NCBI RefSeq assembly: GCF_030157465.1
Contig: NZ_JAOAUU010000003.1
Location: 1-63,147, forward strand
Direction of reading: 5' to 3'
Origin: Zoogloea sp.
GTDB lineage: Bacteria > Pseudomonadota > Gammaproteobacteria > Burkholderiales > Rhodocyclaceae
DNA: 63,147 bases
Shown here: positions 1-63,147 of the stretch, piece by piece
Layout: each line of letters opens with the position of its first letter
Position numbering within the stretch: position 1 is the stretch's first letter
Program-made: the position numbers and the translations under genes
The notes under the pieces: generated by a model
Seen by the model: only the letters and a program-made list of their open reading frames with translations
Told to the model about the DNA's origin: nothing
Databases searched by the model: none

Positions 1-858
1 GCCACCCTGCTCGCCCAGCCCGTCCTGGCCCAGGAATCGCCGACCCTCAAGAAGATCAAGGACAGCGGCACCATCGCCCTCGGCCACCGGGAATCCTCCA
101 TCCCCTTCTCGTACTACGACGACAAGCAGCAGGTGGTCGGATACAGCCAGGAGCTGATGCTCAAGGTGGTCGACGCCGTGAAGGCCGAGCTGAAAATGCC
201 GAACCTGCAGGTCAAGCTCACCCCCGTCACCTCGCAGAACCGCATTCCACTGGTCCAGAACGGCACCGTCGATATCGAGTGCGGCTCCACCACCCACAAC
301 GCCGAACGCGCCCGCCAGGTGGCCTTCTCCAACACCATCTTCGTCATCGGCACGCGCCTGATGACCAAGAAGGATTCCGGCATCAAGGATTTCCCCGACC
401 TCGCCGGCAAGAACGTGGTGACCACCGCCGGCACCACGTCCGAGCGCCTCATCCGCAAGATGAACGAGGACAAGAAGCTCGCGATGAACATCATCAGCGC
501 CAAGGATCACGGCGAGGCCTTCCTCACCCTCGAAACCGGCCGCGCCGTCGCCTTCATGATGGACGACGCCCTGCTCTACGGCGAGCTGGCCAAGGCCCGG
601 CGCCCCGCCGAATGGACCATCGTCGGCACGCCCCAGAGCTTCGAGGCCTACGGCTGCATGATGCGCAAGGACGATCCGGCCTTCAAGAAGGTGGCCGACG
701 CGGCGCTGGCCAAGGCCATGACCTCCGGCGAGGCCGAGGCCATCTACAAGAAGTGGTTCACCCAGCCCATTCCCCCCAAGGGCCTGAACCTCAACTTCCC
801 GATCTCCGAAGCCATGCAGAAGCTCTTGAAGGCGCCCAACGACAAGGCGTTCGAATAA
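1..858 (+). CDS. gltI: Glutamate/aspartate ABC transporter periplasmic binding protein, 5' end cut by window edge
   Basis: This is the substrate-binding protein of a polar amino-acid ABC importer, expected to catch glutamate and aspartate in the periplasm. The frame is open from base 1. It begins inside the signal peptide (..AQPVLAQES) and runs 285 codons through a typical family-3 solute-binding fold (LKKIKDSGTIALGHRESS, then IECGSTTHNAERA and ending in a DKAFE tail). The missing 13 N-terminal residues are found at 62982-63020, followed by the same 127 bases that open the window, so the complete protein would be 298 residues. Asparaginase follows after 54 bases, and the permeases and ATPase come next. 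That order matches the acidic amino-acid operons of other proteobacteria. Substrate preference is inferred from family and context. Confidence 0.93.
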   Translation, partial: ATLLAQPVLAQESPTLKKIKDSGTIALGHRESSIPFSYYDDKQQVVGYSQELMLKVVDAVKAELKMPNLQVKLTPVTSQNRIPLVQNGTVDIECGSTTHNAERARQVAFSNTIFVIGTRLMTKKDSGIKDFPDLAGKNVVTTAGTTSERLIRKMNEDKKLAMNIISAKDHGEAFLTLETGRAVAFMMDDALLYGELAKARRPAEWTIVGTPQSFEAYGCMMRKDDPAFKKVADAALAKAMTSGEAEAIYKKWFTQPIPPKGLNLNFPISEAMQKLLKAPNDKAFE

Positions 859-1980
<1,122 letters not shown>

Positions 1981-1995
1981 TCGGACCGGCGGATC

Positions 1996-2084
1996 TGTAG
2001 GGGCGACTTCAGTCGCCCGCGGACTTCGGTCAACTACATGCCGATGATTGAACGCGCGGATGGGCGACTGAAGTCGCCCCTGCA
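1996..2084. repeat. REP doublet (REPIN) copy 1
   Basis: Two inverted 23-base arms (1996-2018 and 2062-2084) flank a 43-base spacer. Each arm holds its own hairpin, GGGCGACT-TC-AGTCGCCC or its complement, so the unit folds into a double hairpin typical of repetitive extragenic palindrome doublets. A second, inverted copy lies at 7617-7704. This copy sits between ansB and gltJ, where it may affect transcript stability or attenuation. No RAYT transposase is present in the window. Confidence 0.85.
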
Positions 2085-2099
2085 AACAAGGAAACCAAC

Positions 2100-2840
2100 A
2101 TGAATTACCAATGGAACTGGGGCATCTTCCTCAGCCCCGCCGCCTCGGGCGACAGCACCTACCTGGGCTGGATGCTGTCGGGGCTGCAGACCACCGTGCT
2201 GCTGTCCCTGTCGGCGTGGCTCATCGCGCTGGCGCTGGGCAGCCTGATGGGCGTGCTGCGCACCGTGCCCAACAAATGGCTGTCGGGCCTCGCCAGCGCC
2301 TACGTCGAAATTTTCCGCAACATCCCGCTGCTGGTGCAGCTCTTCATCTGGTATTTCGTGCTGCCCGAGCTTTTGCCGGCCAGCCTCGGCGATGCCTTCA
2401 AGCAAAAGCTCGATCCGGTCACCCAGCAGTTCGTCTCGGCGATGGTGTGCCTGGGCTTCTTCACCAGCGCACGGGTGTGCGAACAGGTGCGCTCCGGCAT
2501 CAACAGCCTGCCCCGCGGCCAGAAGAACGCCGGCCTGGCGCTGGGCTTCACGCTGCCGCAAACCTATCGCCACGTGCTCTTGCCGATGGCCTTCCGGCTG
2601 GTCGTGCCGCCGCTCACTTCCGAGTTCCTCAACATCTTCAAGAACTCCGCCGTGTGCTCGACCATCGGCCTGCTCGAACTCGCCGCGCAGGGCCGCCAGC
2701 TGGTGGATTACACCGCCCAGCCCTACGAATCCTTCATCGCCGTAACCCTGCTTTACGTGCTCATCAACGTGGTGGTCATGACGCTGATGCGCCACCTCGA
2801 AAACAAGACCCGCGTGCCGGGCTACCTGGGAGGTAAATGA
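2100..2840 (+). CDS. gltJ: Glutamate/aspartate ABC transporter permease 1
   Basis: This is an inner-membrane permease of a His/Glu/Gln/Arg-type ABC importer. The 246-residue protein has several hydrophobic spans and the cytoplasmic coupling signature of the family ([20 protein letters not shown], near residues 127-146), which contacts the ATPase. The start is preceded by AAGGAAACCAAC after the REP doublet. gltK follows after one base. With GltK it should form the heterodimeric channel for acidic amino acids, energised by GltL and supplied by GltI. Confidence 0.93.
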
Positions 2841-2841
2841 G

Positions 2842-3531
2842 ATGTACGACTTCGACTGGTCTTCCATCCCCGGCGCCCTGCCCTTCCTGTGGGAGGGCAT
2901 GAAGATCTCGCTGGAGATCACCGTCAGCGCCGTCATCTTCGGCGTCGTGTGGGGCACCTTGCTGGCCATGATGCGGCTCGCACCGGTCAAGCCGCTGGCG
3001 TGGTTTGCCGCCGGCTACGTGAACCTGTTCCGCTCCATTCCGCTGGTGATGGTGCTGCTGTGGTTCTTCCTGATCGTGCCGCAGCTGCTGCGGAGCTTCT
3101 TCAACCTCGACCCCAACACCGACGTGCGTCTTACGTCGGCGATGATCGGCTTCGCGCTGTTCGAGTCGGCCTATTACTCGGAAATCATCCGCGCCGGCAT
3201 CCAGAGCGTGCCCAAGGGCCAGGTGGCCGCCGCCTCGGCGCTGGGCATGACCTACGCGCAGGCGATGCGTCTGGTGGTGTTGCCCCAGGCCTTCCGCAAC
3301 ATGGTTCCGCTGCTGCTCACCCAGGCCATCGTGCTGTTCCAGGACACCTCGCTGGTCTACATGTCGGCCCTCGCCGACTTCTTCGGCGCGGCCTACAAGG
3401 TCGGCGACCGGGATGGCCGGCTGGTGGAATTGCTGCTGTTTGCCGGCGCGGTTTACTTCTTCATCTGCTTTGCGGCCTCGCAACTGGTGCGCCGCTACCA
3501 AAAGAAACTCAACGCCCACGTGGCGCACTGA
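2842..3531 (+). CDS. gltK: Glutamate/aspartate ABC transporter permease 2
   Basis: This is the second inner-membrane permease of the acidic amino-acid importer, 229 residues. The family coupling loop is visible ([20 protein letters not shown], near residues 115-134), flanked by hydrophobic spans. Its start overlaps the gltJ ribosome-binding neighbourhood (GGAGGTAAATGAG spans the gltJ stop), so the two genes are translated together. gltL begins 16 bases downstream. Confidence 0.93.
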
Positions 3532-3547
3532 CCCCAAGGAGCCCGAC

Positions 3548-4276
3548 ATGATCTCCATCGACAACGTTTCCAAGCACTACGGCAGCTTCCAGGTTCTTAC
3601 CGACTGCACCACCCAGGTCAAGAAGGGCGAAGTCATCGTCGTCTGCGGCCCGTCCGGCAGCGGCAAGTCCACCCTCATCAAATGTGTGAACGGGCTGGAG
3701 CCCTTCCAGTCCGGCAGCATCATCGTGGATGGCATTTCGGTGGGCGACCCGAAGACCAAGCTCTCCAAGCTGCGCAGCCGGGTCGGCATGGTGTTCCAGC
3801 ACTTCGAGCTGTTTCCGCACATGAGCATCACCGACAACCTCTCCATCGCCCAGGAGAAAGTCCTCGGCCGCAACCGGGACGAAGCCCGCGCCAAGGGCCT
3901 CAAGCTGCTCGAACGGGTCGGCCTCAAGGCCCACGCCGAGAAGTTTCCCGGCCAGCTCTCCGGCGGCCAGCAGCAGCGCGTCGCCATCGCCCGCGCCCTG
4001 TGCATGGACCCGATCTGCATGCTCTTCGACGAGCCCACCTCGGCCCTCGACCCCGAGATGATCAACGAGGTGCTCGACGTGATGGTCGAACTCGCCCAGG
4101 AGGGCATGACGATGATGTGCGTCACCCACGAAATGGGCTTCGCGCGGAAGGTCGCCAACCGGGTGATCTTCATGGACAAGGGGCAGATCGTCGAGGACGA
4201 CAGCAAGGACGCCTTCTTCGGCGCGCCGCGCTCCGAGCGCGCCCGCCAGTTCCTCGCCAAGATCCTGCAGCACTGA
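3548..4276 (+). CDS. gltL: Glutamate/aspartate ABC transporter ATPase
   Basis: This is the cytoplasmic ATPase of the acidic amino-acid importer. The ATG at 3548 is chosen over an upstream in-frame start because it follows an AAGGAG site and gives the normal family N-terminus ([17 protein letters not shown]), 242 residues. Walker A is GPSGSGKS, the signature is LSGGQQQR, Walker B is [12 protein letters not shown], and the switch histidine is in VTHEMGFA. The reading frame is intact. The order gltI-ansB-gltJ-gltK-gltL-gdh suggests one transcription unit for uptake and use of glutamate. Confidence 0.95.
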
Positions 4277-4308
4277 TTCACCACAACTAAAACCGCCGGA
4301 GACAAACC

Positions 4309-5592
4309 ATGACCACCGCCACCCTGCCCTCCTTCCTCGACCCCGCCCACATCGGCCCGTGGGGCATGTTTCTCGAACAGCTCGAACGGGTCGAACCCCA
4401 TCTCGGCCCGCTGGCCGCGTGGATCGACACCCTGCGCCATCCCAAGCGCTGCCTCATCGTGGATGTGCCGGTGCGCATGGACGACGGGCGCATCCGTCAC
4501 TTCGAGGGCTTCCGTGTCCAGCACAACCTGTCCCGCGGGCCCGGCAAGGGCGGCGTGCGCTTTCACCCGGACGTGACGCTGTCCGAAGTCATGGCCCTGT
4601 CGGCGTGGATGACCGTAAAGAACGCGGCGGTGAACCTGCCCTACGGCGGCGCCAAGGGTGGCGTGCGGGTCAATCCGGCCGAACTGTCGATGCCCGAACT
4701 CGAACGCCTGACCCGCCGCTACATCAGCGAGATCGGCAGCATCATCGGGCCGGACCGGGACATCCCCGCCCCCGACGTGAACACCAACGAGCAGATCATG
4801 GCCTGGATGATGGACACCTACTCCATCAACCAGGGCAGCACCCAGACCGGCGTCGTTACCGGCAAGCCGATCTCCATGGGCGGCAGCCTAGGCCGCAAGG
4901 ACGCCACCGGGCGCGGCTGCTACGTGGTGGCGCGGGAGGCCATGCAGCGCCTCGGCATGCCGATGGAAGGCGCGCGTATCGCCATCCAGGGCTTCGGCAA
5001 CGTGGGCAACGCGGCGGCGCGGATCTTCCACGACGCCGGCGCCAAAATCGTCGCCATCCAGGACGCCGCCGGCACCATTGCCAACAGCAAGGGCATCAAC
5101 CCCCACGCGCTGCTCGGCTTTCTCAATGGCAACCCGCGCGCCCTGCTCGACTACCCGGAGGCCGAGGTCATCGCCAACGCCGATTTCTGGGGCGTCGATT
5201 GCGACCTGCTGCTGCCCGCCGCGCTGGAAAACCAGATCACCGCCGCCAACGCCGGGCAGGTTCGCGCGAAGCTGATCGTCGAAGGCGCCAACGGCCCCAC
5301 CACGCCGCAGGCCGAGGACATCCTCAATGCCAATGGCTGCATCGTGCTGCCCGACGTGCTGGCCAACGCCGGCGGCGTTACGGTGAGCTACTTCGAATGG
5401 GTACAGAACGCCTCGAGCTTCTTCTGGACCGAGAAGGACATCAACGACCGCCTCGACCGGGTGCTCACCGAAGCCTTCCAGGGCATCTGGGATCTGGCCG
5501 CCGCCCGCAACGTGAACCTGCGTACCGCCACCTACATCATGGCCTGCTCCCGCGTGCTCGAAGCCCGCGCCATGCGCGGCATCTACCCCTGA
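4309..5592 (+). CDS. gdhA: Glutamate dehydrogenase
   Basis: It oxidises glutamate to 2-oxoglutarate and ammonia, or runs in reverse, in the cytoplasm. The protein has 427 residues, the length of the hexameric catabolic-type family. The substrate lysine region is GGAKGGVRV (near residue 115) and the catalytic [14 protein letters not shown] follows. The Rossmann motif GFGNVG near residue 228 starts the NAD(P)-binding domain. Cofactor preference cannot be read with confidence. It lies 32 bases after gltL, so imported glutamate can enter the TCA cycle directly. A strong hairpin follows the stop. Confidence 0.93.
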
Positions 5593-5596
5593 CCCA

Positions 5597-5638
5597 CCGG
5601 GCACCGGCACGGCAGCCCGTGCCATGTCCGGTGCCCGG
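5597..5638 (+). terminator. Strong nested hairpin after gdhA, possible terminator
   Basis: The arms CCGGGCACCGG (5597-5607) and CCGGTGCCCGG (5628-5638) are perfect 11-base complements. They enclose an inner GCACGG/CCGTGC hairpin. It lies 5 bases after the gdhA stop. There is no U-tract, so termination is plausible but not demonstrated. It may instead mark the 3' end of a processed transcript. Confidence 0.5.
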
Positions 5639-5684
5639 CACTATCATGAAGGCAGCCTGAAACCCGGTCGCCCAACGCCAGCCC

Positions 5685-7595
5685 ATGCCCGAGCCCTCCT
5701 CCACGCCCCAGACGCCGCCGTCGCGGCAGCTGTCGCCAAACCCCTTCATCGTCCTCGCCTTCCTGCTGGCGATCGGCCTGATCGGCTTTGGCGGCTACCG
5801 GGCCAGCGAGTACCAGGGCATGCAAACCCTGCGCACCGACGCCGGCCACCGGCTCGACCTGTTTGCCGCCGCGGTGGACGGCATCGTCAACCGCTATGCC
5901 CACATCCCGGCCACCATCCAGCTCAACGAGGAAGTGCTCAACGTGATGCACACGCCGCGCAGCCCGGCCAGCGTGCTGGCGGCCAACCGCTTCTTGCAGC
6001 GCCTCAACGGACACATCGGCAGCATCGCCATCTTCGTGGTGGACCAGCGCGGCATCGTGCTGGCCTCCAGCAACTGGGATCACCCGGACGACAGCTTCAT
6101 CGGCGAGGATCTGTCCTTTCGCAGCTACTACCTCGACGGCCTCGCCGGGCGCGTAGGGCGCCACTTCGCCATCGGCATCACCCGCGGCGAGCCGGGCTAC
6201 TTCGTGTCCCACCCGATCCGCGACGGCGAACGGGTGGTGGGCGTGGCGGTCATCAAGATCAGCCTCGGCCAGCTCGACAAGGCCTGGGAGCTGCTCGGCG
6301 CGCCGGCCCTGATCGCCGACGGCAACGGCGTGGTGATCCTGTCCTCGGTGCCCGAATGGCGCTACACGGCCCTCAGCCCGCTGCCCCTCGACACCCTGGT
6401 GGACATCAAGATGAGCCGCCTCTACAACGACGGCCTGATTGGCGATTTTCCGGTGCGCATCGACCAGACCGTGGGGCCGGAAGGCCAGATCGTGCACATG
6501 AACCTGCGCCAGCACCCGCCACGCTCGCGCCAGGACATTGCCGGCAGCTACCTGGTGCATGGCCGGCCGCTCCCCGAGCTGGGCTGGCGCCTGCACATTT
6601 TTTCCGACCTGCACCCGGTGCGTGCCCAGGCCTTCGGCCATGCCGCGCTGGCGGCGGTGGCCACCGGCTTCGTGCTGCTCTTGCTGCTCGTCGTCGCCCA
6701 GCGCCGCCGCATCGTCGGGCAAAAGCTGGAAGCCAAGACCCTGCTGGAGCAGGCCAACGCCCAGCTCGAAAGCAAGGTCGCCCGGCGCACCAAGGCCCTC
6801 ACCGACACCAACGCCCGCTTGCGCAAGGAAGTGACCGAACGCCAGCAGGCCGAGCAGACCCTGCGCGCCGCCCAGGACGAACTGGTGCAGGCCGCCAAGC
6901 TCGCCGTGCTGGGCAAGCTGGCCGCCGGCATCACCCACGAACTGGCCCAGCCGCTGGGCGCCATGCGCACCCTGTCGGGCAACGCCATCGAATTCATGAA
7001 GCGCGGCAACCTCGCCACCGTCGAACAGAACCTGGGCATCATTGCCCGCCTGGCCGACCAGATGGGCCGCATCATCACCCCGCTCAAGACCTTCGCCCGC
7101 AAGTCGCCGGCCATCCCCGCCCCCGCCGATCTGGCCCACGCCGTCGGCGCCGCCCTGTTCCTGCTCGATCAGCGCCTCGCCAAGGCCGACATCACCGTGA
7201 CCAACCACTGCGAGCCGGGCCGCGACATTGCCTGGTGCGACCAGAACCGCCTGGAGCAGGTGCTCATCAACCTGATCCGCAACGCCGCCGACGCCATGGC
7301 CGACGCCGAACACCGCGAGCTGCTGATCGAAGCCGGCCCCGACGAGGCCGGCCACATCGTGCTGTCGATCGCCGACAGCGGCAGCGGCCTGCCTGAAAAC
7401 GGCCAGCTCTTCGAGCCCTTCTTCACCACCAAGCCCGCCGGCGAAGGCCTCGGCCTGGGCCTCGCCATCTCCCGCGACATCGTGCGCGAGTTCGGTGGCG
7501 AACTCACCGCCGAGAACCGCCCCGAAGGCGGCGCCCGCTTCATCCTGCAACTGCCCGCCGCCCCAGGCGAGAACGAGCCCCCCGATGCCCGATGA
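5685..7595 (+). CDS. DctB/AauS-like sensor histidine kinase
   Basis: This is a membrane sensor kinase expected to control the adjacent sigma-54 regulator. The 636 residues comprise an N-terminal membrane span (about 20-40), a large periplasmic Cache-like sensor region, a second span (about 320-345), a coiled-coil (ARLRKEVTERQQAEQTLRAA), an H-box THELAQPLGAMR with the phospho-acceptor His near residue 418, and a GHKL ATPase with the N-box NLIRNAADA, DSGSGLP and the FTTKPAGEGLGLGLA lid. The architecture matches DctB for C4-dicarboxylates and AauS for acidic amino acids. Its place after glt, ansB and gdh favours the AauS role. The direct ligand is inferred. Confidence 0.88.
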   Translation: MPEPSSTPQTPPSRQLSPNPFIVLAFLLAIGLIGFGGYRASEYQGMQTLRTDAGHRLDLFAAAVDGIVNRYAHIPATIQLNEEVLNVMHTPRSPASVLAANRFLQRLNGHIGSIAIFVVDQRGIVLASSNWDHPDDSFIGEDLSFRSYYLDGLAGRVGRHFAIGITRGEPGYFVSHPIRDGERVVGVAVIKISLGQLDKAWELLGAPALIADGNGVVILSSVPEWRYTALSPLPLDTLVDIKMSRLYNDGLIGDFPVRIDQTVGPEGQIVHMNLRQHPPRSRQDIAGSYLVHGRPLPELGWRLHIFSDLHPVRAQAFGHAALAAVATGFVLLLLLVVAQRRRIVGQKLEAKTLLEQANAQLESKVARRTKALTDTNARLRKEVTERQQAEQTLRAAQDELVQAAKLAVLGKLAAGITHELAQPLGAMRTLSGNAIEFMKRGNLATVEQNLGIIARLADQMGRIITPLKTFARKSPAIPAPADLAHAVGAALFLLDQRLAKADITVTNHCEPGRDIAWCDQNRLEQVLINLIRNAADAMADAEHRELLIEAGPDEAGHIVLSIADSGSGLPENGQLFEPFFTTKPAGEGLGLGLAISRDIVREFGGELTAENRPEGGARFILQLPAAPGENEPPDAR

Positions 7596-7616
7596 AACGA
7601 CGATGACTGGAGCGCC

Positions 7617-7704
7617 TGTAGGGGCGACTTCAGTCGCCCATCCGCACGTCGAATCACGACCATTCGTTGATCGGAGTCCGCGGGCGACTGAAGTCGCCCC
7701 TACA
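7617..7704. repeat. REP doublet (REPIN) copy 2, inverted relative to copy 1
   Basis: The inverted arms 7617-7639 and 7682-7704 match the arms of the copy at 1996-2084. The spacer is recognisable as the reverse complement of the first spacer with several changes. A degenerate fragment of an arm (TCGCCCCTGCAAGTCGCCC) follows at about 7706-7725. The element fills the gap between the kinase and its response regulator. Confidence 0.85.
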
Positions 7705-7757
7705 AATCGCCCCTGCAAGTCGCCCGCCTTTCCACCCCTGGCCCTCCTCCTGCCCCT

Positions 7758-9095
<1,338 letters not shown>

Positions 9096-9220
9096 CACAA
9101 CAAGGACAATGGGATAGGCGCTGAGAAGTAAGTCACATTGCAGCGCAACATCCGATCACAGGAAATCAACATTCCATGCTGCATACTGCCGCCATCAGAA
9201 ATTACGATGGGGAGATAAAA

Positions 9221-10354
9221 ATGCACACGGAGATTTGGCGGCGACTCGGCTGCCTGCTGTTCATTGCGCTACTGGGATCAGGGCTGGCGCGGGCCGACAC
9301 GGTGGTGATCGGCCAGTGCGCCCCCCTCTCTGGCAGCCTGGCCTCCACCGGCCAGGCCATGGCCCTGGGGGTACGCATCGCCATCGATGCCGCCAACGCG
9401 GCCGGCGGCGTCAATGGCCACACCCTGAAGCACGTGCTCAAGGATGACGGCTACCAGACCGCCGAAACCCTGCGCCTGACCCAGGAACTCATCCGCAAGG
9501 ACAAGGCCGCCGCGCTGATCGGCTATGCCGGCACCGGCAACATCGCCGAACTGCTCAAGCAGGGCGTGCTGTCCACGGGCGGCATTGCCCTGGTCGCCCC
9601 CTACACCGGCGGCGAACCCCTGCGCAGCCCCTTCAACCCCTGGATCTTCCACATCCGCGCCAGCTACGGCGACGAAACCGAAGCCATGGTGCGCCAGTTT
9701 GTCGGCACCGGCCTCACCCGCATCGCCGTGTTCCACCAGAACGACCCCTTCGGCCAGGCCGGCCTCGCCGGCGTCGAAAAGGCCCTGGCCCGCCACAACA
9801 TGAAGATCGTCAGCAAGGGCAGCTACGAGAAGAACACCGAAGACGTAGCCCGGGCAGTCGAAGACATCGCCCGCGGCGTACCCCAGGCCGTGATCATGAT
9901 CGGCGTGGTGCGCCCCACCGCCGCCTTCGTCAAGGCCTACCAGACCGCCCACCCCGGCACCCAGCTCTTCAGCATCTCAGTAGTGAATGGACGCGAACTG
10001 CACCAACTCGCCGGCGGCGACGCCGCCCGGGGCGTCGGCATCACGCAGGTCATGCCCTCCCCCTTCAGCGGCGTCACCCGCATCGCCCGCGACTACCACC
10101 AGGCCCTCAAACGCTTCGCCCCCGAAGACACCCCGTCCTACACCAGCTTCGAGGAATACGTCGGCGCCCGCGTCCTGATCGAAGCCATCCGCCGCAGCAA
10201 AGGCACCCCCACCCCGGCGGCGGTGATGCAGTCGCTGGAGAACCTGGATCTGGACCTTGGGGGGTTTAAGGTGCGCTTCAGCCCGGGGGAACGGGTGGGG
10301 TCACGGTATGTGGAGGTGACGCTGCTGGGGAGGGATGGGAATCATGTGCGGTGA
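9221..10354 (+). CDS. Orphan Liv-type ABC substrate-binding protein
   Basis: This is a periplasmic binding protein of the branched-chain amino-acid/amide (type I fold) family, 377 residues. The ATG at 9221 is preferred because GGGGAG lies just upstream and the signal peptide (RRLGCLLFIALLGSGLARA) is then near the N-terminus. An earlier in-frame ATG at 9176 is less likely. The mature start VVIGQCAPLSGSLASTGQA is typical of the family. No permease or ATPase accompanies it on this strand. The nearest Liv system is the oppositely oriented island that ends at 24791, which has its own binding protein. It may serve that importer, act as a sensor partner of the two-component system, or belong to a remote transporter. 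Confidence 0.85.
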   Translation: MHTEIWRRLGCLLFIALLGSGLARADTVVIGQCAPLSGSLASTGQAMALGVRIAIDAANAAGGVNGHTLKHVLKDDGYQTAETLRLTQELIRKDKAAALIGYAGTGNIAELLKQGVLSTGGIALVAPYTGGEPLRSPFNPWIFHIRASYGDETEAMVRQFVGTGLTRIAVFHQNDPFGQAGLAGVEKALARHNMKIVSKGSYEKNTEDVARAVEDIARGVPQAVIMIGVVRPTAAFVKAYQTAHPGTQLFSISVVNGRELHQLAGGDAARGVGITQVMPSPFSGVTRIARDYHQALKRFAPEDTPSYTSFEEYVGARVLIEAIRRSKGTPTPAAVMQSLENLDLDLGGFKVRFSPGERVGSRYVEVTLLGRDGNHVR

Positions 10355-10429
10355 GGGGTGGCTCGTAGTTGACCCACGGATACAGTTTCCATCATGAAAT
10401 CCCCCTTCATTACCTCACGTGGTCATCTG

Positions 10430-12295
10430 TCACTTCCGCGATACAACGCTGTAAAGATGCGAAATCAGCACGCCAAGGTGTAGGAAACCGCTGATGATGG
10501 AAATCATGCTCACCACCACAAAACCCACCGAAGGATCGTCCACAATCTTTAAATGCTGCATCGGCGCACCGACGGAAAAGAAGGACGTAATGGCGTTCTC
10601 CAACCCTATCCCAAAGCGCACCAGACCACAGTCAGACGGGTTCGGGTCTGCGGGATATAGGGCAAAGAGGAATGCCAGCACAGCTACCCAAATTCCTAAG
10701 ACGCCCACGAAACGCAGAAACGACTCCAGTAGATATTCGACATAGCGAATGGGTAGCCAGAAGATAGAGCGCCAAGATCGAGACTTCATCCATAGCGTAC
10801 TGTGGAGGCTACGTACTTTGTTCATGCAAATCTGTTCCTCGTCGAACCGGTTGTATTCGCGCAGGATACGAACTAGTTGGTTTAGGATATGCATGTGTGC
10901 GTTAAGACGTGCGGACTCGCGTTTACCCTCGCCGAACCACAGACAGATGGCTTCGAGGTCACGGGTGATGTCAGAGATACGCGGTTCAATGTGGATGTGG
11001 TACTCCACCCCGGAAAACTGGCACTCCGCCATGACTTCGAACTGATGCTTAAGGGACAGCGCCTGGATTGCAGAAGTAGGTGTTCGGCATCCAGTTAGCT
11101 CCAAGGCATCGGCGGCCAGCGTGGCGCCGAGCACCGCATCACCAACCGACCTGACCTGTGACTTGATCGCCTCTGCCCGCTCAATCAGCTTTTCCGCAAC
11201 CAGAAGCAACTTTCCCGGCGCCCCATGCCCATCCGCCTTTCCGGCTAAAACTGGCTTTTCTGGCGGCCAACGATGGGAGGGGGCGAAATCAGTATGCGAA
11301 ACTCCGTCATAACGGCGCATCAGCCCAGCCTGCTCCCACAAGTCGAACAAGCCGCTGGCCGGCTTGAGCACCAAGGTGCCGCGCCCGTGGGCCTTTTCCC
11401 TAAGATAATCCCGGTTACGGCTCAGCGTGTCATCCCCCGGCCGAGTCTGTCCGGTCGTGATGAGAACGCGCTGGCGGGACCGTTCAACCGCGGCATTGAT
11501 GGAATCCAATTGAGGACATTCTCTTGCACGCTCCCCCCGCAAACAATGCAGCTTGATCCCTTTTTCCCGATCCGGGAAATTCAAGCTCATGTCCTCCAGT
11601 AGCAGCCAATAGGGGTGTTTGCCCTTATTCCCGAAGGTGTTCTTCATCCGCTGCCAACTGGCGATCAGATCGGCGCGGAAACCGAAGCGATAGGCGCAAT
11701 AGCCGTTGAAATAGAGATACGACTGTTCTTCCTCGATGATCGCGGCCCTCTCTTCGCGCAGGGGCAGACGTAGATCATCTTTCAGCTCATGCTCAAGACA
11801 ATGGTTGGTTCGCTCCCGAATCCAGTCGCGTAGGCCTGTCGCATCGAACAGCGGATCGGACTCGCCCGGGCCAAACAGCGATATGAGGCTATGGTGCTTG
11901 GCCAGTTCTGTTACCCTTTTCGCGTCGGCATTCGAAGCGCCCCATACACCGAACACCCAGCGAAACTCCGGGAAGGCTAGGATCAGCATGGAGAGCAGGG
12001 ATTCCCATCCTCCGCCCTGGGCCACGACATTCAAGTCATCCGGCCGCGCGATGCCATCGACCAACACCACCACCCGATGACGGGAAGGCATCTCGCCGCC
12101 TCCATAAGCGGCCTCCTCTAAGGCGCGAGCCAGTCGATCAAACGCTTGAACGACGGGCAAACCTTCTCGCCCCTCCCAGACGATCACCCGTTGGTCGTCA
12201 TCAAGCTCTGCAATCGGCCGCTCACCCCGCAATGCCAACCATGCACCAAGTGCGTGGGCGGTAGGTTTCGAATGGGCAAGGATCAAATGTCGCAT
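10430..12295 (-). CDS. Island protein of unknown function with receiver-like N-terminus and channel-like C-terminus
   Basis: This is the last gene of the island operon, 621 residues, not recognised as a named family. The N-terminal 165 residues look like a Rossmann or receiver-type fold (HLILAHS at the start, a hydrophobic strand HRVVVLVDG ending at D80, WVFGVWGAS). The middle (about 175-510) is soluble, with a conserved-looking segment TGCRTPTSAIQALSLKHQFE near 401-420. The C-terminus has two hydrophobic spans (about 527-547 and 589-613). Between them lies an amphipathic piece ENAITSFFSVGAP (566-578), whose placement recalls the pore helix and filter of two-span ion channels. It begins 11 bases after the AAA+ gene. 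I infer a membrane effector or output; no enzymatic motif was found. Confidence 0.75.
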   Translation of the reverse strand: MRHLILAHSKPTAHALGAWLALRGERPIAELDDDQRVIVWEGREGLPVVQAFDRLARALEEAAYGGGEMPSRHRVVVLVDGIARPDDLNVVAQGGGWESLLSMLILAFPEFRWVFGVWGASNADAKRVTELAKHHSLISLFGPGESDPLFDATGLRDWIRERTNHCLEHELKDDLRLPLREERAAIIEEEQSYLYFNGYCAYRFGFRADLIASWQRMKNTFGNKGKHPYWLLLEDMSLNFPDREKGIKLHCLRGERARECPQLDSINAAVERSRQRVLITTGQTRPGDDTLSRNRDYLREKAHGRGTLVLKPASGLFDLWEQAGLMRRYDGVSHTDFAPSHRWPPEKPVLAGKADGHGAPGKLLLVAEKLIERAEAIKSQVRSVGDAVLGATLAADALELTGCRTPTSAIQALSLKHQFEVMAECQFSGVEYHIHIEPRISDITRDLEAICLWFGEGKRESARLNAHMHILNQLVRILREYNRFDEEQICMNKVRSLHSTLWMKSRSWRSIFWLPIRYVEYLLESFLRFVGVLGIWVAVLAFLFALYPADPNPSDCGLVRFGIGLENAITSFFSVGAPMQHLKIVDDPSVGFVVVSMISIISGFLHLGVLISHLYSVVSRK

Positions 12296-12306
12296 TGCTT
12301 ACCCTC

Positions 12307-14157
12307 TTAGGACCTCATGGCAGCCGCGCGCGGAGATCGTGGGCGCAGCCGCAAGGCAATGCCAAGCGCTTCCCGTAGGTCCCCCCACAGTTCCCCTTCC
12401 AGTGGACCGAGCAGACGCTTGATCACATCCGCGGCGCGCGAGGCCGTCAGGGTGGCGTCACCGGTCATCAACCGCACTGCGGGGTGGATTTGCAGCACCC
12501 CCTCGGGGTGTTCCGGCGTGCGCCGCTTGGTGGCCTCCAGGGCGGCGAGCAGGTAGCGCGCCAGTAGCCAGGCCTGGGCCTGCTGGAGTTCGCCCAGGCG
12601 ACAAGACCAGCGGGTGACTTCGCGGGCATCGAAGCGCAATGCCGATTGCACGGCAAACCAGCCATCCAGATCGATGGACTCCTTCTCAATAGATGGCACG
12701 GAAAGGAGAGCATCCCACGACTCCACTACCGGCGGTTTGGCCGCAACCGACACCGCCCCTTCCTTCAAGCGAAGATGGCCGGGTACCAAGTGCTCCACAT
12801 CGGGGAATCGGTTCACTGCATCGAACAGACAGGTCCGCAACTCGCGCACGTTGCCCAGCCAGTCATAGGTGCGCAGCCGGTCCAGGGCCTCGGCGGTGAT
12901 CTCGCGATGCAGTGTGCCGGGACGCTGGGCCTCCGCCTCGCGCACGAAGCGCTCCACCAGCACCGGGATGTCCGTCACCCGCTCACGCAACGGCGGCAAC
13001 CAGAGCGTGCCCCCCAGGCGCAGACGGTCCAGCAGGTCCGCGCGGAAGCCACGCGGATCGTTTTCCAGATCGGCATTGGTGGCGGAAATGAAGCGCACGT
13101 CCACTGCCCTGGGCTGACGTGCCCCGACCCGGGTGATCTGCTTGTTCTGCAGAACCCGCAGAATCGCGGCCTGAACCTCGGGTGGCATGTCGGCTATCTC
13201 ATCCAGGAAGAGGTCTCCGCCATCTGCCGCTTCCACTAGGCCGATCTTGCCGTCCACGCCGCTGGCCGTCCTGGGCTCGATGCCGAACAATTCCGAGGCG
13301 AACAGTTCCGTGCGTAAGACCGCGGAATTCACAGTCACGAAGGGACGGTTCGCACGGTCACTCGTACATACCCTTTGGGCATACGCGGCAAGCAATTCTT
13401 TACCAGTTCCCCGCTCACCCCGGATCAGCAGGCTCCCCCTATGCGAAGCCGCTCGTCGGGCTTCTCGTAATGCCATCAGGACCGGAATAGAGCTCCCCAC
13501 CACTTCACCGGAAGGATCGCTCAGCAGCCCATGTTGCCAGAGCATTTCTCTCAGGATATCCGCACCATTGGGATCATCCCGTGAAATGAAACCAAGGGCG
13601 CCTTGTCGACTGAACTCTAGGCTGACATCCCCCCTTGGCTTGGTGGAAAGAATGACGACCGGCAAATCTGGCAACTCGCGAGAAATCTCGGCCAAGAGCT
13701 TGAGGCCGAAGTAACCACGGGGATCGTCATCGCCCTGCCGCCCCTCTGGCATTCCAGGCGCCCGTTTTTGGCTCTCTTCAGTGACCTCGCCGGTGTAAAA
13801 GCAAAGATCGAGCAGAACCATGCTCCAAGGCAAGGTGGGGGTGGCATTTCCAGCCTGGTACGCATCCATGTGCCAACCACTACGGACCATATTCATCGCC
13901 GAGACCAGATCATTCTCAACCACCGTGCCGATAGGGGATTCGAGCGGGAACTGCGCCCGGTGAAATACGGCATCGGCAATCGGTTTGAGCACCTTCTGCC
14001 GACTGGCACTTGCCGCGGTATCGCCAGTGACATCGCGCCAGAGGAAATGCGCGCACAGATTCTCGCGGTCGGCATTCCGACCATCGGGCACGACTCTACC
14101 GAAGAGATCGTCGAGTATGAGCAGGCGCGGCAAGGTCATTGTCATTGTCATTGTCAT
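12307..14157 (-). CDS. Receiver-AAA+ protein related to sigma-54 activators but lacking the GAFTGA loop and HTH
   Basis: A 616-residue island protein. Residues 1-205 are receiver-like with long insertions (acidic pair D16-D17, candidate phospho-acceptor D117 in VLLDLCF, ILSTK switch at 169-173). Residues 220-465 are an NtrC-type AAA+ domain: Walker A GERGTGKE (247-254), ELFG (289-292), Walker B DLFLDE (315-320), sensor I FISATNAD, and GNVREL (435-440). Where sigma-54 activators have GAFTGA, this protein reads IEPRTASGVDGKIG, so the sigma-54 contact loop is gone. The C-terminal 130 residues show no Fis-type HTH. They carry a helical region (QAQAWLLARYLLAALEAT, HPAVRLMTGD, AADVIKRLL) I do not recognise. 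Four in-frame ATGs lie in the first 24 bases. The protein probably acts on a protein partner rather than on sigma-54 promoters (inference). Confidence 0.85.
   Translation of the reverse strand: MTMTMTMTLPRLLILDDLFGRVVPDGRNADRENLCAHFLWRDVTGDTAASASRQKVLKPIADAVFHRAQFPLESPIGTVVENDLVSAMNMVRSGWHMDAYQAGNATPTLPWSMVLLDLCFYTGEVTEESQKRAPGMPEGRQGDDDPRGYFGLKLLAEISRELPDLPVVILSTKPRGDVSLEFSRQGALGFISRDDPNGADILREMLWQHGLLSDPSGEVVGSSIPVLMALREARRAASHRGSLLIRGERGTGKELLAAYAQRVCTSDRANRPFVTVNSAVLRTELFASELFGIEPRTASGVDGKIGLVEAADGGDLFLDEIADMPPEVQAAILRVLQNKQITRVGARQPRAVDVRFISATNADLENDPRGFRADLLDRLRLGGTLWLPPLRERVTDIPVLVERFVREAEAQRPGTLHREITAEALDRLRTYDWLGNVRELRTCLFDAVNRFPDVEHLVPGHLRLKEGAVSVAAKPPVVESWDALLSVPSIEKESIDLDGWFAVQSALRFDAREVTRWSCRLGELQQAQAWLLARYLLAALEATKRRTPEHPEGVLQIHPAVRLMTGDATLTASRAADVIKRLLGPLEGELWGDLREALGIALRLRPRSPRAAAMRS
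14134..14157 (-). repeat. Tandem ATGACA hexamers forming four in-frame start codons
   Basis: Read on the minus strand, ATGACA occurs three times and is followed by ATGACC, so the AAA+ gene opens MTMTMTMT. The first copy overlaps the stop codon of the upstream methyltransferase (ATGA). Any of the ATGs at 14157, 14151, 14145 or 14139 could start translation. Gain or loss of a hexamer would not shift the frame. Confidence 0.85.
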
Positions 14158-15080
14158 TGCAGAGTCAGTTCAAGGTGATAAAGATCCAAAGCCATGCCAG
14201 TCGCTTCCACCACCGTGACATTCCTTGCGAAAACCGTTTGCTCATAGAGAAAACCCTCAGCCTCCGCGTGGCTCCGGATCATCTCGTTTGGAAGGAAATC
14301 CGACGAGATCAATAGCACCTTTCCGCACGGGTTCAAAAAACTCTTGGCGTCGGAGATGACTTTCCGTACAGATTCCCCTCCTGGATCGATAATCGAGCGC
14401 AGCAAGGCCTTCTCACACGGATCATCACAATCCTCCAGCACCTGCCGTACAAGCCGGTCTTCACTGAGAATCCATGGCATGGCCCACAGGATCACATCGA
14501 AGCGCTTCTCTGAAGGGATGCAACTGAAAAGATCGCTTTCGATGACTTCAAACCGAGACTCGTCGATACCGAACCGATCGACGTTTGCACGCAGGTTGAT
14601 CACGGCGTACTTGCTCACGTCCGCTGCGCAAATGTATCTAGGCGTGGCATTCCTATAGAGGTATAGGGAAATTATGCCGCTCCCGGCGCCCATCTCCAAC
14701 ACCGACTTCCCATCTACAAGACCCCTTTGAGCAATATAGTTAGCCCACAGATAGCTATCGGTCGCAAATTCAGGGGAGAACACCCCCCGCATCACCTGCA
14801 TCCCTGCCAATTCGCGGTAGCTGTCGAGTGTGACACTTGGCATCTCGCTGTGGGTATGAAGGGTAAGATGGATCAGTTCCAATACCTTGATCTGCATGAG
14901 CAGTTCATGGTCACTCTGGCAGTGCTGATTTTGGTGGTCTTGCGCACCACCAGACGACTCGAGTTTTTTTGCCAAATGGACTATCAGACGGCTGATCCCT
15001 TTACCGCATTTGCCATAGCGCTGACGAAGTGTGGCAGCCTGACTATCAAACGTATTCATCGGTGGCGAGGATGGAGTCAT
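14154..15080 (-). CDS. Class I SAM-dependent methyltransferase, HemK/PrmC-like
   Basis: An island enzyme of about 308 residues if translation starts at 15080 (MTPSSPPMNTF). The ATG at 15059 is an alternative seven residues later, and neither has a good ribosome site. Motif I is VLEMGAGSGIISLYLY (about 127-142), the acidic residue of motif II is in CAADVSKYA, and motif IV reads DVILWAMPWI (about 195-204). In HemK/PrmC and N6-type methyltransferases this last motif is normally NPPY/F; here its Asn is replaced by Ala, so the target or activity may differ. The first 100 residues are helical and may bind a partner. It overlaps the preceding gene and shares ATGA with the AAA+ gene, so it is translated in the operon chain. 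The substrate is unknown. Confidence 0.82.
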   Translation of the reverse strand: MTPSSPPMNTFDSQAATLRQRYGKCGKGISRLIVHLAKKLESSGGAQDHQNQHCQSDHELLMQIKVLELIHLTLHTHSEMPSVTLDSYRELAGMQVMRGVFSPEFATDSYLWANYIAQRGLVDGKSVLEMGAGSGIISLYLYRNATPRYICAADVSKYAVINLRANVDRFGIDESRFEVIESDLFSCIPSEKRFDVILWAMPWILSEDRLVRQVLEDCDDPCEKALLRSIIDPGGESVRKVISDAKSFLNPCGKVLLISSDFLPNEMIRSHAEAEGFLYEQTVFARNVTVVEATGMALDLYHLELTLQ

Positions 15081-15573
15081 GACAGAGTGTGAGGGACGAA
15101 AACAGAGACCCAAGACGACGGGCGCGTTCTTCGAGGTTCCCAAGCAGTTCGGCATCCGGCATCGTGCCAGAGCCCTGAAGTCGCGTGCAGGTCCGCCGGA
15201 TCGCATTGTCGAATTCATCCAGGGCATTCGACGCATCGTTGACAAGTTTCTCGGCATTCGTAAGCTGAATCCAACGAAGGCGATCGACCTCCAGAAGGTA
15301 GCGGCAGGTGACTTCCCCAAGTGTCAGGGAATCGCTCGACAAAGGGTCGAGTGCATTGTGAGCACGCGACTCCATTACCAACAGAACCTCGACTGCGGAG
15401 GGACGGACCGCCTCCCAGCCAATTAAGAGATCCAACAAGTCACTCCGTGCGTCTTCGTCCTGTACCAATCCACTCACGACCCGATTGCACCTCAGAAGAC
15501 AGGCTATAAGTCTGTTCTTCAACCAGCCATGGTTGAAAGTAGAACGCTTGTTTTCCCACTCAGAGTTCGTCAT
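15046..15573 (-). CDS. Small all-helical island protein of unknown function
   Basis: A 175-residue protein without a recognised domain. The sequence is predicted by eye to be almost wholly helical (for example LDEFDNAIRRTCTRLQGSG and NLEERARRLGSLFSSL). It has no signal peptide and no membrane span. Its start codon overlaps the stop of the 274-residue gene (ATGA at 15570-15573), and its 3' end overlaps the next methyltransferase. It is therefore embedded in the translational chain and is likely an adaptor or partner of the neighbouring proteins. It has the lower GC content of the island's signalling genes. Confidence 0.7.
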   Translation of the reverse strand: MTNSEWENKRSTFNHGWLKNRLIACLLRCNRVVSGLVQDEDARSDLLDLLIGWEAVRPSAVEVLLVMESRAHNALDPLSSDSLTLGEVTCRYLLEVDRLRWIQLTNAEKLVNDASNALDEFDNAIRRTCTRLQGSGTMPDAELLGNLEERARRLGSLFSSLTLCHDSILATDEYV

Positions 15574-16394
15574 GATGCATCGCGCCTGAGCATTCCCAGT
15601 ACTACATCTAACCGTTGAAATGCCTTTTTAATTGTTTCCCAGGCCAGCGGGGCATCAGGGTCTACAGCATTGAACACCCCGCAAACCAAATCATGAATAA
15701 TCGGGTCTTCGTCTTTCAGGACTCTTACGCCCAATTCATGTTGAAGCGCCTTGTTTACGCTTTCATACAATTCTTCTTGCGCATCATAATATGATTTGGA
15801 ATCAGGCCAAGGAAAGTCGGCAAGAACTCGGCAAAACAATTCAACGCGGTTCACCTTCGCGTGTGACGAACTGGGCACGGGCAGACACCCAAGTATACTA
15901 ATAGCTTCAGCTCCATGTTTTGGGTTGTTTCCCAACTCTGCCATGCAGGCTTGCAGGAGTATGTGGAGCGCCCGGAGTCGGTGAACAGTTGACCATGCTA
16001 CAAGATCTCTAATTTCTCTCGGTATGGATGTACTGAGTTGGTTGACAATTTCGATATCGCCAAATGCTGCGACGAGGGCATGGAAATCATGTTCAGTGAG
16101 TTTTCCGTCGTTTTTTGTCGGCTTGAGGCAGCGAAAGCAATTCCCGTGCTTGCCTTCCGGCGGTGAGCGTGGGTACCCACTCGAGCTGGTAAACCGCAGA
16201 GCAACGCGTTCTTTGGGCAATGTGCCGCAAATCTTTGTCCAGTCAGAATCGCGCACATGAACAAATAGGCAATCTACCGAGGACTTAAGCGCATCATCAA
16301 CAGACGCATAAAATTGAAGGCGGCAACTTGTTGCGTACCCTGCAAGCCCATATTGATCCTGATCCTTATCAAAAAACCCGATCTTCGCTGTCAT
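15570..16394 (-). CDS. Island protein with degenerate receiver-like N-terminus
   Basis: A 274-residue protein not matched to a named family. The first 75 residues follow a receiver-like strand pattern (KIGFFDKDQDQ with acidic residues, then DCLFVHVRDSDW, then VALRFTSSSG). A proper phospho-acceptor strand is not clear, so it may be a pseudo-receiver. The remaining 200 residues are helical (HRLRALHILLQACMAELG, LYESVNKALQHELGV). It starts 10 bases after the 415-residue receiver-like gene and overlaps the next gene. The operon thus encodes several small receiver-like modules, which would suit a shared kinase input. Function unknown. Confidence 0.7.
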   Translation of the reverse strand: MTAKIGFFDKDQDQYGLAGYATSCRLQFYASVDDALKSSVDCLFVHVRDSDWTKICGTLPKERVALRFTSSSGYPRSPPEGKHGNCFRCLKPTKNDGKLTEHDFHALVAAFGDIEIVNQLSTSIPREIRDLVAWSTVHRLRALHILLQACMAELGNNPKHGAEAISILGCLPVPSSSHAKVNRVELFCRVLADFPWPDSKSYYDAQEELYESVNKALQHELGVRVLKDEDPIIHDLVCGVFNAVDPDAPLAWETIKKAFQRLDVVLGMLRRDAS

Positions 16395-16404
16395 GCTATT
16401 AGCC

Positions 16405-17652
16405 CTACCAATAAAAGGTAATGCCTTTGTTGGTCAAGCAGGGCCACGCCACCCATTTCCTGGAACCGTTTCTGAACAACTTCACCCAATCCTCGTCACC
16501 TGAAATGCCGGCAAGACGGGAATGACAGAAATGGAAAATAGCCTCTGAGAAGCCTCCGCTGGGTATCTGCTCACAGATTGGATCTTGCCCGGTAAACGTT
16601 TTATGCGCTATCCAGTCCTTGCGTAGTAAGCGGTCAATCATTTCGGATTGATTTGCGGCTTGCAGCTCCACTGAAACAAAGTATCGGTTTTTTTCATTAC
16701 CAAAGCGCACAGCTTCCGGCTTCGGATTATTCTTGCCCAAAGCTACAATTAATTCTCGAAGAGACAGCAAAAACACAATTCCCGGTTCTCGTGGAAAAAC
16801 AAAATTATCGCATATGCATTCCACGGAGAAATCGAAGTTGAGTTTCTTAACAGCATCAAGCACTACAGACTTGTTCATCGGTCTTGACGGCGAATCAGAC
16901 AATCCCCATGCTTTCTGCCTAATATGGATGGCCTTGTTTTGGCAGTCGGCCGTGTTCATATCATCTCCGAATGAACAATTCCAGATATTTTGACCTAGCT
17001 CCACATTCTCTTCGCACCAATCATGGAGCCATGCATTAGAATCGCTAGTTATTGGTTGTGCGTATAGTTCGAGTATCTGTCGCGTTATTGAGTCTGGGTG
17101 ACGGTGTAGTTTGATTATCTCTTCTTTCCACGACTTCCATTGATAGTCATAACGGTCCGGAGCATAGGGAATTCGCCAGCTATCGCACCAAGGCCGGAAG
17201 GCTCTGCTGCCCGCCGCCGTTGATATCAATATGACCGGGATTTCTCGCGCTTTCAGTACTGCGCACGCCAGCACTGCCGTGCTGTATTCGGTCAGTAATT
17301 GGTTGTGGATATCGGTCGCTTCATTCAGTAGCGATCTTGCCGTCTCACCCCAAGGTTCAGTGCTGTTATTGATATAACAAGATAACTCCCTCCTCGATGT
17401 GACTTCGCTAACATCACCCAAATGGAGGTCAACAAGAAAAATTGAATCTGGCGGCGCTGCGGTAATAGCGGTCCAAACGTTAATGCAATTAACACTATTG
17501 TCAGCAACTGCAACTGCGGCATTACGATCATTCGGACAATTATCCGCCTGATATTCTGGCAAGTCTGGAAGCGAAGCATTAAGAGAGTCGATAAGCGCTG
17601 CCAATTGAAGATGCCGACCAGCATCATCGTCTATCAGGTATATCGTCTTCAT
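16405..17652 (-). CDS. Receiver-like island protein with unrecognised C-terminal domain
   Basis: A 415-residue protein. It opens with YLIDDDAGRH (acidic triad at residues 8-10) and the strand IFLVDLHLGD, giving a candidate phospho-acceptor at D75. ILISTAAG at 141-148 fits the switch Ser/Thr strand. The receiver carries long insertions and no clear conserved lysine. Residues 200-415 are unrecognised; a helix followed by strands (LLSLRELIVALGKN, then NRYFVSVELQA) loosely recalls a GHKL ATPase N-box, but the match is weak. The start overlaps the stop of the methyltransferase-kinase gene by ATGA, making it the likely partner of that kinase. Base composition is clearly AT-richer than the flanking chromosome. 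Confidence 0.75.
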   Translation of the reverse strand: MKTIYLIDDDAGRHLQLAALIDSLNASLPDLPEYQADNCPNDRNAAVAVADNSVNCINVWTAITAAPPDSIFLVDLHLGDVSEVTSRRELSCYINNSTEPWGETARSLLNEATDIHNQLLTEYSTAVLACAVLKAREIPVILISTAAGSRAFRPWCDSWRIPYAPDRYDYQWKSWKEEIIKLHRHPDSITRQILELYAQPITSDSNAWLHDWCEENVELGQNIWNCSFGDDMNTADCQNKAIHIRQKAWGLSDSPSRPMNKSVVLDAVKKLNFDFSVECICDNFVFPREPGIVFLLSLRELIVALGKNNPKPEAVRFGNEKNRYFVSVELQAANQSEMIDRLLRKDWIAHKTFTGQDPICEQIPSGGFSEAIFHFCHSRLAGISGDEDWVKLFRNGSRKWVAWPCLTNKGITFYW

Positions 17653-20261
17653 GCCATCTTCTCGTTGTCAGCCCTTGGGACAACAATATCTGTTTCCCAT
17701 GTATGACGAAACATACTCTTTCCAAGTTCCTCACACGACAATTTTTTGATCCCGGAACGAGATTGATAATCAGGATTGTCAATAAATAGCTGGCGTTCGT
17801 GGTATTTAATCACGGATTCTGTCCCAGGGACGCCTTGTTCCCGCTTAACCCTCATTGGTTCTTTGTCTTCATCTCCGTTATTGCTATTGGTATAACTATT
17901 AATTATTTGAATGCACCCAGCCACGGCCGTAATATTGATTGCGCGGGCGTCATTACCTCGCTTGGAGCAGTGTGCAATTGTATTGCGTAGACCTGCAATA
18001 AATGCCGCAGCGAAGTGGAGTTGTTTGACAGAAGTGTCCATTACGCAATCCGTCTCAGTAACGATTGATATCGTGCTGCTTGCTTCTTCTCTCCAGGCGC
18101 TGATTTGCTCCACATTTAATGTCTCGGGATCATATTCATTCTTATGACGTAGCTTCTCGAAAACATAGGCCAATGCGCTCAGTTCGCTTAAGGTAGCCCG
18201 TAGATCCACATGGGAGTCTAATAAATGACAAAATTTAGCAAACGTCGGACCGAGGGTTTGTTCCAATTGGAGCTGTAAATAGTCCTTCACCAACTGCGCA
18301 AAAGGCTTGGAGATGCCTGGTTCGATCAGGTCAATCAGCTTCTTCGTCTCGTGCGCTGCTGAGACCAACATGGCCTGACGAAGAGACAGGTCTAGTTGGG
18401 ATCGAGTGCTCTCCGAATAACGTTCTTCATAAAGAAATGAAGCCAGGCGCGCGAGATCGGCAACCTGACATTCATGTGATGTCGACCAAGGTTTGGCGCA
18501 CCAAGCGTACACATACACAATACCGGACTCGGCATGACTGCTTTTTGGCTTGAGCAAAGGCATCGGCAGCGAGATGAAATAGCATTGACTGCTCCCCCCG
18601 GATAACAAGCCCTCAACACGCATGATTCCTGTGTATGCCCGCAACGCTCGCCGCAGACACGATTCGAAGGTTGCAGTGCTGGGATTCTCGATGCGCATCT
18701 CGAATTTCTTGAGCTCATGTAAATGCGAGCTGCATGACACGTGGCCATGGCGGATAGCGGGCGGGTTGAGCTTAAGTACGGGTAACTGTGTCGGCTCCTG
18801 TGTGTCGTCCTCGCATTCTGATCGTTGAAAGCAGACAGCTTGCTGCCAAGCCTGCGCGTTGTTTTTCCTGAGATGTTCCGGGTGCAGGAATATCGAGCGA
18901 TCTTCTTTGACAAAGCGAGATATCTCGAGCAAAACCCTGTTTAGTGCCCTGGAAACGGGCATCTCGTCACCACCGTTTGCCGTGCCCGCCCAGATCGCGG
19001 TTTCCGTTCGCAATCTGAGGCGACTCGTGGCGAAATGCCATGGCACAGCCTCAACCATGAGGCAGTCGAACCCGTCCGGATTGGATGGGCCGCGCAACAA
19101 GTCGTTGTGCCTTATCCAGTGATCGATCTGCACCTGGGTTTGCGTAAGAACCTTCGAAACTTCGTCAGGCAGTGAATCGCCGGTTGGTGGCCGGAAAGCC
19201 GAGTCCGGGTTGGTGCGCTGGAGGAAAAGGGCAATGGCGGACATCCAAAGGTGCGCCTTGGCTTCGGCTGCGTCATCAATTGGGCCGTTCCCAGGTTCAT
19301 GCGTGATCTGCGGAAAGCGTAAGTGGTTCTCAGATGTCAGACGATGCATCAGTATGCGAGCCGGCCATGTCCAGTTTGGCAAAGGCGCCAGGGGATTGGA
19401 CGCTGGCTTGACGAGTTCAACTTCACGCTTCCGAGCATCCCTATCTTTAGTCAACTCAATGAACGCAAGGCAGAAATAATCGTTCGAGTACGTTTCTGAG
19501 GCGACACTGCTTGCAGCGTTGGAATCGGAACGATACTGGTCGTCCAGAAACTCTCGCACGGGTATGGACTCCATTGCAGTGAAGACACGTACGGACGACC
19601 AACGGTCAACTTCTGACCCCGTTACATTAAAGAGGTCGTTCTTAGGCTTGCCTTGATCATCAGTCAGCAACAACTGGATGGCATAAACCCGCCCCTGTTC
19701 CTTTAGCAAGGAATACGCAATAGGCAGCGTCTCCAAGAAGGCGTCTTGGCCCAGGACTCCACCGGATACGCAGCGAGTAAGGTGGTGCCCATCCCGACAG
19801 GGGCTGAATGGGGCGTTGACGAGGACGTAATCAGCCTGCCCCTTTAACGGTTGTAATTGCGTCGGATCATTCCAGTCGAAAGGCTCAAACTTGACGCGCT
19901 CATCAATGCTGTCGATAAAGACTTGACGGTTCTTGCTCAGGTTGTAGCTCGCGAAGTGCTGGGCTCGATCACAGATGTCAATTCCGGTGACCCGCATGCC
20001 CAGCGATGCCGCGTAAAGAGATAAGACGCCTGACCCCATACCAAGGTCAACCGCGTGCCTGCCCACTCTGTCTTCGTCGCTGGGAAGGAGAGCCTTGAGC
20101 ATTCGGCAGAAATACACCTGCTCATCTTCGATGCAGGGGAGAACGAGGTCTTGCCTGTGGGAAGTGATGGGGTCGGCTTCAATGGTCAGTCCATCGAAGT
20201 GCGCCACACCTCGCCAGGGATCGACGAAGCAGGGTTGCCAGTTTTGCGAGGGTTTCAACAT
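17649..20261 (-). CDS. Methyltransferase fused to a GAF-histidine-kinase-like module
   Basis: An 870-residue cytoplasmic protein without spans. Residues 1-240 form a class I methyltransferase: motif I AVDLGMGSGVLSLYAA (70-85), motif II acidic residue in VTGIDIC, motif IV YVLVNAPFSP (145-154), close to the NPPF of N-methylating enzymes. Residues 240-510 are unassigned. Residues 515-615 resemble a GAF domain leading into a helix. SAAHETKKLIDLIEP (634-648) fits an H-box with H637. Residues 745-830 fit a GHKL ATPase of the AgrC/natural-product type, with N-box AGLRNTIAH (N760), INITAVAGCIQIIN and GTESVI. A clear DxGxG box is missing. It sits between the Liv binding protein (31-base gap) and a receiver-like gene (ATGA overlap). 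A methyltransferase joined to a kinase is unusual. Confidence 0.82.
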   Translation of the reverse strand: MLKPSQNWQPCFVDPWRGVAHFDGLTIEADPITSHRQDLVLPCIEDEQVYFCRMLKALLPSDEDRVGRHAVDLGMGSGVLSLYAASLGMRVTGIDICDRAQHFASYNLSKNRQVFIDSIDERVKFEPFDWNDPTQLQPLKGQADYVLVNAPFSPCRDGHHLTRCVSGGVLGQDAFLETLPIAYSLLKEQGRVYAIQLLLTDDQGKPKNDLFNVTGSEVDRWSSVRVFTAMESIPVREFLDDQYRSDSNAASSVASETYSNDYFCLAFIELTKDRDARKREVELVKPASNPLAPLPNWTWPARILMHRLTSENHLRFPQITHEPGNGPIDDAAEAKAHLWMSAIALFLQRTNPDSAFRPPTGDSLPDEVSKVLTQTQVQIDHWIRHNDLLRGPSNPDGFDCLMVEAVPWHFATSRLRLRTETAIWAGTANGGDEMPVSRALNRVLLEISRFVKEDRSIFLHPEHLRKNNAQAWQQAVCFQRSECEDDTQEPTQLPVLKLNPPAIRHGHVSCSSHLHELKKFEMRIENPSTATFESCLRRALRAYTGIMRVEGLLSGGSSQCYFISLPMPLLKPKSSHAESGIVYVYAWCAKPWSTSHECQVADLARLASFLYEERYSESTRSQLDLSLRQAMLVSAAHETKKLIDLIEPGISKPFAQLVKDYLQLQLEQTLGPTFAKFCHLLDSHVDLRATLSELSALAYVFEKLRHKNEYDPETLNVEQISAWREEASSTISIVTETDCVMDTSVKQLHFAAAFIAGLRNTIAHCSKRGNDARAINITAVAGCIQIINSYTNSNNGDEDKEPMRVKREQGVPGTESVIKYHERQLFIDNPDYQSRSGIKKLSCEELGKSMFRHTWETDIVVPRADNEKMA

Positions 20262-20292
20262 CTGTCAGGGGAGACGTGGTTAAGCTTTGACG

Positions 20293-21447
20293 TCATTGGT
20301 CACCCATGAGGGGAACGAGAACGCCATTGCGATAGATCGCCGGCTGCAACGATGTAATGACACTCTGGTCGGCACCATAGCGGACCGGGCCCGTAACGCC
20401 TTTGATATCTGTGCGCAGGATGGCGGCAAGCCAATCCTGCGATGATGCCGGCAGTTTCAGTCGTGTCGCCGCGTCGACGATCGTCAGTCCCGCATCGTAG
20501 GCAAACGCGGCATGGTAAGAGGGTTTGCGGCCATACTTCTGTTCAAAGCGTGATGCCCAAGCCTTTTGCTCCGAATCCGGATCGACCATGAATGGCGGGG
20601 CTGCGACCATAATGCCTTCCGACTCCTCCGGTGACAGCGCACCCGCGGCATCCAGCATGTCCAGCGCAGCCATCGTCTTGCCCTGTTTGATGATCCCCAA
20701 AGGACGCATGGCTTTGATGAGGCCCACCATGTGGGGAATGAATCCATTGATCATTACCAAATCGGGCTTCTTCGAGGCGATACGCACAGCGATGTTCTTG
20801 AAATCGCCGGCGCCTATATCCGGGTTGTAGCGCTCAATTACGACGCTGGCGCCTAGTTCATTACGCAGACGGTCCGCGAGGTATTGGCCGTAGGCGGCCT
20901 CGCTGCTGGGGAGGCTGACGTACGAAAGGACAACGTTCTTGGCACTCTTCTTCTTCGCGTATTCGAAGAACACATCCGTTTCCAGCTTGAAACTCACCCA
21001 GGTACGGAAGTTATTTGTGGTTCCGGCGGGGTTGGGCGTCAAGTCGAGAACCCATGCCAAGTGGGGAATGCCGGCAGCGGCCACCTCCTTTTCCACTGCC
21101 ATGACTTGCGGTTTTAACGCCGAGGTATAGATGGTTGGGGGGTTCTGCAAGTGGCGTTGAAGGACAGTGGCGGCATCTTTTGGGGTGAAGCGGTTGTCGC
21201 CCCACTCGAACTCGATGGACGTTCCGGCGGCAAGTGTGTTTCCTTTATCAGCGACCGCCATTAAAAGGCCGTCACGAAATTCTTCACCGTAGAACGCCAG
21301 TTCCCCGCTCAAGGGGTAGTTCGCCGCAACTGTGACCTTATAGCCGCCATCTCCGACTTGTGGCTTAGTTGGGAGAATGGCCACGGAGACAAGCACTGCG
21401 AAAAGCGCAATGCCTATTAAGGCAATGAACGATTTCTTGTTAAGCAT
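20293..21447 (-). CDS. Liv-type ABC substrate-binding protein, probably membrane-anchored
   Basis: This is the binding protein of the island's ABC importer, 384 residues, type I periplasmic fold (VTVAANYPLSGELAFYGEEF, residues about 38-57; VVLSYVSLPSSEAAYGQY mid-protein). The N-terminal hydrophobic stretch SFIALIGIALFAVLVSVAIL lacks an obvious signal-peptidase site or lipobox, so it may stay anchored in the inner membrane. It starts 28 bases after the fused ATPase and ends 31 bases before the methyltransferase-kinase, all on one strand. Its ligand is unknown; Liv-type proteins bind amino acids, amides, urea or aromatic acids. It could feed the importer, signal occupancy to the kinase, or both. 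Confidence 0.88.
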   Translation of the reverse strand: MLNKKSFIALIGIALFAVLVSVAILPTKPQVGDGGYKVTVAANYPLSGELAFYGEEFRDGLLMAVADKGNTLAAGTSIEFEWGDNRFTPKDAATVLQRHLQNPPTIYTSALKPQVMAVEKEVAAAGIPHLAWVLDLTPNPAGTTNNFRTWVSFKLETDVFFEYAKKKSAKNVVLSYVSLPSSEAAYGQYLADRLRNELGASVVIERYNPDIGAGDFKNIAVRIASKKPDLVMINGFIPHMVGLIKAMRPLGIIKQGKTMAALDMLDAAGALSPEESEGIMVAAPPFMVDPDSEQKAWASRFEQKYGRKPSYHAAFAYDAGLTIVDAATRLKLPASSQDWLAAILRTDIKGVTGPVRYGADQSVITSLQPAIYRNGVLVPLMGDQ

Positions 21448-21475
21448 TTCTGTGTATTTCCTGGATGGTTGCTGA

Positions 21476-23026
21476 TTAGGTTGTCGAGGGCAGCGCTATC
21501 AGCACCGCGTTCGTGGTTTGAGATAGGATTTGTTGCGCAGCAGCACGAATTGCAGCGATATCGAGGTTGGCGAAAGGCTCGTCGAACATACGTAGCTGAG
21601 GGGTAGCCCAGTTCGGTTCCGCTAGGAGGGCAAGGCGTTGTTTCTGACCACCGCTGAGTTCGGACGAGCGGCGCCGGGCAAGAATGCCCAACTCGGCTAT
21701 CGCATCCTGCTGTCCGGCGAGCCTGAGCGCCTCTTGGGCCGTTAGGTCCGGGAAGACGTTGTGATCCGATGGGATCAAATGCAAGCCCTCTCTGACGCGA
21801 CCCCAGACCGGGAGGCGGTTTATCGGCTTGGCACCAAGGAGAATGTCGCCTTGGAATACCGGTATCAGGCCGCTTATGCCTGCCAACAGAGAGCTCTTGC
21901 CCCACCCATTCGGCGCCTGGAGTACGGCAATCTCACCTTTGAAAACCCGGAGGTTGAATCCGGTTTCCTGTTGTTCGTCATCAAGACCGATCACGACGCG
22001 GGAGCCGCGCTTGAGTATGAGATGCCTGATATCCAGGACGGCTTCTTCGTTTTGCACCGCTCGGTCTGAACGTCGAATGCGCGTTAGTCTGGCACCATTT
22101 GGTAGTGGCTCGTCGATGACGGTACTTGCATCGTCGATAAAGAACTCCATCCATGGATAGATATGATGAATTTCGGTTCGTTGTGCCGCATGGCCGTTTG
22201 GTACCAGCTTGCCGTTCTCGAGCAGCCAGTCGGTAGTGACCAAGCCGTGCAGGTGGATATGGTTAAAAGCATGCTCAATGATGACAAGGGTAACGGCTTG
22301 TTCACGGACAAGGCGCTCTAGCAACTCCAGGATCTGTGTGACGCCGGAATGATCCAGTCCGGCAAGCGGTTCATCTAGAAAGAGAACGCGGGCGCCAGCG
22401 GCGACAGCACGCGCGATGGCTACACGTTTTGCCTGACCGAGGGAAATCTTGTCCGCAGACGAGCTTTCACGTCCAGCAAGCCCGAGACGGACGAGCATGG
22501 CATCAGCCCTTTGATGCATCTCTTGTTCAGTGCGTTGGACGTGGCCCTGCGCGAAAAGCGCAAACAAGGGTCTTTCCCCGGCATGGTCAGGTTCAGCGAC
22601 TACGATGTTGTCGCGCAGGGTCTGGCCGTTGAAAAGGCGAATATCCTGCCAGGTACGGCACACGCCTTCCTTGGCGACGAATTCCGGCGTGAAGTGGTCG
22701 AAAGGGTTCAGCTCTTGCCACCAGTGGCGGGGGAAGCGGTAGGTACGGGGCGTGTCGTCGGCCTGGTAGCGGATGGTTCCAGCATCGGGCTCGAGGTTGC
22801 CGGTGAGGATGTTGAGCAGGGTGGTCTTGCCGGAACCGTTTTCGCCGCGCAGCAGCACGACCTCACCCCGCCGCAGTTCCAGATCCACGCCGTCCAGCAC
22901 GACTTGGCCACCAAAGCGCTTCTTTAACCCTTCTGCGCGCAGCATAACCGGTGCCTGCCGGTTGTCCGTCTGATGTGTGGTGGCGGCGGTTGGTGAATGG
23001 GAGGATTGTCGTGTGGCTTGCATCAT
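21476..23026 (-). CDS. Fused LivG-LivF-type double ATPase of the island importer
   Basis: Liv importers normally use two separate ATPases, LivG and LivF. Here both are in one 516-residue chain. The first half has Walker A GENGSGKT (about 61-68), a variant signature ISLGQAKR, Walker B VLFLDEPLAGLD and switch IIEHAF. The second half has Walker A APNGWGKSS, a canonical LSGGQKQR signature, Walker B LRMFDEPFANLD, but its end (AVLIALPSTT) lacks the switch histidine. The two ATP sites are thus likely asymmetric, one consensus and one degenerate. The start overlaps livM by four bases. The linker (about 270-330) carries an extra strand-rich insertion. Confidence 0.9.
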   Translation of the reverse strand: MMQATRQSSHSPTAATTHQTDNRQAPVMLRAEGLKKRFGGQVVLDGVDLELRRGEVVLLRGENGSGKTTLLNILTGNLEPDAGTIRYQADDTPRTYRFPRHWWQELNPFDHFTPEFVAKEGVCRTWQDIRLFNGQTLRDNIVVAEPDHAGERPLFALFAQGHVQRTEQEMHQRADAMLVRLGLAGRESSSADKISLGQAKRVAIARAVAAGARVLFLDEPLAGLDHSGVTQILELLERLVREQAVTLVIIEHAFNHIHLHGLVTTDWLLENGKLVPNGHAAQRTEIHHIYPWMEFFIDDASTVIDEPLPNGARLTRIRRSDRAVQNEEAVLDIRHLILKRGSRVVIGLDDEQQETGFNLRVFKGEIAVLQAPNGWGKSSLLAGISGLIPVFQGDILLGAKPINRLPVWGRVREGLHLIPSDHNVFPDLTAQEALRLAGQQDAIAELGILARRRSSELSGGQKQRLALLAEPNWATPQLRMFDEPFANLDIAAIRAAAQQILSQTTNAVLIALPSTT

Positions 23027-23922
23027 TTCAACCGGTATTCGCCGCTGATGCCCTGCGGACGGAAGTGCATCATGAGCACCAGCAATAGACCGTAGCAGGC
23101 CAAGCGCAGGTTGGCGGCCTGGGCATCGGGCAAATGCAGAAAGCGCAGCAGTTCGGGCAAGGTGATGAGGATGATGGCGCCCACGATTGGTCCACGAAAG
23201 TTGCCCACCCCGCCGACCAGCACCATGCTCAGGATCAGGATGCTCTCATTCAGGGTGGCAGAACTGGGGTCCAGATAGCCGATGTAGCTCGCGTACAGAG
23301 CACCGGCCACGGCAACCAGACCGCAGGAGATGGCCAAGGCCTGGACCTTGAGCAGACGAGTGTTTTTGCCCAAGCCGCGGGCGGCGAGTTCGTCCTCGCG
23401 CATGGCGATCAGGACCCGCCCCCAGGGAGATGCTTTCAAGCGCCAGAAAATACCGGCGCAGATCACGGTCAGCAGAGTGGCGAGAATAAGGAAGCTGATT
23501 GGATCGGCAACGTTGTAACCGAGTACGTCCGGCTTGGGAATGCCAGCGATGCCGAACGGTCCGTTGGTCAGATTGCTCCAACTGCCCAAGGGGGCCTGGG
23601 GGTCGAACCAGTTGTAGAACAGGCTGAAGAGGAGAGCCTGCACTGCCAGGCTGCCTAACACGAAGAAATCCCCTTTGAGCCGCCAGGCTGGCAGTGAAAC
23701 AGCCAGACTGACTATGGTGGCGATCAAGATGGCCGCCAGGAGCGCAGGAAAGAAGCTCCAGCCCAAAGTTATGGCCAACAGGGCGTAGACATAGCCGCCG
23801 AGGGCGAAATAGCCCGCATGTGCGAGTGTGAGCATGCCGCAATACCCCACCACGAGATTGAGGCTCAGGGCCACGATCACGTAGATGTCCAGGTAGATGA
23901 GCAGGTGGATGAGGTAGTTCAT
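23023..23922 (-). CDS. Liv-type ABC permease (LivM-like)
   Basis: This is an inner-membrane permease of the branched-chain amino-acid/urea ABC family, 299 residues with about eight to ten hydrophobic spans. The typical N-terminal pattern LNLVVGYCGMLTLAHAGYFALG is present (shown here only in part: GYCGMLTLAHAGYFALGGY), as is the coupling region RVLIAMREDELAARGLG that docks on the ATPase. It overlaps livH and the fused ATPase gene by four bases on each side (ATGA), so the importer subunits are translated together. The substrate is not predictable from sequence. Confidence 0.9.
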   Translation of the reverse strand: MNYLIHLLIYLDIYVIVALSLNLVVGYCGMLTLAHAGYFALGGYVYALLAITLGWSFFPALLAAILIATIVSLAVSLPAWRLKGDFFVLGSLAVQALLFSLFYNWFDPQAPLGSWSNLTNGPFGIAGIPKPDVLGYNVADPISFLILATLLTVICAGIFWRLKASPWGRVLIAMREDELAARGLGKNTRLLKVQALAISCGLVAVAGALYASYIGYLDPSSATLNESILILSMVLVGGVGNFRGPIVGAIILITLPELLRFLHLPDAQAANLRLACYGLLLVLMMHFRPQGISGEYRLK

Positions 23923-24791
23923 TTAACGGTGGTTTCGATGCGGGTTTCGCGTCCGAAAAGTCCTTGCGGTCGTAGCAGCAAGAACAATGCCAACACAAGG
24001 AAGGTAACAGCTTCCTGCCAGCGTGCCGAGAATTGCCATACCACCTGTGCTCGGATGAGGCCCAGGAGCAAGCCGCCGATGATTGGTCCGATCAGGGATG
24101 TCCGGCCGCCGATGATGACTGCCACGATGGCCAGCAGTGTGGCGTTCAGGCCGGTGTGCGGGTCAAAACCAATGTCTCGGGCAGTGAGCAGTGATGCCGC
24201 CGTGGCCAGGACACCGGCCAGTGCAAAGGCAAGCAGCCGGTGGGCATCCACGTTGTAGCCGTAGAGCGCGAATTGGGTGGGGTTGTCCGCCAGGGCGCGC
24301 AGGCGCAGACCGATGTCGGTCAGGTACAGCATGGCAAGCACGGCCAACAGGAGCAGCAAACCCACGCCACCCATGAGGAGCTGGGATTGGGTCAGGATTG
24401 TGTCGCCCATGGCATAGGTCACGTCCAGCCCAGTTCGCAAAGTTCGCGTCTCGTTGCCCCAGATCATGGCCACCACCTGAACGACCAGGATATAGAGTCC
24501 TAGCGAGGCGATCAGATGCGCGCCTTCGGAGGCGCGCTTGCGGGTCAACGGGGCATGATTAGCCCATTCGAACAGGACAGCCAAGGTAACTACGCCGCAC
24601 AGGGAAACCAGCAACCCTCCCATCCATCCGCCCAGCTCAGACGCTCCCATTTGAAAGAGATAGGGCGCCAATGTGTAGAGACCCGCGAGGCCGACGAACA
24701 ACACGCGGGTTGGGAGGTAGACCATCTGGAAGGCCATGGCCAGTAAGGCGATGGCAATTCCAGAAATAAAACCGTTAATCAGGATTTGCAT
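23919..24791 (-). CDS. Liv-type ABC permease (LivH-like), first gene of the island operon
   Basis: This is the other inner-membrane permease of the importer, 290 residues, starting MQILINGFISGIAIALLAMA as LivH proteins do. The coupling loop LRLRALADNPTQFALYGYNV lies near residues 179-198. It is the most upstream gene of the eleven-gene minus-strand run; the 286-base gap before it separates it from a divergent toxin-antitoxin pair. The following permease overlaps it by ATGA. Confidence 0.9.
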   Translation of the reverse strand: MQILINGFISGIAIALLAMAFQMVYLPTRVLFVGLAGLYTLAPYLFQMGASELGGWMGGLLVSLCGVVTLAVLFEWANHAPLTRKRASEGAHLIASLGLYILVVQVVAMIWGNETRTLRTGLDVTYAMGDTILTQSQLLMGGVGLLLLLAVLAMLYLTDIGLRLRALADNPTQFALYGYNVDAHRLLAFALAGVLATAASLLTARDIGFDPHTGLNATLLAIVAVIIGGRTSLIGPIIGGLLLGLIRAQVVWQFSARWQEAVTFLVLALFLLLRPQGLFGRETRIETTVK

Positions 24792-24853
24792 GTGGCCAGA
24801 GCGTCTGAGAAACCTTGTTTTCGATGGACTCTAACAAATATGATGCCCGTTAA

Positions 24854-24868
24854 GATAACGCGCTTATC
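24854..24868. promoter_or_regulatory. Palindrome GATAA-N5-TTATC upstream of livH, possible operator
   Basis: GATAACGCGCTTATC is a perfect 5-base inverted repeat around CGCGC, 63 bases before the livH start. A regulator could bind here to control the island operon. I found no strong sigma-70 promoter in the same gap, so the call is tentative. Confidence 0.3.
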
Positions 24869-24962
24869 CGGAAAACCACCAAGCCTCTGCAGTACTCATC
24901 ACATCTAGATTGTTCTACTCAATCTTGGCAGCGACACACAAGAACATTAAATAGGTATCTAT

Positions 24963-25050
24963 AGTATCGCATTTGATACTAACGAAATCTACGCAGACCT
25001 ACACGCCGGCCACTCAAGTATCGATTGATACAACGTACGCAAATACGTAC
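24963..25050 (+). promoter_or_regulatory. Clustered inverted repeats before the toxin-antitoxin pair, likely autoregulatory operators
   Basis: AGTATC-N6-GATACT (24963-24980) and GTATC-GATT-GATAC (25018-25031) share the half-site GTATC. A third palindrome, GTACG-N6-CGTAC, lies at 25035-25050. YefM/Phd-type antitoxins repress their own promoters by binding such repeats, so these are likely operator sites. Confidence 0.6.
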
Positions 25051-25077
25051 CATAGCAACTCTCACCGGAGAGCAACC

Positions 25078-25320
25078 ATGACCACCCTCACCGCAAGCGA
25101 AGCACGGGCCAACTTGTATCGCCTCATCGACCAGGCTGCGGAGTCCCATCAGCCTATCCACATCGCGGGCAAGCGCACGAGCGCGGTCCTGGTGTCAGCC
25201 GAGGATTGGCAGTCCATTCAGGAAACGCTGTATCTCTTGTCGGTTCCCGGCATGCGCGAGTCCATCAAGGAAGGCATGGCTGAACCCCTTGGCGAGAGCG
25301 TCAAGGAACTCGACTGGTGA
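25078..25320 (+). CDS. YefM/Phd-type antitoxin
   Basis: An 80-residue antitoxin. The start TTLTASEARANLYRLIDQA is diagnostic for the YefM family, and SAVLVSAEDWQSIQETLYLL follows. The N-terminal half should dimerise and bind the palindromes just upstream, while the C-terminal tail wraps the toxin. The ATG at 25078 has a GGAG site (CACCGGAGAGCAACC) and gives the family N-terminus; a longer in-frame start lies in the operator region and is rejected. The stop overlaps the GTG start of the toxin gene. It lies between the island and rsmI, a common spot for stabilisation modules on acquired DNA. Confidence 0.92.
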   Translation: MTTLTASEARANLYRLIDQAAESHQPIHIAGKRTSAVLVSAEDWQSIQETLYLLSVPGMRESIKEGMAEPLGESVKELDW

Positions 25321-25580
25321 GCTGGCAGCTTGTCTTCTCCAAGCACGCGGGGAAAGATGCGAAGAGGTTGGCGGCAGCGGGATTGAAGTCAAAGGCCCAG
25401 GAGTTGCTGGCCGTTCTGTCGAACGATCCATTTCAGAACCCGCCGCCCTACGAGAAACTCGTTGGTGATCTCGCAGGCGCATACTCACGGCGAATCAATA
25501 TCCAGCACCGTTTGGTCTACGAAGTCTTTGTCGAAGAACGCGTTGTTCGCGTACTCAGGATGTGGTCGCACTACGAGTAA
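25317..25580 (+). CDS. YoeB/Txe-type mRNA interferase toxin
   Basis: An 87-residue toxin of the RelE superfamily, expected to cleave mRNA at the ribosome when freed from YefM. It begins with GTG (SWQLVFSKHAGKDAKRLAA) and overlaps the antitoxin stop by four bases. Conserved features include the PYEKLVGDLAGAYSRRIN core with basic residues, HRLVYEV, and the C-terminal VLRMWSHYE with the His-Tyr pair of the active site. The length is normal and the frame is intact, so the toxin is probably functional. Confidence 0.92.
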   Translation: MSWQLVFSKHAGKDAKRLAAAGLKSKAQELLAVLSNDPFQNPPPYEKLVGDLAGAYSRRINIQHRLVYEVFVEERVVRVLRMWSHYE

Positions 25581-25689
25581 AGGCGGCCTGCCGATTGAAC
25601 CTGCTTTCCTCGGTTTGAAGTCATCTGACAGCCAGTTCAGCGACTCCTGCGGGGACAGTGCCTTCGGAAGCCCCCCGTCCCAACCCCAC

Positions 25690-26571
25690 TCAGCCCTCGT
25701 CTCTAAGTTCCAGCGCCCTATCATACAGCGCGTTCTTCGACTCCCCCGTAATCGCCGCCGCCAGCTTGGCGGCCTGCTTCACCGGTAGCTCGGCCAGCAG
25801 CAGGCCCAGCACCCGCTCCGCCTCGGGCGACAGGCCTTCAGCCACCGGCGCGGCCGAGACCAGCAGCACGAACTCCCCCCGGGCCCGGTTGGGGTCGGCG
25901 GCGAGCCAGGCGGGGCCTTCGGTGATGGGCATGCGCACGATCTGCTCGAACATCTTGGTGAGCTCGCGGGCCACCACCAGCTCGCGGACCGGCTCGAAGA
26001 CGGCGGCGAGATCGTCGAGGGTTTCGGCGATACGGTGGGGTGCCTCGTAGAACACCAGGGTGCCGGGCACGCTGCGCAGGCTTTCCAGGCTGGCGCGGCG
26101 GGCGGCGCTCTTGGTGGGCAGAAAGCCGTGGAAGTGGAAATGCCCGTCGGCCAGCCCGGAGGCGGACAGGGCCGTGATCACCGCGCTGGCGCCGGGTACC
26201 GGGACCACCGGAAAGCCCGCGTCCTGGACGCGGGCCACCGCGCGGGCGCCGGGGTCGGACACGGCCGGGGTGCCGGCATCGGTGATCAGGGCCACCTGCT
26301 TGCCCTCCTCCAGCATGCGGATCACCAGCCCGGCGGCGGCCTGTTCATTGTGTTCGTGCAGGGCCACCAGGCGGGTCTTGATGCCGAAGGCATCGAGGAG
26401 GCGCTGGCTGTGGCGGGTGTCCTCGCAGGCCACCGCATCCACCGCCCGCAGCACGGCCAGGGCGCGCAGGCTCATGTCCTGCAGGTTTCCCAGGGGCGTG
26501 GCCACCACATACAATGACGATGTCTTAGAGAGCGGAGAAACCGAAGATGCGTCGGACGGTGCAGAAAGCAT
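25690..26571 (-). CDS. rsmI: 16S rRNA (cytidine-1402-2'-O)-methyltransferase
   Basis: It methylates the ribose of C1402 in 16S rRNA, in the decoding centre. The tetrapyrrole-methylase fold is clear: LYVVATPLGNLQDMSLRAL at the start, CEDTRHSQRLLDAFGI, GTPAVSDPGARAV, and FYEAPHRIAETLDDLA. I place the start at 26571 (MLSAPSDASS), giving 293 residues; a longer in-frame N-terminus upstream is compositionally biased and unlikely. The first 25 bases overlap the start of the divergent yraN gene. The rsmI/yraN divergent pair is standard in proteobacteria and marks the return to core chromosome after the island. Confidence 0.94.
   Translation of the reverse strand: MLSAPSDASSVSPLSKTSSLYVVATPLGNLQDMSLRALAVLRAVDAVACEDTRHSQRLLDAFGIKTRLVALHEHNEQAAAGLVIRMLEEGKQVALITDAGTPAVSDPGARAVARVQDAGFPVVPVPGASAVITALSASGLADGHFHFHGFLPTKSAARRASLESLRSVPGTLVFYEAPHRIAETLDDLAAVFEPVRELVVARELTKMFEQIVRMPITEGPAWLAADPNRARGEFVLLVSAAPVAEGLSPEAERVLGLLLAELPVKQAAKLAAAITGESKNALYDRALELRDEG
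26510..26515 (+). promoter_or_regulatory. Possible -10 element for yraN
   Basis: TACAAT lies 31 bases before the yraN start, inside the 5' part of the divergent rsmI gene. No good -35 box is evident, so this is a weak call. Confidence 0.3.
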
Positions 26572-26996
26572 GGCAGGCGTGGTGCGGAAAGGCGGGGGAG
26601 CCCGATTGTGGGGGCGGGGGCACGCCGACGCAAGCCGAACACCTGCGGCGTGGGGCGGCCGCCGAGGCCCTGGCCGCGGCATACCTGGAAAGCCACGGGC
26701 TGGCCATCCTGGTGCGCAACCTGCGCTGCCGCGGCGGCGAGGTGGATCTGATCGCCCGTGACCGCCACAGCGTCGTCTTCGTCGAGGTGCGCCTGCGCAG
26801 CAACCCGCGCTTCGGCGGCGCTGCGGCCAGCATCACGGCTACCAAGCAGCAGCGGGTGATCCTGGCGGCGCGCTACTGGCTTGCAGGTGCCGGGCGGGCC
26901 TACGCCAACGCGCCCTGCCGCTTCGACGCGGTGCTGCTCGAAGGCCTGGATCCGCCGCGCATCGAGTGGTTGCGGGGGGCTTTCGATGCGGGCTAG
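26547..26996 (+). CDS. yraN: YraN-family (UPF0102) nuclease-fold protein
   Basis: A 149-residue protein of the UPF0102 family, which has a restriction-endonuclease-like fold. The hallmark region is GAAAEALAAAYLESHGLAIL followed by RGGEVDLIARD and VVFVEVRLRSN, giving the E-x-D-x-E/V-x-x pattern of the family. The usual VEVK is VEVR here. The N-terminal 28 residues are extra compared with typical members, so translation could begin a little later. The role is not established; it is often linked to DNA processing. The HIRAN gene overlaps its 3' end by 11 bases. Confidence 0.88.
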   Translation: MRRTVQKAWQAWCGKAGEPDCGGGGTPTQAEHLRRGAAAEALAAAYLESHGLAILVRNLRCRGGEVDLIARDRHSVVFVEVRLRSNPRFGGAAASITATKQQRVILAARYWLAGAGRAYANAPCRFDAVLLEGLDPPRIEWLRGAFDAG

Positions 26997-27354
26997 GCTG
27001 GCCCTGGCGGCCCTCCTGTTGAGCCTGCCGGCGCTGGCCCAGCCAACAGTACGCATCCTCGTCCAGAGCTCTCCGCTGGCCGGCTTTCAGTATTACGGCG
27101 GCAAGATCCTGTGGGACGAGATGCGCGAGGGCGACCGCCTGGCCCTGATCCGCGAGCCGGACAATCCCCATGATCCCCTGGCGATACGGGTCGAATGGCG
27201 CGGCACCAAGCTCGGCTACCTGCCCCGCGCCGAAAACCGCGACGTGGCCGCCGAGATGGACAAGGGCACGCCGATTGCCGGGCGCATCGGCCGGATGGCC
27301 GACAACCCCAATCCCTGGAAGCGTCTGCGCGTGGATGTCTTTGTCGGTTTGTAA
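26986..27354 (+). CDS. Secreted HIRAN-domain protein
   Basis: A 122-residue protein with a short signal peptide (MRARLALAALLLSLPALAQ) and a HIRAN domain (SPLAGFQYYGG, DRLALIREPDNPHDPLAIRV, LGYLPRAENRDVA). HIRAN domains in helicases bind the 3' ends of DNA; a stand-alone secreted version is unexpected, and its ligand is unknown. It overlaps the end of yraN and precedes gmhA by 72 bases. The whole domain is present and nothing follows it. Confidence 0.85.
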   Translation: MRARLALAALLLSLPALAQPTVRILVQSSPLAGFQYYGGKILWDEMREGDRLALIREPDNPHDPLAIRVEWRGTKLGYLPRAENRDVAAEMDKGTPIAGRIGRMADNPNPWKRLRVDVFVGL

Positions 27355-28655
<1,301 letters not shown>

Positions 28656-28669
28656 CCCGGAGAGTCCCC

Positions 28670-29101
28670 ATGAACCGTCGTGAAGCCCTTTTCGCCACCG
28701 GCGCCCTGATCGCAGCCGGCGCGGCCGTCGCAGCCGAAGAGCACAGCCACCATCATCACGCTGGCACCCACCCCTGGCAGGCTGTTCTCGACACCGCCGG
28801 CATCTGCATCGAGAAGGGCGAAATCTGCCTGACCCACTGCATCATGCTGCTCGGCGAGGGCGACAAGACCATGGCCGCCTGTGCCACCAGCGTGCGCGAG
28901 ATGCTCGCCTCCTGCCGCGCGCTGATCACCCTGGCCGGCGCAGAATCGAAGTTCGCGCCCAAACTTGCCGCGCTGTGCGTGGATGTCTGCAAGAACTGTG
29001 AAGCCGAGTGCAAAAAACACGCGACCAAGCACACACCGTGCAAGGAATGCATGGACAGCTGCGCCGAATGCGCCAAGGCCTGCAAAGCCATGATCGGCTG
29101 A
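28670..29101 (+). CDS. Cysteine-rich four-helix copper storage protein (Csp-like)
   Basis: A 143-residue protein with an N-terminal signal (NRREALFATGALIAAGAAVA; the RR suggests possible Tat export). A histidine stretch HSHHHHAGTH follows, then a helical domain with 14 cysteines, many spaced to point into a bundle core (CIEKGEICLTHC, CVDVCKNCEAEC, CKECMDSCAECAKAC). Csp1-type proteins load many Cu(I) ions inside such bundles, so an exported copper store or scavenger is likely. Metal binding is inferred from cysteine content. It follows the BON gene closely and may be co-transcribed. Confidence 0.85.
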   Translation: MNRREALFATGALIAAGAAVAAEEHSHHHHAGTHPWQAVLDTAGICIEKGEICLTHCIMLLGEGDKTMAACATSVREMLASCRALITLAGAESKFAPKLAALCVDVCKNCEAECKKHATKHTPCKECMDSCAECAKACKAMIG

Positions 29102-29158
29102 TTGTCCCCGGCATCCGCGGCCCGGCCCGCGGATTCGCCGCCCCCCGACGGAGCCCTC

Positions 29159-29794
29159 ATGGCCATTGAAATACCCGGATTCCCCGCCCCCGTCGAAGGC
29201 CTCGACATTGCCGCCGGACTCCGCCGGCTGGACGGTGATACCGAGCTTTACATCGCGCTCCTGCGCGACTTCATCAGCACCGAACAGAACGCCGCGACGG
29301 TGATTGCCGCAGCCCTGGCCCAGGGCGACCGCAACGCCGCCATCCGCCGCGCGCACACGGTAAAGGGCCTTGCCGGCACCTTCGGCGCCGTTCGCCTTGA
29401 GCCCGTCGCCCTCACCCTCGAGCTGGCCCTGCGCAGCGCCGAGCCGCAGCAGGCGCCCGATGCCGAATTACAGGCCTTCGCGGCCGAGCTGGATGCGCTG
29501 ATGAGCGAACTGGCCGTAAAACTCCCCCCCGAAGACGCCCCCGAAACGCAGCCCGCCGGCCCGGTCGACCCGCATTTTCTGGCAAGCACCTGCCACGAGC
29601 TGGCCGGACTGCTGACCGACTACGACATGGCCGCCGGGCGCCTGCTGAGTGTGCGCGCCGGACTTTTCCAGACCGCCTTTCCCGACCACGCCCCGCGGCT
29701 GGAACAGGCCCTGCGCAACTTCGACTTCGACGACGCAGCCGAAACCCTGGCCGAAGCCTGCCGCCAGCACGGCATCAAGCTCGACGCTCAATAA
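29159..29794 (+). CDS. HPt (histidine phosphotransfer) domain protein
   Basis: A 211-residue protein. The first half is a canonical HPt four-helix bundle: DGDTELYIALLRDFI, then AIRRAHTVKGLAGTFGAVRL with phospho-acceptor H66, and an amphipathic third helix. The second half (about 125-211) is a further helical region that looks like a diverged second HPt without an obvious histidine. HPt proteins relay phosphate between hybrid kinases and response regulators. I start it at the ATG 29159, behind a GGAG site. The stop overlaps the convergent kinase gene by seven bases. Confidence 0.82.
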   Translation: MAIEIPGFPAPVEGLDIAAGLRRLDGDTELYIALLRDFISTEQNAATVIAAALAQGDRNAAIRRAHTVKGLAGTFGAVRLEPVALTLELALRSAEPQQAPDAELQAFAAELDALMSELAVKLPPEDAPETQPAGPVDPHFLASTCHELAGLLTDYDMAAGRLLSVRAGLFQTAFPDHAPRLEQALRNFDFDDAAETLAEACRQHGIKLDAQ

Positions 29795-31797
29795 CCGGCG
29801 TCGTTCAAGAAGCGCAGCCGCTCGGCAGGCTTGTCGATGTGGCCGGCGAGTGCCCGGCACAGGGTTTCCGGGCAGTCTGCGTTGCGGGCCTCGCGGCGCA
29901 CGAGCACCTTGGCCATCGGGCCGATGTGGCGCGCGAAGAGTTTTTCGATCTGCGCGAGCTGTTCGTCGGAAATCACCCCGGCAACGCCCCCGTCGGCAGG
30001 CGGGGTCGCCGCCGATGCCGCGCCCGTTGCCAGCGGCCGGCTGCGGGTAGCCGAAGCAGCGCCTGTCGTGCCCCCTGCGAGCCCTGACATAAACGCCGCC
30101 CGCGGCGCCGGATCAGGAATCAGCTGGGCCAGCAGTTCATACAGCTCGATGCGACTCGCCGCCCGGGGAACCGTCTTGCGGACGAGCACCTTGGCCATCG
30201 GCCCGATGTGCTGCGCCAGGCCCCGCTCGACTGCCTCGATGATCTCCGGGCTCAGGTCGCTGCCCGCCATCGGCCGCGGCAGCGAGGCCTCCCCGCCGCG
30301 CGCGGCAGCGGCCGGCCCCTCGCCCGAGTAGGCAAAGATTTCGTGCTCGCGGTCCTGCGCATCCCGGCGCACGCCCAGATGCTGGAAGCACGCCGCGGCA
30401 TTGCGCTTGAGGTGGTGGATCACCTCGAAATACGCGCGCGAAACCAGCACGTGGCCGGGCTCGGCAAAACGCATCACGCGAAAAGCCGTGGAGATGCCGT
30501 CGCCCAGGATGCGCGAGCGTCCGTTGGCGTCGGGCGTCACCTGCACCGGGCCGAGGTTGATGCCCATCTGGATGCCGAGCCCCTCGCCCGCGGCCGCGTC
30601 GCCCAGATGGCTGGCGGCACGCAGTGCGTCTTCGGGGTCGCCCACGTAGCACACCGCGCAGCCTTCCTTGGTATTGACCGCCAGACGCGTGGCCGGCGAC
30701 ACCGACGCCACGGTCTGGGTCAGCATCCGGGCGAGGCGGGTGCGCCCCTCGGTGCGCGCGGCAGCGTCGCCGGACGCCACCGCCACGTCGGCAAACAGCA
30801 CCGCGGCGATGAAGCTGCGGGCCTCGGCAGCCGACACGCCCAGCGGCAGCGGGGCTTCGAGCGGCGGCTCGACCGGCCCCTCGCCACCGGTGGGCGGCGC
30901 CAGGCAGGCCCGGCGAAAAGCGGCCACATCCTGCGGGCGGGCGCTCTCGTCGGGCTTGAGGGCCCAGTCGATGGCGTTGAGCAGCCCGACCCCGAACACC
31001 GTCACATTGCCGATGCGCGCCGCCGCCGGCATGCCGTCCTCGCGCAGGCGGGCCAGGGCCTCCAGCGGCAGCCTGCCGGTCACCATCCAGTACATCACGC
31101 CGGCCAGCGCGTAGAGGTCGGTCCAGGGCCCCTGCTTGCCGTGGCGGTGGTATTGCTCGGCCGGTGCGAAGCCCGGGCTCACCACGGCGGTGAGGGCCTG
31201 GTCCACGGCGTCGTGCTCGATGCGCCGGGCCGACCCGAAATCCAGCAGCACCGGTGAGCCGTCGGCACGCATGTAGATGTTGCCGGGCTTCACGTCGCGA
31301 TGCAGAAAACCGGCCCTGTGCACAACCTCCAGCCCGTCGAGCAGCGGGCGGACGATGCGCAGCAGGCTTGCCCGGTCGAGGGGCAGACGCCCCACCAGCC
31401 AGTTCTGCAGCGGCTGGCCGGTTTCGTACTCCATCACCATGTAGGCGGTGTCGTTGGCGCGAAAGTAGCGCAGCACGCGCACGATGCCGGCATGGTGAAA
31501 GCTCGCCAGCGCGCGGGATTCGAGCAGGAAGCGCTGCAGCCCCCAGTCGAAGGTCTTCGCCGCGTCGGCCGAGCGGGGTCGCACGTTCAGCTCGGGGGTG
31601 CGCACCGCCACGTCGCGGGGCAGGTATTCCTTGATCGCCACGCGGCAATCCAGGTTGGTGTCGTGGGCCAGGTAGGTCATGCCAAAACCGCCACCGCCCA
31701 GCACCCGCTCGAAGCGGTACTCGTTGAGGGTGTAGCCGCCGGGCAGCGCGAGCGGGTCGTTCTGATGCGCGGGCGGCGGGCCTGCTGGGTGCGTCAT
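29788..31797 (-). CDS. Ser/Thr protein kinase fused to a degenerate nucleotide-cyclase domain and a duplicated C-terminal domain
   Basis: A 669-residue cytoplasmic protein. Residues 25-300 are a Hanks-type kinase: glycine loop VLGGGGFGMTY, catalytic K56, HRDVKPGN (165-172) and DFG (185-187). Residues about 325-500 resemble a class III cyclase domain (FIAAVLFADVA, MGINLGPVQV, LGDGISTAFRV). The first metal Asp is present, but the second metal position reads TKEGCAVCYV, so cyclase activity is doubtful. The C-terminus holds two similar 55-60 residue units sharing HIGPMAKVLVR, separated by an Ala/Pro-rich linker. The heme sensor gene ends 16 bases upstream on the same strand, suggesting that redox or gas sensing feeds the kinase. 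Confidence 0.88.
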   Translation of the reverse strand: MTHPAGPPPAHQNDPLALPGGYTLNEYRFERVLGGGGFGMTYLAHDTNLDCRVAIKEYLPRDVAVRTPELNVRPRSADAAKTFDWGLQRFLLESRALASFHHAGIVRVLRYFRANDTAYMVMEYETGQPLQNWLVGRLPLDRASLLRIVRPLLDGLEVVHRAGFLHRDVKPGNIYMRADGSPVLLDFGSARRIEHDAVDQALTAVVSPGFAPAEQYHRHGKQGPWTDLYALAGVMYWMVTGRLPLEALARLREDGMPAAARIGNVTVFGVGLLNAIDWALKPDESARPQDVAAFRRACLAPPTGGEGPVEPPLEAPLPLGVSAAEARSFIAAVLFADVAVASGDAAARTEGRTRLARMLTQTVASVSPATRLAVNTKEGCAVCYVGDPEDALRAASHLGDAAAGEGLGIQMGINLGPVQVTPDANGRSRILGDGISTAFRVMRFAEPGHVLVSRAYFEVIHHLKRNAAACFQHLGVRRDAQDREHEIFAYSGEGPAAAARGGEASLPRPMAGSDLSPEIIEAVERGLAQHIGPMAKVLVRKTVPRAASRIELYELLAQLIPDPAPRAAFMSGLAGGTTGAASATRSRPLATGAASAATPPADGGVAGVISDEQLAQIEKLFARHIGPMAKVLVRREARNADCPETLCRALAGHIDKPAERLRFLNDAGY

Positions 31798-31813
31798 GGT
31801 GTGCAGGCCCGGA

Positions 31814-32695
31814 TCAGCTGTCGATCATCTGCATGGCTTTTTCGAGACTTCGGCGCATGCGGTTGAACGAGCTTGCCAGCACGGCGACTTCATCGCGGCC
31901 GCCCTCGGGGAACTCGGGCTGGTCGAAGTCGCCGGTGCTCACCTTGTCGGCGGCCGCGGACATGCGCGACACCGGCCCGATGATCAGCCACGACAACATC
32001 AGGTTGAGCGCCACGAACACCGCCACGAACACCGCGGCCAGCGACACCATGAAGGTGCGGAAGGCCTGCCCGGCGTTCTCCAGCGGCACCGACATGGGCA
32101 CCGAAACCACCTGGGCGCCCACCACTTCATTGAGCTTCCAGCCAAAGCCGTTGGCCGCGCCATACACTTTGAGCATGCTCGCCGGCGCGGCATCCGGGGT
32201 GCTGTGACAGGTCAGGCAGGCCGGCGATTCGATGCGGATCGGGTGGGCGATGTACAGCGCCGGGCCGGTGGGCGTGTCGCGCTGACCGCTGATCTCGCGG
32301 CTGTCGGCCCGGTTGCGGAAGGTATTGATCAGATCGGCCTCCCAGTCTGCCGCCCGGTCGCGCGGGTTGGTCGGGTTGAGGGTGGCTTCCTTGTAGTCGT
32401 AGTCGGGATACTTTTTGTGCAGCTCGGCGAGGGTTTCGGTGGCCGCGTAGGCCGGGATGGTCTGGGGCAAAAACTCCCTGTCCATCAAGCCGATGAGGTG
32501 GGGCTTGACCTGGCCGACGGTGTAGCCGCGGATGGCCAGCGCCGCCTCCATGACCAGGCGCCCCTCGCCCAGCACCCGGTCACGGGCCTGGCGGTGCAGC
32601 AGATCGTGGGAGATATAGCCCGCCACGCCGAAACCGGCGAGGAAGACCCCAAACAGAACCAGGTTGAACTTGAATCGCAAACCCATGGAAGGCAT
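31814..32695 (-). CDS. Membrane c-heme sensor with DUF3365 and HAMP domains
   Basis: A membrane protein of about 293 residues. After an N-terminal span (FNLVLFGVFLAGFGVAGYIS) comes a periplasmic DUF3365/Tll0287-like region with a single c-type heme site CLTCHS. A second span (VSLAAVFVAVFVALNLML) leads into a HAMP domain (IIGPVSRMSAAADKVSTGDF) that ends the protein. Such proteins are proposed redox or gas sensors. With no output domain of its own, it probably signals to the Ser/Thr kinase encoded 16 bases downstream. The start at 32695 or 32686 is likelier than the far-upstream ATG, because it puts the signal anchor at the N-terminus. Confidence 0.85.
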   Translation of the reverse strand: MPSMGLRFKFNLVLFGVFLAGFGVAGYISHDLLHRQARDRVLGEGRLVMEAALAIRGYTVGQVKPHLIGLMDREFLPQTIPAYAATETLAELHKKYPDYDYKEATLNPTNPRDRAADWEADLINTFRNRADSREISGQRDTPTGPALYIAHPIRIESPACLTCHSTPDAAPASMLKVYGAANGFGWKLNEVVGAQVVSVPMSVPLENAGQAFRTFMVSLAAVFVAVFVALNLMLSWLIIGPVSRMSAAADKVSTGDFDQPEFPEGGRDEVAVLASSFNRMRRSLEKAMQMIDS

Positions 32696-33006
32696 CCCGA
32701 GAAAGGGCCCGAGGGCCGCACAGAACGTGCATTCTTGCACAGGTCAAGCCCAATTCGGGGCACATGTCGGCGTGTTGATCCGCGACAAGGAATTCGCCCG
32801 GAATGCCTGTCGGGCGATACCATGGCGACCGCCCCGGCAGCAGCGCCGGGGCGCGCCGGCGGCGTTGAGCACGGTCAACGTGCTGCAGTGCAAAACACGG
32901 ACAATCGCCCTGCGCGAATCCGGCGAAAAGGAATCTTGCCTGCTTCGCTTTCCGAATGCGCTGAACAGACCGGCCGGACACCCCACCCAAACGGAAAAAC
33001 AGGAAT
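32696..33006. other. Divergent intergenic region between the heme sensor and kup
   Basis: About 310 bases without a gene I can support. It holds two perfect inverted repeats: GTGCA-N4-TGCAC (32727-32740) near the sensor start, and GCCCCGGC-N6-GCCGGGGC (32831-32852), a stable hairpin that would lie in a long kup leader. Neither has a U-tract. No clear promoter boxes were identified. Confidence 0.5.
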
Positions 33007-34881
33007 ATGTCCCACGAGCACTCCCGCAAGGCCACGGCGCCGATCGTCATTGCCGCCATCGGCGTTGTCTTTGGCGACATCGGCACCAGCCCGCTCTACG
33101 CGCTGAAGGAAATCTTCAACGGGCACCACCCTATCCCCGTCACCCCGGACAACATCTTCGGCATCCTGTCGATGGTGTTCTGGTCGATCATGGCACTGGT
33201 CACCGTGAAGTACGTCAGCGTGATCATGCGCGCCGACAACCGCGGCGAAGGCGGCTCGCTGGCCCTGCTGGCGCTGATCACCGAAAAGTCGCACAACCGG
33301 GTGGTGACCTGGGTGATCTCGCTGCTGGGGATCTTCGCCGCGGCCTTGTTCTACGGCGACAGCATGATCACCCCGGCCATCTCGGTGCTCTCGGCGGTGG
33401 AAGGCCTGGAGATCATCTCGCCGGACTTCAAGGCCTACGTGCTGCCCATCACCCTGGTGATCCTCACCGGCCTGTTCTTCATCCAGCACCGCGGCACCGA
33501 CACCGTGGGGCTATTCTTCGGGCCGGTGATGGTGGGCTGGTTCAGCGTGCTCGGGGTGCTCGGCGCACTGGAAATCGCCCGCCACCCGAGCGTGCTGGCG
33601 GCCCTCAACCCCATGTACGCGATCCATTTCATCGGCAGCCACACGGCGCTGGCCTTCCTGGCCCTCGGCTCGGTGGTGCTGGCCGTCACCGGCGGCGAGG
33701 CGCTCTACACCGACATGGGGCACTTCGGACGCTTTCCGATCCGCCTGGCGTGGTTTGGCTTTGTGATGCCGGCGCTGGTGCTCAATTATTTTGGCCAGGG
33801 CGCCCTGCTTCTCAACGAACCGGCCGCCATCGAAAGCCCCTTCTTCCATCTGGGCCCCCAGTGGGCGCTTGTGCCGATGGTGATCCTTGCCACGCTGGCC
33901 ACGGTGATCGCCTCCCAGGCCGTCATCTCGGGGGCCTTCTCGGTGGCCCGCCAGGCGGTGCAGATGGGCTTTCTGCCGCGCATGCTGATCATCCACACTT
34001 CCGGCAAGGCCGAAGGGCAGATCTACATTCCCTTCACCAACTGGACGCTCTACATCGCCGTGGTAGCCCTGGTCGTGGGCTTCAAGAACTCGTCCAATCT
34101 GGCCGCCGCCTACGGCATCGCAGTCACCGGCACCATGCTCATCGACACGGTGCTGGTGGCTTTCGTGATGGTGCTGCTGTGGCGCTGGCACCCGCTGCTG
34201 GTGGCCCTGGTGGCCGGCAGCTTCCTGACGGTGGATATCGCGTTCTTTGCCGCCAATGCGCTGAAGATTCCCCAGGGCGGATGGTTTCCGATTGTCATGG
34301 CGCTGGTGGCCTTCACGGTGCTCACCACCTGGCGCCGCGGCCGCCGGCTGGTGCGCCGCGAACTGGCCCGGCAGGGCATCCCGATGCAGGCCTTCCTGGG
34401 CGTGCTCGGCAGCGACATCCACCGGGTGAGCGGCACCGCGGTGTTCATGACCAGCTCGAAGGAAGACGTGCCGGCCGCCCTCCTCCACAACCTGAAACAC
34501 AACCAGATCCTGCATGAGCGGGTTGCGCTGGTTACCGTCGAAACCACCGACACGCCTTATGTGAACAATTTCGACCGCGTGTACCTGCACCGCATGGAAA
34601 AAGGCTTCATGCGCATCGTGATCCGCTACGGCTTCATGGAAGATCCGGACATCCCGCTGGCGCTGGAGAGCTGCAAGCGCTTCGGCGAGTCCTTCGAGAT
34701 CATGGAAACAACCTTCTACGTGTCGCGTGAAACCGTGATTCCCGGTGTCATCGGACGCAACATCCACCCGTGGCGGGCGCGCCTGTTCGCCTTCATGTCG
34801 AAGAACGCCACCAGCGCGACGGACTTCTTCAAGATTCCGAACAACCGGGTGGTCGAGCTGGGAACCCAGCTGGTGATTTAA
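33007..34881 (+). CDS. kup: Low-affinity potassium uptake protein Kup
   Basis: An inner-membrane K+/H+ symporter, 624 residues with about twelve spans in the first 430 and a cytoplasmic C-terminal domain. Family signatures are [20 protein letters not shown] at the start, [34 protein letters not shown] and [13 protein letters not shown]. The length is normal. The stop overlaps a small convergent gene by four bases. It is a housekeeping function unrelated to its sensor neighbour, as far as sequence shows. Confidence 0.95.
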
Positions 34882-35111
34882 CGCGTGGGGTGCACGTGGC
34901 CCTGGGCCATGTCCCACTCGGCGAGGATCTCGGCGGCCTGGCAGGCCAGCGCCGCATCCGCGAAGCCCTCGAGCGACGGAACCCGCACGAAGCTGCGGAT
35001 CGGGCTGCCGTTCTTGTGCTGCAGGTCGTACCAGCCGTCCCACTTGTTCTGCCCGCGCCGCAGCAGGGCGTAAGGCTGGAAGACGAAATCACCGGCGGCC
35101 TGCGTCAACAT
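34878..35111 (-). CDS. Small conserved-looking protein of unknown function
   Basis: A 77-residue protein if it starts at 35111 ([20 protein letters not shown]). A longer reading frame to 35195 is possible but gives an atypical N-terminus. It has no signal or span. The middle is rich in aromatic residues ([20 protein letters not shown]) and a helical C-terminus follows ([19 protein letters not shown]). The stop codon overlaps the kup stop, so the two genes converge. I do not recognise the family; coding potential is supported mainly by codon bias and the tight end-to-end packing. Confidence 0.55.
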
Positions 35112-35249
35112 CCGAATCTCCTGGTAGTCCGAGTCACCGGGAAGCGGTGCACGGAATGCGCGGATTCTAGACAGGCCAGCCGGCCAGAATGTCAAACATC
35201 GTTACAGATCGACCCTGCGAAGCACTCTGAAACAATTCGATTCGGGTTT

Positions 35250-35705
35250 TCAGCCCTTCGGGCCGGATGCTGACAGGCGTCGTTGCAGAAAGCGCACCAG
35301 CGCCCCCATCACCGGCAGCCGGGCGAAGAGTTCCTCCCCGGTATCCCAGTAATCCCGATGCACCAGCACGTGCCCCTCCGGCGACAGTTCGAGGCGGGTG
35401 GCGCCGTGGACAACCTGGATTTCGGTTTCGCGCCAGCCGCGAAAGCGAAAGTGGAACTCCCATTCCAGCCAGGCCTCCCGGCCCTCGGCCATGCGCGATG
35501 TGACGCAAAAGCGCGGCTCCTGCACCTGCCGGAACATGTGGCGAAAGACTGCCTCGATGGCCGCCAGGCCCTGCACGTCGTTGAACGGATCCTTGAAGCG
35601 CGCGTCGGGGGCATACACGTTGCCGATGTGCGCCAGGCTTTCCGGCGACAGGGTTTCGTAAAAACGCACGACGCGTTCGACATCCAGCCGGCGCACCTCG
35701 CTCAT
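35250..35705 (-). CDS. SnoaL/NTF2-like protein, last gene of the light operon
   Basis: A 151-residue protein of the NTF2-like (SnoaL) fold: VERVVRFYETLSPESLAHIG, then YAPDARFKDPFNDVQGLAAI, typical of small cone-shaped lipid-binding or isomerase-like proteins. A member of this family accompanies the FAD oxidase, DUF1365 and CFA genes in many light-responsive clusters. The ATG overlaps the stop of the SDR gene (ATGA at 35702-35705), showing it belongs to the same operon. Catalytic activity is unknown. Confidence 0.85.
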   Translation of the reverse strand: MSEVRRLDVERVVRFYETLSPESLAHIGNVYAPDARFKDPFNDVQGLAAIEAVFRHMFRQVQEPRFCVTSRMAEGREAWLEWEFHFRFRGWRETEIQVVHGATRLELSPEGHVLVHRDYWDTGEELFARLPVMGALVRFLQRRLSASGPKG

Positions 35706-36487
35706 GGGCGCGTGCCCCGCGAGACGAGGCTGAAATACAGCCGATCCGGCAGCCAGCGCAGCAGCTTCATGACGCGGGTGAAGCGCTGCGGAAAATGAAT
35801 CTCGAAAGCCCCGCCAGCAAAGCCGCGGACGATGCGCCGGGCGGCGTCTTCGGCCGAAATGAGGGCCGGCATGTCGAAATCGTTTTGCGCGGTGAGGGGC
35901 GTGGCGACAAAGCCCGGGTTGATGATGAACACCGACACGCCCTGGGGCGCCAGGTCGAGATACAGGGTTTCGGCAAAGTTGATCAGCGCCGCCTTGCTCG
36001 GCCCGTAGGCCAGCGCCTTGGGCAGGCCCCGGTAGCCGGCCACGCTGCCGACGATGGCAATCGCCCCGCATTGCTGGCGGAGCATTTGCGGCACTACCGC
36101 GGCAACCCCGTCCATCACCCCGAGGAGGTTGGTGTGCACCGTCTGGCGGGCGGTGTCGGTGGTCAGATCCCAGGCCCGCAGCGGCGTGTAGGTGCCGGCG
36201 TTGAGAATCACCAAATCAAGCCCGCCCCAGGCGTCGAGGATCTGCATCATCGCCGGGGTGAAGGCGCCGGCGTCGGTCACATCCAGGGGCAGCACCATCA
36301 CGTCGCGCATGCCCTCGGCCACGTCGCGCAGGCGCCCGGCACTGCGGGCCGACAGGGCCAGCCGCGCACCGCGGGCGTCGAGATCGGCCGCCAGCGCCGC
36401 ACCGATGCCGCTGGAAGCGCCGACGATCCACACCCGCCGACCCTGCCAGTCGGAGATCGGCGTATTCAGGCTGCGGAACCAGGCCAT
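35702..36487 (-). CDS. Short-chain dehydrogenase/reductase
   Basis: A 261-residue NAD(P)-dependent oxidoreductase. The cofactor motif VGASSGIG is near residue 23, NAG follows (VILNAGTY), and the catalytic Ser, Tyr and Lys are in IVGSVAGY and YGPSKAAL. The C-terminal SHort substrate loop gives no specificity. It lies two bases after the DUF3833 gene and overlaps the SnoaL-like gene. In light-induced lipid clusters such an enzyme likely oxidises or reduces a lipid-derived carbonyl (inference). Confidence 0.9.
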   Translation of the reverse strand: MAWFRSLNTPISDWQGRRVWIVGASSGIGAALAADLDARGARLALSARSAGRLRDVAEGMRDVMVLPLDVTDAGAFTPAMMQILDAWGGLDLVILNAGTYTPLRAWDLTTDTARQTVHTNLLGVMDGVAAVVPQMLRQQCGAIAIVGSVAGYRGLPKALAYGPSKAALINFAETLYLDLAPQGVSVFIINPGFVATPLTAQNDFDMPALISAEDAARRIVRGFAGGAFEIHFPQRFTRVMKLLRWLPDRLYFSLVSRGTRP

Positions 36488-36489
36488 CG

Positions 36490-37017
36490 TTACTCCCGCT
36501 TGCGGAAACTCAGGGTGACTTCACCCAGCCGGACCCCGAACTTGCTCATCACCGAACGATTGAGCATTACCCGGTCGTCCATCAGGAACATCCAGTCGTC
36601 GAAATCCACGTTGTAGACTTTTCCATCCACCGGCAGGGCCATCACATATCTCCAGCGTAGCGCATTGCCACGGGCTTCGCCCACCGCTTCACCGACCACG
36701 TCGTCCGCGCGGCCGGTGTAGTGATTGGCATCCTTGCGGGTCACCGTCCAGACGCGGCGCTGGGTGCTGCCGTCCGAGTACGTGAAGCGCTCGTCGAGCG
36801 TGCCGACCGCCCCCGCCCAGCGGGCTTCGATCACCACGTGAAAACGCTTCACGACCTTGCCCCCGCGATCCTGGAACATGCCGTCGGCGTCGAGCGTGCC
36901 GTTGAAATAGCGGGCAAGATCCAGCTCCGGCTTTTCGGCCGCGTAATCGGCCACCTCCACCGACGCACACCCTGCCAGGCCCACCAGGCCCGCCAGCACG
37001 ACAGCCAGTTTTTTCAT
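36490..37017 (-). CDS. DUF3833 lipoprotein
   Basis: A 175-residue lipoprotein with the lipobox VGLAGC (Cys17) after a short signal (KKLAVVLAGLVGLAGCASVE). The mature part fits DUF3833 (LARYFNGTLDADGMFQDRGG, RVWTVTRKDANHYTGRADDV). The domain is a beta-rich lipid-binding-like fold of unknown role that often co-occurs with CFA and DUF1365 genes. The start overlaps the transporter stop by ATGA. Confidence 0.88.
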   Translation of the reverse strand: MKKLAVVLAGLVGLAGCASVEVADYAAEKPELDLARYFNGTLDADGMFQDRGGKVVKRFHVVIEARWAGAVGTLDERFTYSDGSTQRRVWTVTRKDANHYTGRADDVVGEAVGEARGNALRWRYVMALPVDGKVYNVDFDDWMFLMDDRVMLNRSVMSKFGVRLGEVTLSFRKRE

Positions 37018-38276
37018 GATGCAGTCTCCGCTTCGATGCGCCGACGCAGCGCCCACAGGGCAGCCGCGGCGGCAAGTTTGAGTACGAGGGGAACAAACGC
37101 ATACACCGCCGACAGCGCGGCCAGCGCCTCGCCGCGCGCGCCCGGCGTGTAGCCGAGCAGCGCCAGCAGGGGTAATGCAAGGCCGGCCGCCAGCGCCAGG
37201 TTGGCCTTGGTGACAAAGGTCCACCAGCCAAAGCAGGCTCCGGCCTGCAAGGCCCCGCTGCGATCCCGCGCCAGCAGGTCGGCCAGAATCGCCGGCGGCA
37301 GGGCCAGATCGCCGCCGAGGGCGAGGCCGGAGAGCACGCAGATCACCGCAAAGGCCGGCACATCGCCCGCCCCCACCAGCCCGGCCCACGCAAACACGCC
37401 CACCGCCAGCCCCATGCCGGCAAGCCAGGCCCTGAGCTTGCCGATCCGCCGCGACAGCCACACCCACAGCGGCAGCCCCGCAGCGCCGGCCACGAAATAC
37501 AAGGCCAGGAAGAAACCGCCGAGATCGTCTCGCTGAATCACGTCGGCCACGAAGAACAACACCGTGGACGCCGGCACCGCCGCGGCGATGCCGTTGAGCG
37601 CAAACACCGCCAGCAGCGCCGCGAAGGCCCGGTTGCCGAGCGCCCCGCGCAGGGCCGGCCACGGCGCCTCGTGATGCACCACCGACCGGCGGCCTGCCGG
37701 CAGGCTGCCAAGGGCCAGCGCCGCCAGCAGCGCCAAGGGCACGAAAATCCAGCCCAGCCGTGCCAGACCTTCGGGCAGCCTGGCGGCCAGCAGCGCCGGC
37801 AGGGCCGCCGCCAGCACTACGCCGACAAGGCCAAAACCTTCGCGGCCGGCCACCAGACGCGTGCGGCTGTCGGAGTCGGTGCCCAGCTCGGCGCCCCAGG
37901 CCGCGTAGTTGATGCTGGCCAGCGAGTAGCCAAAGGTGACCAGCACCAGCAGTGCCGCAAGCCACACGCCGCCCGCCCCGGCCGGTGGCGCCAGCAGGCC
38001 GGCAATGCCCACTGCCAGAAACGGCAGCGCCAGAAGGATCAGGCGCAGGCGCGAGGCGCTGCGATCGGAGGCCCAGCCGATCAGCGGGTCGGCCAGCGCG
38101 TCGACAATCCGCGTGGCCAGCAGAATGGCGCCCACCAGTGAAAGGCTGAGGCCGAGTTCGCCGGCATAAAGCTTGGGCACATGCACGTAGATCGGCAGCG
38201 CGGCAAAGGCCAGCGGCAAACCCAGCACGCCGTAGCGCAGCACCGCGCCCGTCGGCAGCGCCGACACGGGCTTCAC
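37014..38276 (-). CDS. MFS transporter of the GPH/MelB-like group
   Basis: A 420-residue, roughly twelve-span permease. The cytoplasmic loop motif DPLIGWASDRSASRLR (near residues 63-78) is typical of the GPH cation-symporter group, and the N-terminal segment LGLPLAFAALPIYVHVPKLY matches this group. It overlaps genes on both sides by four bases. Similar transporters occur in light-linked lipid clusters, where the cargo is unknown; it may move a lipid precursor or lysolipid. Substrate cannot be called. Confidence 0.85.
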   Translation of the reverse strand: MKPVSALPTGAVLRYGVLGLPLAFAALPIYVHVPKLYAGELGLSLSLVGAILLATRIVDALADPLIGWASDRSASRLRLILLALPFLAVGIAGLLAPPAGAGGVWLAALLVLVTFGYSLASINYAAWGAELGTDSDSRTRLVAGREGFGLVGVVLAAALPALLAARLPEGLARLGWIFVPLALLAALALGSLPAGRRSVVHHEAPWPALRGALGNRAFAALLAVFALNGIAAAVPASTVLFFVADVIQRDDLGGFFLALYFVAGAAGLPLWVWLSRRIGKLRAWLAGMGLAVGVFAWAGLVGAGDVPAFAVICVLSGLALGGDLALPPAILADLLARDRSGALQAGACFGWWTFVTKANLALAAGLALPLLALLGYTPGARGEALAALSAVYAFVPLVLKLAAAAALWALRRRIEAETAS

Positions 38277-38839
38277 GACGGCTGCCCGAGCAGGCGCGCG
38301 CGCAGGGCCGGAACGCGGGTGCGCGCGTCAAGCCAGATGGCGAAGAAGGCGCGGGCGAAAGCCGGGTCGGCGACTTTGCCGGACAGGCGCCCCTGGTGAT
38401 AGAAGGCCGCGCCGCCGCCCTGCAGGTTCACGCCGACGATGGTTTCACCCGCCGCCACGTCCGGAAAAACCTGCTCCAGCAGCAGTTTCCAGCGCGCCAG
38501 CCGGGCTTCGTCGGCGCCGCCGAGGCGACGCATCTCGTCGAGGCTGGTGTCCACCAGCGTCGCCCGTGAAAACCCCCGGGCGTAGGTGAGGGACAGCGCA
38601 AAGGGCGCATCGTCGCGATACGCCGCGCCGGCGACCCACAGGCTGGCGTCGTAGAGCCGCAGCCCCAGAAAGCGGGCTTCGCCGGTGCCCAGCAGGCGCC
38701 AGTCGGGGTTGAGGGATTGCACCGGGGCGGGCAGATCTGGCGCCGTCGCCCACACCGGCGGCGGCCAGCCGGTGAGCAGGGTAAAGGTCAGCAGGGTGAT
38801 CGCCAGCGGGCGCAATCCCCGCGCACTACGTCGTCGCAT
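38273..38839 (-). CDS. Chalcone-isomerase-like secreted protein
   Basis: A 188-residue protein with an N-terminal signal (LAITLLTFTLLTGWPPPVWA) and the bacterial chalcone-isomerase-like fold (LLGTGEARFLGLRLYDASLW, LTYARGFSRATLVDTSLDEM, FFAIWLDARTR). These bacterial relatives bind fatty-acid-like ligands and are not known to isomerise chalcones. A lipid-binding role would suit the operon. The start at 38839 overlaps the 3' end of the CFA-like gene by 14 bases. Confidence 0.85.
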   Translation of the reverse strand: MRRRSARGLRPLAITLLTFTLLTGWPPPVWATAPDLPAPVQSLNPDWRLLGTGEARFLGLRLYDASLWVAGAAYRDDAPFALSLTYARGFSRATLVDTSLDEMRRLGGADEARLARWKLLLEQVFPDVAAGETIVGVNLQGGGAAFYHQGRLSGKVADPAFARAFFAIWLDARTRVPALRARLLGQPS

Positions 38840-40052
38840 GGCAGAGCCGGAACTGATGCACATCCACGCTGCCGGCCCGGAAACCGGCCTCGCAGTAAGC
38901 CAGGTAAAAACGCCACAGGCGCACGAAACGCGTGTCGTAGCCGAGCGCCTCGACCTGCGGCAGCGCGGCCTCGAAGCCCTGCCGCCAGCGCACCAGGGTT
39001 TCGGCGTAGTCGAGGCCGAAGGCCAGGTCGCCGGCCACTTCCAGCCCGGCCTGGCGGGCCTGGGCGGCCACCACCGCGGGGCTCGGCAGCATGCCGCCGG
39101 GAAAGACGTAGCGCTGGATGAAATCCGTGCCCTTGCGGTAGTTGGCGAAGAGCGCATCGGCGATGGTGATGGTTTGCACCACCGCGCGGCCGCCGGGCTT
39201 CAGGCGGGCACGCAGCTGGGCAAAGTAGCCGGGCCAGAAACGCTCGCCGACGGCTTCGAGCATTTCGACGGACACGATATGGTCGTACTGGCCGCGCACG
39301 TCCCGGTAGTCGCACAGTTCGAAGTTGACCTGGTCGGCCCAGCCGCCGTCCTCGGCCCGCTGGCGCGCCCAGGCCAGTTGCTCGCGGGAGAGCGTGAGCC
39401 CGAACACGCGGCAGCCGTATTCGGTGATCGCCACCTCGGCAAAGCCGCCCCAGCCGCAGCCGATCTCGAGAATGATCTGGCCGGGCTGCGCGTCAAGCTG
39501 ATCGAGAATGTTGCGGTACTTGCGGCGCTGGGCGTCTTCAAGCGGCTCGTCCGGCGCCAGCTGCAATGCGCTGGAGTAGGTCATGGTCGGGTCGAGCCAC
39601 AGCCGGTAAAAATCGTTGCCGAGGTCGTAGTGGGCTTCGATGTTGCGCTTGGAGCCGGCCCGCGTGTTGGCGCGCAGCAGGTGGGTGAGGCGGTGGCCGA
39701 TCAGGCGCCAGGCGCTGCCGTGGATGGCGCGCCGGAGGCTGTCGCGGTTCCTGGCCAGCAGGGTCAGCAGCGCCGGCAGGTCATGGGTTTCCCAGTCGCC
39801 CGCCAGCCACGTTTCGGCAAAACCGATGTCGCCCTTGGCCAGGATTTCGTCGAAAACCCGTTCGTCGGCCACCATCAGGCTGGCCACGCACGGCCCGCGG
39901 CCCACCCGGCGTGAAAAGCCGCTCGGCAGGCTCACGTCGATAGCGCCGCCTTCGAGGCTGTCGAGCAGGCCGAGCACGAGGCGGGTTCCCTGGCGCAGGC
40001 GGGTGGCACGCGCGGGCAGGTTGCTGGTCAGGGTGTTTTCGAGTCGGCTCAT
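38826..40052 (-). CDS. Cyclopropane-fatty-acyl-phospholipid synthase-like methyltransferase
   Basis: A 408-residue enzyme that uses SAM to add a one-carbon unit to the double bond of membrane phospholipid acyl chains. Features are YDLGNDFYRLWLDPTMTYSS, motif I ILEIGCGWGGFAEVA, GLTLSREQLAWA and VSVEMLEAVGERFWPGYF. It resembles the variant linked with an FAD oxidase and DUF1365, which in Rhodobacter is implicated in making modified (furan-type) fatty acids after singlet oxygen stress (recalled, not checked). Overlaps DUF1365 by ATGA. The product in this organism is inferred. Confidence 0.9.
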   Translation of the reverse strand: MSRLENTLTSNLPARATRLRQGTRLVLGLLDSLEGGAIDVSLPSGFSRRVGRGPCVASLMVADERVFDEILAKGDIGFAETWLAGDWETHDLPALLTLLARNRDSLRRAIHGSAWRLIGHRLTHLLRANTRAGSKRNIEAHYDLGNDFYRLWLDPTMTYSSALQLAPDEPLEDAQRRKYRNILDQLDAQPGQIILEIGCGWGGFAEVAITEYGCRVFGLTLSREQLAWARQRAEDGGWADQVNFELCDYRDVRGQYDHIVSVEMLEAVGERFWPGYFAQLRARLKPGGRAVVQTITIADALFANYRKGTDFIQRYVFPGGMLPSPAVVAAQARQAGLEVAGDLAFGLDYAETLVRWRQGFEAALPQVEALGYDTRFVRLWRFYLAYCEAGFRAGSVDVHQFRLCHATT

Positions 40053-40819
40053 GAGGAAATCCCCGTGGAAGGCGGAAGCGGTTTGCGGAAAAAGGGCACG
40101 CGTTTTACGGCCAGGCGCAGGGCCTGCCAGTGGATCCGGGCTACGACGCCAAAGGTCATCAGCGGCAGGTGGGCCAGCCAGCGCAACAGGGCGGCACCGT
40201 CGAGCGGCTCTTCGCGGCCCGACAGGCGGGTGGCCAGCCGGCACTGCCCGTCTTCCCAGTAGTCGATGGAAATGCCGACCACCGGGCCGTGGCTGTCGAA
40301 ACGGAAACGGTATTCACCGCTCACCGGGAAAAACGGCGACACATGAAAGACCTTGGCCGCGCCAAGCATCTCGCCAGGCAGGATGGGCCGGCGATCGGGA
40401 TGGGCGACGAGATAGTTGTGGCGCTCGCCGAAGGTGTTGCTGACTTCGGCCAGCACGGCGCGCAGCTGGCCGCTGCGGTCGTGGCAGAACCAGAAACTCA
40501 CCGGGTTGAACAGGAAGCCGAACATCCGCGGCATGGTCTGCAGCACGACTTCGCCGTCGGCCTCGTCCAGCCGGTGCCCGGCCAGCAGGCTGCGAATCCA
40601 CGGCAGCAGCGGCGAGCCGTCGCGGGCGCCGTGGTCGCGGGTGCGCAGCGAAAAAACGTTGGGCCGGTCGATGCCAAGGAGCGGCGCGCGGAGGCTCTCC
40701 ATCTGCGACAGCGGGATGCGCAGCGTGGCCAGCGGGTAAGTGAAGCGGTTGTGCGCCGGAAGCGTGCGTTCGTGCATCACCGCCCCCCGGCACACGCTCG
40801 CGGCAAAGCGGCCGCTCAT
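40049..40819 (-). CDS. DUF1365 protein
   Basis: A 256-residue DUF1365 protein: VMHERTLPAHNRFTYPLATL, then FNPVSFWFCHDRSGQLRAVL and GEYRFRFDSHGPVVGISIDY. The family is nearly always encoded beside a CFA-like methyltransferase and a flavin oxidase and is taken to act in the same fatty-acid modification, though its chemistry is unknown. The ATG at 40819 overlaps the oxidase stop (TGATG), which is why I prefer it to the upstream in-frame start. Confidence 0.9.
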   Translation of the reverse strand: MSGRFAASVCRGAVMHERTLPAHNRFTYPLATLRIPLSQMESLRAPLLGIDRPNVFSLRTRDHGARDGSPLLPWIRSLLAGHRLDEADGEVVLQTMPRMFGFLFNPVSFWFCHDRSGQLRAVLAEVSNTFGERHNYLVAHPDRRPILPGEMLGAAKVFHVSPFFPVSGEYRFRFDSHGPVVGISIDYWEDGQCRLATRLSGREEPLDGAALLRWLAHLPLMTFGVVARIHWQALRLAVKRVPFFRKPLPPSTGISS

Positions 40820-42159
40820 CAGGCCAGCTCCAGCGGCGCTTCGGCGCGGTTGCGCCACGGCGCGGCAATGCCAAAGGCGCCGGCCACGGCGAGGGCCGAC
40901 TTGAGACCGTCCTCGTGAAAGCCGTAGCCCGTCCAGGCGCCGGCAAACCAGCTGCGCTGCCGGCCCTGAATGGACGGCAGGCGGGCCTGGGCATCGATGG
41001 CAGCCTGGTCGAAAACCGGGTGTGCGTAGCGGTACTGACCAAGCACGGTTTCAGGCGCCGGCTCGAAAAGCGGGTTGAGGGACAACACCACCGGCGTGGT
41101 CACCGGCAGGGGCTGCAGCCGATTGAGCAGGTAGGACACCGACACCGGCTGGTCGCCCGGCGCACCGCGTCCGGCGAGGTAGTTCCAGGCCGACCACACG
41201 CCCTTGCGGCGCGGCATCAGGGCGATGTCGGTGTGCAGCCAGGCAGCGTTGTCCTGGTATTTGACGGCACCGAGAACCTGCCGCTCGGCCGCCGTGGCAC
41301 CAGCGCCGAGAATCGCCAGAGTCTGGTCCGAATGGCAGGCAAAAACCACCTCGTCGAACGCTTCGACGCCATCGCCGGACATCACCTGCACACGCAGCGG
41401 GTCATCGCGAAGCACGCTGAACACGGGGGTTGCAACCCGCACATCGCCGATTTCGGCAAGCAGCTTGTCAACGTAGCTGCGCGCACCCCGATTCACGGTG
41501 TACCACTGAGGCCGGTTGAGGATGCGCAAGAGGCCGTGGTTGTGGCAAAAGCGCACAAAGGTGGCCAGCGGGTAGGCCATCATGGTTTCGGTCGGGCAGC
41601 TCCAGATGGCCGCCGCCATGGGGATCAGATACCAGTCGCGAAAGGCGTGGCCGTAATCGTGCAGCGTCAGGTAATCGCCCAGCGCCAGCGCCGGAACCCG
41701 TCCGGTCTGCGCCATGACGGTGGTTTCGCGGTTGAAGCGGCGGATATCCCGCAGCATGCCCCAGAAGGCCGGCCGGGCGAGGTTGCGGCGCTGGGCGAAG
41801 AGGCTCGTCACATCGCTGCCCGCCCATTCCAGCTCCGGCGAGCTCAGGCTCACGCCGAAGGACATTTCGCTTTTCACCGCGTCTACACCCAGGTGCTGGA
41901 ACATCCCGCACAGGTTGGGATAGGTCTCGCGGTTGAAGACGAGAAAGCCGGTATCCACCGGAAAATCCTGCCCATCCACCCGGATATCCACGGTGTGGGT
42001 GTGGCCGCCTACATAATCGCCCGCCTCGAAGAGGGTGACCTGATGGTTGCGGCTCAGCAGCCAGGCACTGGCTAGGCCGGCGATTCCGCCCCCCACCACA
42101 GCGATGCGCTTGGTATCCGGCGCGCGGGCGCGCAGCCGGTTTTCGTCGATTCGATCCAT
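40819..42159 (-). CDS. FAD-dependent NAD(P)-binding oxidase/desaturase-like protein
   Basis: A 446-residue flavoprotein of the amine-oxidase/phytoene-desaturase fold. The dinucleotide-binding motif IAVVGGGIAGLASAWLLSRN is near residues 18-37, and EAGDYVGGHTHTVDI follows. The C-terminal flavin contact region WFAGAWTGYGFHEDGLKSAL is intact. Partnered with CFA-like and DUF1365 proteins it probably oxidises a methylated acyl chain (inference). It begins one base after the glutathione-peroxidase stop. Confidence 0.9.
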   Translation of the reverse strand: MDRIDENRLRARAPDTKRIAVVGGGIAGLASAWLLSRNHQVTLFEAGDYVGGHTHTVDIRVDGQDFPVDTGFLVFNRETYPNLCGMFQHLGVDAVKSEMSFGVSLSSPELEWAGSDVTSLFAQRRNLARPAFWGMLRDIRRFNRETTVMAQTGRVPALALGDYLTLHDYGHAFRDWYLIPMAAAIWSCPTETMMAYPLATFVRFCHNHGLLRILNRPQWYTVNRGARSYVDKLLAEIGDVRVATPVFSVLRDDPLRVQVMSGDGVEAFDEVVFACHSDQTLAILGAGATAAERQVLGAVKYQDNAAWLHTDIALMPRRKGVWSAWNYLAGRGAPGDQPVSVSYLLNRLQPLPVTTPVVLSLNPLFEPAPETVLGQYRYAHPVFDQAAIDAQARLPSIQGRQRSWFAGAWTGYGFHEDGLKSALAVAGAFGIAAPWRNRAEAPLELA

Positions 42160-42160
42160 G

Positions 42161-42727
42161 TCACGGGCGCTCGGCGAGGGCCTTCTCGACGGCCGCTACA
42201 AAACTGCGGCTGTCCGGCGCGGTGGTGCTCGGGAAGCTGGAAACCTTCTTCCCGCTGCGGTCGATCAGGTATTTGTGGAAGTTCCACTTCGGCTTTTCGC
42301 CGGTCGCTGCGGCCAGTTGCCGGTAAAGCGGATTGGTGCCGGCCCCCACCACCTCCGACTTGGCGAACATCGGAAACTTGACGCCGTAGGTCAGGCGGCA
42401 GAAATCGGCGATTTCCTTGTTGCTGCCCGGATCCTGGCTGCCGAAATCGTTGGACGGAAAGCCGATCACCACCAGCCCCTGCTCCCGGTACTTCGCGTAC
42501 ATCTTCTCCAGCCCGTCGAACTGGCCGGTAAAGCCGCAGTAGCTGGCCGTATTCACCACAAGCACAACCTTGCCCGCATGCTGGCACAGCGACTGGGGCG
42601 CCTCGTCCTGGAGGCGCGCAAAAGTATGCTTGAGCAGCGTCGGGCAGGATTCCGGATCAGCCGCCACCGACGGCGCCGCCGAAACCATCAACAGGGCCAG
42701 GGCCACGGCACGAAAGAGTGCAGACAT
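42161..42727 (-). CDS. Exported glutathione peroxidase
   Basis: A 188-residue peroxidase with an N-terminal signal (FRAVALALLMVSAAPSVAA). The thiol-peroxidase active site is TASYCGFTGQF, with Gln and Trp partners in the region VIGFPSNDFGSQ and KWNFHKYLID. It should reduce hydroperoxides in the periplasm. The placement in a light-regulated lipid operon fits protection against photo-oxidation. The catalytic residue is a normal cysteine. The small membrane gene ends 11 bases upstream. Confidence 0.9.
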   Translation of the reverse strand: MSALFRAVALALLMVSAAPSVAADPESCPTLLKHTFARLQDEAPQSLCQHAGKVVLVVNTASYCGFTGQFDGLEKMYAKYREQGLVVIGFPSNDFGSQDPGSNKEIADFCRLTYGVKFPMFAKSEVVGAGTNPLYRQLAAATGEKPKWNFHKYLIDRSGKKVSSFPSTTAPDSRSFVAAVEKALAERP

Positions 42728-42738
42728 ATCGTTTCTCC

Positions 42739-42957
42739 TCAGCTTCCGGAGCCGGAATTGACGTGGACAAACACTTTCACGTCTACGTCTTCAGCTTGAA
42801 CAAAAACCTGGCCGCGATCGTCGGCGGGCAGGCCGTCATACGTCATCAGACCCATCGGGGTATGGGCCATATACTGGATTCCAAGCACCATTGCGCCGAT
42901 TCCAAGGACTGCATACAGCAGGGCCGGGCGCTGTTTCAGATTTTTGGCTCGCATCAT
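42739..42957 (-). CDS. Small single-span protein, first gene of the light operon
   Basis: A 72-residue protein with one span (PALLYAVLGIGAMVLGIQYM) and a short hydrophilic tail rich in acidic residues and valine (DRGQVFVQAEDVDVKVFVHV). I do not recognise a family. A palindromic operator lies 2 bases before its start codon, and the next gene follows 11 bases after its stop, so it opens the ten-gene operon. It may be a membrane adaptor for the lipid-modifying enzymes. Confidence 0.7.
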   Translation of the reverse strand: MMRAKNLKQRPALLYAVLGIGAMVLGIQYMAHTPMGLMTYDGLPADDRGQVFVQAEDVDVKVFVHVNSGSGS

Positions 42958-42958
42958 T

Positions 42959-42971
42959 TTGTCCTGGACAA
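42959..42971. promoter_or_regulatory. Operator palindrome TTGTCCTGGACAA, copy 1
   Basis: A perfect 13-base palindrome with a central T, directly before the start codon of the first operon gene. It lies just downstream of the predicted -10 box of the minus-strand promoter, where a bound repressor would block transcription. Likely a CarH/LitR-type site. Confidence 0.75.
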
Positions 42972-42988
42972 TGTGTTATCGTCTCTCT

Positions 42989-43017
42989 AAATTAGAATCA
43001 AACAATATAAAAGTCAA
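42989..43017 (-). promoter_or_regulatory. Predicted sigma-70 promoter of the light operon
   Basis: On the minus strand, TTGACT (43017-43012) and TAATTT (42994-42989) are separated by 17 bases. Two copies of the operator palindrome flank it, one downstream of the -10 and one upstream of the -35. Possible promoter elements for the divergent regulator overlap it (TATAAA at 43006-43011 on the plus strand). Confidence 0.65.
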
Positions 43018-43021
43018 TGTT

Positions 43022-43034
43022 TTGTCCAGGACAA
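43022..43034. promoter_or_regulatory. Operator palindrome TTGTCCAGGACAA, copy 2
   Basis: Same palindrome as at 42959-42971 with A in the centre, immediately before the start of the MerR-family regulator. The position suggests autoregulation of the regulator together with control of the divergent operon. Confidence 0.75.
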
Positions 43035-43037
43035 CCC

Positions 43038-43973
43038 ATGAACACACCAGATATTCCAATGGCAGGACTCTCCATCGCCGCAGTGGAACGGGACACGGGC
43101 CTGGCCAAGGACACCCTGCGGGTCTGGGAGCGGCGCTACGGCTTTCCGGCCCCGGCGCGGGACGGCCGGGGCGAACGGGTCTACCCCGCCGAACAGGTGG
43201 ACAAGCTGCGCCTGATCCGGCGCCTCATCGACCAGGGCATGCGCCCGGCGCGCCTCATTGACCTCGATCCGGATGCGCTCACCCGCATGCTGGAAGAACT
43301 CGGAGGCGCACCGGCCTCGGCCGCCTCGGAACACGGCGCACGGCTCGAGTCACTGCTTGAACTGGTGCGCCTGCACCAGCCCGAAGCATTGCGCGACGGG
43401 CTGCAGCAACTCCTGATGAAAATGGGGCTTCAGCCCTTCGTGATCGACATCGTCGCGCCGCTGTGCACCCGGATCGGCGAGGCCTGGCTGCGCGGCTACG
43501 TCGACGTGCCCGCCGAGCATCTATACACCGAGCAGGTAAAAGGCATCCTGCGCACCGCCATCGGCGTACGCAGCACCGCCGCCCGCGGCCGTCCGGCGGT
43601 GCTGCTCACCACGTTTCCCGAAGAACAGCACGCCCTCGGCCTGTTGATGGTGGAGGCGATGCTCACGCCCGAAGGCACCTGTTGCGTTTCGCTGGGGGTG
43701 CAGACGCCCCTCGACGATATCTGCAGCGCCGCGGCGGCCGGGCACTATGACATCGTCGCGGTGTCATTCAGCAGCGCCTATCCACTGCGTCATGCCATCG
43801 ACGGGCTGCGCAGCCTGCGCGCCAACCTGCCGCCCACGGTGGAACTCTGGGCGGGCGGCGCCGGCCTGCGCACCGCCGGGCGCAAATTGCCGGGCATCCA
43901 GGTCTTCACCTCCCTGGAGGGAATTCCTGCGGCGGTGAATGAATGGCGGAAGGCCGCGGGTATTCAGCCGTAG
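43038..43973 (+). CDS. B12-dependent MerR-family photoreceptor regulator (CarH/LitR type)
   Basis: A 311-residue repressor. The N-terminus is a MerR-type winged helix (AAVERDTGLAKDTLRVWERR, YPAEQVDKLRLIRRLI). The C-terminal cobalamin module carries W150-x9-E160-H161, the upper-face signature of light-sensing CarH/LitR proteins, and E196-x-H198-x-x-G201, the lower-face histidine motif (EEQHALG). Known members bind DNA in the dark as adenosylcobalamin-bound tetramers and release it on illumination. I choose the ATG at 43038 because upstream in-frame sequence overlaps the operator. It diverges from the ten-gene lipid operon, with both operators in the 80-base gap. Confidence 0.92.
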   Translation: MNTPDIPMAGLSIAAVERDTGLAKDTLRVWERRYGFPAPARDGRGERVYPAEQVDKLRLIRRLIDQGMRPARLIDLDPDALTRMLEELGGAPASAASEHGARLESLLELVRLHQPEALRDGLQQLLMKMGLQPFVIDIVAPLCTRIGEAWLRGYVDVPAEHLYTEQVKGILRTAIGVRSTAARGRPAVLLTTFPEEQHALGLLMVEAMLTPEGTCCVSLGVQTPLDDICSAAAAGHYDIVAVSFSSAYPLRHAIDGLRSLRANLPPTVELWAGGAGLRTAGRKLPGIQVFTSLEGIPAAVNEWRKAAGIQP

Positions 43974-44926
43974 CGCGGCGCCGGCACCACGCGCCGGTGC
44001 GGAACCCGGGCCATAGCCCAGTTTTGCCGCGCCCACGCCCACACCGCCGCGAGACCTGATGCGGCAAGGCCGGGCGGCGGGCCCTGGCCCAGAAAATCCA
44101 GCGCATCCACCAGCACACCCGCCGGCTCGACGCCCTCCACGGCATGCGCCAGAGTTTGCTTGGACAGCTTTTCGCCGGCCGCATTGCTCGCCACCGGCAG
44201 GTGCGCGTAGGCCGGCGTCGGGTAGCCGAGCAGGCGCTGCAGCAGAATCTGGCGGGCCGTCGAGTCGAGCAGGTCGGCGCCGCGCACCACCTCGGTCACC
44301 CCCGCCTCGGCGTCATCCACCACCACCGCAAGCTGGTAGGCGAACAGGCCGTCGGCCCGCAGCAGCACAAAATCCCCGACGTCGGCAGCGAGTTCTTCCT
44401 CGGCACACCCCTGCACCGCGTCGTCGAACGCCACCACGCCCGGCTCCACCCGCAGGCGCCAGGCCCGCGCCGCCCGCCCCGGCGGCAAGCCGGTGCGGCA
44501 GGTGCCCGGATAGCGCCGGGTGCCGTCACGGGCCAGCATGGAATCGGCCATTTCCTTGCGCGTGCAGGCGCAGCCAAACACCCGGCCATCCGCCCGCAGC
44601 CGCGCGAAAGCCTCTTCGTAAGCCGGTGTCCGTGCGCTCTGCCAGACCACCGGCCCGTCCCATTCAAAGCCGAAACGCTCCAGCGTGCGCAGGATCCCGT
44701 CGGCCGCCCCGGGCACCGAGCGCGGAACATCCACATCCTCGATGCGCAGCAGCCAGCGCCCGCCGCCGTGCCGGGCCGACAGGTAGCTGCCGACCGCCGC
44801 CACGATCGAGCCGAAATGCAGCGGCCCGGTCGGCGAAGGCGCAAAGCGGCCAACCGGATCGGCCGGCAGAGGCCTCACCGCCCCACCCCGTTGCAAAGAA
44901 ATAAATTCTTTAACAATATTTGACAT
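43964..44926 (-). CDS. gluQ: Glutamyl-Q tRNA(Asp) synthetase
   Basis: It attaches glutamate to the queuosine base in the anticodon of tRNA-Asp. The protein is a shortened glutamyl-tRNA synthetase of about 320 residues, with no anticodon-binding domain. The class I motif is FAPSPTGPLHFGSI, the KMSKS equivalent is EKLSKQ, and the Cys cluster around CACTRKE may bind zinc. Start 44926 is chosen for an AAGGGA site immediately upstream. The 3' end overlaps the convergent regulator gene by 10 bases. Confidence 0.92.
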   Translation of the reverse strand: MSNIVKEFISLQRGGAVRPLPADPVGRFAPSPTGPLHFGSIVAAVGSYLSARHGGGRWLLRIEDVDVPRSVPGAADGILRTLERFGFEWDGPVVWQSARTPAYEEAFARLRADGRVFGCACTRKEMADSMLARDGTRRYPGTCRTGLPPGRAARAWRLRVEPGVVAFDDAVQGCAEEELAADVGDFVLLRADGLFAYQLAVVVDDAEAGVTEVVRGADLLDSTARQILLQRLLGYPTPAYAHLPVASNAAGEKLSKQTLAHAVEGVEPAGVLVDALDFLGQGPPPGLAASGLAAVWAWARQNWAMARVPHRRVVPAPRYG

Positions 44927-45126
44927 TCCCTTATAAATCATCAAGTTACTGCAAGACACTGATAAACCTATGCCTTTTGGCATATTTCACCAAACCGGCA
45001 CGACATTGATAATCGTGCAAGTAAACGCAATGCAGCAAATTACGCGCAGACGCCCTCTCTGCGCTCACCCGGCAGCACCCATCCGACAGCAACACTCATC
45101 GACATCGAAAACCTGATTCGCACCGC

Positions 45127-47058
45127 ATGAAACTTGGCAGCCTTTCCCTCTTTCGCCAGGATTCGTCACGCGCACGTCCCGACCGCGGAAACACCGTGGC
45201 GCTTGATCACGCCCGCCGCATCCAGATTGTCGCCCAGCTGACCAGCATTGCGGCCGTCATGGCCCTGTGGCCGCACGTGGACAACCCGCTCCAGCTGGCC
45301 GCCTGGTGGATGGGCCTGACGATCACGCTGACCGTGCTTCAGCACCTCACCCGTCCCCTGCTTATTCAGCACGACGGCAGCCCGCACGACGACATTGCAC
45401 TGCAGCATTACGTCTCGTCGGCCGGAACCCTGGCCGGCGGTGCCGCCTGGGGCTCGCTGGCGCTGGTCGGCCCCTACCACGCCACGCCGCAGTCCCAGGC
45501 GATTCTCTTCATGATCCTGTGCAGCATCACGCTGGCCGGCGCAGGCGTCATCCGCCACGGCCGCAGCGCCAGCGCGGTTTTCATCGCCGCGTGCCTGCTG
45601 CCGCTGTTCATCCTGTCGGTCGTCAGCCCACCCTCGGCCCTGCCGGAGGCCGGACTTTGGCTCATGGCATTTGCGCTCTTTGCCTTTGGCGTAAGTGATT
45701 TCCAGCGGGGGCACGAAACCACCCCGGGTACCCACCTTGATGGCGCCAGCCTGCCCGAAACCCGCCAGACCCTGCTCGACAACGCCAATGCCAACGCCGC
45801 CATCGTGCTGTCCCGCGGCAATCGCGTCGAAATCTGCAACCGGCGTTTTGCCGAGTTGATGAACCACAACGAGGAAGGCATCACCGGCCGGCGCCTGGCC
45901 GACGCCTTCGAGAGCCGCTCGGACTGGCGTCGCCATGCCCGGGCCGCCAGCAACACCCTTCGCCGGGGCGGCACCTATCACTGCTCGACCCGGCTGCAGC
46001 GCCACGACGGCAGCGCCTTCTGGGCCGAAATCACCGGGCAGGTGGTCGACTCCGGTGACAGTCCAGCGCAGATCGTATGGGTCGCCTTCGACATCACCGA
46101 CCGGATGATGGCCACCGCGCGCGAAGAACTCGTCGGCGCCCAGCTGCACGCCCTCATCGGCAAGAGCGCCGACTGGTACTGGCAAACCGACACCCAGCAC
46201 CGCCTGATGCATGTCACCCGCCATATCGACATGAGCGACGACACCCTCAAGCGCAAGCTCGGCCGCAAATGGTGGCAATTCCACCGCCCCGGCCGCGGCG
46301 CGCGGGCCCGGCAGAGCGAACTGCGCGAAGCCTTCGAAAACGCCAAGGGCTTCCGCAACCTGACCGTGGAGCTTCCCGACGGCGACACCGCACCGCTGTG
46401 GCTGTCGATCTGCGGCACCCCGCGATTCGACGAGCACGGCGCCTTTCTGGGCCACCATGGCATCGCCATCAATGTCACCGAAGAAGTCCGCCGGACCGAG
46501 CGGATTCGCCACCTCGCCTACCACGACGCACTCACCGGCCTGCCCAACCGGCGCCTGCTCACCGACCGGCTGACCCAGGCCATCTCACGGGCCCAGCGTT
46601 ACCGCGAGCGGGTCGGCCTGATCCTCATCGACCTCGATGACTTCAGGCGCATCAACGATCTGGGCGGGCATGCGGCCGGCGATCAGGCCCTGCTCGAAAT
46701 TTCCGACCTGCTGCGCAGTTGCGTGCGCTCCTGCGACACCGTGGCACGCCTGGGCAGCGACGAGTTCGTGATTTTGCTGGCCGAACTGGAACACGCTCCG
46801 GCAGCCGAGCAGGTGGCCGCCAAGATCCTCACCACGCTGCACACACCGCTGGCCTTCCAGGGTTCGCGCAACTCGCTTTCCACCAGCATCGGCGTGGCGG
46901 TTTTTCCGGAAGACGCCGGAAGCGCCGCCAGCCTGATCGAAATGGCAGACGCCCGCATGTACCGCGCCAAACGGCGTGGCGGACAACGCATCGAAAGCCG
47001 TGACGGGGCAGCGGCCAGCTCCCCGTCCTCGCCCGCCCCCGACTTCATCTACCGTTAA
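45127..47058 (+). CDS. Membrane PAS-GGDEF diguanylate cyclase
   Basis: A 643-residue enzyme expected to make cyclic di-GMP. About five N-terminal spans (residues 40-190) precede two PAS regions (about 215-330 and 340-460) and a GGDEF domain. The active-site loop reads GSDEF (543-547) rather than GGDEF, a variant known in active enzymes, and an inhibitory RxxD site (RSCD) sits five residues upstream. No EAL domain follows. The input may be membrane-sensed, as in MASE-type sensors. The upstream 200-base gap is AT-rich and holds the divergent gluQ and cyclase promoters, but I could not fix exact boxes. Confidence 0.88.
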   Translation: MKLGSLSLFRQDSSRARPDRGNTVALDHARRIQIVAQLTSIAAVMALWPHVDNPLQLAAWWMGLTITLTVLQHLTRPLLIQHDGSPHDDIALQHYVSSAGTLAGGAAWGSLALVGPYHATPQSQAILFMILCSITLAGAGVIRHGRSASAVFIAACLLPLFILSVVSPPSALPEAGLWLMAFALFAFGVSDFQRGHETTPGTHLDGASLPETRQTLLDNANANAAIVLSRGNRVEICNRRFAELMNHNEEGITGRRLADAFESRSDWRRHARAASNTLRRGGTYHCSTRLQRHDGSAFWAEITGQVVDSGDSPAQIVWVAFDITDRMMATAREELVGAQLHALIGKSADWYWQTDTQHRLMHVTRHIDMSDDTLKRKLGRKWWQFHRPGRGARARQSELREAFENAKGFRNLTVELPDGDTAPLWLSICGTPRFDEHGAFLGHHGIAINVTEEVRRTERIRHLAYHDALTGLPNRRLLTDRLTQAISRAQRYRERVGLILIDLDDFRRINDLGGHAAGDQALLEISDLLRSCVRSCDTVARLGSDEFVILLAELEHAPAAEQVAAKILTTLHTPLAFQGSRNSLSTSIGVAVFPEDAGSAASLIEMADARMYRAKRRGGQRIESRDGAAASSPSSPAPDFIYR

Positions 47059-47059
47059 A

Positions 47060-47075
47060 CCGGGGTTTCCCCCGG
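47060..47075. terminator. Bidirectional hairpin between the cyclase and aroG
   Basis: CCGGGG-TTTC-CCCCGG is a perfect 6-base stem that reads as CCGGGG-GAAA-CCCCGG-TTT on the minus strand. It sits between convergent genes and can end both transcripts. The U-tract is short on each side. Confidence 0.55.
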
Positions 47076-47086
47076 GATTTACAAAC

Positions 47087-48169
47087 TTACTCGGCCTCGG
47101 CGCGACGCACGCGACGCTGGCGCACAGCCTCGGCCAGCACGTCGAGCACCGTCAGGCTGTCCTCCCAGCCGATGCAGGCATCGGTAAGGCTCTTGCCGTA
47201 TTCGAGTTCGACGCCAGGCTTGAGATCCTGGCGGCCCTCCTTGAGGTGCGACTCCACCATCACGCCCATGATGCGCTCGTTGCCCGCCGCCAGCTGGCCG
47301 GCCACATCGCGCGCCACTTCCACCTGCCGCTTGAACTGCTTGCTGCTGTTGGCGTGGGAGAAATCAACCATCAGCTTGCCCTGCACGCCGGAGGCCGACA
47401 GCTCGGAGCAGGCCGCGGCAACACTGGCCGCGTCAAAGTTGGGACCCTTGCCGCCACGCAGGATCAGATGGCAATCCTCGTTGCCGGTGGTGGACACAAT
47501 GGCCGAATGACCGGCCTTGGTCACCGACAGGAAGTGGTGCGGCGACTGGGCCGCCTTGATCGCGTCGACGGCGATGCGGATGCTGCCATCGGTGCCGTTC
47601 TTGAAACCCACCGGGCATGACAGCCCGGACGCCAGTTCGCGATGCACCTGGCTCTCGGTGGTACGCGCGCCGATGGCGCCCCAGGAAATCAGGTCGGCGA
47701 TGTACTGGGGCGTGATCATGTCGAGGAATTCGGTGCCGGCCGGTACGCCCAGCTCGTTCACGTCCCACAGCAGCTTGCGCGCCAGGCGCAGGCCTTCGTT
47801 GATCGCGAAGGTGCCATCCAGGTGCGGGTCGTTGATCAGGCCCTTCCAGCCTACCGTGGTACGCGGCTTCTCGAAGTACACGCGCATCACCACCAGCAGG
47901 TCGTTCTTGAGGCGGTCAGCCTCGCCCTTGAGGCGACGGGCATATTCCATCGCCGCTTCGTAATCGTGGATCGAGCACGGTCCGATCACCACAAGCAGGC
48001 GGTCGTCGGCACCAAACAGGATACGGTGGATCGCGCCGCGCGCCTCGAAAGCGGTTTCCGCGGCCTTGGGGGTGGCGGGGAATTCCCTCAGCACATGGGC
48101 TGGCGGGGCCAGTTCCTTGATCTCCTTGATACGGACATCATCGATATGGACTTTCGAGGAGGCGGGCAT
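47087..48169 (-). CDS. aroG: 3-deoxy-7-phosphoheptulonate (DAHP) synthase
   Basis: This is the first enzyme of the shikimate pathway, joining phosphoenolpyruvate and erythrose 4-phosphate. The class I AroG/F/H type is clear in LVVIGPCSIHDYEAAMEYAR, VVMRVYFEKPRTTVGWKGLI, GARTTESQVHRELASGLSCP and GKLMVDFSHANSSKQ. The 360-residue length is normal. The start at 48169 gives the family N-terminus (PASSKVHIDDVRIKEIKELA); a longer frame upstream is low-complexity. Feedback sensitivity cannot be read here. It has no apparent operon partner. Confidence 0.95.
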   Translation of the reverse strand: MPASSKVHIDDVRIKEIKELAPPAHVLREFPATPKAAETAFEARGAIHRILFGADDRLLVVIGPCSIHDYEAAMEYARRLKGEADRLKNDLLVVMRVYFEKPRTTVGWKGLINDPHLDGTFAINEGLRLARKLLWDVNELGVPAGTEFLDMITPQYIADLISWGAIGARTTESQVHRELASGLSCPVGFKNGTDGSIRIAVDAIKAAQSPHHFLSVTKAGHSAIVSTTGNEDCHLILRGGKGPNFDAASVAAACSELSASGVQGKLMVDFSHANSSKQFKRQVEVARDVAGQLAAGNERIMGVMVESHLKEGRQDLKPGVELEYGKSLTDACIGWEDSLTVLDVLAEAVRQRRVRRAEAE

Positions 48170-48257
48170 GGTGAATCCTGTGGGCGGTCTTGAATGAGCC
48201 GACAATTCTAGCCCATTGACCGCCCCCGGGGCCACGCCACAGGCCGGCGCAGCCGGT

Positions 48258-48836
48258 TCAGCGCCGGATTCCGATGCCCCAGCCGAACCCGCCGCGGGGG
48301 CCAAAAGACCCCGGGTAACCGAAAGGCTGCCCGTAGCCGTAAGGCCGCATCGGATCGTAGAAGGGCGAGCCGTAGGGTGGATAGTAGTGAGGCGCAAGGG
48401 CGCGGCGGCGCGCGGCCTCCGCGCGGGCGCGGTCTTCGGCAGCGGCCTCGGCGGTGAGCTTGCGCACCTTGTCGGCGCTTGCCTGGTCGGCGGCCCAGCG
48501 CGCCTGGGCGGCACGGATCTCGTCGATCACCTCCGGCGCCACGCCCTGCCCGCGCAGGCGCTCGACGTCCTGCGGCGTCAAGGCGTGACGGGTTCCGGTG
48601 CGGCGGATCTCATCGACCAGTGCAGAGCTGCCTGCGCCCGCCTTCCACTTGCGCACGATCTCGTCGAGGGAAAGCGGCGCGGCCGGGCGCGCCGCGTCGA
48701 TCGCAGCCACCCTGGCGGCGAACTCGGCAGGTTCGAGACGCTGGATGGCCTGCGGCGAAGCCGATGGTGCGACGCACGCTGCCAGCAACAACGACCCCAT
48801 CACGGGCAGCAGAAATTGCACTGTTCGGCGATTCAC
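48258..48836 (-). CDS. Proline/glycine-rich lipoprotein of unknown function
   Basis: A 192-residue lipoprotein if it starts at GTG 48836, which follows a GGGG-type site and gives a signal ending LLLAAC (Cys21). The mature part contains helical repeats (DEIVRKWKAGAGSSALVDEI, DVERLRGQGVAPEVIDEIRA) resembling SHOCT-like or similar short helical modules. The C-terminal third is a flexible tail rich in Pro, Tyr and Gly (PPYGSPFYDPMRPYGYGQP). It ends well before aroG and begins 13 bases after the PilJ-domain gene on the same strand. Function unknown. Confidence 0.75.
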   Translation of the reverse strand: MNRRTVQFLLPVMGSLLLAACVAPSASPQAIQRLEPAEFAARVAAIDAARPAAPLSLDEIVRKWKAGAGSSALVDEIRRTGTRHALTPQDVERLRGQGVAPEVIDEIRAAQARWAADQASADKVRKLTAEAAAEDRARAEAARRRALAPHYYPPYGSPFYDPMRPYGYGQPFGYPGSFGPRGGFGWGIGIRR

Positions 48837-48849
48837 GGCGTCCCCCTGC

Positions 48850-49647
48850 TCAGCTGTCCCGGGCGACTTTCTCGTATTGCCCGACCACCGCTTCCATCTG
48901 TTCGAGAATGCGCTCGCTGGTGGTGGCCACGTCGCTGGCACCCTTTTTCTGGTCGTAGGCTTCGCGCAGGCTCAGGGCATGCTGGAAGAAGAACCACTGC
49001 TGTTCGACCAGAGCCAGATCGGACTTGATCTGGGCCGTGTTCTGGGGCGCAGCCTTGAGTTCTTCATGACCCTTGACGAACTCCTTCATCGCCCCGTCGA
49101 GCATCTGCCCGGCCTCACCGGCATTGACCCCCATGTTGCGGAAGAAATAAGCCTTGGCCGCGCGCTGGGACAACATGCGCTGACGGCCGGCCAGGTTCAC
49201 CAGGCGGCCAGCCGCCGTACCTGAGGCCCGCTCGTAGGCCACCGTGAGCTTTTGCGCCGCGGCAAGCACGGCTTCGCTGCCGGTCCACACCGCTTTGGCA
49301 TCACTGCGGATATCGGCGAGCTGCGGACGGTAGCGTGCCCACTCCTGCTCCAGCAGCAGCCATGCGGCACGGCAATCGTCATTGGGCTGCAGGGTTTTCA
49401 GCTCCACCAGTTGCTGCTCGAACAGCTGGGTCGACTGCCCGAGGATGGACTTGGCTTTCTCGGAGAGCACCCCCTGCACCAGCATCAGCCAGGCCTTGGC
49501 CGTGCGCTGGGACAACAGACGCTGGCGCCCGGCCTTGTTGATCGCCGCCGGCAGCGATAGTCCCGCGGCAACCGGCGCGGCCGGCGCCGCCAGTACCGCT
49601 CCGGCCGGCAGCAGGCAGGCCAGGGTGAGAAAATCGCGTCGATCCAT
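48850..49647 (-). CDS. Exported protein with two PilJ-type sensor domains
   Basis: A 265-residue protein with an N-terminal signal (MDRRDFLTLACLLPAGAVLA). The mature protein is a tandem repeat of the PilJ/NarX-like helical sensor domain, marked by AGRQRLLSQRTAKAWL (about 41-56) and AGRQRMLSQRAAKAYF (about 152-167). In PilJ and NarX such domains are periplasmic ligand receptors; here no membrane output domain is present, so it is a free-standing sensor or binding protein. It lies between tldD and the lipoprotein on one strand, with 13-base gaps. Confidence 0.85.
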   Translation of the reverse strand: MDRRDFLTLACLLPAGAVLAAPAAPVAAGLSLPAAINKAGRQRLLSQRTAKAWLMLVQGVLSEKAKSILGQSTQLFEQQLVELKTLQPNDDCRAAWLLLEQEWARYRPQLADIRSDAKAVWTGSEAVLAAAQKLTVAYERASGTAAGRLVNLAGRQRMLSQRAAKAYFFRNMGVNAGEAGQMLDGAMKEFVKGHEELKAAPQNTAQIKSDLALVEQQWFFFQHALSLREAYDQKKGASDVATTSERILEQMEAVVGQYEKVARDS

Positions 49648-49660
49648 GGTTCGGTCTCCC

Positions 49661-51118
49661 TTAGCTTCCGGTTCCGCCGACGGTCAGCCCGTCGATACGC
49701 AAAGTGGGCTGGCCGACCCCGACCGGCACGCTCTGCCCTTCCTTGCCGCAGGTTCCCACGCCGGGGTCGAGGGCCAGGTCGTTGCCGATCATCGACACCC
49801 GGGTCAGGCAATCCGGGCCGTTGCCGATCAGGGTGGCACCCTTCACCGGGCGGGTCACCTTGCCGTCTTCGATGAGGTAGCACTCGGACGTGGAGAACAC
49901 GAACTTGCCCGAAGTGATGTCCACCTGGCCGCCACCGAAATTGGCCGCGTAGAGGCCGTTCTTCACCGACGCGATGATCTCGGCGGGCTCGTGCTGGCCC
50001 GCCAGCATGATGGTGTTGGTCATGCGCGGCAGCGGCAGGTGGGCGAAGGATTCACGACGGCCGTTGCCGGTGGGTGCCACGCCCATCAGGCGGGCATTGA
50101 GCATGTCCTGCATGTAGCCGACGAGAATGCCGTCCTCGATCAGCACGGTGCGCTGGGTCGGGTTGCCTTCGTCGTCGATGGTGAGCGAGCCGCGGCGATC
50201 CGGCAGGGTGCCGTCATCGACCACGGTGACGCCCTTGGCCGCCACCCGCTCGCCGATGCGGCCGCAGAAAGCCGAGCTTTCCTTGCGGTTGAAGTCGCCC
50301 TCGAGGCCGTGGCCGATGGCTTCGTGAAGCAGGATGCCGGGCCAGCCGTTGCCGAGCACCACCGTCATGCTGCCGGCCGGGGCCGGGCTGGCGTGCAGGT
50401 TCACCCGCGCCTGATGCACGGCCGCCCTGGCAAAGCCGGTGAGCACTTCATCGCTGAAGTAGCCGTAGTCGTAACGCCCGCCGCCGCCGCTGGAGCCCTG
50501 CTCCCGGTGGCCGTTTTCTTCCATGATCACCGTAACCGAGACGCGCACCAGCGGGCGCACGTCGGCCGCCAGATGGCCGTCGCTGCGCGCCACCATGATG
50601 ACTTCCCAGGTGCCGACGAGGCTGGCCATGACTTCCTTGACCCGCGGATCTTCAGCGCGGGCCATGGCTTCGAGGCGCTCCAGCAGCCTCACCTTGGTCA
50701 CGTCATCGAGGGAATCGTGGGGGTTGTCGCCCCGGTAAAGCGCCAGCGGCGGCTTTTTGACCGCCTTGATCTGGGCATGCTTGCGGCGCCCGCTGTCGGC
50801 GATCGCGCGGGTCGCGTCGGCGGCGTCCTTCAAGGCCTTCAGGCTGATGTCGTCGGAGTAGGCGAAGGCGGTTTTCTCGCCGGTGATGGCGCGCACGCCA
50901 ACGCCCTGCTCGATGTTGAAGCTGCCCGACTTGACGATGCCTTCTTCAAGGCTCCAGGCCTCGGAACGGTGGTACTGAAAGTACAGGTCGGCGTAGTCGA
51001 GCTTGTGGCGGAAGAGCTTGCCGAAAACCTTGTCCAGATCCTCGAAATCCAGATCGTAGGGTTTGAGCAGCAGCTTGCTGGCGATTTTCAACGGATTGGT
51101 GTGCAGGTTCTGGCTCAT
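49661..51118 (-). CDS. tldD: Metalloprotease subunit TldD
   Basis: TldD pairs with TldE (PmbA) to form a zinc endopeptidase that trims small peptides and unfolded proteins. The 485-residue length is normal. The conserved metal motif [20 protein letters not shown] is intact (HEAxGH, two His ligands). The start at 51118 ([20 protein letters not shown]) is used because a longer frame runs into the nitrilase. TldE is not in the window. The nitrilase gene ends 29 bases upstream. Confidence 0.95.
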
Positions 51119-51147
51119 GGTGTCTCGGAGAGAAGTGTTCGTTCGGT

Positions 51148-51963
51148 TCAGCTGATCTTGCGGTGCTTGAGTGCCGGCAGGCTGGCGCGGACTTCGGCGA
51201 TGCGTGCCGGATCGATGTCGGCCACGACCACGCCGGGGCCCTCGGCCCGGCGCGCCAGCACCTCGCCCCAGGGGTCGATGATGAGGCTGTCGCCCCAGGT
51301 GCGGCGGCCGCCGGCATGCACGCCGCCCTGGGCGCTGGCCAGCACATAGCACTGGTTTTCGATGGCGCGGGCGCGCAGCAATACGTCCCAGTGGGCGCGC
51401 CCCGTGGTGTAGGTGAAGGCGGCGGGCAGGACGATCAGGCTCACCTCGCCCATCGCCCGGAAGATCTCCGGAAAACGCAGGTCGTAGCAGATCGACAGGC
51501 CCACGCTGCCGCAGGGCGCCTCGAAGGTGACCACGTCGCTGCCGGCCTCGATGGTGGCCGATTCGTCGTAGCGCTCAACACCCTGCTGAAAACCGAACAG
51601 GTGGATCTTGTCGTAGCGGGCAACGCGCCGGCCGGTGTCGTCGAAAACCAGCGTTGAATTGCGCACCTTGTCCGGCACGTCGGCCGTCAGCGGGCAGGAG
51701 CCGCCCACCAGCCACACCTTGTGGCGGCGCGCGGCATCCTTCAGGAAAGCCTGGATCGGCCCTTCGCCGTCACGCTCGCAGATGCGCAGCTTGGCGCGCT
51801 CGTCGGTGCTGATGAGCGGGAAATACTCGGGCAGCACGACCAGGCCGGCGCCGGCGGCCGCGGCCTCTCCGATCAGGCGGTCGGCCTCGGCGAGATTGGC
51901 GGCCACGTCGGGGCCGGAAACCATCTGGACGGCGGCGATGCGGCAGGCCTGGCTGCTTGTCAT
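51148..51963 (-). CDS. Carbon-nitrogen hydrolase (nitrilase superfamily, Nit-type)
   Basis: A 271-residue amidase. The catalytic triad is visible: Glu in [11 protein letters not shown], Lys in [10 protein letters not shown], Cys in [17 protein letters not shown]. The close relatives remove deaminated glutathione or act on omega-amides. The start at 51963 has a GAGGA site; an alternative start at 52005 overlaps the yhdP stop by ATGA. The order yhdP-nitrilase-tldD is standard in betaproteobacteria and gammaproteobacteria. Substrate not fixed by sequence. Confidence 0.92.
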
Positions 51964-52001
51964 GGGAATGTCCTCGCGGAGCTGGGCTGCAGGTTGGGGA
52001 T

Positions 52002-55000
52002 TCATGGCGACGGCACGGCGACAGGCCGGGCCGCCAGTTTTTCGACCTTGGGATCGGACCAGCCCCCGGTCACGGCGTATTCGAAGCTGAACAGCTTTTC
52101 CACCGGATCGCGCAAAGCCTTCTGGACCAGGTAGGCGGCCAGACCGACCACCGGATGGATTGCGCCGGTGGCCGCAATGGCAGACCCGACGGCCACCGAT
52201 TCGGAGAGGGTCGGCTGGACCTTGACCCGCAGGTTCTGGGTTTCCTTCACCGCGTCGGCTTCGCCGCTCATGAAGACCCGCGCCGCCGGCCCGAAGAGTT
52301 CGAGGTCGTCGGTGCGCAGCACACCGTTATTCATCTGGATGCTACCGGAAATGCTGTCGAAGGCGAATCCTTGGGAAAACACGTCGCGAAAGTCGAGGGT
52401 GATGCGCCGCGGCAGCGCCTGCAGGCTGAGCACCCCAAGCAGGCGCCCGACGCCGGGGTCGAGCTGGGCAAACTGGCCGCTTTCCACCTGCACGCTCATT
52501 TTTCCTCCAAGGCTCGGCATGTGCAGCGCAGTGGGCGGGCCGTGCCAGGCCAGTTCGCCCTCCAGCACGCCCTTGCCGCGCCGTACCGCCTCCGGGTAGC
52601 CGAGACGGGTCAGCATTTTCTCGACGCTGCTCACGTCGAGCTTGAAATTGAGCCGGGTTTCCTCCTTCACACCGGGCCGCCACACGCCGCTGCCCGACAG
52701 CGTGCCGTCCGGGCTGGCAATGCCGAGATGCTCCAGGCGCCAGCTCTCGCCCCGGTTTGCCGCCTTCAGCTCGAGCCGGCCGAGCGCATGCCCGCGGAGC
52801 ACGAAGCTGTCGGCCGTCACATCCAGACCCGGCAGCTCGGACAGGCGTTCCTCGTCCGGCCGCGCCGTATCTGCCGCGCCTTCGGTGCCGGCACTGCCCA
52901 GCGCCAGATGGCGGAAGCGCGCCTGCAGGCGCCCGCGCCCCTGGTCGCGCCACACGACATCGCCGCTGGCCTCCTTGCTCGTAACCTTGGCCTGCCAGCC
53001 GCCCTCTTCCATCACGGCGCGCAGGCTCACATCCGTAAGACGCTGGCCGAGCATGCGGAGTTCGCCAGCCCGTAGCGCCACGCTGGAAATCGGAAACGCC
53101 TCGTCGTCAGCCGCCTTGCCGGCCGCCGCGCCCTCACCGGCGGAACGTTCGGGATTACCGGCCAGCGCCTTGCGCCAGGCGTCGGCATCGAGGGAGTCGG
53201 CCCGGGCGGTCACCTGCACGCCCTTGTCGGCCAGGCGCACCGGCTCGCCCAGCGCCAGCCCGCCGCGGGTGACCCGCGTCCGGCCACCCTCGTGACTGCG
53301 CTGAAACTGTGCGCTGAAGATCGATCCGGCAAAAAGCCTGATGACGTCGCCCGACACGCCCCCCGTGCCGGGCGGCACCTCGATCTCGAAGCGGAAAGGC
53401 AGGCTTGCCGCCGACGACTTGTTGAGCGGATCGGGCAGGCTGGAGACCACGCCCTGCAGAGTGCTGTCGAGCGCAAACTCGACCCCGCCCTTCTTGGGCA
53501 CCGTCACCGCGCCCTTCCACGCCGCGCTGCCCGAAAGGTGGTCGAGCAACGGCAACTCGAGCGCCTGGCGCAGCGCCACAACGCTCAAACTGCCCTGGGC
53601 ATTGAGCACCACGCTGCCGTCCGGACGACTCCCGCCCGCGACACTGATCGCATCGCCAAAAACCTTCGCAACGCCGTTTTTGACGGTGAGCTGGCTTTCG
53701 GTAAAACCGACGCGCCCGCCCGCCTCGGTGAAGGGCGGCAGTGCCGGGTCGACCTGAAGGCGGTTGCGGGTGAACTGGTACTCGCCCTTGACCCGCGAAT
53801 CGGTGAGCTTGTGCAGCGGCAGCACCAGCTGCAGATCGAGGCTGCCGCCGCCCTCGACACGGAAGGGGTCGGTGAAGTGGTTGATGCTTTCGGCGACCGG
53901 GCTTTCGGCGATGAAACGCAGAAAATCCTGGCTCTGGCCGTGGGCGCTGCCGTGAATGGTGAGCACGTTGTCGGTTTCGAAATCCGGCAACACGGCCACG
54001 ACATCCTTCAGCTCGGCGCCAAAGATGCGCCCGCGCCGGGCCTTCACGGTCATGCCGGCGCCTTCAAAAATCAGGTCGCCTGAAACCCCCTCGATCTTCG
54101 GCCAGCCCGGCGCGTAATCCAGCTGGCCGTCCTCGATCTTCGCGGTGACGCGGAAGCTGCCGTCCTTCGGGTTGCGAAACGGAAATTTCGCCAGATTGCC
54201 TTTCAACACCAGCCGCGCATCCGCCGCGCGGCCACCGCTCAGGCTGCTCTGCAACCAGTCGCGGGCGCTCTTGCCGACCACGGTTGGCATGTAACGCCAC
54301 ACCGCGCGGCTGTCGGCCTCGGAAATCCGCGCCTGCAAGTCGATCTCACCGGGCGTGTCGGCCCGCGCCCGGTAGCGTCCGGCGGCCGAGCCACGGGCGT
54401 CCCGGTTGGCAAAATTGGCACTGGCAAGGCTCACTTCCAGTTCGCCGCCAGGATGGCTCCATGCGCCTTCGGCGGCCAGCTCTTCAATGCTGAGGCGCGG
54501 CTCGGGGAAGATCTGCGGCAACTCGAGCGCGGCATCCTTGCCGGTCAGGCTGAAGCGCCCGCCCCGCTCCGTGCCTTCGATGCGCCCGGACAGCCCCGAA
54601 AAACCCGGCCACGCCCCCACCGGCTCGATGCCCAGGCGCACAAAGCGCGCGTCCACCGAATAGCTCGCCAGTTCGTCCGCATCGGCGCTCCATTTGACGT
54701 TGAGCGGTGCCACATTTCCGGCCGGCGCAAAGGCTGCTAGGCGCTGGCGCAAGGCCGGCGCAAACGGCAGGCGCCCGGCAAGCCGCGACAGCACGTCGAG
54801 ATCGAGCTGGCTGGCGACGAATTCGCCCCTGGCCGGCGCACTGCCGCGACGGTCCTCGAGACGCAGGAAGAAATCGGTCGGCGCAAGCGTCATGCCGTCG
54901 CCCGTTTGCAGCGACAAACGATTGCCGCTCGCTTCGGTCACGCCGCCTTCGTCGCGGTAGCGCAAGCGCCCCTCGGCGCGGACGAGCGGAATGTCGGCCA

Positions 55001-55904
55001 GATCACTGGCCAGCCGCACGTGGGCATCGCGCACGGCAAAATCGGTGGTCACGCCGCTCACCCGCCCGTCGGCAAATTCGAGCCACGCCCGCACCCCGCC
55101 CGCGCCGTCAGCATCCAGCGGGTAATCGACCCACTGGCGCCAGGCGCCAAGGGCGGCGTAATCGAGGCTGGCGTAAAGCTCGCCGCGCCACTCGGCCGGC
55201 CGGGCCGGATTGCGCCCGCGCAAATCGCCGCGGACTTCGAGCGCGGCGGCAAGGCGGGCCGGCGGCTGCGCGCGAAGTCCGAAACGATGATGGGCGCCGC
55301 TGTTTTCAAGGCGGAATTCGAGCTTGTCGAGCACCAGGTCGTCGGCCCCGCGCAGCCCGTCGCACCATTCGAGGCGCGCGTTGCGGATCACGATCTGGCG
55401 CTGGTCGAGCAGCCAGTCGGCGAAACCACCGCTGCCGCCGTCGGTTTTGACCGGCAGACCGGCCACGAAGATCTGCCCGTCGGCGAGGCGACGGATCGAC
55501 AGATCGGGCGAATCGATCTCCAGCCGGTTGAGGCGCAGACGAAACAGCAGCAGCGAGCGCCAGGCGGGTTCGGCTTCGACATGCTGAAGGGTGAGCGCAG
55601 GCTGGCCGGCGGCATCCTTGATGGTCAGCCCGCCGATCCGGAAACTCGGGTGCAGCCCCCGCCACTCGGCCGACAGGCTGGATATCTCCACCGGCAGGCC
55701 GATCGCCCGCGACAAGACCTGCTCCACCTCGCCCCGGTAGGCCGGCACGTTGGGCAACACCCCGTGGCGCAGGCCAAGGACCAGCAGGCCGCAGACGAAA
55801 TACGCCACCACCCCCAGCCAAACCAGCCTGCGCAGGCAGAAACGGGGCAGATGAAGGAGCGAAAAACGCCGCTCAGTCACGCGCGGGGCGGCGCACGGCC
55901 GCAA
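52002..55904 (-). CDS. yhdP: AsmA-like envelope phospholipid transport protein YhdP
   Basis: A 1300-residue protein with one N-terminal span (LVWLGVVAYFVCGLLVLGLR) and a very long periplasmic beta-rich AsmA/DUF3971 region. YhdP and its relatives form hydrophobic grooves that carry phospholipid between the inner and outer membranes. The length and the C-terminal DUF3971 stretch (PTLSESVAVGSAIAATGAIH) fit YhdP. The start at 55904 lies 125 bases from the divergent glnE. The internal frame is open without stops. Confidence 0.92.
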   Translation of the reverse strand: MRPCAAPRVTERRFSLLHLPRFCLRRLVWLGVVAYFVCGLLVLGLRHGVLPNVPAYRGEVEQVLSRAIGLPVEISSLSAEWRGLHPSFRIGGLTIKDAAGQPALTLQHVEAEPAWRSLLLFRLRLNRLEIDSPDLSIRRLADGQIFVAGLPVKTDGGSGGFADWLLDQRQIVIRNARLEWCDGLRGADDLVLDKLEFRLENSGAHHRFGLRAQPPARLAAALEVRGDLRGRNPARPAEWRGELYASLDYAALGAWRQWVDYPLDADGAGGVRAWLEFADGRVSGVTTDFAVRDAHVRLASDLADIPLVRAEGRLRYRDEGGVTEASGNRLSLQTGDGMTLAPTDFFLRLEDRRGSAPARGEFVASQLDLDVLSRLAGRLPFAPALRQRLAAFAPAGNVAPLNVKWSADADELASYSVDARFVRLGIEPVGAWPGFSGLSGRIEGTERGGRFSLTGKDAALELPQIFPEPRLSIEELAAEGAWSHPGGELEVSLASANFANRDARGSAAGRYRARADTPGEIDLQARISEADSRAVWRYMPTVVGKSARDWLQSSLSGGRAADARLVLKGNLAKFPFRNPKDGSFRVTAKIEDGQLDYAPGWPKIEGVSGDLIFEGAGMTVKARRGRIFGAELKDVVAVLPDFETDNVLTIHGSAHGQSQDFLRFIAESPVAESINHFTDPFRVEGGGSLDLQLVLPLHKLTDSRVKGEYQFTRNRLQVDPALPPFTEAGGRVGFTESQLTVKNGVAKVFGDAISVAGGSRPDGSVVLNAQGSLSVVALRQALELPLLDHLSGSAAWKGAVTVPKKGGVEFALDSTLQGVVSSLPDPLNKSSAASLPFRFEIEVPPGTGGVSGDVIRLFAGSIFSAQFQRSHEGGRTRVTRGGLALGEPVRLADKGVQVTARADSLDADAWRKALAGNPERSAGEGAAAGKAADDEAFPISSVALRAGELRMLGQRLTDVSLRAVMEEGGWQAKVTSKEASGDVVWRDQGRGRLQARFRHLALGSAGTEGAADTARPDEERLSELPGLDVTADSFVLRGHALGRLELKAANRGESWRLEHLGIASPDGTLSGSGVWRPGVKEETRLNFKLDVSSVEKMLTRLGYPEAVRRGKGVLEGELAWHGPPTALHMPSLGGKMSVQVESGQFAQLDPGVGRLLGVLSLQALPRRITLDFRDVFSQGFAFDSISGSIQMNNGVLRTDDLELFGPAARVFMSGEADAVKETQNLRVKVQPTLSESVAVGSAIAATGAIHPVVGLAAYLVQKALRDPVEKLFSFEYAVTGGWSDPKVEKLAARPVAVPSP

Positions 55905-56029
55905 CAGGGTTCATGGCAACAGCGGCCCGGACGGGACGCATCCGGCATCAGGCTTGACGAAAATCAGTCCGACAGACATAACTCGGGGCGAACATAGACA
56001 ATTTCGCATTCTACCAATCGGCCCCTGCC

Positions 56030-58723
56030 ATGTCCGAACAGCCCACCGCCCTGCCCCAAGCCATTCTTGACGCCCTCGCCTGCTCGCGCTTTCTGCGCCG
56101 CCAGCTCGACAGCCGCAGCTGGCTCGCCGCGCGCCTCGCTTTGAGCATCGACGCGCCGCTCGACGCCACGGCGCTGCGGGATTTCCTGCGCGACGAGAAG
56201 ATCGACGACAACAGCCTCAAGCCGGTGCTGCGCAAGCTGCGGGCGTGGGTCATCTGCCACGTACTGGTGCGCGACATTGCCCGCCTGGCCGATCTGAGCG
56301 AAGTCACCGAGACGATGACGCTGCTGGCCGACATCGCCGTCGAAACCGCCCACGACATCCTGCGCCAGCAGCTCGTGACCCGCCACGGCGTGCCCGTGTC
56401 GGCCGACGGCCGCGAGCAGGAATTCGTGATCATCGGCATGGGCAAGCTCGGCGGCCGCGAACTCAACGTGTCGTCCGACATCGACCTGATTTTTGTTTAC
56501 CCCGAGGATGGCAGCACCGCCGGCCCGCGGGTCATCGACAACTTCGAGTTCTTCACCAAGCTCGGCAAGGGCCTGATCCAGGCCCTCAACGACATCACCG
56601 GCGACGGCCAGGTGTTTCGGGTCGACATGCGCCTGCGCCCCAACGGCGATTCCGGCCCGCTGGTGGCCAGCTTCGACATGCTCGAAAACTACTTCATCAC
56701 CCAGGGCCGCGAATGGGAACGCTACGCCTGGATCAAGGCCCGCGTGATGACCGGCATCCGCGGCGCCGAACTGACCGCCATCGCCCGCCCCTTCATTTTC
56801 CGCAAGTACCTCGATTTTGGTGCCATCAACGCCATGCGCGACCTGCACGCCCAGATCCGGCGCGAAGTGGCCCGCAAGGACATGGCCAACAACGTCAAGC
56901 TCGGCCCGGGCGGCATCCGCGAAATCGAATTCCTGGCCCAGGTTTTCCAGCTCATCCGCGGCGGCCGCGACACCACGCTGCAGATCAAGCCCACCCTCAA
57001 GGTGCTGGCCCGCCTCGCCGAGCGCGCCATCATCACCCCCGAGGCCGAGCGCGAACTGAGCGTTGCCTACGACTTCCTGCGCCGGGTCGAACACCGCCTG
57101 CAATACCTCGACGACGCCCAGACCCACAACCTGCCAGGCAATGAAGCCGACCAGCTGACCATCGCCCGCTCGATGGGCTTTGCCTCCTACGAGGCCCTGC
57201 TGGTCGAACTCGACGACCACCGGGAAGCCGTCGGGCGGCATTTCAACGGCGTGTTCGGCGACCCCACCGAAGCCGGCCACAACCTGGACACCCTGTGGAC
57301 CACGGCCTGCGACGAAGCCCGCAGCCGCGAGGAATTCCAGCGCCTCGGCTACCCCGATCCGGCCGTCGCCGCCCGCCGGCTGTCGGCCGTGCGCACCGGC
57401 GCCCGCTACCAGCAGATGCCGCCGTCCATCAAGATGCGCTTTGATCCGCTGATCCCGCGGGTCATCGAAGCCGCCGCCGAAACCCCGGACCCCAACGCCA
57501 CCTTCGAGCGCCTGCTCGACCTGCTCGACGCGATCAGCCGGCGCGGCTCCTACCTCGCGCTGCTGCAGCAATACCCGCAAACCGTGCACAAGGTGGCCGA
57601 ACTGGTCAGCGCCTCGTCGTGGGCCGCCCAGTTCCTCAACCGCCATCCCATCCTGCTCGACGAAGCGCTTGATCCGCGCATGCTCGAGGAAGAAATCGAC
57701 CTCGCCGCCTTCCGGGCCGACCTCGCCCGCCAGCTCGACGAAATCGAGCCCGACATGGAACGCCAGATGGACCTGATGCGCGAGCAGCACCACGCCCAGG
57801 TTTTCCGCCTGCTCACCAAGGACATCGCCGGCAAGCTCACCGTCGAGCGCCACGCCGACTTTCTCTCCGCGCTGGCCGACATCATTCTCGATCTCACCGT
57901 CACCATGTGCTGGCGCAAGATCAAGACCCGCCACCGGGACGAACCGCGCTTTGCCGTGCTGGCCTACGGCAAGCTCGGCGGCAAGGAGCTCGGCTACGCC
58001 TCCGACCTCGACATGGTCTTCGTCCATGACGACGACGCCCCCGAAGCCGCCGAGATCTACACCCGCCTCGGCCAGCGCACCAACACCTGGCTGTCGATGC
58101 AGACGCCCGCCGGTCAGCTCTTCGAAACCGACCTGCGCCTGCGCCCCAACGGCGACTCGGGCCTGATGGTGGTGTCGCTCGACGCCTTCCGCCAGTACCA
58201 GCTCGAAAACGCCTGGGTGTGGGAGCACCAGGCCCTGACCCGCGCCCGCTTTGCCGCCGGAGACCGGGAGATCGGCCGCAAGTTCGAGGAAATCCGCATC
58301 GAAGTGCTGCGCCAGCCCCGCGACCTCGCCACGCTACGCGACGAAGTGCTGGCCATGCGCCAGCGCATGGTCGATGCCCACCCCAACAAAACCGCGCTGT
58401 TCGATCTCAAGCACGATCGCGGCGGCCTGATCGACGTGGAATTCATCGTCCAGTACCTCGTTCTCGGCCATTCCTGCGAGCACGCCAGCCTGACCGGCAA
58501 CCTGGGCAACATCGCGCTCCTGAAGATGGCCGGCGAACTGGGCCTGATTCCCGTCGACCAGGCCACGGCCGTGGCCGACACCTACCGCGAATACCGTCGC
58601 CTGCAGCATGGCCTGCGCCTCAACAACCAGGCCTCGCGGGTCGATCCCGAGCAGGTCACCGGAATGGCGGCCGGCGTTCGCGGCCTGTGGAGCTGCGTCT
58701 TCGGCGACACACTGCCCAACTGA
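56030..58723 (+). CDS. glnE: Bifunctional glutamine synthetase adenylyltransferase/adenylyl-removing enzyme
   Basis: It controls glutamine synthetase by adding or removing AMP. The 897-residue protein shows two nucleotidyltransferase halves. The N-terminal, deadenylylating half has [20 protein letters not shown] (near residue 146), and the C-terminal, adenylylating half has [20 protein letters not shown] (near residue 645). The two conserved G-x-G...D-x-D cores and the middle regulatory region are complete. It is a nitrogen-status gene, thematically close to the glutamate block, though separately located. It stands alone as a single-gene unit. Confidence 0.95.
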
Positions 58724-58815
58724 ACAACGGGTTACGCTTGCCGCAGCGCCGGATTCCGGGGCTGCGGCAAAATCCCACCCGGCCCAGAAAGTCAACACAA
58801 ACCCGGCCAAACCCG

Positions 58816-58821
58816 TACAAT
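58816..58821 (+). promoter_or_regulatory. Possible -10 element of the helicase gene
   Basis: TACAAT with a TCAACA-like -35 about 18 bases upstream (58792-58797). An inverted repeat GTACGC-N10-GCGTAC (58831-58852) starts 9 bases downstream, so the long 5' leader (about 140 bases) is structured, as in some cold-induced helicase genes. Confidence 0.45.
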
Positions 58822-58965
58822 CCGGCCACCGTACGCCTGCCAATCAGCGTACCGGCCCTCTATTATCTTTCGTTCGATCCTCAGCGATCCCGAAAACCTG
58901 TTGCGTCCGCCCCGATTGGTGTCGCTTCTCTGAAGCGGTCAGGCCGTCGCAGGAGCAAAAAACCC

Positions 58966-60747
58966 ATGACTCAAGCCCAATCCGCTGCTCCGGCAGCGGT
59001 TGCAATCGGCTTTGCCGACCTCGCGCTCTGCGCCCCCATCCAGCAGGCGATTGCCGAAACCGGCTACACCACGCCCACCCCGATCCAGGCCCAGGCCATT
59101 CCGCTGGTTCTCGCCGGCGGCGACCTGCTCGCCGCAGCCCAGACCGGCACCGGCAAGACCGCCGGCTTCACGCTGCCGATCCTGCACATCCTCGCCGAGG
59201 AACACGCCCACAACCAGAAGGCAGGCCGCCCGCGCTGCCTGATCCTCACCCCGACGCGCGAACTCGCCGCCCAGGTTGAAGAATCGGTGCAAACCTACGG
59301 CAAGCACCTGCCGCTCACCTCGATGGTGATGTTTGGTGGCGTTGCCATCAACCCGCAGATCGCCAAGCTGAAGAAGCGCGTGGACATCCTCGTCGCCACC
59401 CCCGGCCGCCTGCTCGATCACTGCAACCAGAAGACCATCGACCTCTCCGGCGTGGAAATCCTGGTGCTGGACGAAGCCGACCGCATGCTCGACATGGGCT
59501 TCATCCGCGACATCAAGAAAATCCTCGCGATGCTCCCCAAGAAGCGCCAGAACCTGCTGTTCTCGGCCACCTTCTCGGACGAGATCAAGACCCTCGCCGA
59601 CGGCCTGCTGCATCAGCCCGGTTTCGTCGAAGTGGCCCGTCGCAACACCGCCTCCGAGCTGGTCACCCAGTCGGTGCACCTGTGCCCGCAGAAGGTCAAG
59701 CGCGAACTGCTCGCCTTCCTGATCAAGAAGCACCAGTGGTTCCAGGTGCTGGTGTTCACCCGCACCAAGCACGGTGCCAACAAGCTGGCCGAATACCTGG
59801 GCAAGCACGACATCCCGTCGGCCGCCATCCACGGCAACAAGAGCCAGTCGGCCCGCACCCGCGCGCTGGCCGACTTCAAAGACGCCAAGCTGCAGGTGCT
59901 GGTGGCCACCGACATCGCTGCCCGCGGCCTCGACATCGACCAGCTTCCGCAGGTGGTCAACTTCGAGCTGCCCAACGTCTCCGAAGACTACGTGCACCGC
60001 ATCGGCCGCACCGGCCGCGCCGGCTCCAGCGGCGCCGCCGTGTCGCTGGTCGACCGCGACGAGCTGCCGCTGCTCAAGGACATCGAGCGCCTCATGAAGC
60101 GCCTGATCGACAAGGTCGAAGTCCCCGATTTCGTGCCCTCCGCCGCCCCGCCGGAATCCGACGAGCGCCCGCCCCGCGAACCCCGCGGCGCCCACAACGG
60201 CCAGCGCGGCAACCGCGATCGCCAGGGTCAGGGCCAGAAGCAGGGCCAAAGTGATGGCCAGCGCCAGGACAAGCCGCGCAGCCCCGGCCAGGGCGCTGCA
60301 CAGGGTCAGGCCCAGAGCCCGGCCAGGACCGCCCAGGGCCCGAAGCCCGAACAGGCCCGTCGCCAGGGCCCGTCCGGCCCCCGCCAAGGCCAGGGTTCGA
60401 GCCAGGGCCAGGGTGCTGGCCAGGCCCGCAGCCAGGGTCAGGGTCAAGGTCAGCGCCCCCCGCGTGCCGCGGGCAGCGCCCAGGGCAAGGACGACGATTT
60501 CGGCAACAAGGTGGATTACCAGCCCCGTGCCCGCGGCAATTACCGTGACCCGGAAGCCAACATGGGCGGTCATCGCCACGGCAACGGCAGCCAGGGCGGC
60601 AACCCCAACCGCGGCACCCCTGCCGCGCTGGACGATGCCCGTCGCCCGGCCGTCACTTTGACCGGCCGCCGGCCCGGCGACATCAAGCCGGCCGCCCTCT
60701 TCGGGCCCCGCGGTGGCGGCAATGGCGGTAACGGCGGAAATCGTTAA
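58966..60747 (+). CDS. rhlE: DEAD-box RNA helicase, RhlE-like, with glutamine/glycine-rich tail
   Basis: An ATP-dependent RNA helicase of 593 residues. The core carries the Q motif [12 protein letters not shown], Walker [13 protein letters not shown] in [13 protein letters not shown] in [11 protein letters not shown], and [10 protein letters not shown]. The last 160 residues are a low-complexity tail rich in Gln, Gly, Arg and Pro (repeated GQ/QG units, for example QGQGQKQGQ), typical of RNA-binding extensions in RhlE proteins. The start at 58966 follows AGGAG. A long structured leader precedes it, and a clear terminator follows. Confidence 0.92.
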
Positions 60748-60793
60748 GCCACAAGCCTGACAGGCGCCCCTTGCTGGGCGCATCAGCTGCCTG

Positions 60794-60821
60794 AAACGCC
60801 CTGGCTCTGCCGGGGCGTTTT
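60794..60821 (+). terminator. Rho-independent terminator after the helicase gene
   Basis: The arms AAACGCCC (60794-60801) and GGGCGTTT (60813-60820) form an 8-base stem with an 11-base loop, ending in a TTTT run. It lies 47 bases after the helicase stop and before ftsH. Confidence 0.85.
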
Positions 60822-60968
60822 GTCGTTCACACAGCCGCACACAGCACGGCTGCGCCCGCAGCGCCGGGCGCGGCAAAAAGCCAGAATTCCGATTTATCCG
60901 CAGCGCTGGCGCTTGAACCCGCCGCTTCCGGCCCCATGTAAGCGGCGTTAGCCTAATTGCCCCGCCCA

Positions 60969-62789
60969 ATGGAAAAGAAAACGCAGTTCAGCCTCTGGTA
61001 TCTCGTCTTCGCGCTGTTTGCGATCTTCACGCTTCACGACCTCTGGACCCAGATTCGCAGCGTCGAGCCGCTGCCCTACAGCGAGTTCCAGCGCATGGTG
61101 AAGGCCGGCGAGATCAGCGAAATCTCGATCACCGACAACAGCATCCAGGGCACCCTCAAGAAGCCCCTGGAAGACGGCCGCCAGAAGTTCGTCACCACCC
61201 GGGTCGACCCGGCGCTGGCGAAGGATCTCTCCCAGTACGACGTGAAATTTACCGGAATCGTCGAAAACACCTTTTTCAGGGATCTTCTCGGGTGGGTGCT
61301 GCCGGCGGTGATTTTCGTCGGCATCTGGATGTTCGCCATCAAGAAGTTCGGCGGCAAGCAGGGGCTCGGCGGCGGTTTCATGAACCTCGGCAAGAGCAAG
61401 GCCAAGGTCTATGTGGAATCCAACACCGGCGTCACCTTCGATGACGTGGCCGGCGTGGATGAAGCCAAGGACGAGCTGAAGGAAGTCGTCGGCTTTCTGA
61501 AGGATCCGAAATCCCACGGCCGCCTTGGCGGACGCCTGCCCAAGGGCGTGCTGCTGGTCGGCCCGCCGGGTACCGGCAAAACCCTGCTCGCCAAGGCCGT
61601 GGCCGGCGAGGCCGGGGTGCCCTTTTTCTCGATTTCCGGCTCCGAGTTCGTCGAGATGTTCGTCGGCGTGGGCGCGGCCCGCGTGCGCGATCTCTTCGAG
61701 CAGGCCCGCGCCAAGGCCCCGGCGATCATCTTCATCGACGAACTCGACGCCGTGGGTCGCGCCCGCGGTGCCTTTGGCGGCATGGGCGGCCATGACGAAA
61801 AGGAGCAGACCCTCAATCAGCTGCTGGTCGAACTCGACGGTTTCGATTCATCCTCCGGGCTCGTGCTGCTGGCCGCCAGCAACCGCCCCGAAGTGCTCGA
61901 CCCGGCCCTGCTGCGCGCCGGCCGCTTCGACCGCCAGGTGCTGGTCGACCGCCCCGACAAAAAAGGCCGCATCGCCATTCTCGATGTGCACATGAAGAAG
62001 ATCAGCCTCGCCCCGGACACCAGCTCGGAAAAGGTTGCCGCACTCACGCCGGGCTTCTCGGGCGCCGATCTGGCCAACCTGTGCAACGAGGCGGCGCTGG
62101 TCGCCACCCGGCGCAACGGCGAATCGGTGACGGTGGAAGATTTCACTGTGGCGATCGAGCGCATCGTCGCCGGCCTCGAGAAGAAGAACCGGGTGCTCAA
62201 CGAACACGAGCGCACCGTCGTCGCCCACCACGAAATGGGCCACGCGCTGGTCGCAATGGGCCTGCCCGGCACCGATCCGGTGCACAAGATCAGCATCATC
62301 CCGCGGGGCGTCGGTGCGCTGGGCTACACCATCCAGCGCCCCACCGAAGACCGCTTCCTGATGACCCGCGCCGAACTTGAAAACAAGATGGCCGTGCTGC
62401 TCGGCGGGCGCGCCGCCGAACTGCTGATATTCGGCGAAGTGTCTACCGGCGCCTCCGACGACCTGCAGAAAGTCACCTCCATCGCCCGCTCCATCGTGAT
62501 GCGCTTCGGCATGGACGCGCATCTGGGCAATGTGGCCTATGAAAGCGACCGGACCAACTTTCTCGGCCAGAACTCGGCCCCGCCCCAGGAGCGCAACTAT
62601 TCCGAAGAAACCGCCCGGGAGATCGACTGCGCCGTGCGGGAGATCGTCGCCACGGCCTTCAGGCGCAGCTCGGCAATTCTCACCGAGCGCAAGGCGCTCC
62701 TCGAAGAAACCGCCCGTGACCTGCTGGCCCGCGAAACCCTCGACGAAGCCGACCTCAAGGCCATCCACGCCCGCATCACGGAAGCCTGA
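60969..62789 (+). CDS. FtsH-family ATP-dependent membrane metalloprotease
   Basis: A 606-residue AAA+ protease anchored by two spans ([18 protein letters not shown] and [19 protein letters not shown]). It degrades membrane and regulatory proteins. Walker A is GPPGTGKT, Walker B is [11 protein letters not shown], the second-region-of-homology residues are in [18 protein letters not shown], and the zinc site is [13 protein letters not shown] start it at ATG 60969; a TTG start four codons earlier is possible. The standard FtsH sits next to rrmJ in most proteobacteria, so this copy away from such a neighbour is probably a second paralogue. Confidence 0.93.
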
Positions 62790-62833
62790 ACAGGCGCCCG
62801 GAGTGCCGGGCTCAAAACCGGCGCGGCAGGGAC

Positions 62834-62839
62834 TACAAT
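62834..62839 (+). promoter_or_regulatory. Possible -10 element before gltI
   Basis: TACAAT stands 142 bases before the gltI start, in the 192-base gap after ftsH. No convincing -35 box is visible. It would place transcription start near 62846, just ahead of the long inverted repeat. Confidence 0.4.
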
Positions 62840-62851
62840 CCGCTGACGATC

Positions 62852-62895
62852 TGCGGCCGGTCATTTCAGGCGATGCCCTGGAGTGACCGGCCGCA
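62852..62895. promoter_or_regulatory. Long inverted repeat in the gltI leader
   Basis: TGCGGCCGGTCA (62852-62863) and TGACCGGCCGCA (62884-62895) are perfect 12-base complements around a 20-base loop. There is no U-tract, so it is either a structured leader or a regulator-binding site rather than a terminator. Confidence 0.5.
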
Positions 62896-62981
62896 AGCCC
62901 GACAATCCTGCCCTGCGGGTGGGACGCGTTATAAACCGTCAGCGTTATGAACCGTCGATTTTCGAGCTGGAGAAACCACCC

Positions 62982-63147
62982 ATGTCCCTCATCCGCAAGC
63001 CCGTTTTTGTCGCCATCGCGGCCACCCTGCTCGCCCAGCCCGTCCTGGCCCAGGAATCGCCGACCCTCAAGAAGATCAAGGACAGCGGCACCATCGCCCT
63101 CGGCCACCGGGAATCCTCCATCCCCTTCTCGTACTACGACGACAAGC
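62982..63147 (+). CDS. gltI: Glutamate/aspartate binding protein, 5' part of gltI, cut by window edge
   Basis: The gene start of the binding protein whose body opens the window. It begins ATG with a GGAG site (GCTGGAGAAACCACCC) and encodes MSLIRKPVFVAIA, then the same 127 bases that begin at position 1. If the ends join, the two pieces make one intact 298-residue gene. If they do not, this is a second copy whose first 127 shared bases are identical to the other. The signal peptide is complete here. Confidence 0.9.
   Translation, partial: MSLIRKPVFVAIAATLLAQPVLAQESPTLKKIKDSGTIALGHRESSIPFSYYDDK
63021..63147 (+). repeat. Terminal direct repeat, identical to bases 1-127
   Basis: The last 127 bases equal the first 127 bases with no difference. 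The length equals a common largest k-mer of de Bruijn assemblers, which leave exactly one k-mer of overlap on circular paths. It lies inside gltI, and the joined sequence is in frame. Confidence 0.95.

What the first reader, a model, noticed from the sequence alone, without database searches (positions are those of the whole stretch)
10430..24791. Eleven-gene island linking a Liv-type importer to methyltransferases, a kinase, receivers, an AAA+ switch and a pore-like membrane protein
All eleven genes lie on one strand. Most junctions overlap by ATGA or have gaps of about 30 bases or fewer. The parts seen are two permeases, a fused double ATPase, a binding protein, a methyltransferase-histidine kinase, two receiver-like proteins, a helical protein, a second methyltransferase, a receiver-AAA+ protein without the sigma-54 loop, and a protein ending in a two-span channel-like module. 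I know of no described system with this set. I infer a small-molecule-sensing relay with a membrane output, either a defence/conflict system or a signalling system.
Basis: partly seen in the sequence, partly recalled or inferred. Interest (0 to 1): 0.92.

Follow-up and report, generated by a model that had tools for sequence, protein, structure and literature searches.

The report
Swappable importer-fed signalling and effector system
A rare, apparently acquired bacterial gene cassette joins interchangeable nutrient-type importers and small-molecule-modifying enzymes to a conserved internal signalling core and to interchangeable, possibly damaging output proteins; what triggers it and what it is for are still unknown.

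Summary
The eleven genes are there: one strand, tightly packed, low in G+C. The island looks inserted: its flanks lie 54 bp apart in a same-genus genome. With the window, 15 loci in several phyla share a core order: a ~280-aa receiver-like protein, a ~175-aa helical protein with a near-invariant His, and a receiver-AAA+ hub. The Liv importer is not always attached, but a transporter is, in 12 of 12 loci with visible upstream DNA: Liv type 5, SBP_bac_3 type 5, NMT1 type 1, sodium symporter 1. Methyltransferases or other small-molecule enzymes occur in most. Outputs change too: the two-span membrane protein (7 loci), receiver/HD-CE/nucleoside hydrolase (3), AAA-receiver-FtsH-like protease (1), other receiver-like proteins (3). 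A sigma-54-type promoter-like site precedes the first gene in 9 of 12 loci, not in the window. Best reading: an imported, processed ligand drives a His-Asp relay and an AAA+ switch that fires a receiver-gated effector. The kinase is not recognised in the window, the receiver calls outside the hub are moderate, and ligand and phenotype are unknown; a nutrient-scavenging regulon is the main rival.

The parts
23919..24791 (-). LivH-type permease, first gene
   Evidence: Pfam BPD_transp_2 1.8e-23
23023..23922 (-). LivM-type permease
   Evidence: Pfam BPD_transp_2 9.5e-37; 76% identical to the Thiosymbion homologue
21476..23026 (-). fused double ABC ATPase (LivG-LivF type)
   Evidence: Pfam ABC_tran, two stretches
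20293..21447 (-). periplasmic binding protein
   Evidence: Pfam Peripla_BP_6 2.8e-38; 25% identical to the Thiosymbion counterpart although the permeases are 70-76%
17649..20261 (-). 870-aa protein: N-terminal HemK/PrmA-like methyltransferase, then a region in the sensor-gene position; kinase nature inferred only
   Evidence: Pfam PrmA/MTS, weak; no membrane span predicted; residues 248-652 related to the Chlorobiaceae sensor (91%)
16405..17652 (-). 415-aa protein with receiver-like N-terminus
   Evidence: hhalign to a receiver profile 49% for this single sequence; 93% for the position-equivalent family of three relatives
15570..16394 (-). 274-aa core protein, receiver-like; His46 invariant in the alignment
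   Evidence: alignment of 14, 12-22% identical to the window copy; hhalign receiver 62% for twelve of them
15046..15573 (-). 175-aa all-helical core protein with near-invariant His15
   Evidence: alignment of 15; AlphaFold2 mean pLDDT 87.4, six helices
14154..15059 (-). second methyltransferase (HemK/PRK14968-like); among the 15 loci only this one has a gene between the helical gene and the hub
   Evidence: Pfam MTS 5.5e-9; start re-assigned
12307..14157 (-). receiver-AAA+ hub; GAFTGA loop lost; no HTH found by Pfam
   Evidence: Pfam Sigma54_activat 1.3e-42; receiver profile matches three receiver entries in PDB, E 2.8e-4 to 0.006; loop comparison
10430..12295 (-). output protein: N-terminal alpha/beta part, receiver-like middle, helical part, two C-terminal membrane spans
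   Evidence: alignment of 6; middle part hhalign receiver 59%; spans; AlphaFold2 model poor, pLDDT 51.5
10355..24970 (.). inserted island (approximate limits)
   Evidence: flanks 54 bp apart in G1250, 2,014 bp in G1244, 3,007 bp in G1249; right limit set by the antitoxin-like ORF at 24973, also seen in G545 by reading

Best explanation
This is one member of a rare, modular system. Shown by sequence: a transporter, a conserved core (receiver-like 274-aa protein, His-bearing helical protein, receiver-AAA+ hub) and an output gene that differs between loci travel together in distant taxa. Inferred: the importer delivers an extracellular metabolite; the methyltransferases (elsewhere YcaO, E1-like, nitroreductase or radical-SAM enzymes) convert or read it; the sensor then starts a His-Asp relay through the 415-aa and 274-aa receivers and His15 of the helical protein to Asp117 of the hub; the hub, which in the window has lost the sigma-54-contacting loop, switches the output protein directly through that protein's receiver-like part; in the window this alters the membrane through the two-span module. 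In other loci the same core would switch on a nucleoside hydrolase or an FtsH-like protease. I take the purpose to be a conflict or cell-fate response (self-limitation, defence, or kin/danger sensing) triggered by an imported molecule.
For: Co-location in 15 loci including the window. A transporter upstream in 12 of 12 loci with visible upstream DNA, of four classes. Hub receiver 50-66% identical to the window's in nine relatives, with D16, D17, D117 and S171 invariant in all 10 rows aligned (the five other loci were not in this alignment). Helical protein: His15 nearly invariant, inside the first helix of the model. Pfam finds Response_reg in four output proteins, two of them above its cut-off; hhalign gives receiver-like parts in others. 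Nucleoside-hydrolase and M41 motifs are intact. The same output occurs with different importers and the same importer class with different outputs. Between three loci of distant taxa importer and methyltransferase are 71-88% identical, but sensor, receivers and membrane protein 33-48% (membrane protein one pair only). The window's sensor and 7 of 12 others have no predicted membrane span, so a cytosolic cue is plausible. GAFTGA is lost in 8 of 14 hubs.
Against: No kinase domain is recognised in the window's sensor; of the sensor groups only AminB/VerrB reached 31.5%, the rest under 3%, and between groups the sensors show no homology except window-Chlorobiaceae. Five of 13 sensors have one hydrophobic stretch (peaks 1.51-1.78) as strong as the weakest spans I accept in the membrane protein, so they may not all be cytosolic. 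The receiver-like families scored at most 0.6% against each other and against the hub receiver, so each call rests on the general receiver profile alone. The helical protein has no Foldseek match at E 0.001 (best phosphotransfer protein rank 15, E 0.29), and its PDB profile hits fall on coiled-coil segments away from the His. Where a receiver would have Lys (position recalled) the hub has Arg, and where the 274-aa protein should have Asp it has His, so parts of the relay may be non-catalytic. Grouping the 274-aa proteins rests on position, length and weak alignment; phmmer linked only two sets, of four and three loci. No toxicity, ligand or phage data. The promoter-like sites also fit nitrogen scavenging.
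Confidence: 0.42

Rival explanations
1. A sigma-54-controlled scavenging regulon: the importer brings in an amino-acid- or nucleoside-like nutrient, an NtrC-derived hub regulates the operon, and the enzymes (methyltransferase, nucleoside hydrolase) process it.
For: Sigma-54-type sites 33-114 bp before the first gene in 9 of 12 loci against 11 of 190 other ORF starts; five of 14 hubs keep GAFTGA/GAYTGA; importers are of nutrient families.
Against: Outputs are membrane proteins, a protease and HD-CE/nucleoside hydrolases with receiver or receiver-like parts, not one pathway; the window and G824 lack the site and eight hubs lack the loop; the cassette is rare (own genome only among 350 of the class; own and one other among 249 of the family) and the importer class changes.
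Confidence: 0.26
2. A self-made or neighbour-made signal circuit: the enzymes of the cassette (YcaO, E1-like, nitroreductase, methyltransferases, radical SAM) make a modified peptide or metabolite that is re-imported and sensed: quorum or kin sensing with a lethal or differentiating output.
For: AminB carries YcaO, nitroreductase, one clear and one weak ThiF-like gene among importer and core genes; VerrB has YcaO by Pfam and relatives of the others by clustering; methyltransferases in 8 loci.
Against: I identified no precursor peptide gene and did not look systematically for one or for an exporter; G824 and G921 show no such enzyme among the genes scanned.
Confidence: 0.2
3. A chance pile-up: a transporter operon next to an unrelated signalling operon.
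For: The insertion spot is variable in relatives.
Against: A transporter stands before the core in 12 of 12 loci with visible upstream DNA.
Confidence: 0.02

Closest known systems
Detocs (defensive two-component system; passages of PMC11249213 and PMC10952713 seen, the rest recalled)
   Same: Three-gene two-component defence with a nucleotide-cleaving effector; sensor, intermediate receiver and receiver-linked, exchangeable effector (recalled).
   Different: No importer or modifying enzymes, no receiver-AAA+ hub, no His-bearing helical protein (recalled); sensor, receivers and output here match no PADLOC two-component defence family.
NtrC/NtrX-type sigma-54 activators
   Same: Receiver plus AAA+ core; the receiver profile hits such receivers in PDB; sigma-54-type sites before relatives' operons.
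   Different: The window hub lacks GAFTGA and a Pfam HTH; divergent receiver with insertions.
NTP-dependent conflict systems of Kaur et al. 2020 (PMC7159879, passages seen, rest recalled)
   Same: Conserved core with variable effectors (recalled); occasional receiver domains among effectors.
   Different: Centred on other NTPases (recalled); the paper says no histidine kinases were found among vWA-associated effectors, and 'ABC transporter' does not occur in its text.
Liv/Urt branched-chain amino acid and urea importers
   Same: Two permeases, two ATPase halves, Peripla_BP_6 binding protein.
   Different: Fused ATPases; the best Liv/Urt NCBIfam scores are far below the equivalog cut-offs (LivM not scanned there); tied to signalling genes.

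Membership tests
Detocs | DtcA/DtcB/DtcC homologues | tested here: inconclusive
   No two-component defence family hit for sensor, receivers or output at E up to 1; the sensor hit only mad2 through its methyltransferase part. I did not check whether PADLOC-DB 2.0.0 holds Detocs models.
Detocs | anti-phage activity | not testable with these tools
   needs a bench test
sigma-54 activator (NtrC type) | GAFTGA loop | tested here: not met
   lost in the window; GAFTGA/GAYTGA in 5 of 14 hubs, GAFTSA in one, lost in 8
sigma-54 activator (NtrC type) | Fis-type HTH | tested here: not met
   none for the window protein at E 0.01, whereas the neighbouring regulator 7758-9095 hits HTH_8; homologues not scanned
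sigma-54 activator (NtrC type) | AAA+ Walker A and B | tested here: met
   both motifs in the window copy
two-component phosphorelay | HATPase kinase domain | tested here: inconclusive
   hhalign under 3% for all sensor groups except AminB/VerrB, 31.5%; DUF6272 hit at 0.003, below cut-off, in AminB
two-component phosphorelay | receiver with phospho-Asp | tested here: met
   hub D117 invariant in 10 of 10 rows; hhalign 97.8%; phosphorylation itself not tested
two-component phosphorelay | His phosphotransfer protein | tested here: inconclusive
   near-invariant His in helix 1, but no significant fold match
Liv/Urt importer | two BPD_transp_2 permeases, two ATPase domains, Peripla_BP_6 | tested here: met
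MADS (methylation-associated) defence | mad1-mad8 set | tested here: not met
   only mad2, mad3 and mad8 hits, to methyltransferase and ABC ATPase parts, for ten of the eleven proteins

The most novel reading that the evidence does not exclude
A new kind of bacterial switch in which whole importers act as interchangeable inputs to an immune-like core: import and enzymatic processing of an external molecule is read inside the cell, and a receiver-AAA+ hub that has abandoned transcription fires interchangeable damaging effectors post-translationally.
Probability: 0.38. Interest if true: 0.93.

Novelty: categorically new. Interest (0 to 1): 0.82.

Why it matters
It would show nutrient-type importers used as plug-in inputs of a conflict-style system, a wiring I found no description of in ten searches of an open-licence paper library (subscription papers and preprints are not covered). 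It gives a natural series of importer, enzyme and effector combinations around one conserved core, and a set of sigma-54-activator relatives some of which keep and some of which have lost the transcriptional loop. The window's 415-, 274- and 175-aa proteins and its output protein have no Pfam or NCBIfam hit better than E 0.04 and no PADLOC hit at E up to 1.

Tried and rejected
Mobile-element carriage: no match for the sensor or output protein on plasmids, the output protein on phages, or two hub receivers on plasmids; five viral-contig scans confirmed no relative. The full-length hub against plasmids matched 2,387 records, none over 80% of the query; 30 were listed and two opened, both with unrelated neighbourhoods. 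That the helical protein is a Spo0B-like phosphotransferase was not confirmed by PDB profile or Foldseek. That the extreme N-terminus of the output protein is a receiver failed (about 1%). A tree of 14 hubs did not resolve how often importer or output were exchanged: the changes counted were no fewer than in many shuffles, and G773 and G921 sit on very long branches. The window's only 8-of-10 sigma-54-type match lies 320 bp upstream, inside an antitoxin-like ORF, and is taken as chance. Dropped rows: besides the loci kept, the hub-receiver profile had weak matches at E up to 0.001 in 10 further genomes of 194 and 25 of 199. Most cover only the segment around positions 142-205; one, in G909, spans 8-173 with 28.7 bits. 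I took them as ordinary receivers and did not open them; I kept the 34-bit G773 match because a helical-gene relative lies beside it. Papers: only found passages of PMC7159879, PMC11249213 and PMC10952713; for all others only search listings.
Full report
Observation. The eleven ORFs are real, on the minus strand, and packed as stated. The island's G+C is 47-62% against 64-71% elsewhere in the window; its third-position G+C lies below that of three of four flanking genes. The flanks, window 7758-10354 and 25690-28655, are 54 bp apart in same-genus genome G1250, and 2,014 and 3,007 bp apart in G1244 and G1249, which carry other low-G+C genes there. I read this as an acquired insertion in a variable spot beside rsmI.

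Relatives. The output protein was found in the own genome and one other (G375, 57% identical) of 249 of the family. Of 398 drawn across the phylum only the own genome had it, besides one weak hit (E 6.6e-4) in a frame with two stops. The 870-aa protein had no relative beyond four weak methyltransferase-segment hits in 299 genomes. In G375 the hub and the output protein lie together, but with a different importer. The hub receiver then gave ten loci from 84,980 species genomes (one is G375). Further searches gave two strong loci (G824, G768) in 194 genomes of one phylum and one weaker (G921, 93 bits) in 199 of another, the centre genomes included. They gave none but the centre in 198 of a third phylum, and none but the own genome in 350 of the class, both at E 1e-15. 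G773 scored only 34 bits but has the helical gene beside it. With the window this makes 15 loci. The named ones are, by record title, Thiosymbion, Chlorobiaceae, Verrucomicrobia (2), Anaerolineae, Aminicenantes (2), Desulfuromonadales, Proteobacteria (G375) and Pirellulaceae.

Architecture. The helical protein stands directly before the hub in 14 of 15 loci; in the window a methyltransferase gene lies between. A protein of the 274-aa position stands before the helical protein in 14 of 14 loci with sequence there, but these are only 12-22% identical to the window's and phmmer links just two sets, of four and three loci. A sensor-position gene precedes them wherever sequence exists. Upstream, 12 of 12 loci with visible DNA have a transporter: Liv type in the window, Thiosymbion, AminB, VerrB and G824; SBP_bac_3 type in G375, AminA, Desulf, VerrA and G768; NMT1 type in G921; a sodium:solute symporter in Pirel. 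Pfam was run on representatives; the rest rest on homology. Three loci (Chlorobiaceae, Anaerolineae, G773) begin too close to the core to tell.

Enzymes. Methyltransferases occur in eight loci: in the window; upstream of the sensor in Thiosymbion, VerrA, G768 and Pirel; and downstream of the hub on the other strand in G375, Desulf and AminA (G768 by cluster). AminB has YcaO, nitroreductase, one clear and one weak ThiF-like protein; VerrB has YcaO by Pfam and the others by cluster. B12 radical SAM is in G768 and, by cluster, VerrA; class-V aminotransferase is in G768 and Pirel. None was seen in G824 and G921 among the genes scanned.

Outputs. The two-span protein is in 7 loci; in G375 and Desulf it is transcribed divergently. 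VerrA and Anaerolineae have receiver, HD-CE and nucleoside hydrolase in one protein (the Anaerolineae contig ends inside it). G768 has the same family in two genes (hydrolase by motif). VerrB has an AAA-receiver-AAA-M41 protein and a receiver-HD-CE protein. G921 and G773 share an 817/761-aa protein with a receiver-like middle, and AminA has a divergent gene with a receiver-like start, cut by the locus end. Pirel's contig ends in the hub. VerrA has a fused beta/beta-prime-like RNA polymerase gene next in line.

Domain tests. I built a receiver profile from 67 sequences and kinase profiles from 18 and 23, and scored family alignments with hhalign; the binding protein and both methyltransferases served as controls (at most 2.2%). 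Receiver, local mode: hub 97.8%, 441-aa family 92.8%, AminA output 84%, VerrB second protein 80%, 274-aa family 62%, output-protein middle 59%, window 415-aa protein 49%, the 817/761-aa pair 28%, G824's equivalent of the 415-aa protein 1%, output-protein N-terminus 1%. With the global option the values differ: the 817/761-aa pair 89%, AminA output 43.5%, output-protein middle 14.5%, window 415-aa protein 13%. Against each other and against the hub receiver the receiver-like families score at most 0.6%. Kinase: 31.5% for AminB/VerrB, under 3% for the rest. So the receiver is secure for the hub, moderate elsewhere, and the kinase is not shown for the window.

Evolutionary signal. Between G375, Desulf and AminA the importer proteins are 78-88% identical, the methyltransferase 71-72%, the hub 65-74%, the helical protein 55-66%, but sensor and receivers 33-48% and the output protein (one pair) 46%. 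Window against Thiosymbion: permeases 70-76%, hub 69%, ATPase 56%, output protein 54%, binding protein 25%. I read this as conserved chemistry and hub with fast-changing signalling and output, and in the second pair changed ligand recognition.

Regulation. Scoring a recalled -24/-12 consensus with GG and GC required, 9 of 12 first genes (chosen by me as the start of the importer operon) have an 8-of-10 or better site within 150 bp, against 3.4% of random placements and 11 of 190 other ORF starts. At 9 or better it is 4 of 12 against 5 of 190; at 10, 2 of 12 against 0 of 190. I had first seen these sites with the same scan, so the figure tests a hypothesis raised on the same data. AminA has a site 18 bp inside an ORF whose listed start is probably too early; the window and G824 have none. 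Hubs with GAFTGA or GAYTGA: AminA, Desulf, VerrB, G375, G768; GAFTSA in G921; lost in the eight others examined (Pirel's hub is cut off). Thiosymbion, AminB and VerrA keep the site though their hub lacks the loop, so another activator would be needed there.

Mechanism and rivals are given in their sections. The system-level finding (a recurrent, modular cassette) is secure; the mechanism is inference from anatomy; the purpose (conflict, nutrition or communication) is open.

Noticed in passing
window 24973-25580 (+): Two small ORFs that read like a Phd/YefM antitoxin and a YoeB/RelE toxin lie between the island and rsmI; similar ORFs occur at the same place in G545 (L108). Names are from reading; no family search was made.
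   Followed up: partly
window 7758-10354 (+): An NtrC-type regulator (receiver, sigma-54 AAA+, HTH_8) followed by a second Peripla_BP_6 protein flanks the island; the regulator part is found in most same-genus genomes searched.
   Followed up: partly
L015 16176-20600, continuing in L084; end of L078: A fused RpoB-RpoC-like RNA polymerase (1,785 aa) next to the output gene in VerrA, with a relative cut by the contig end in G768; possibly part of the system.
   Followed up: partly
L083 3692-7144 (-) and L083 49-2922 (-); L077 3-2675 (+): A Tubulin_2 protein and a HerA-like ATPase upstream of the VerrA cassette; a relative of the tubulin-like protein (by cluster) upstream of the G768 cassette.
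   Followed up: partly
L079 12814-16401; L019 14206-15948; L018 14436-17228; L008 3871-6420: UvrD-PDDEXK helicase-nuclease, AAA/PDDEXK_9 protein and a TrwB/HerA-like ATPase (G375 relative by cluster) near several cassettes: a hint of defence-island context, without a control.
   Followed up: partly
L078 2900-4603: The G768 nucleoside hydrolase gene begins with what reads to me like a CYTH triphosphate-tunnel domain; not searched.
   Followed up: no
L018 12424-13026, L021 12449-13084, L082 6283-6993: A family without a Pfam match shared by Desulf, G375 and VerrB beside the cassette (clusters, Pfam); perhaps a further component.
   Followed up: partly
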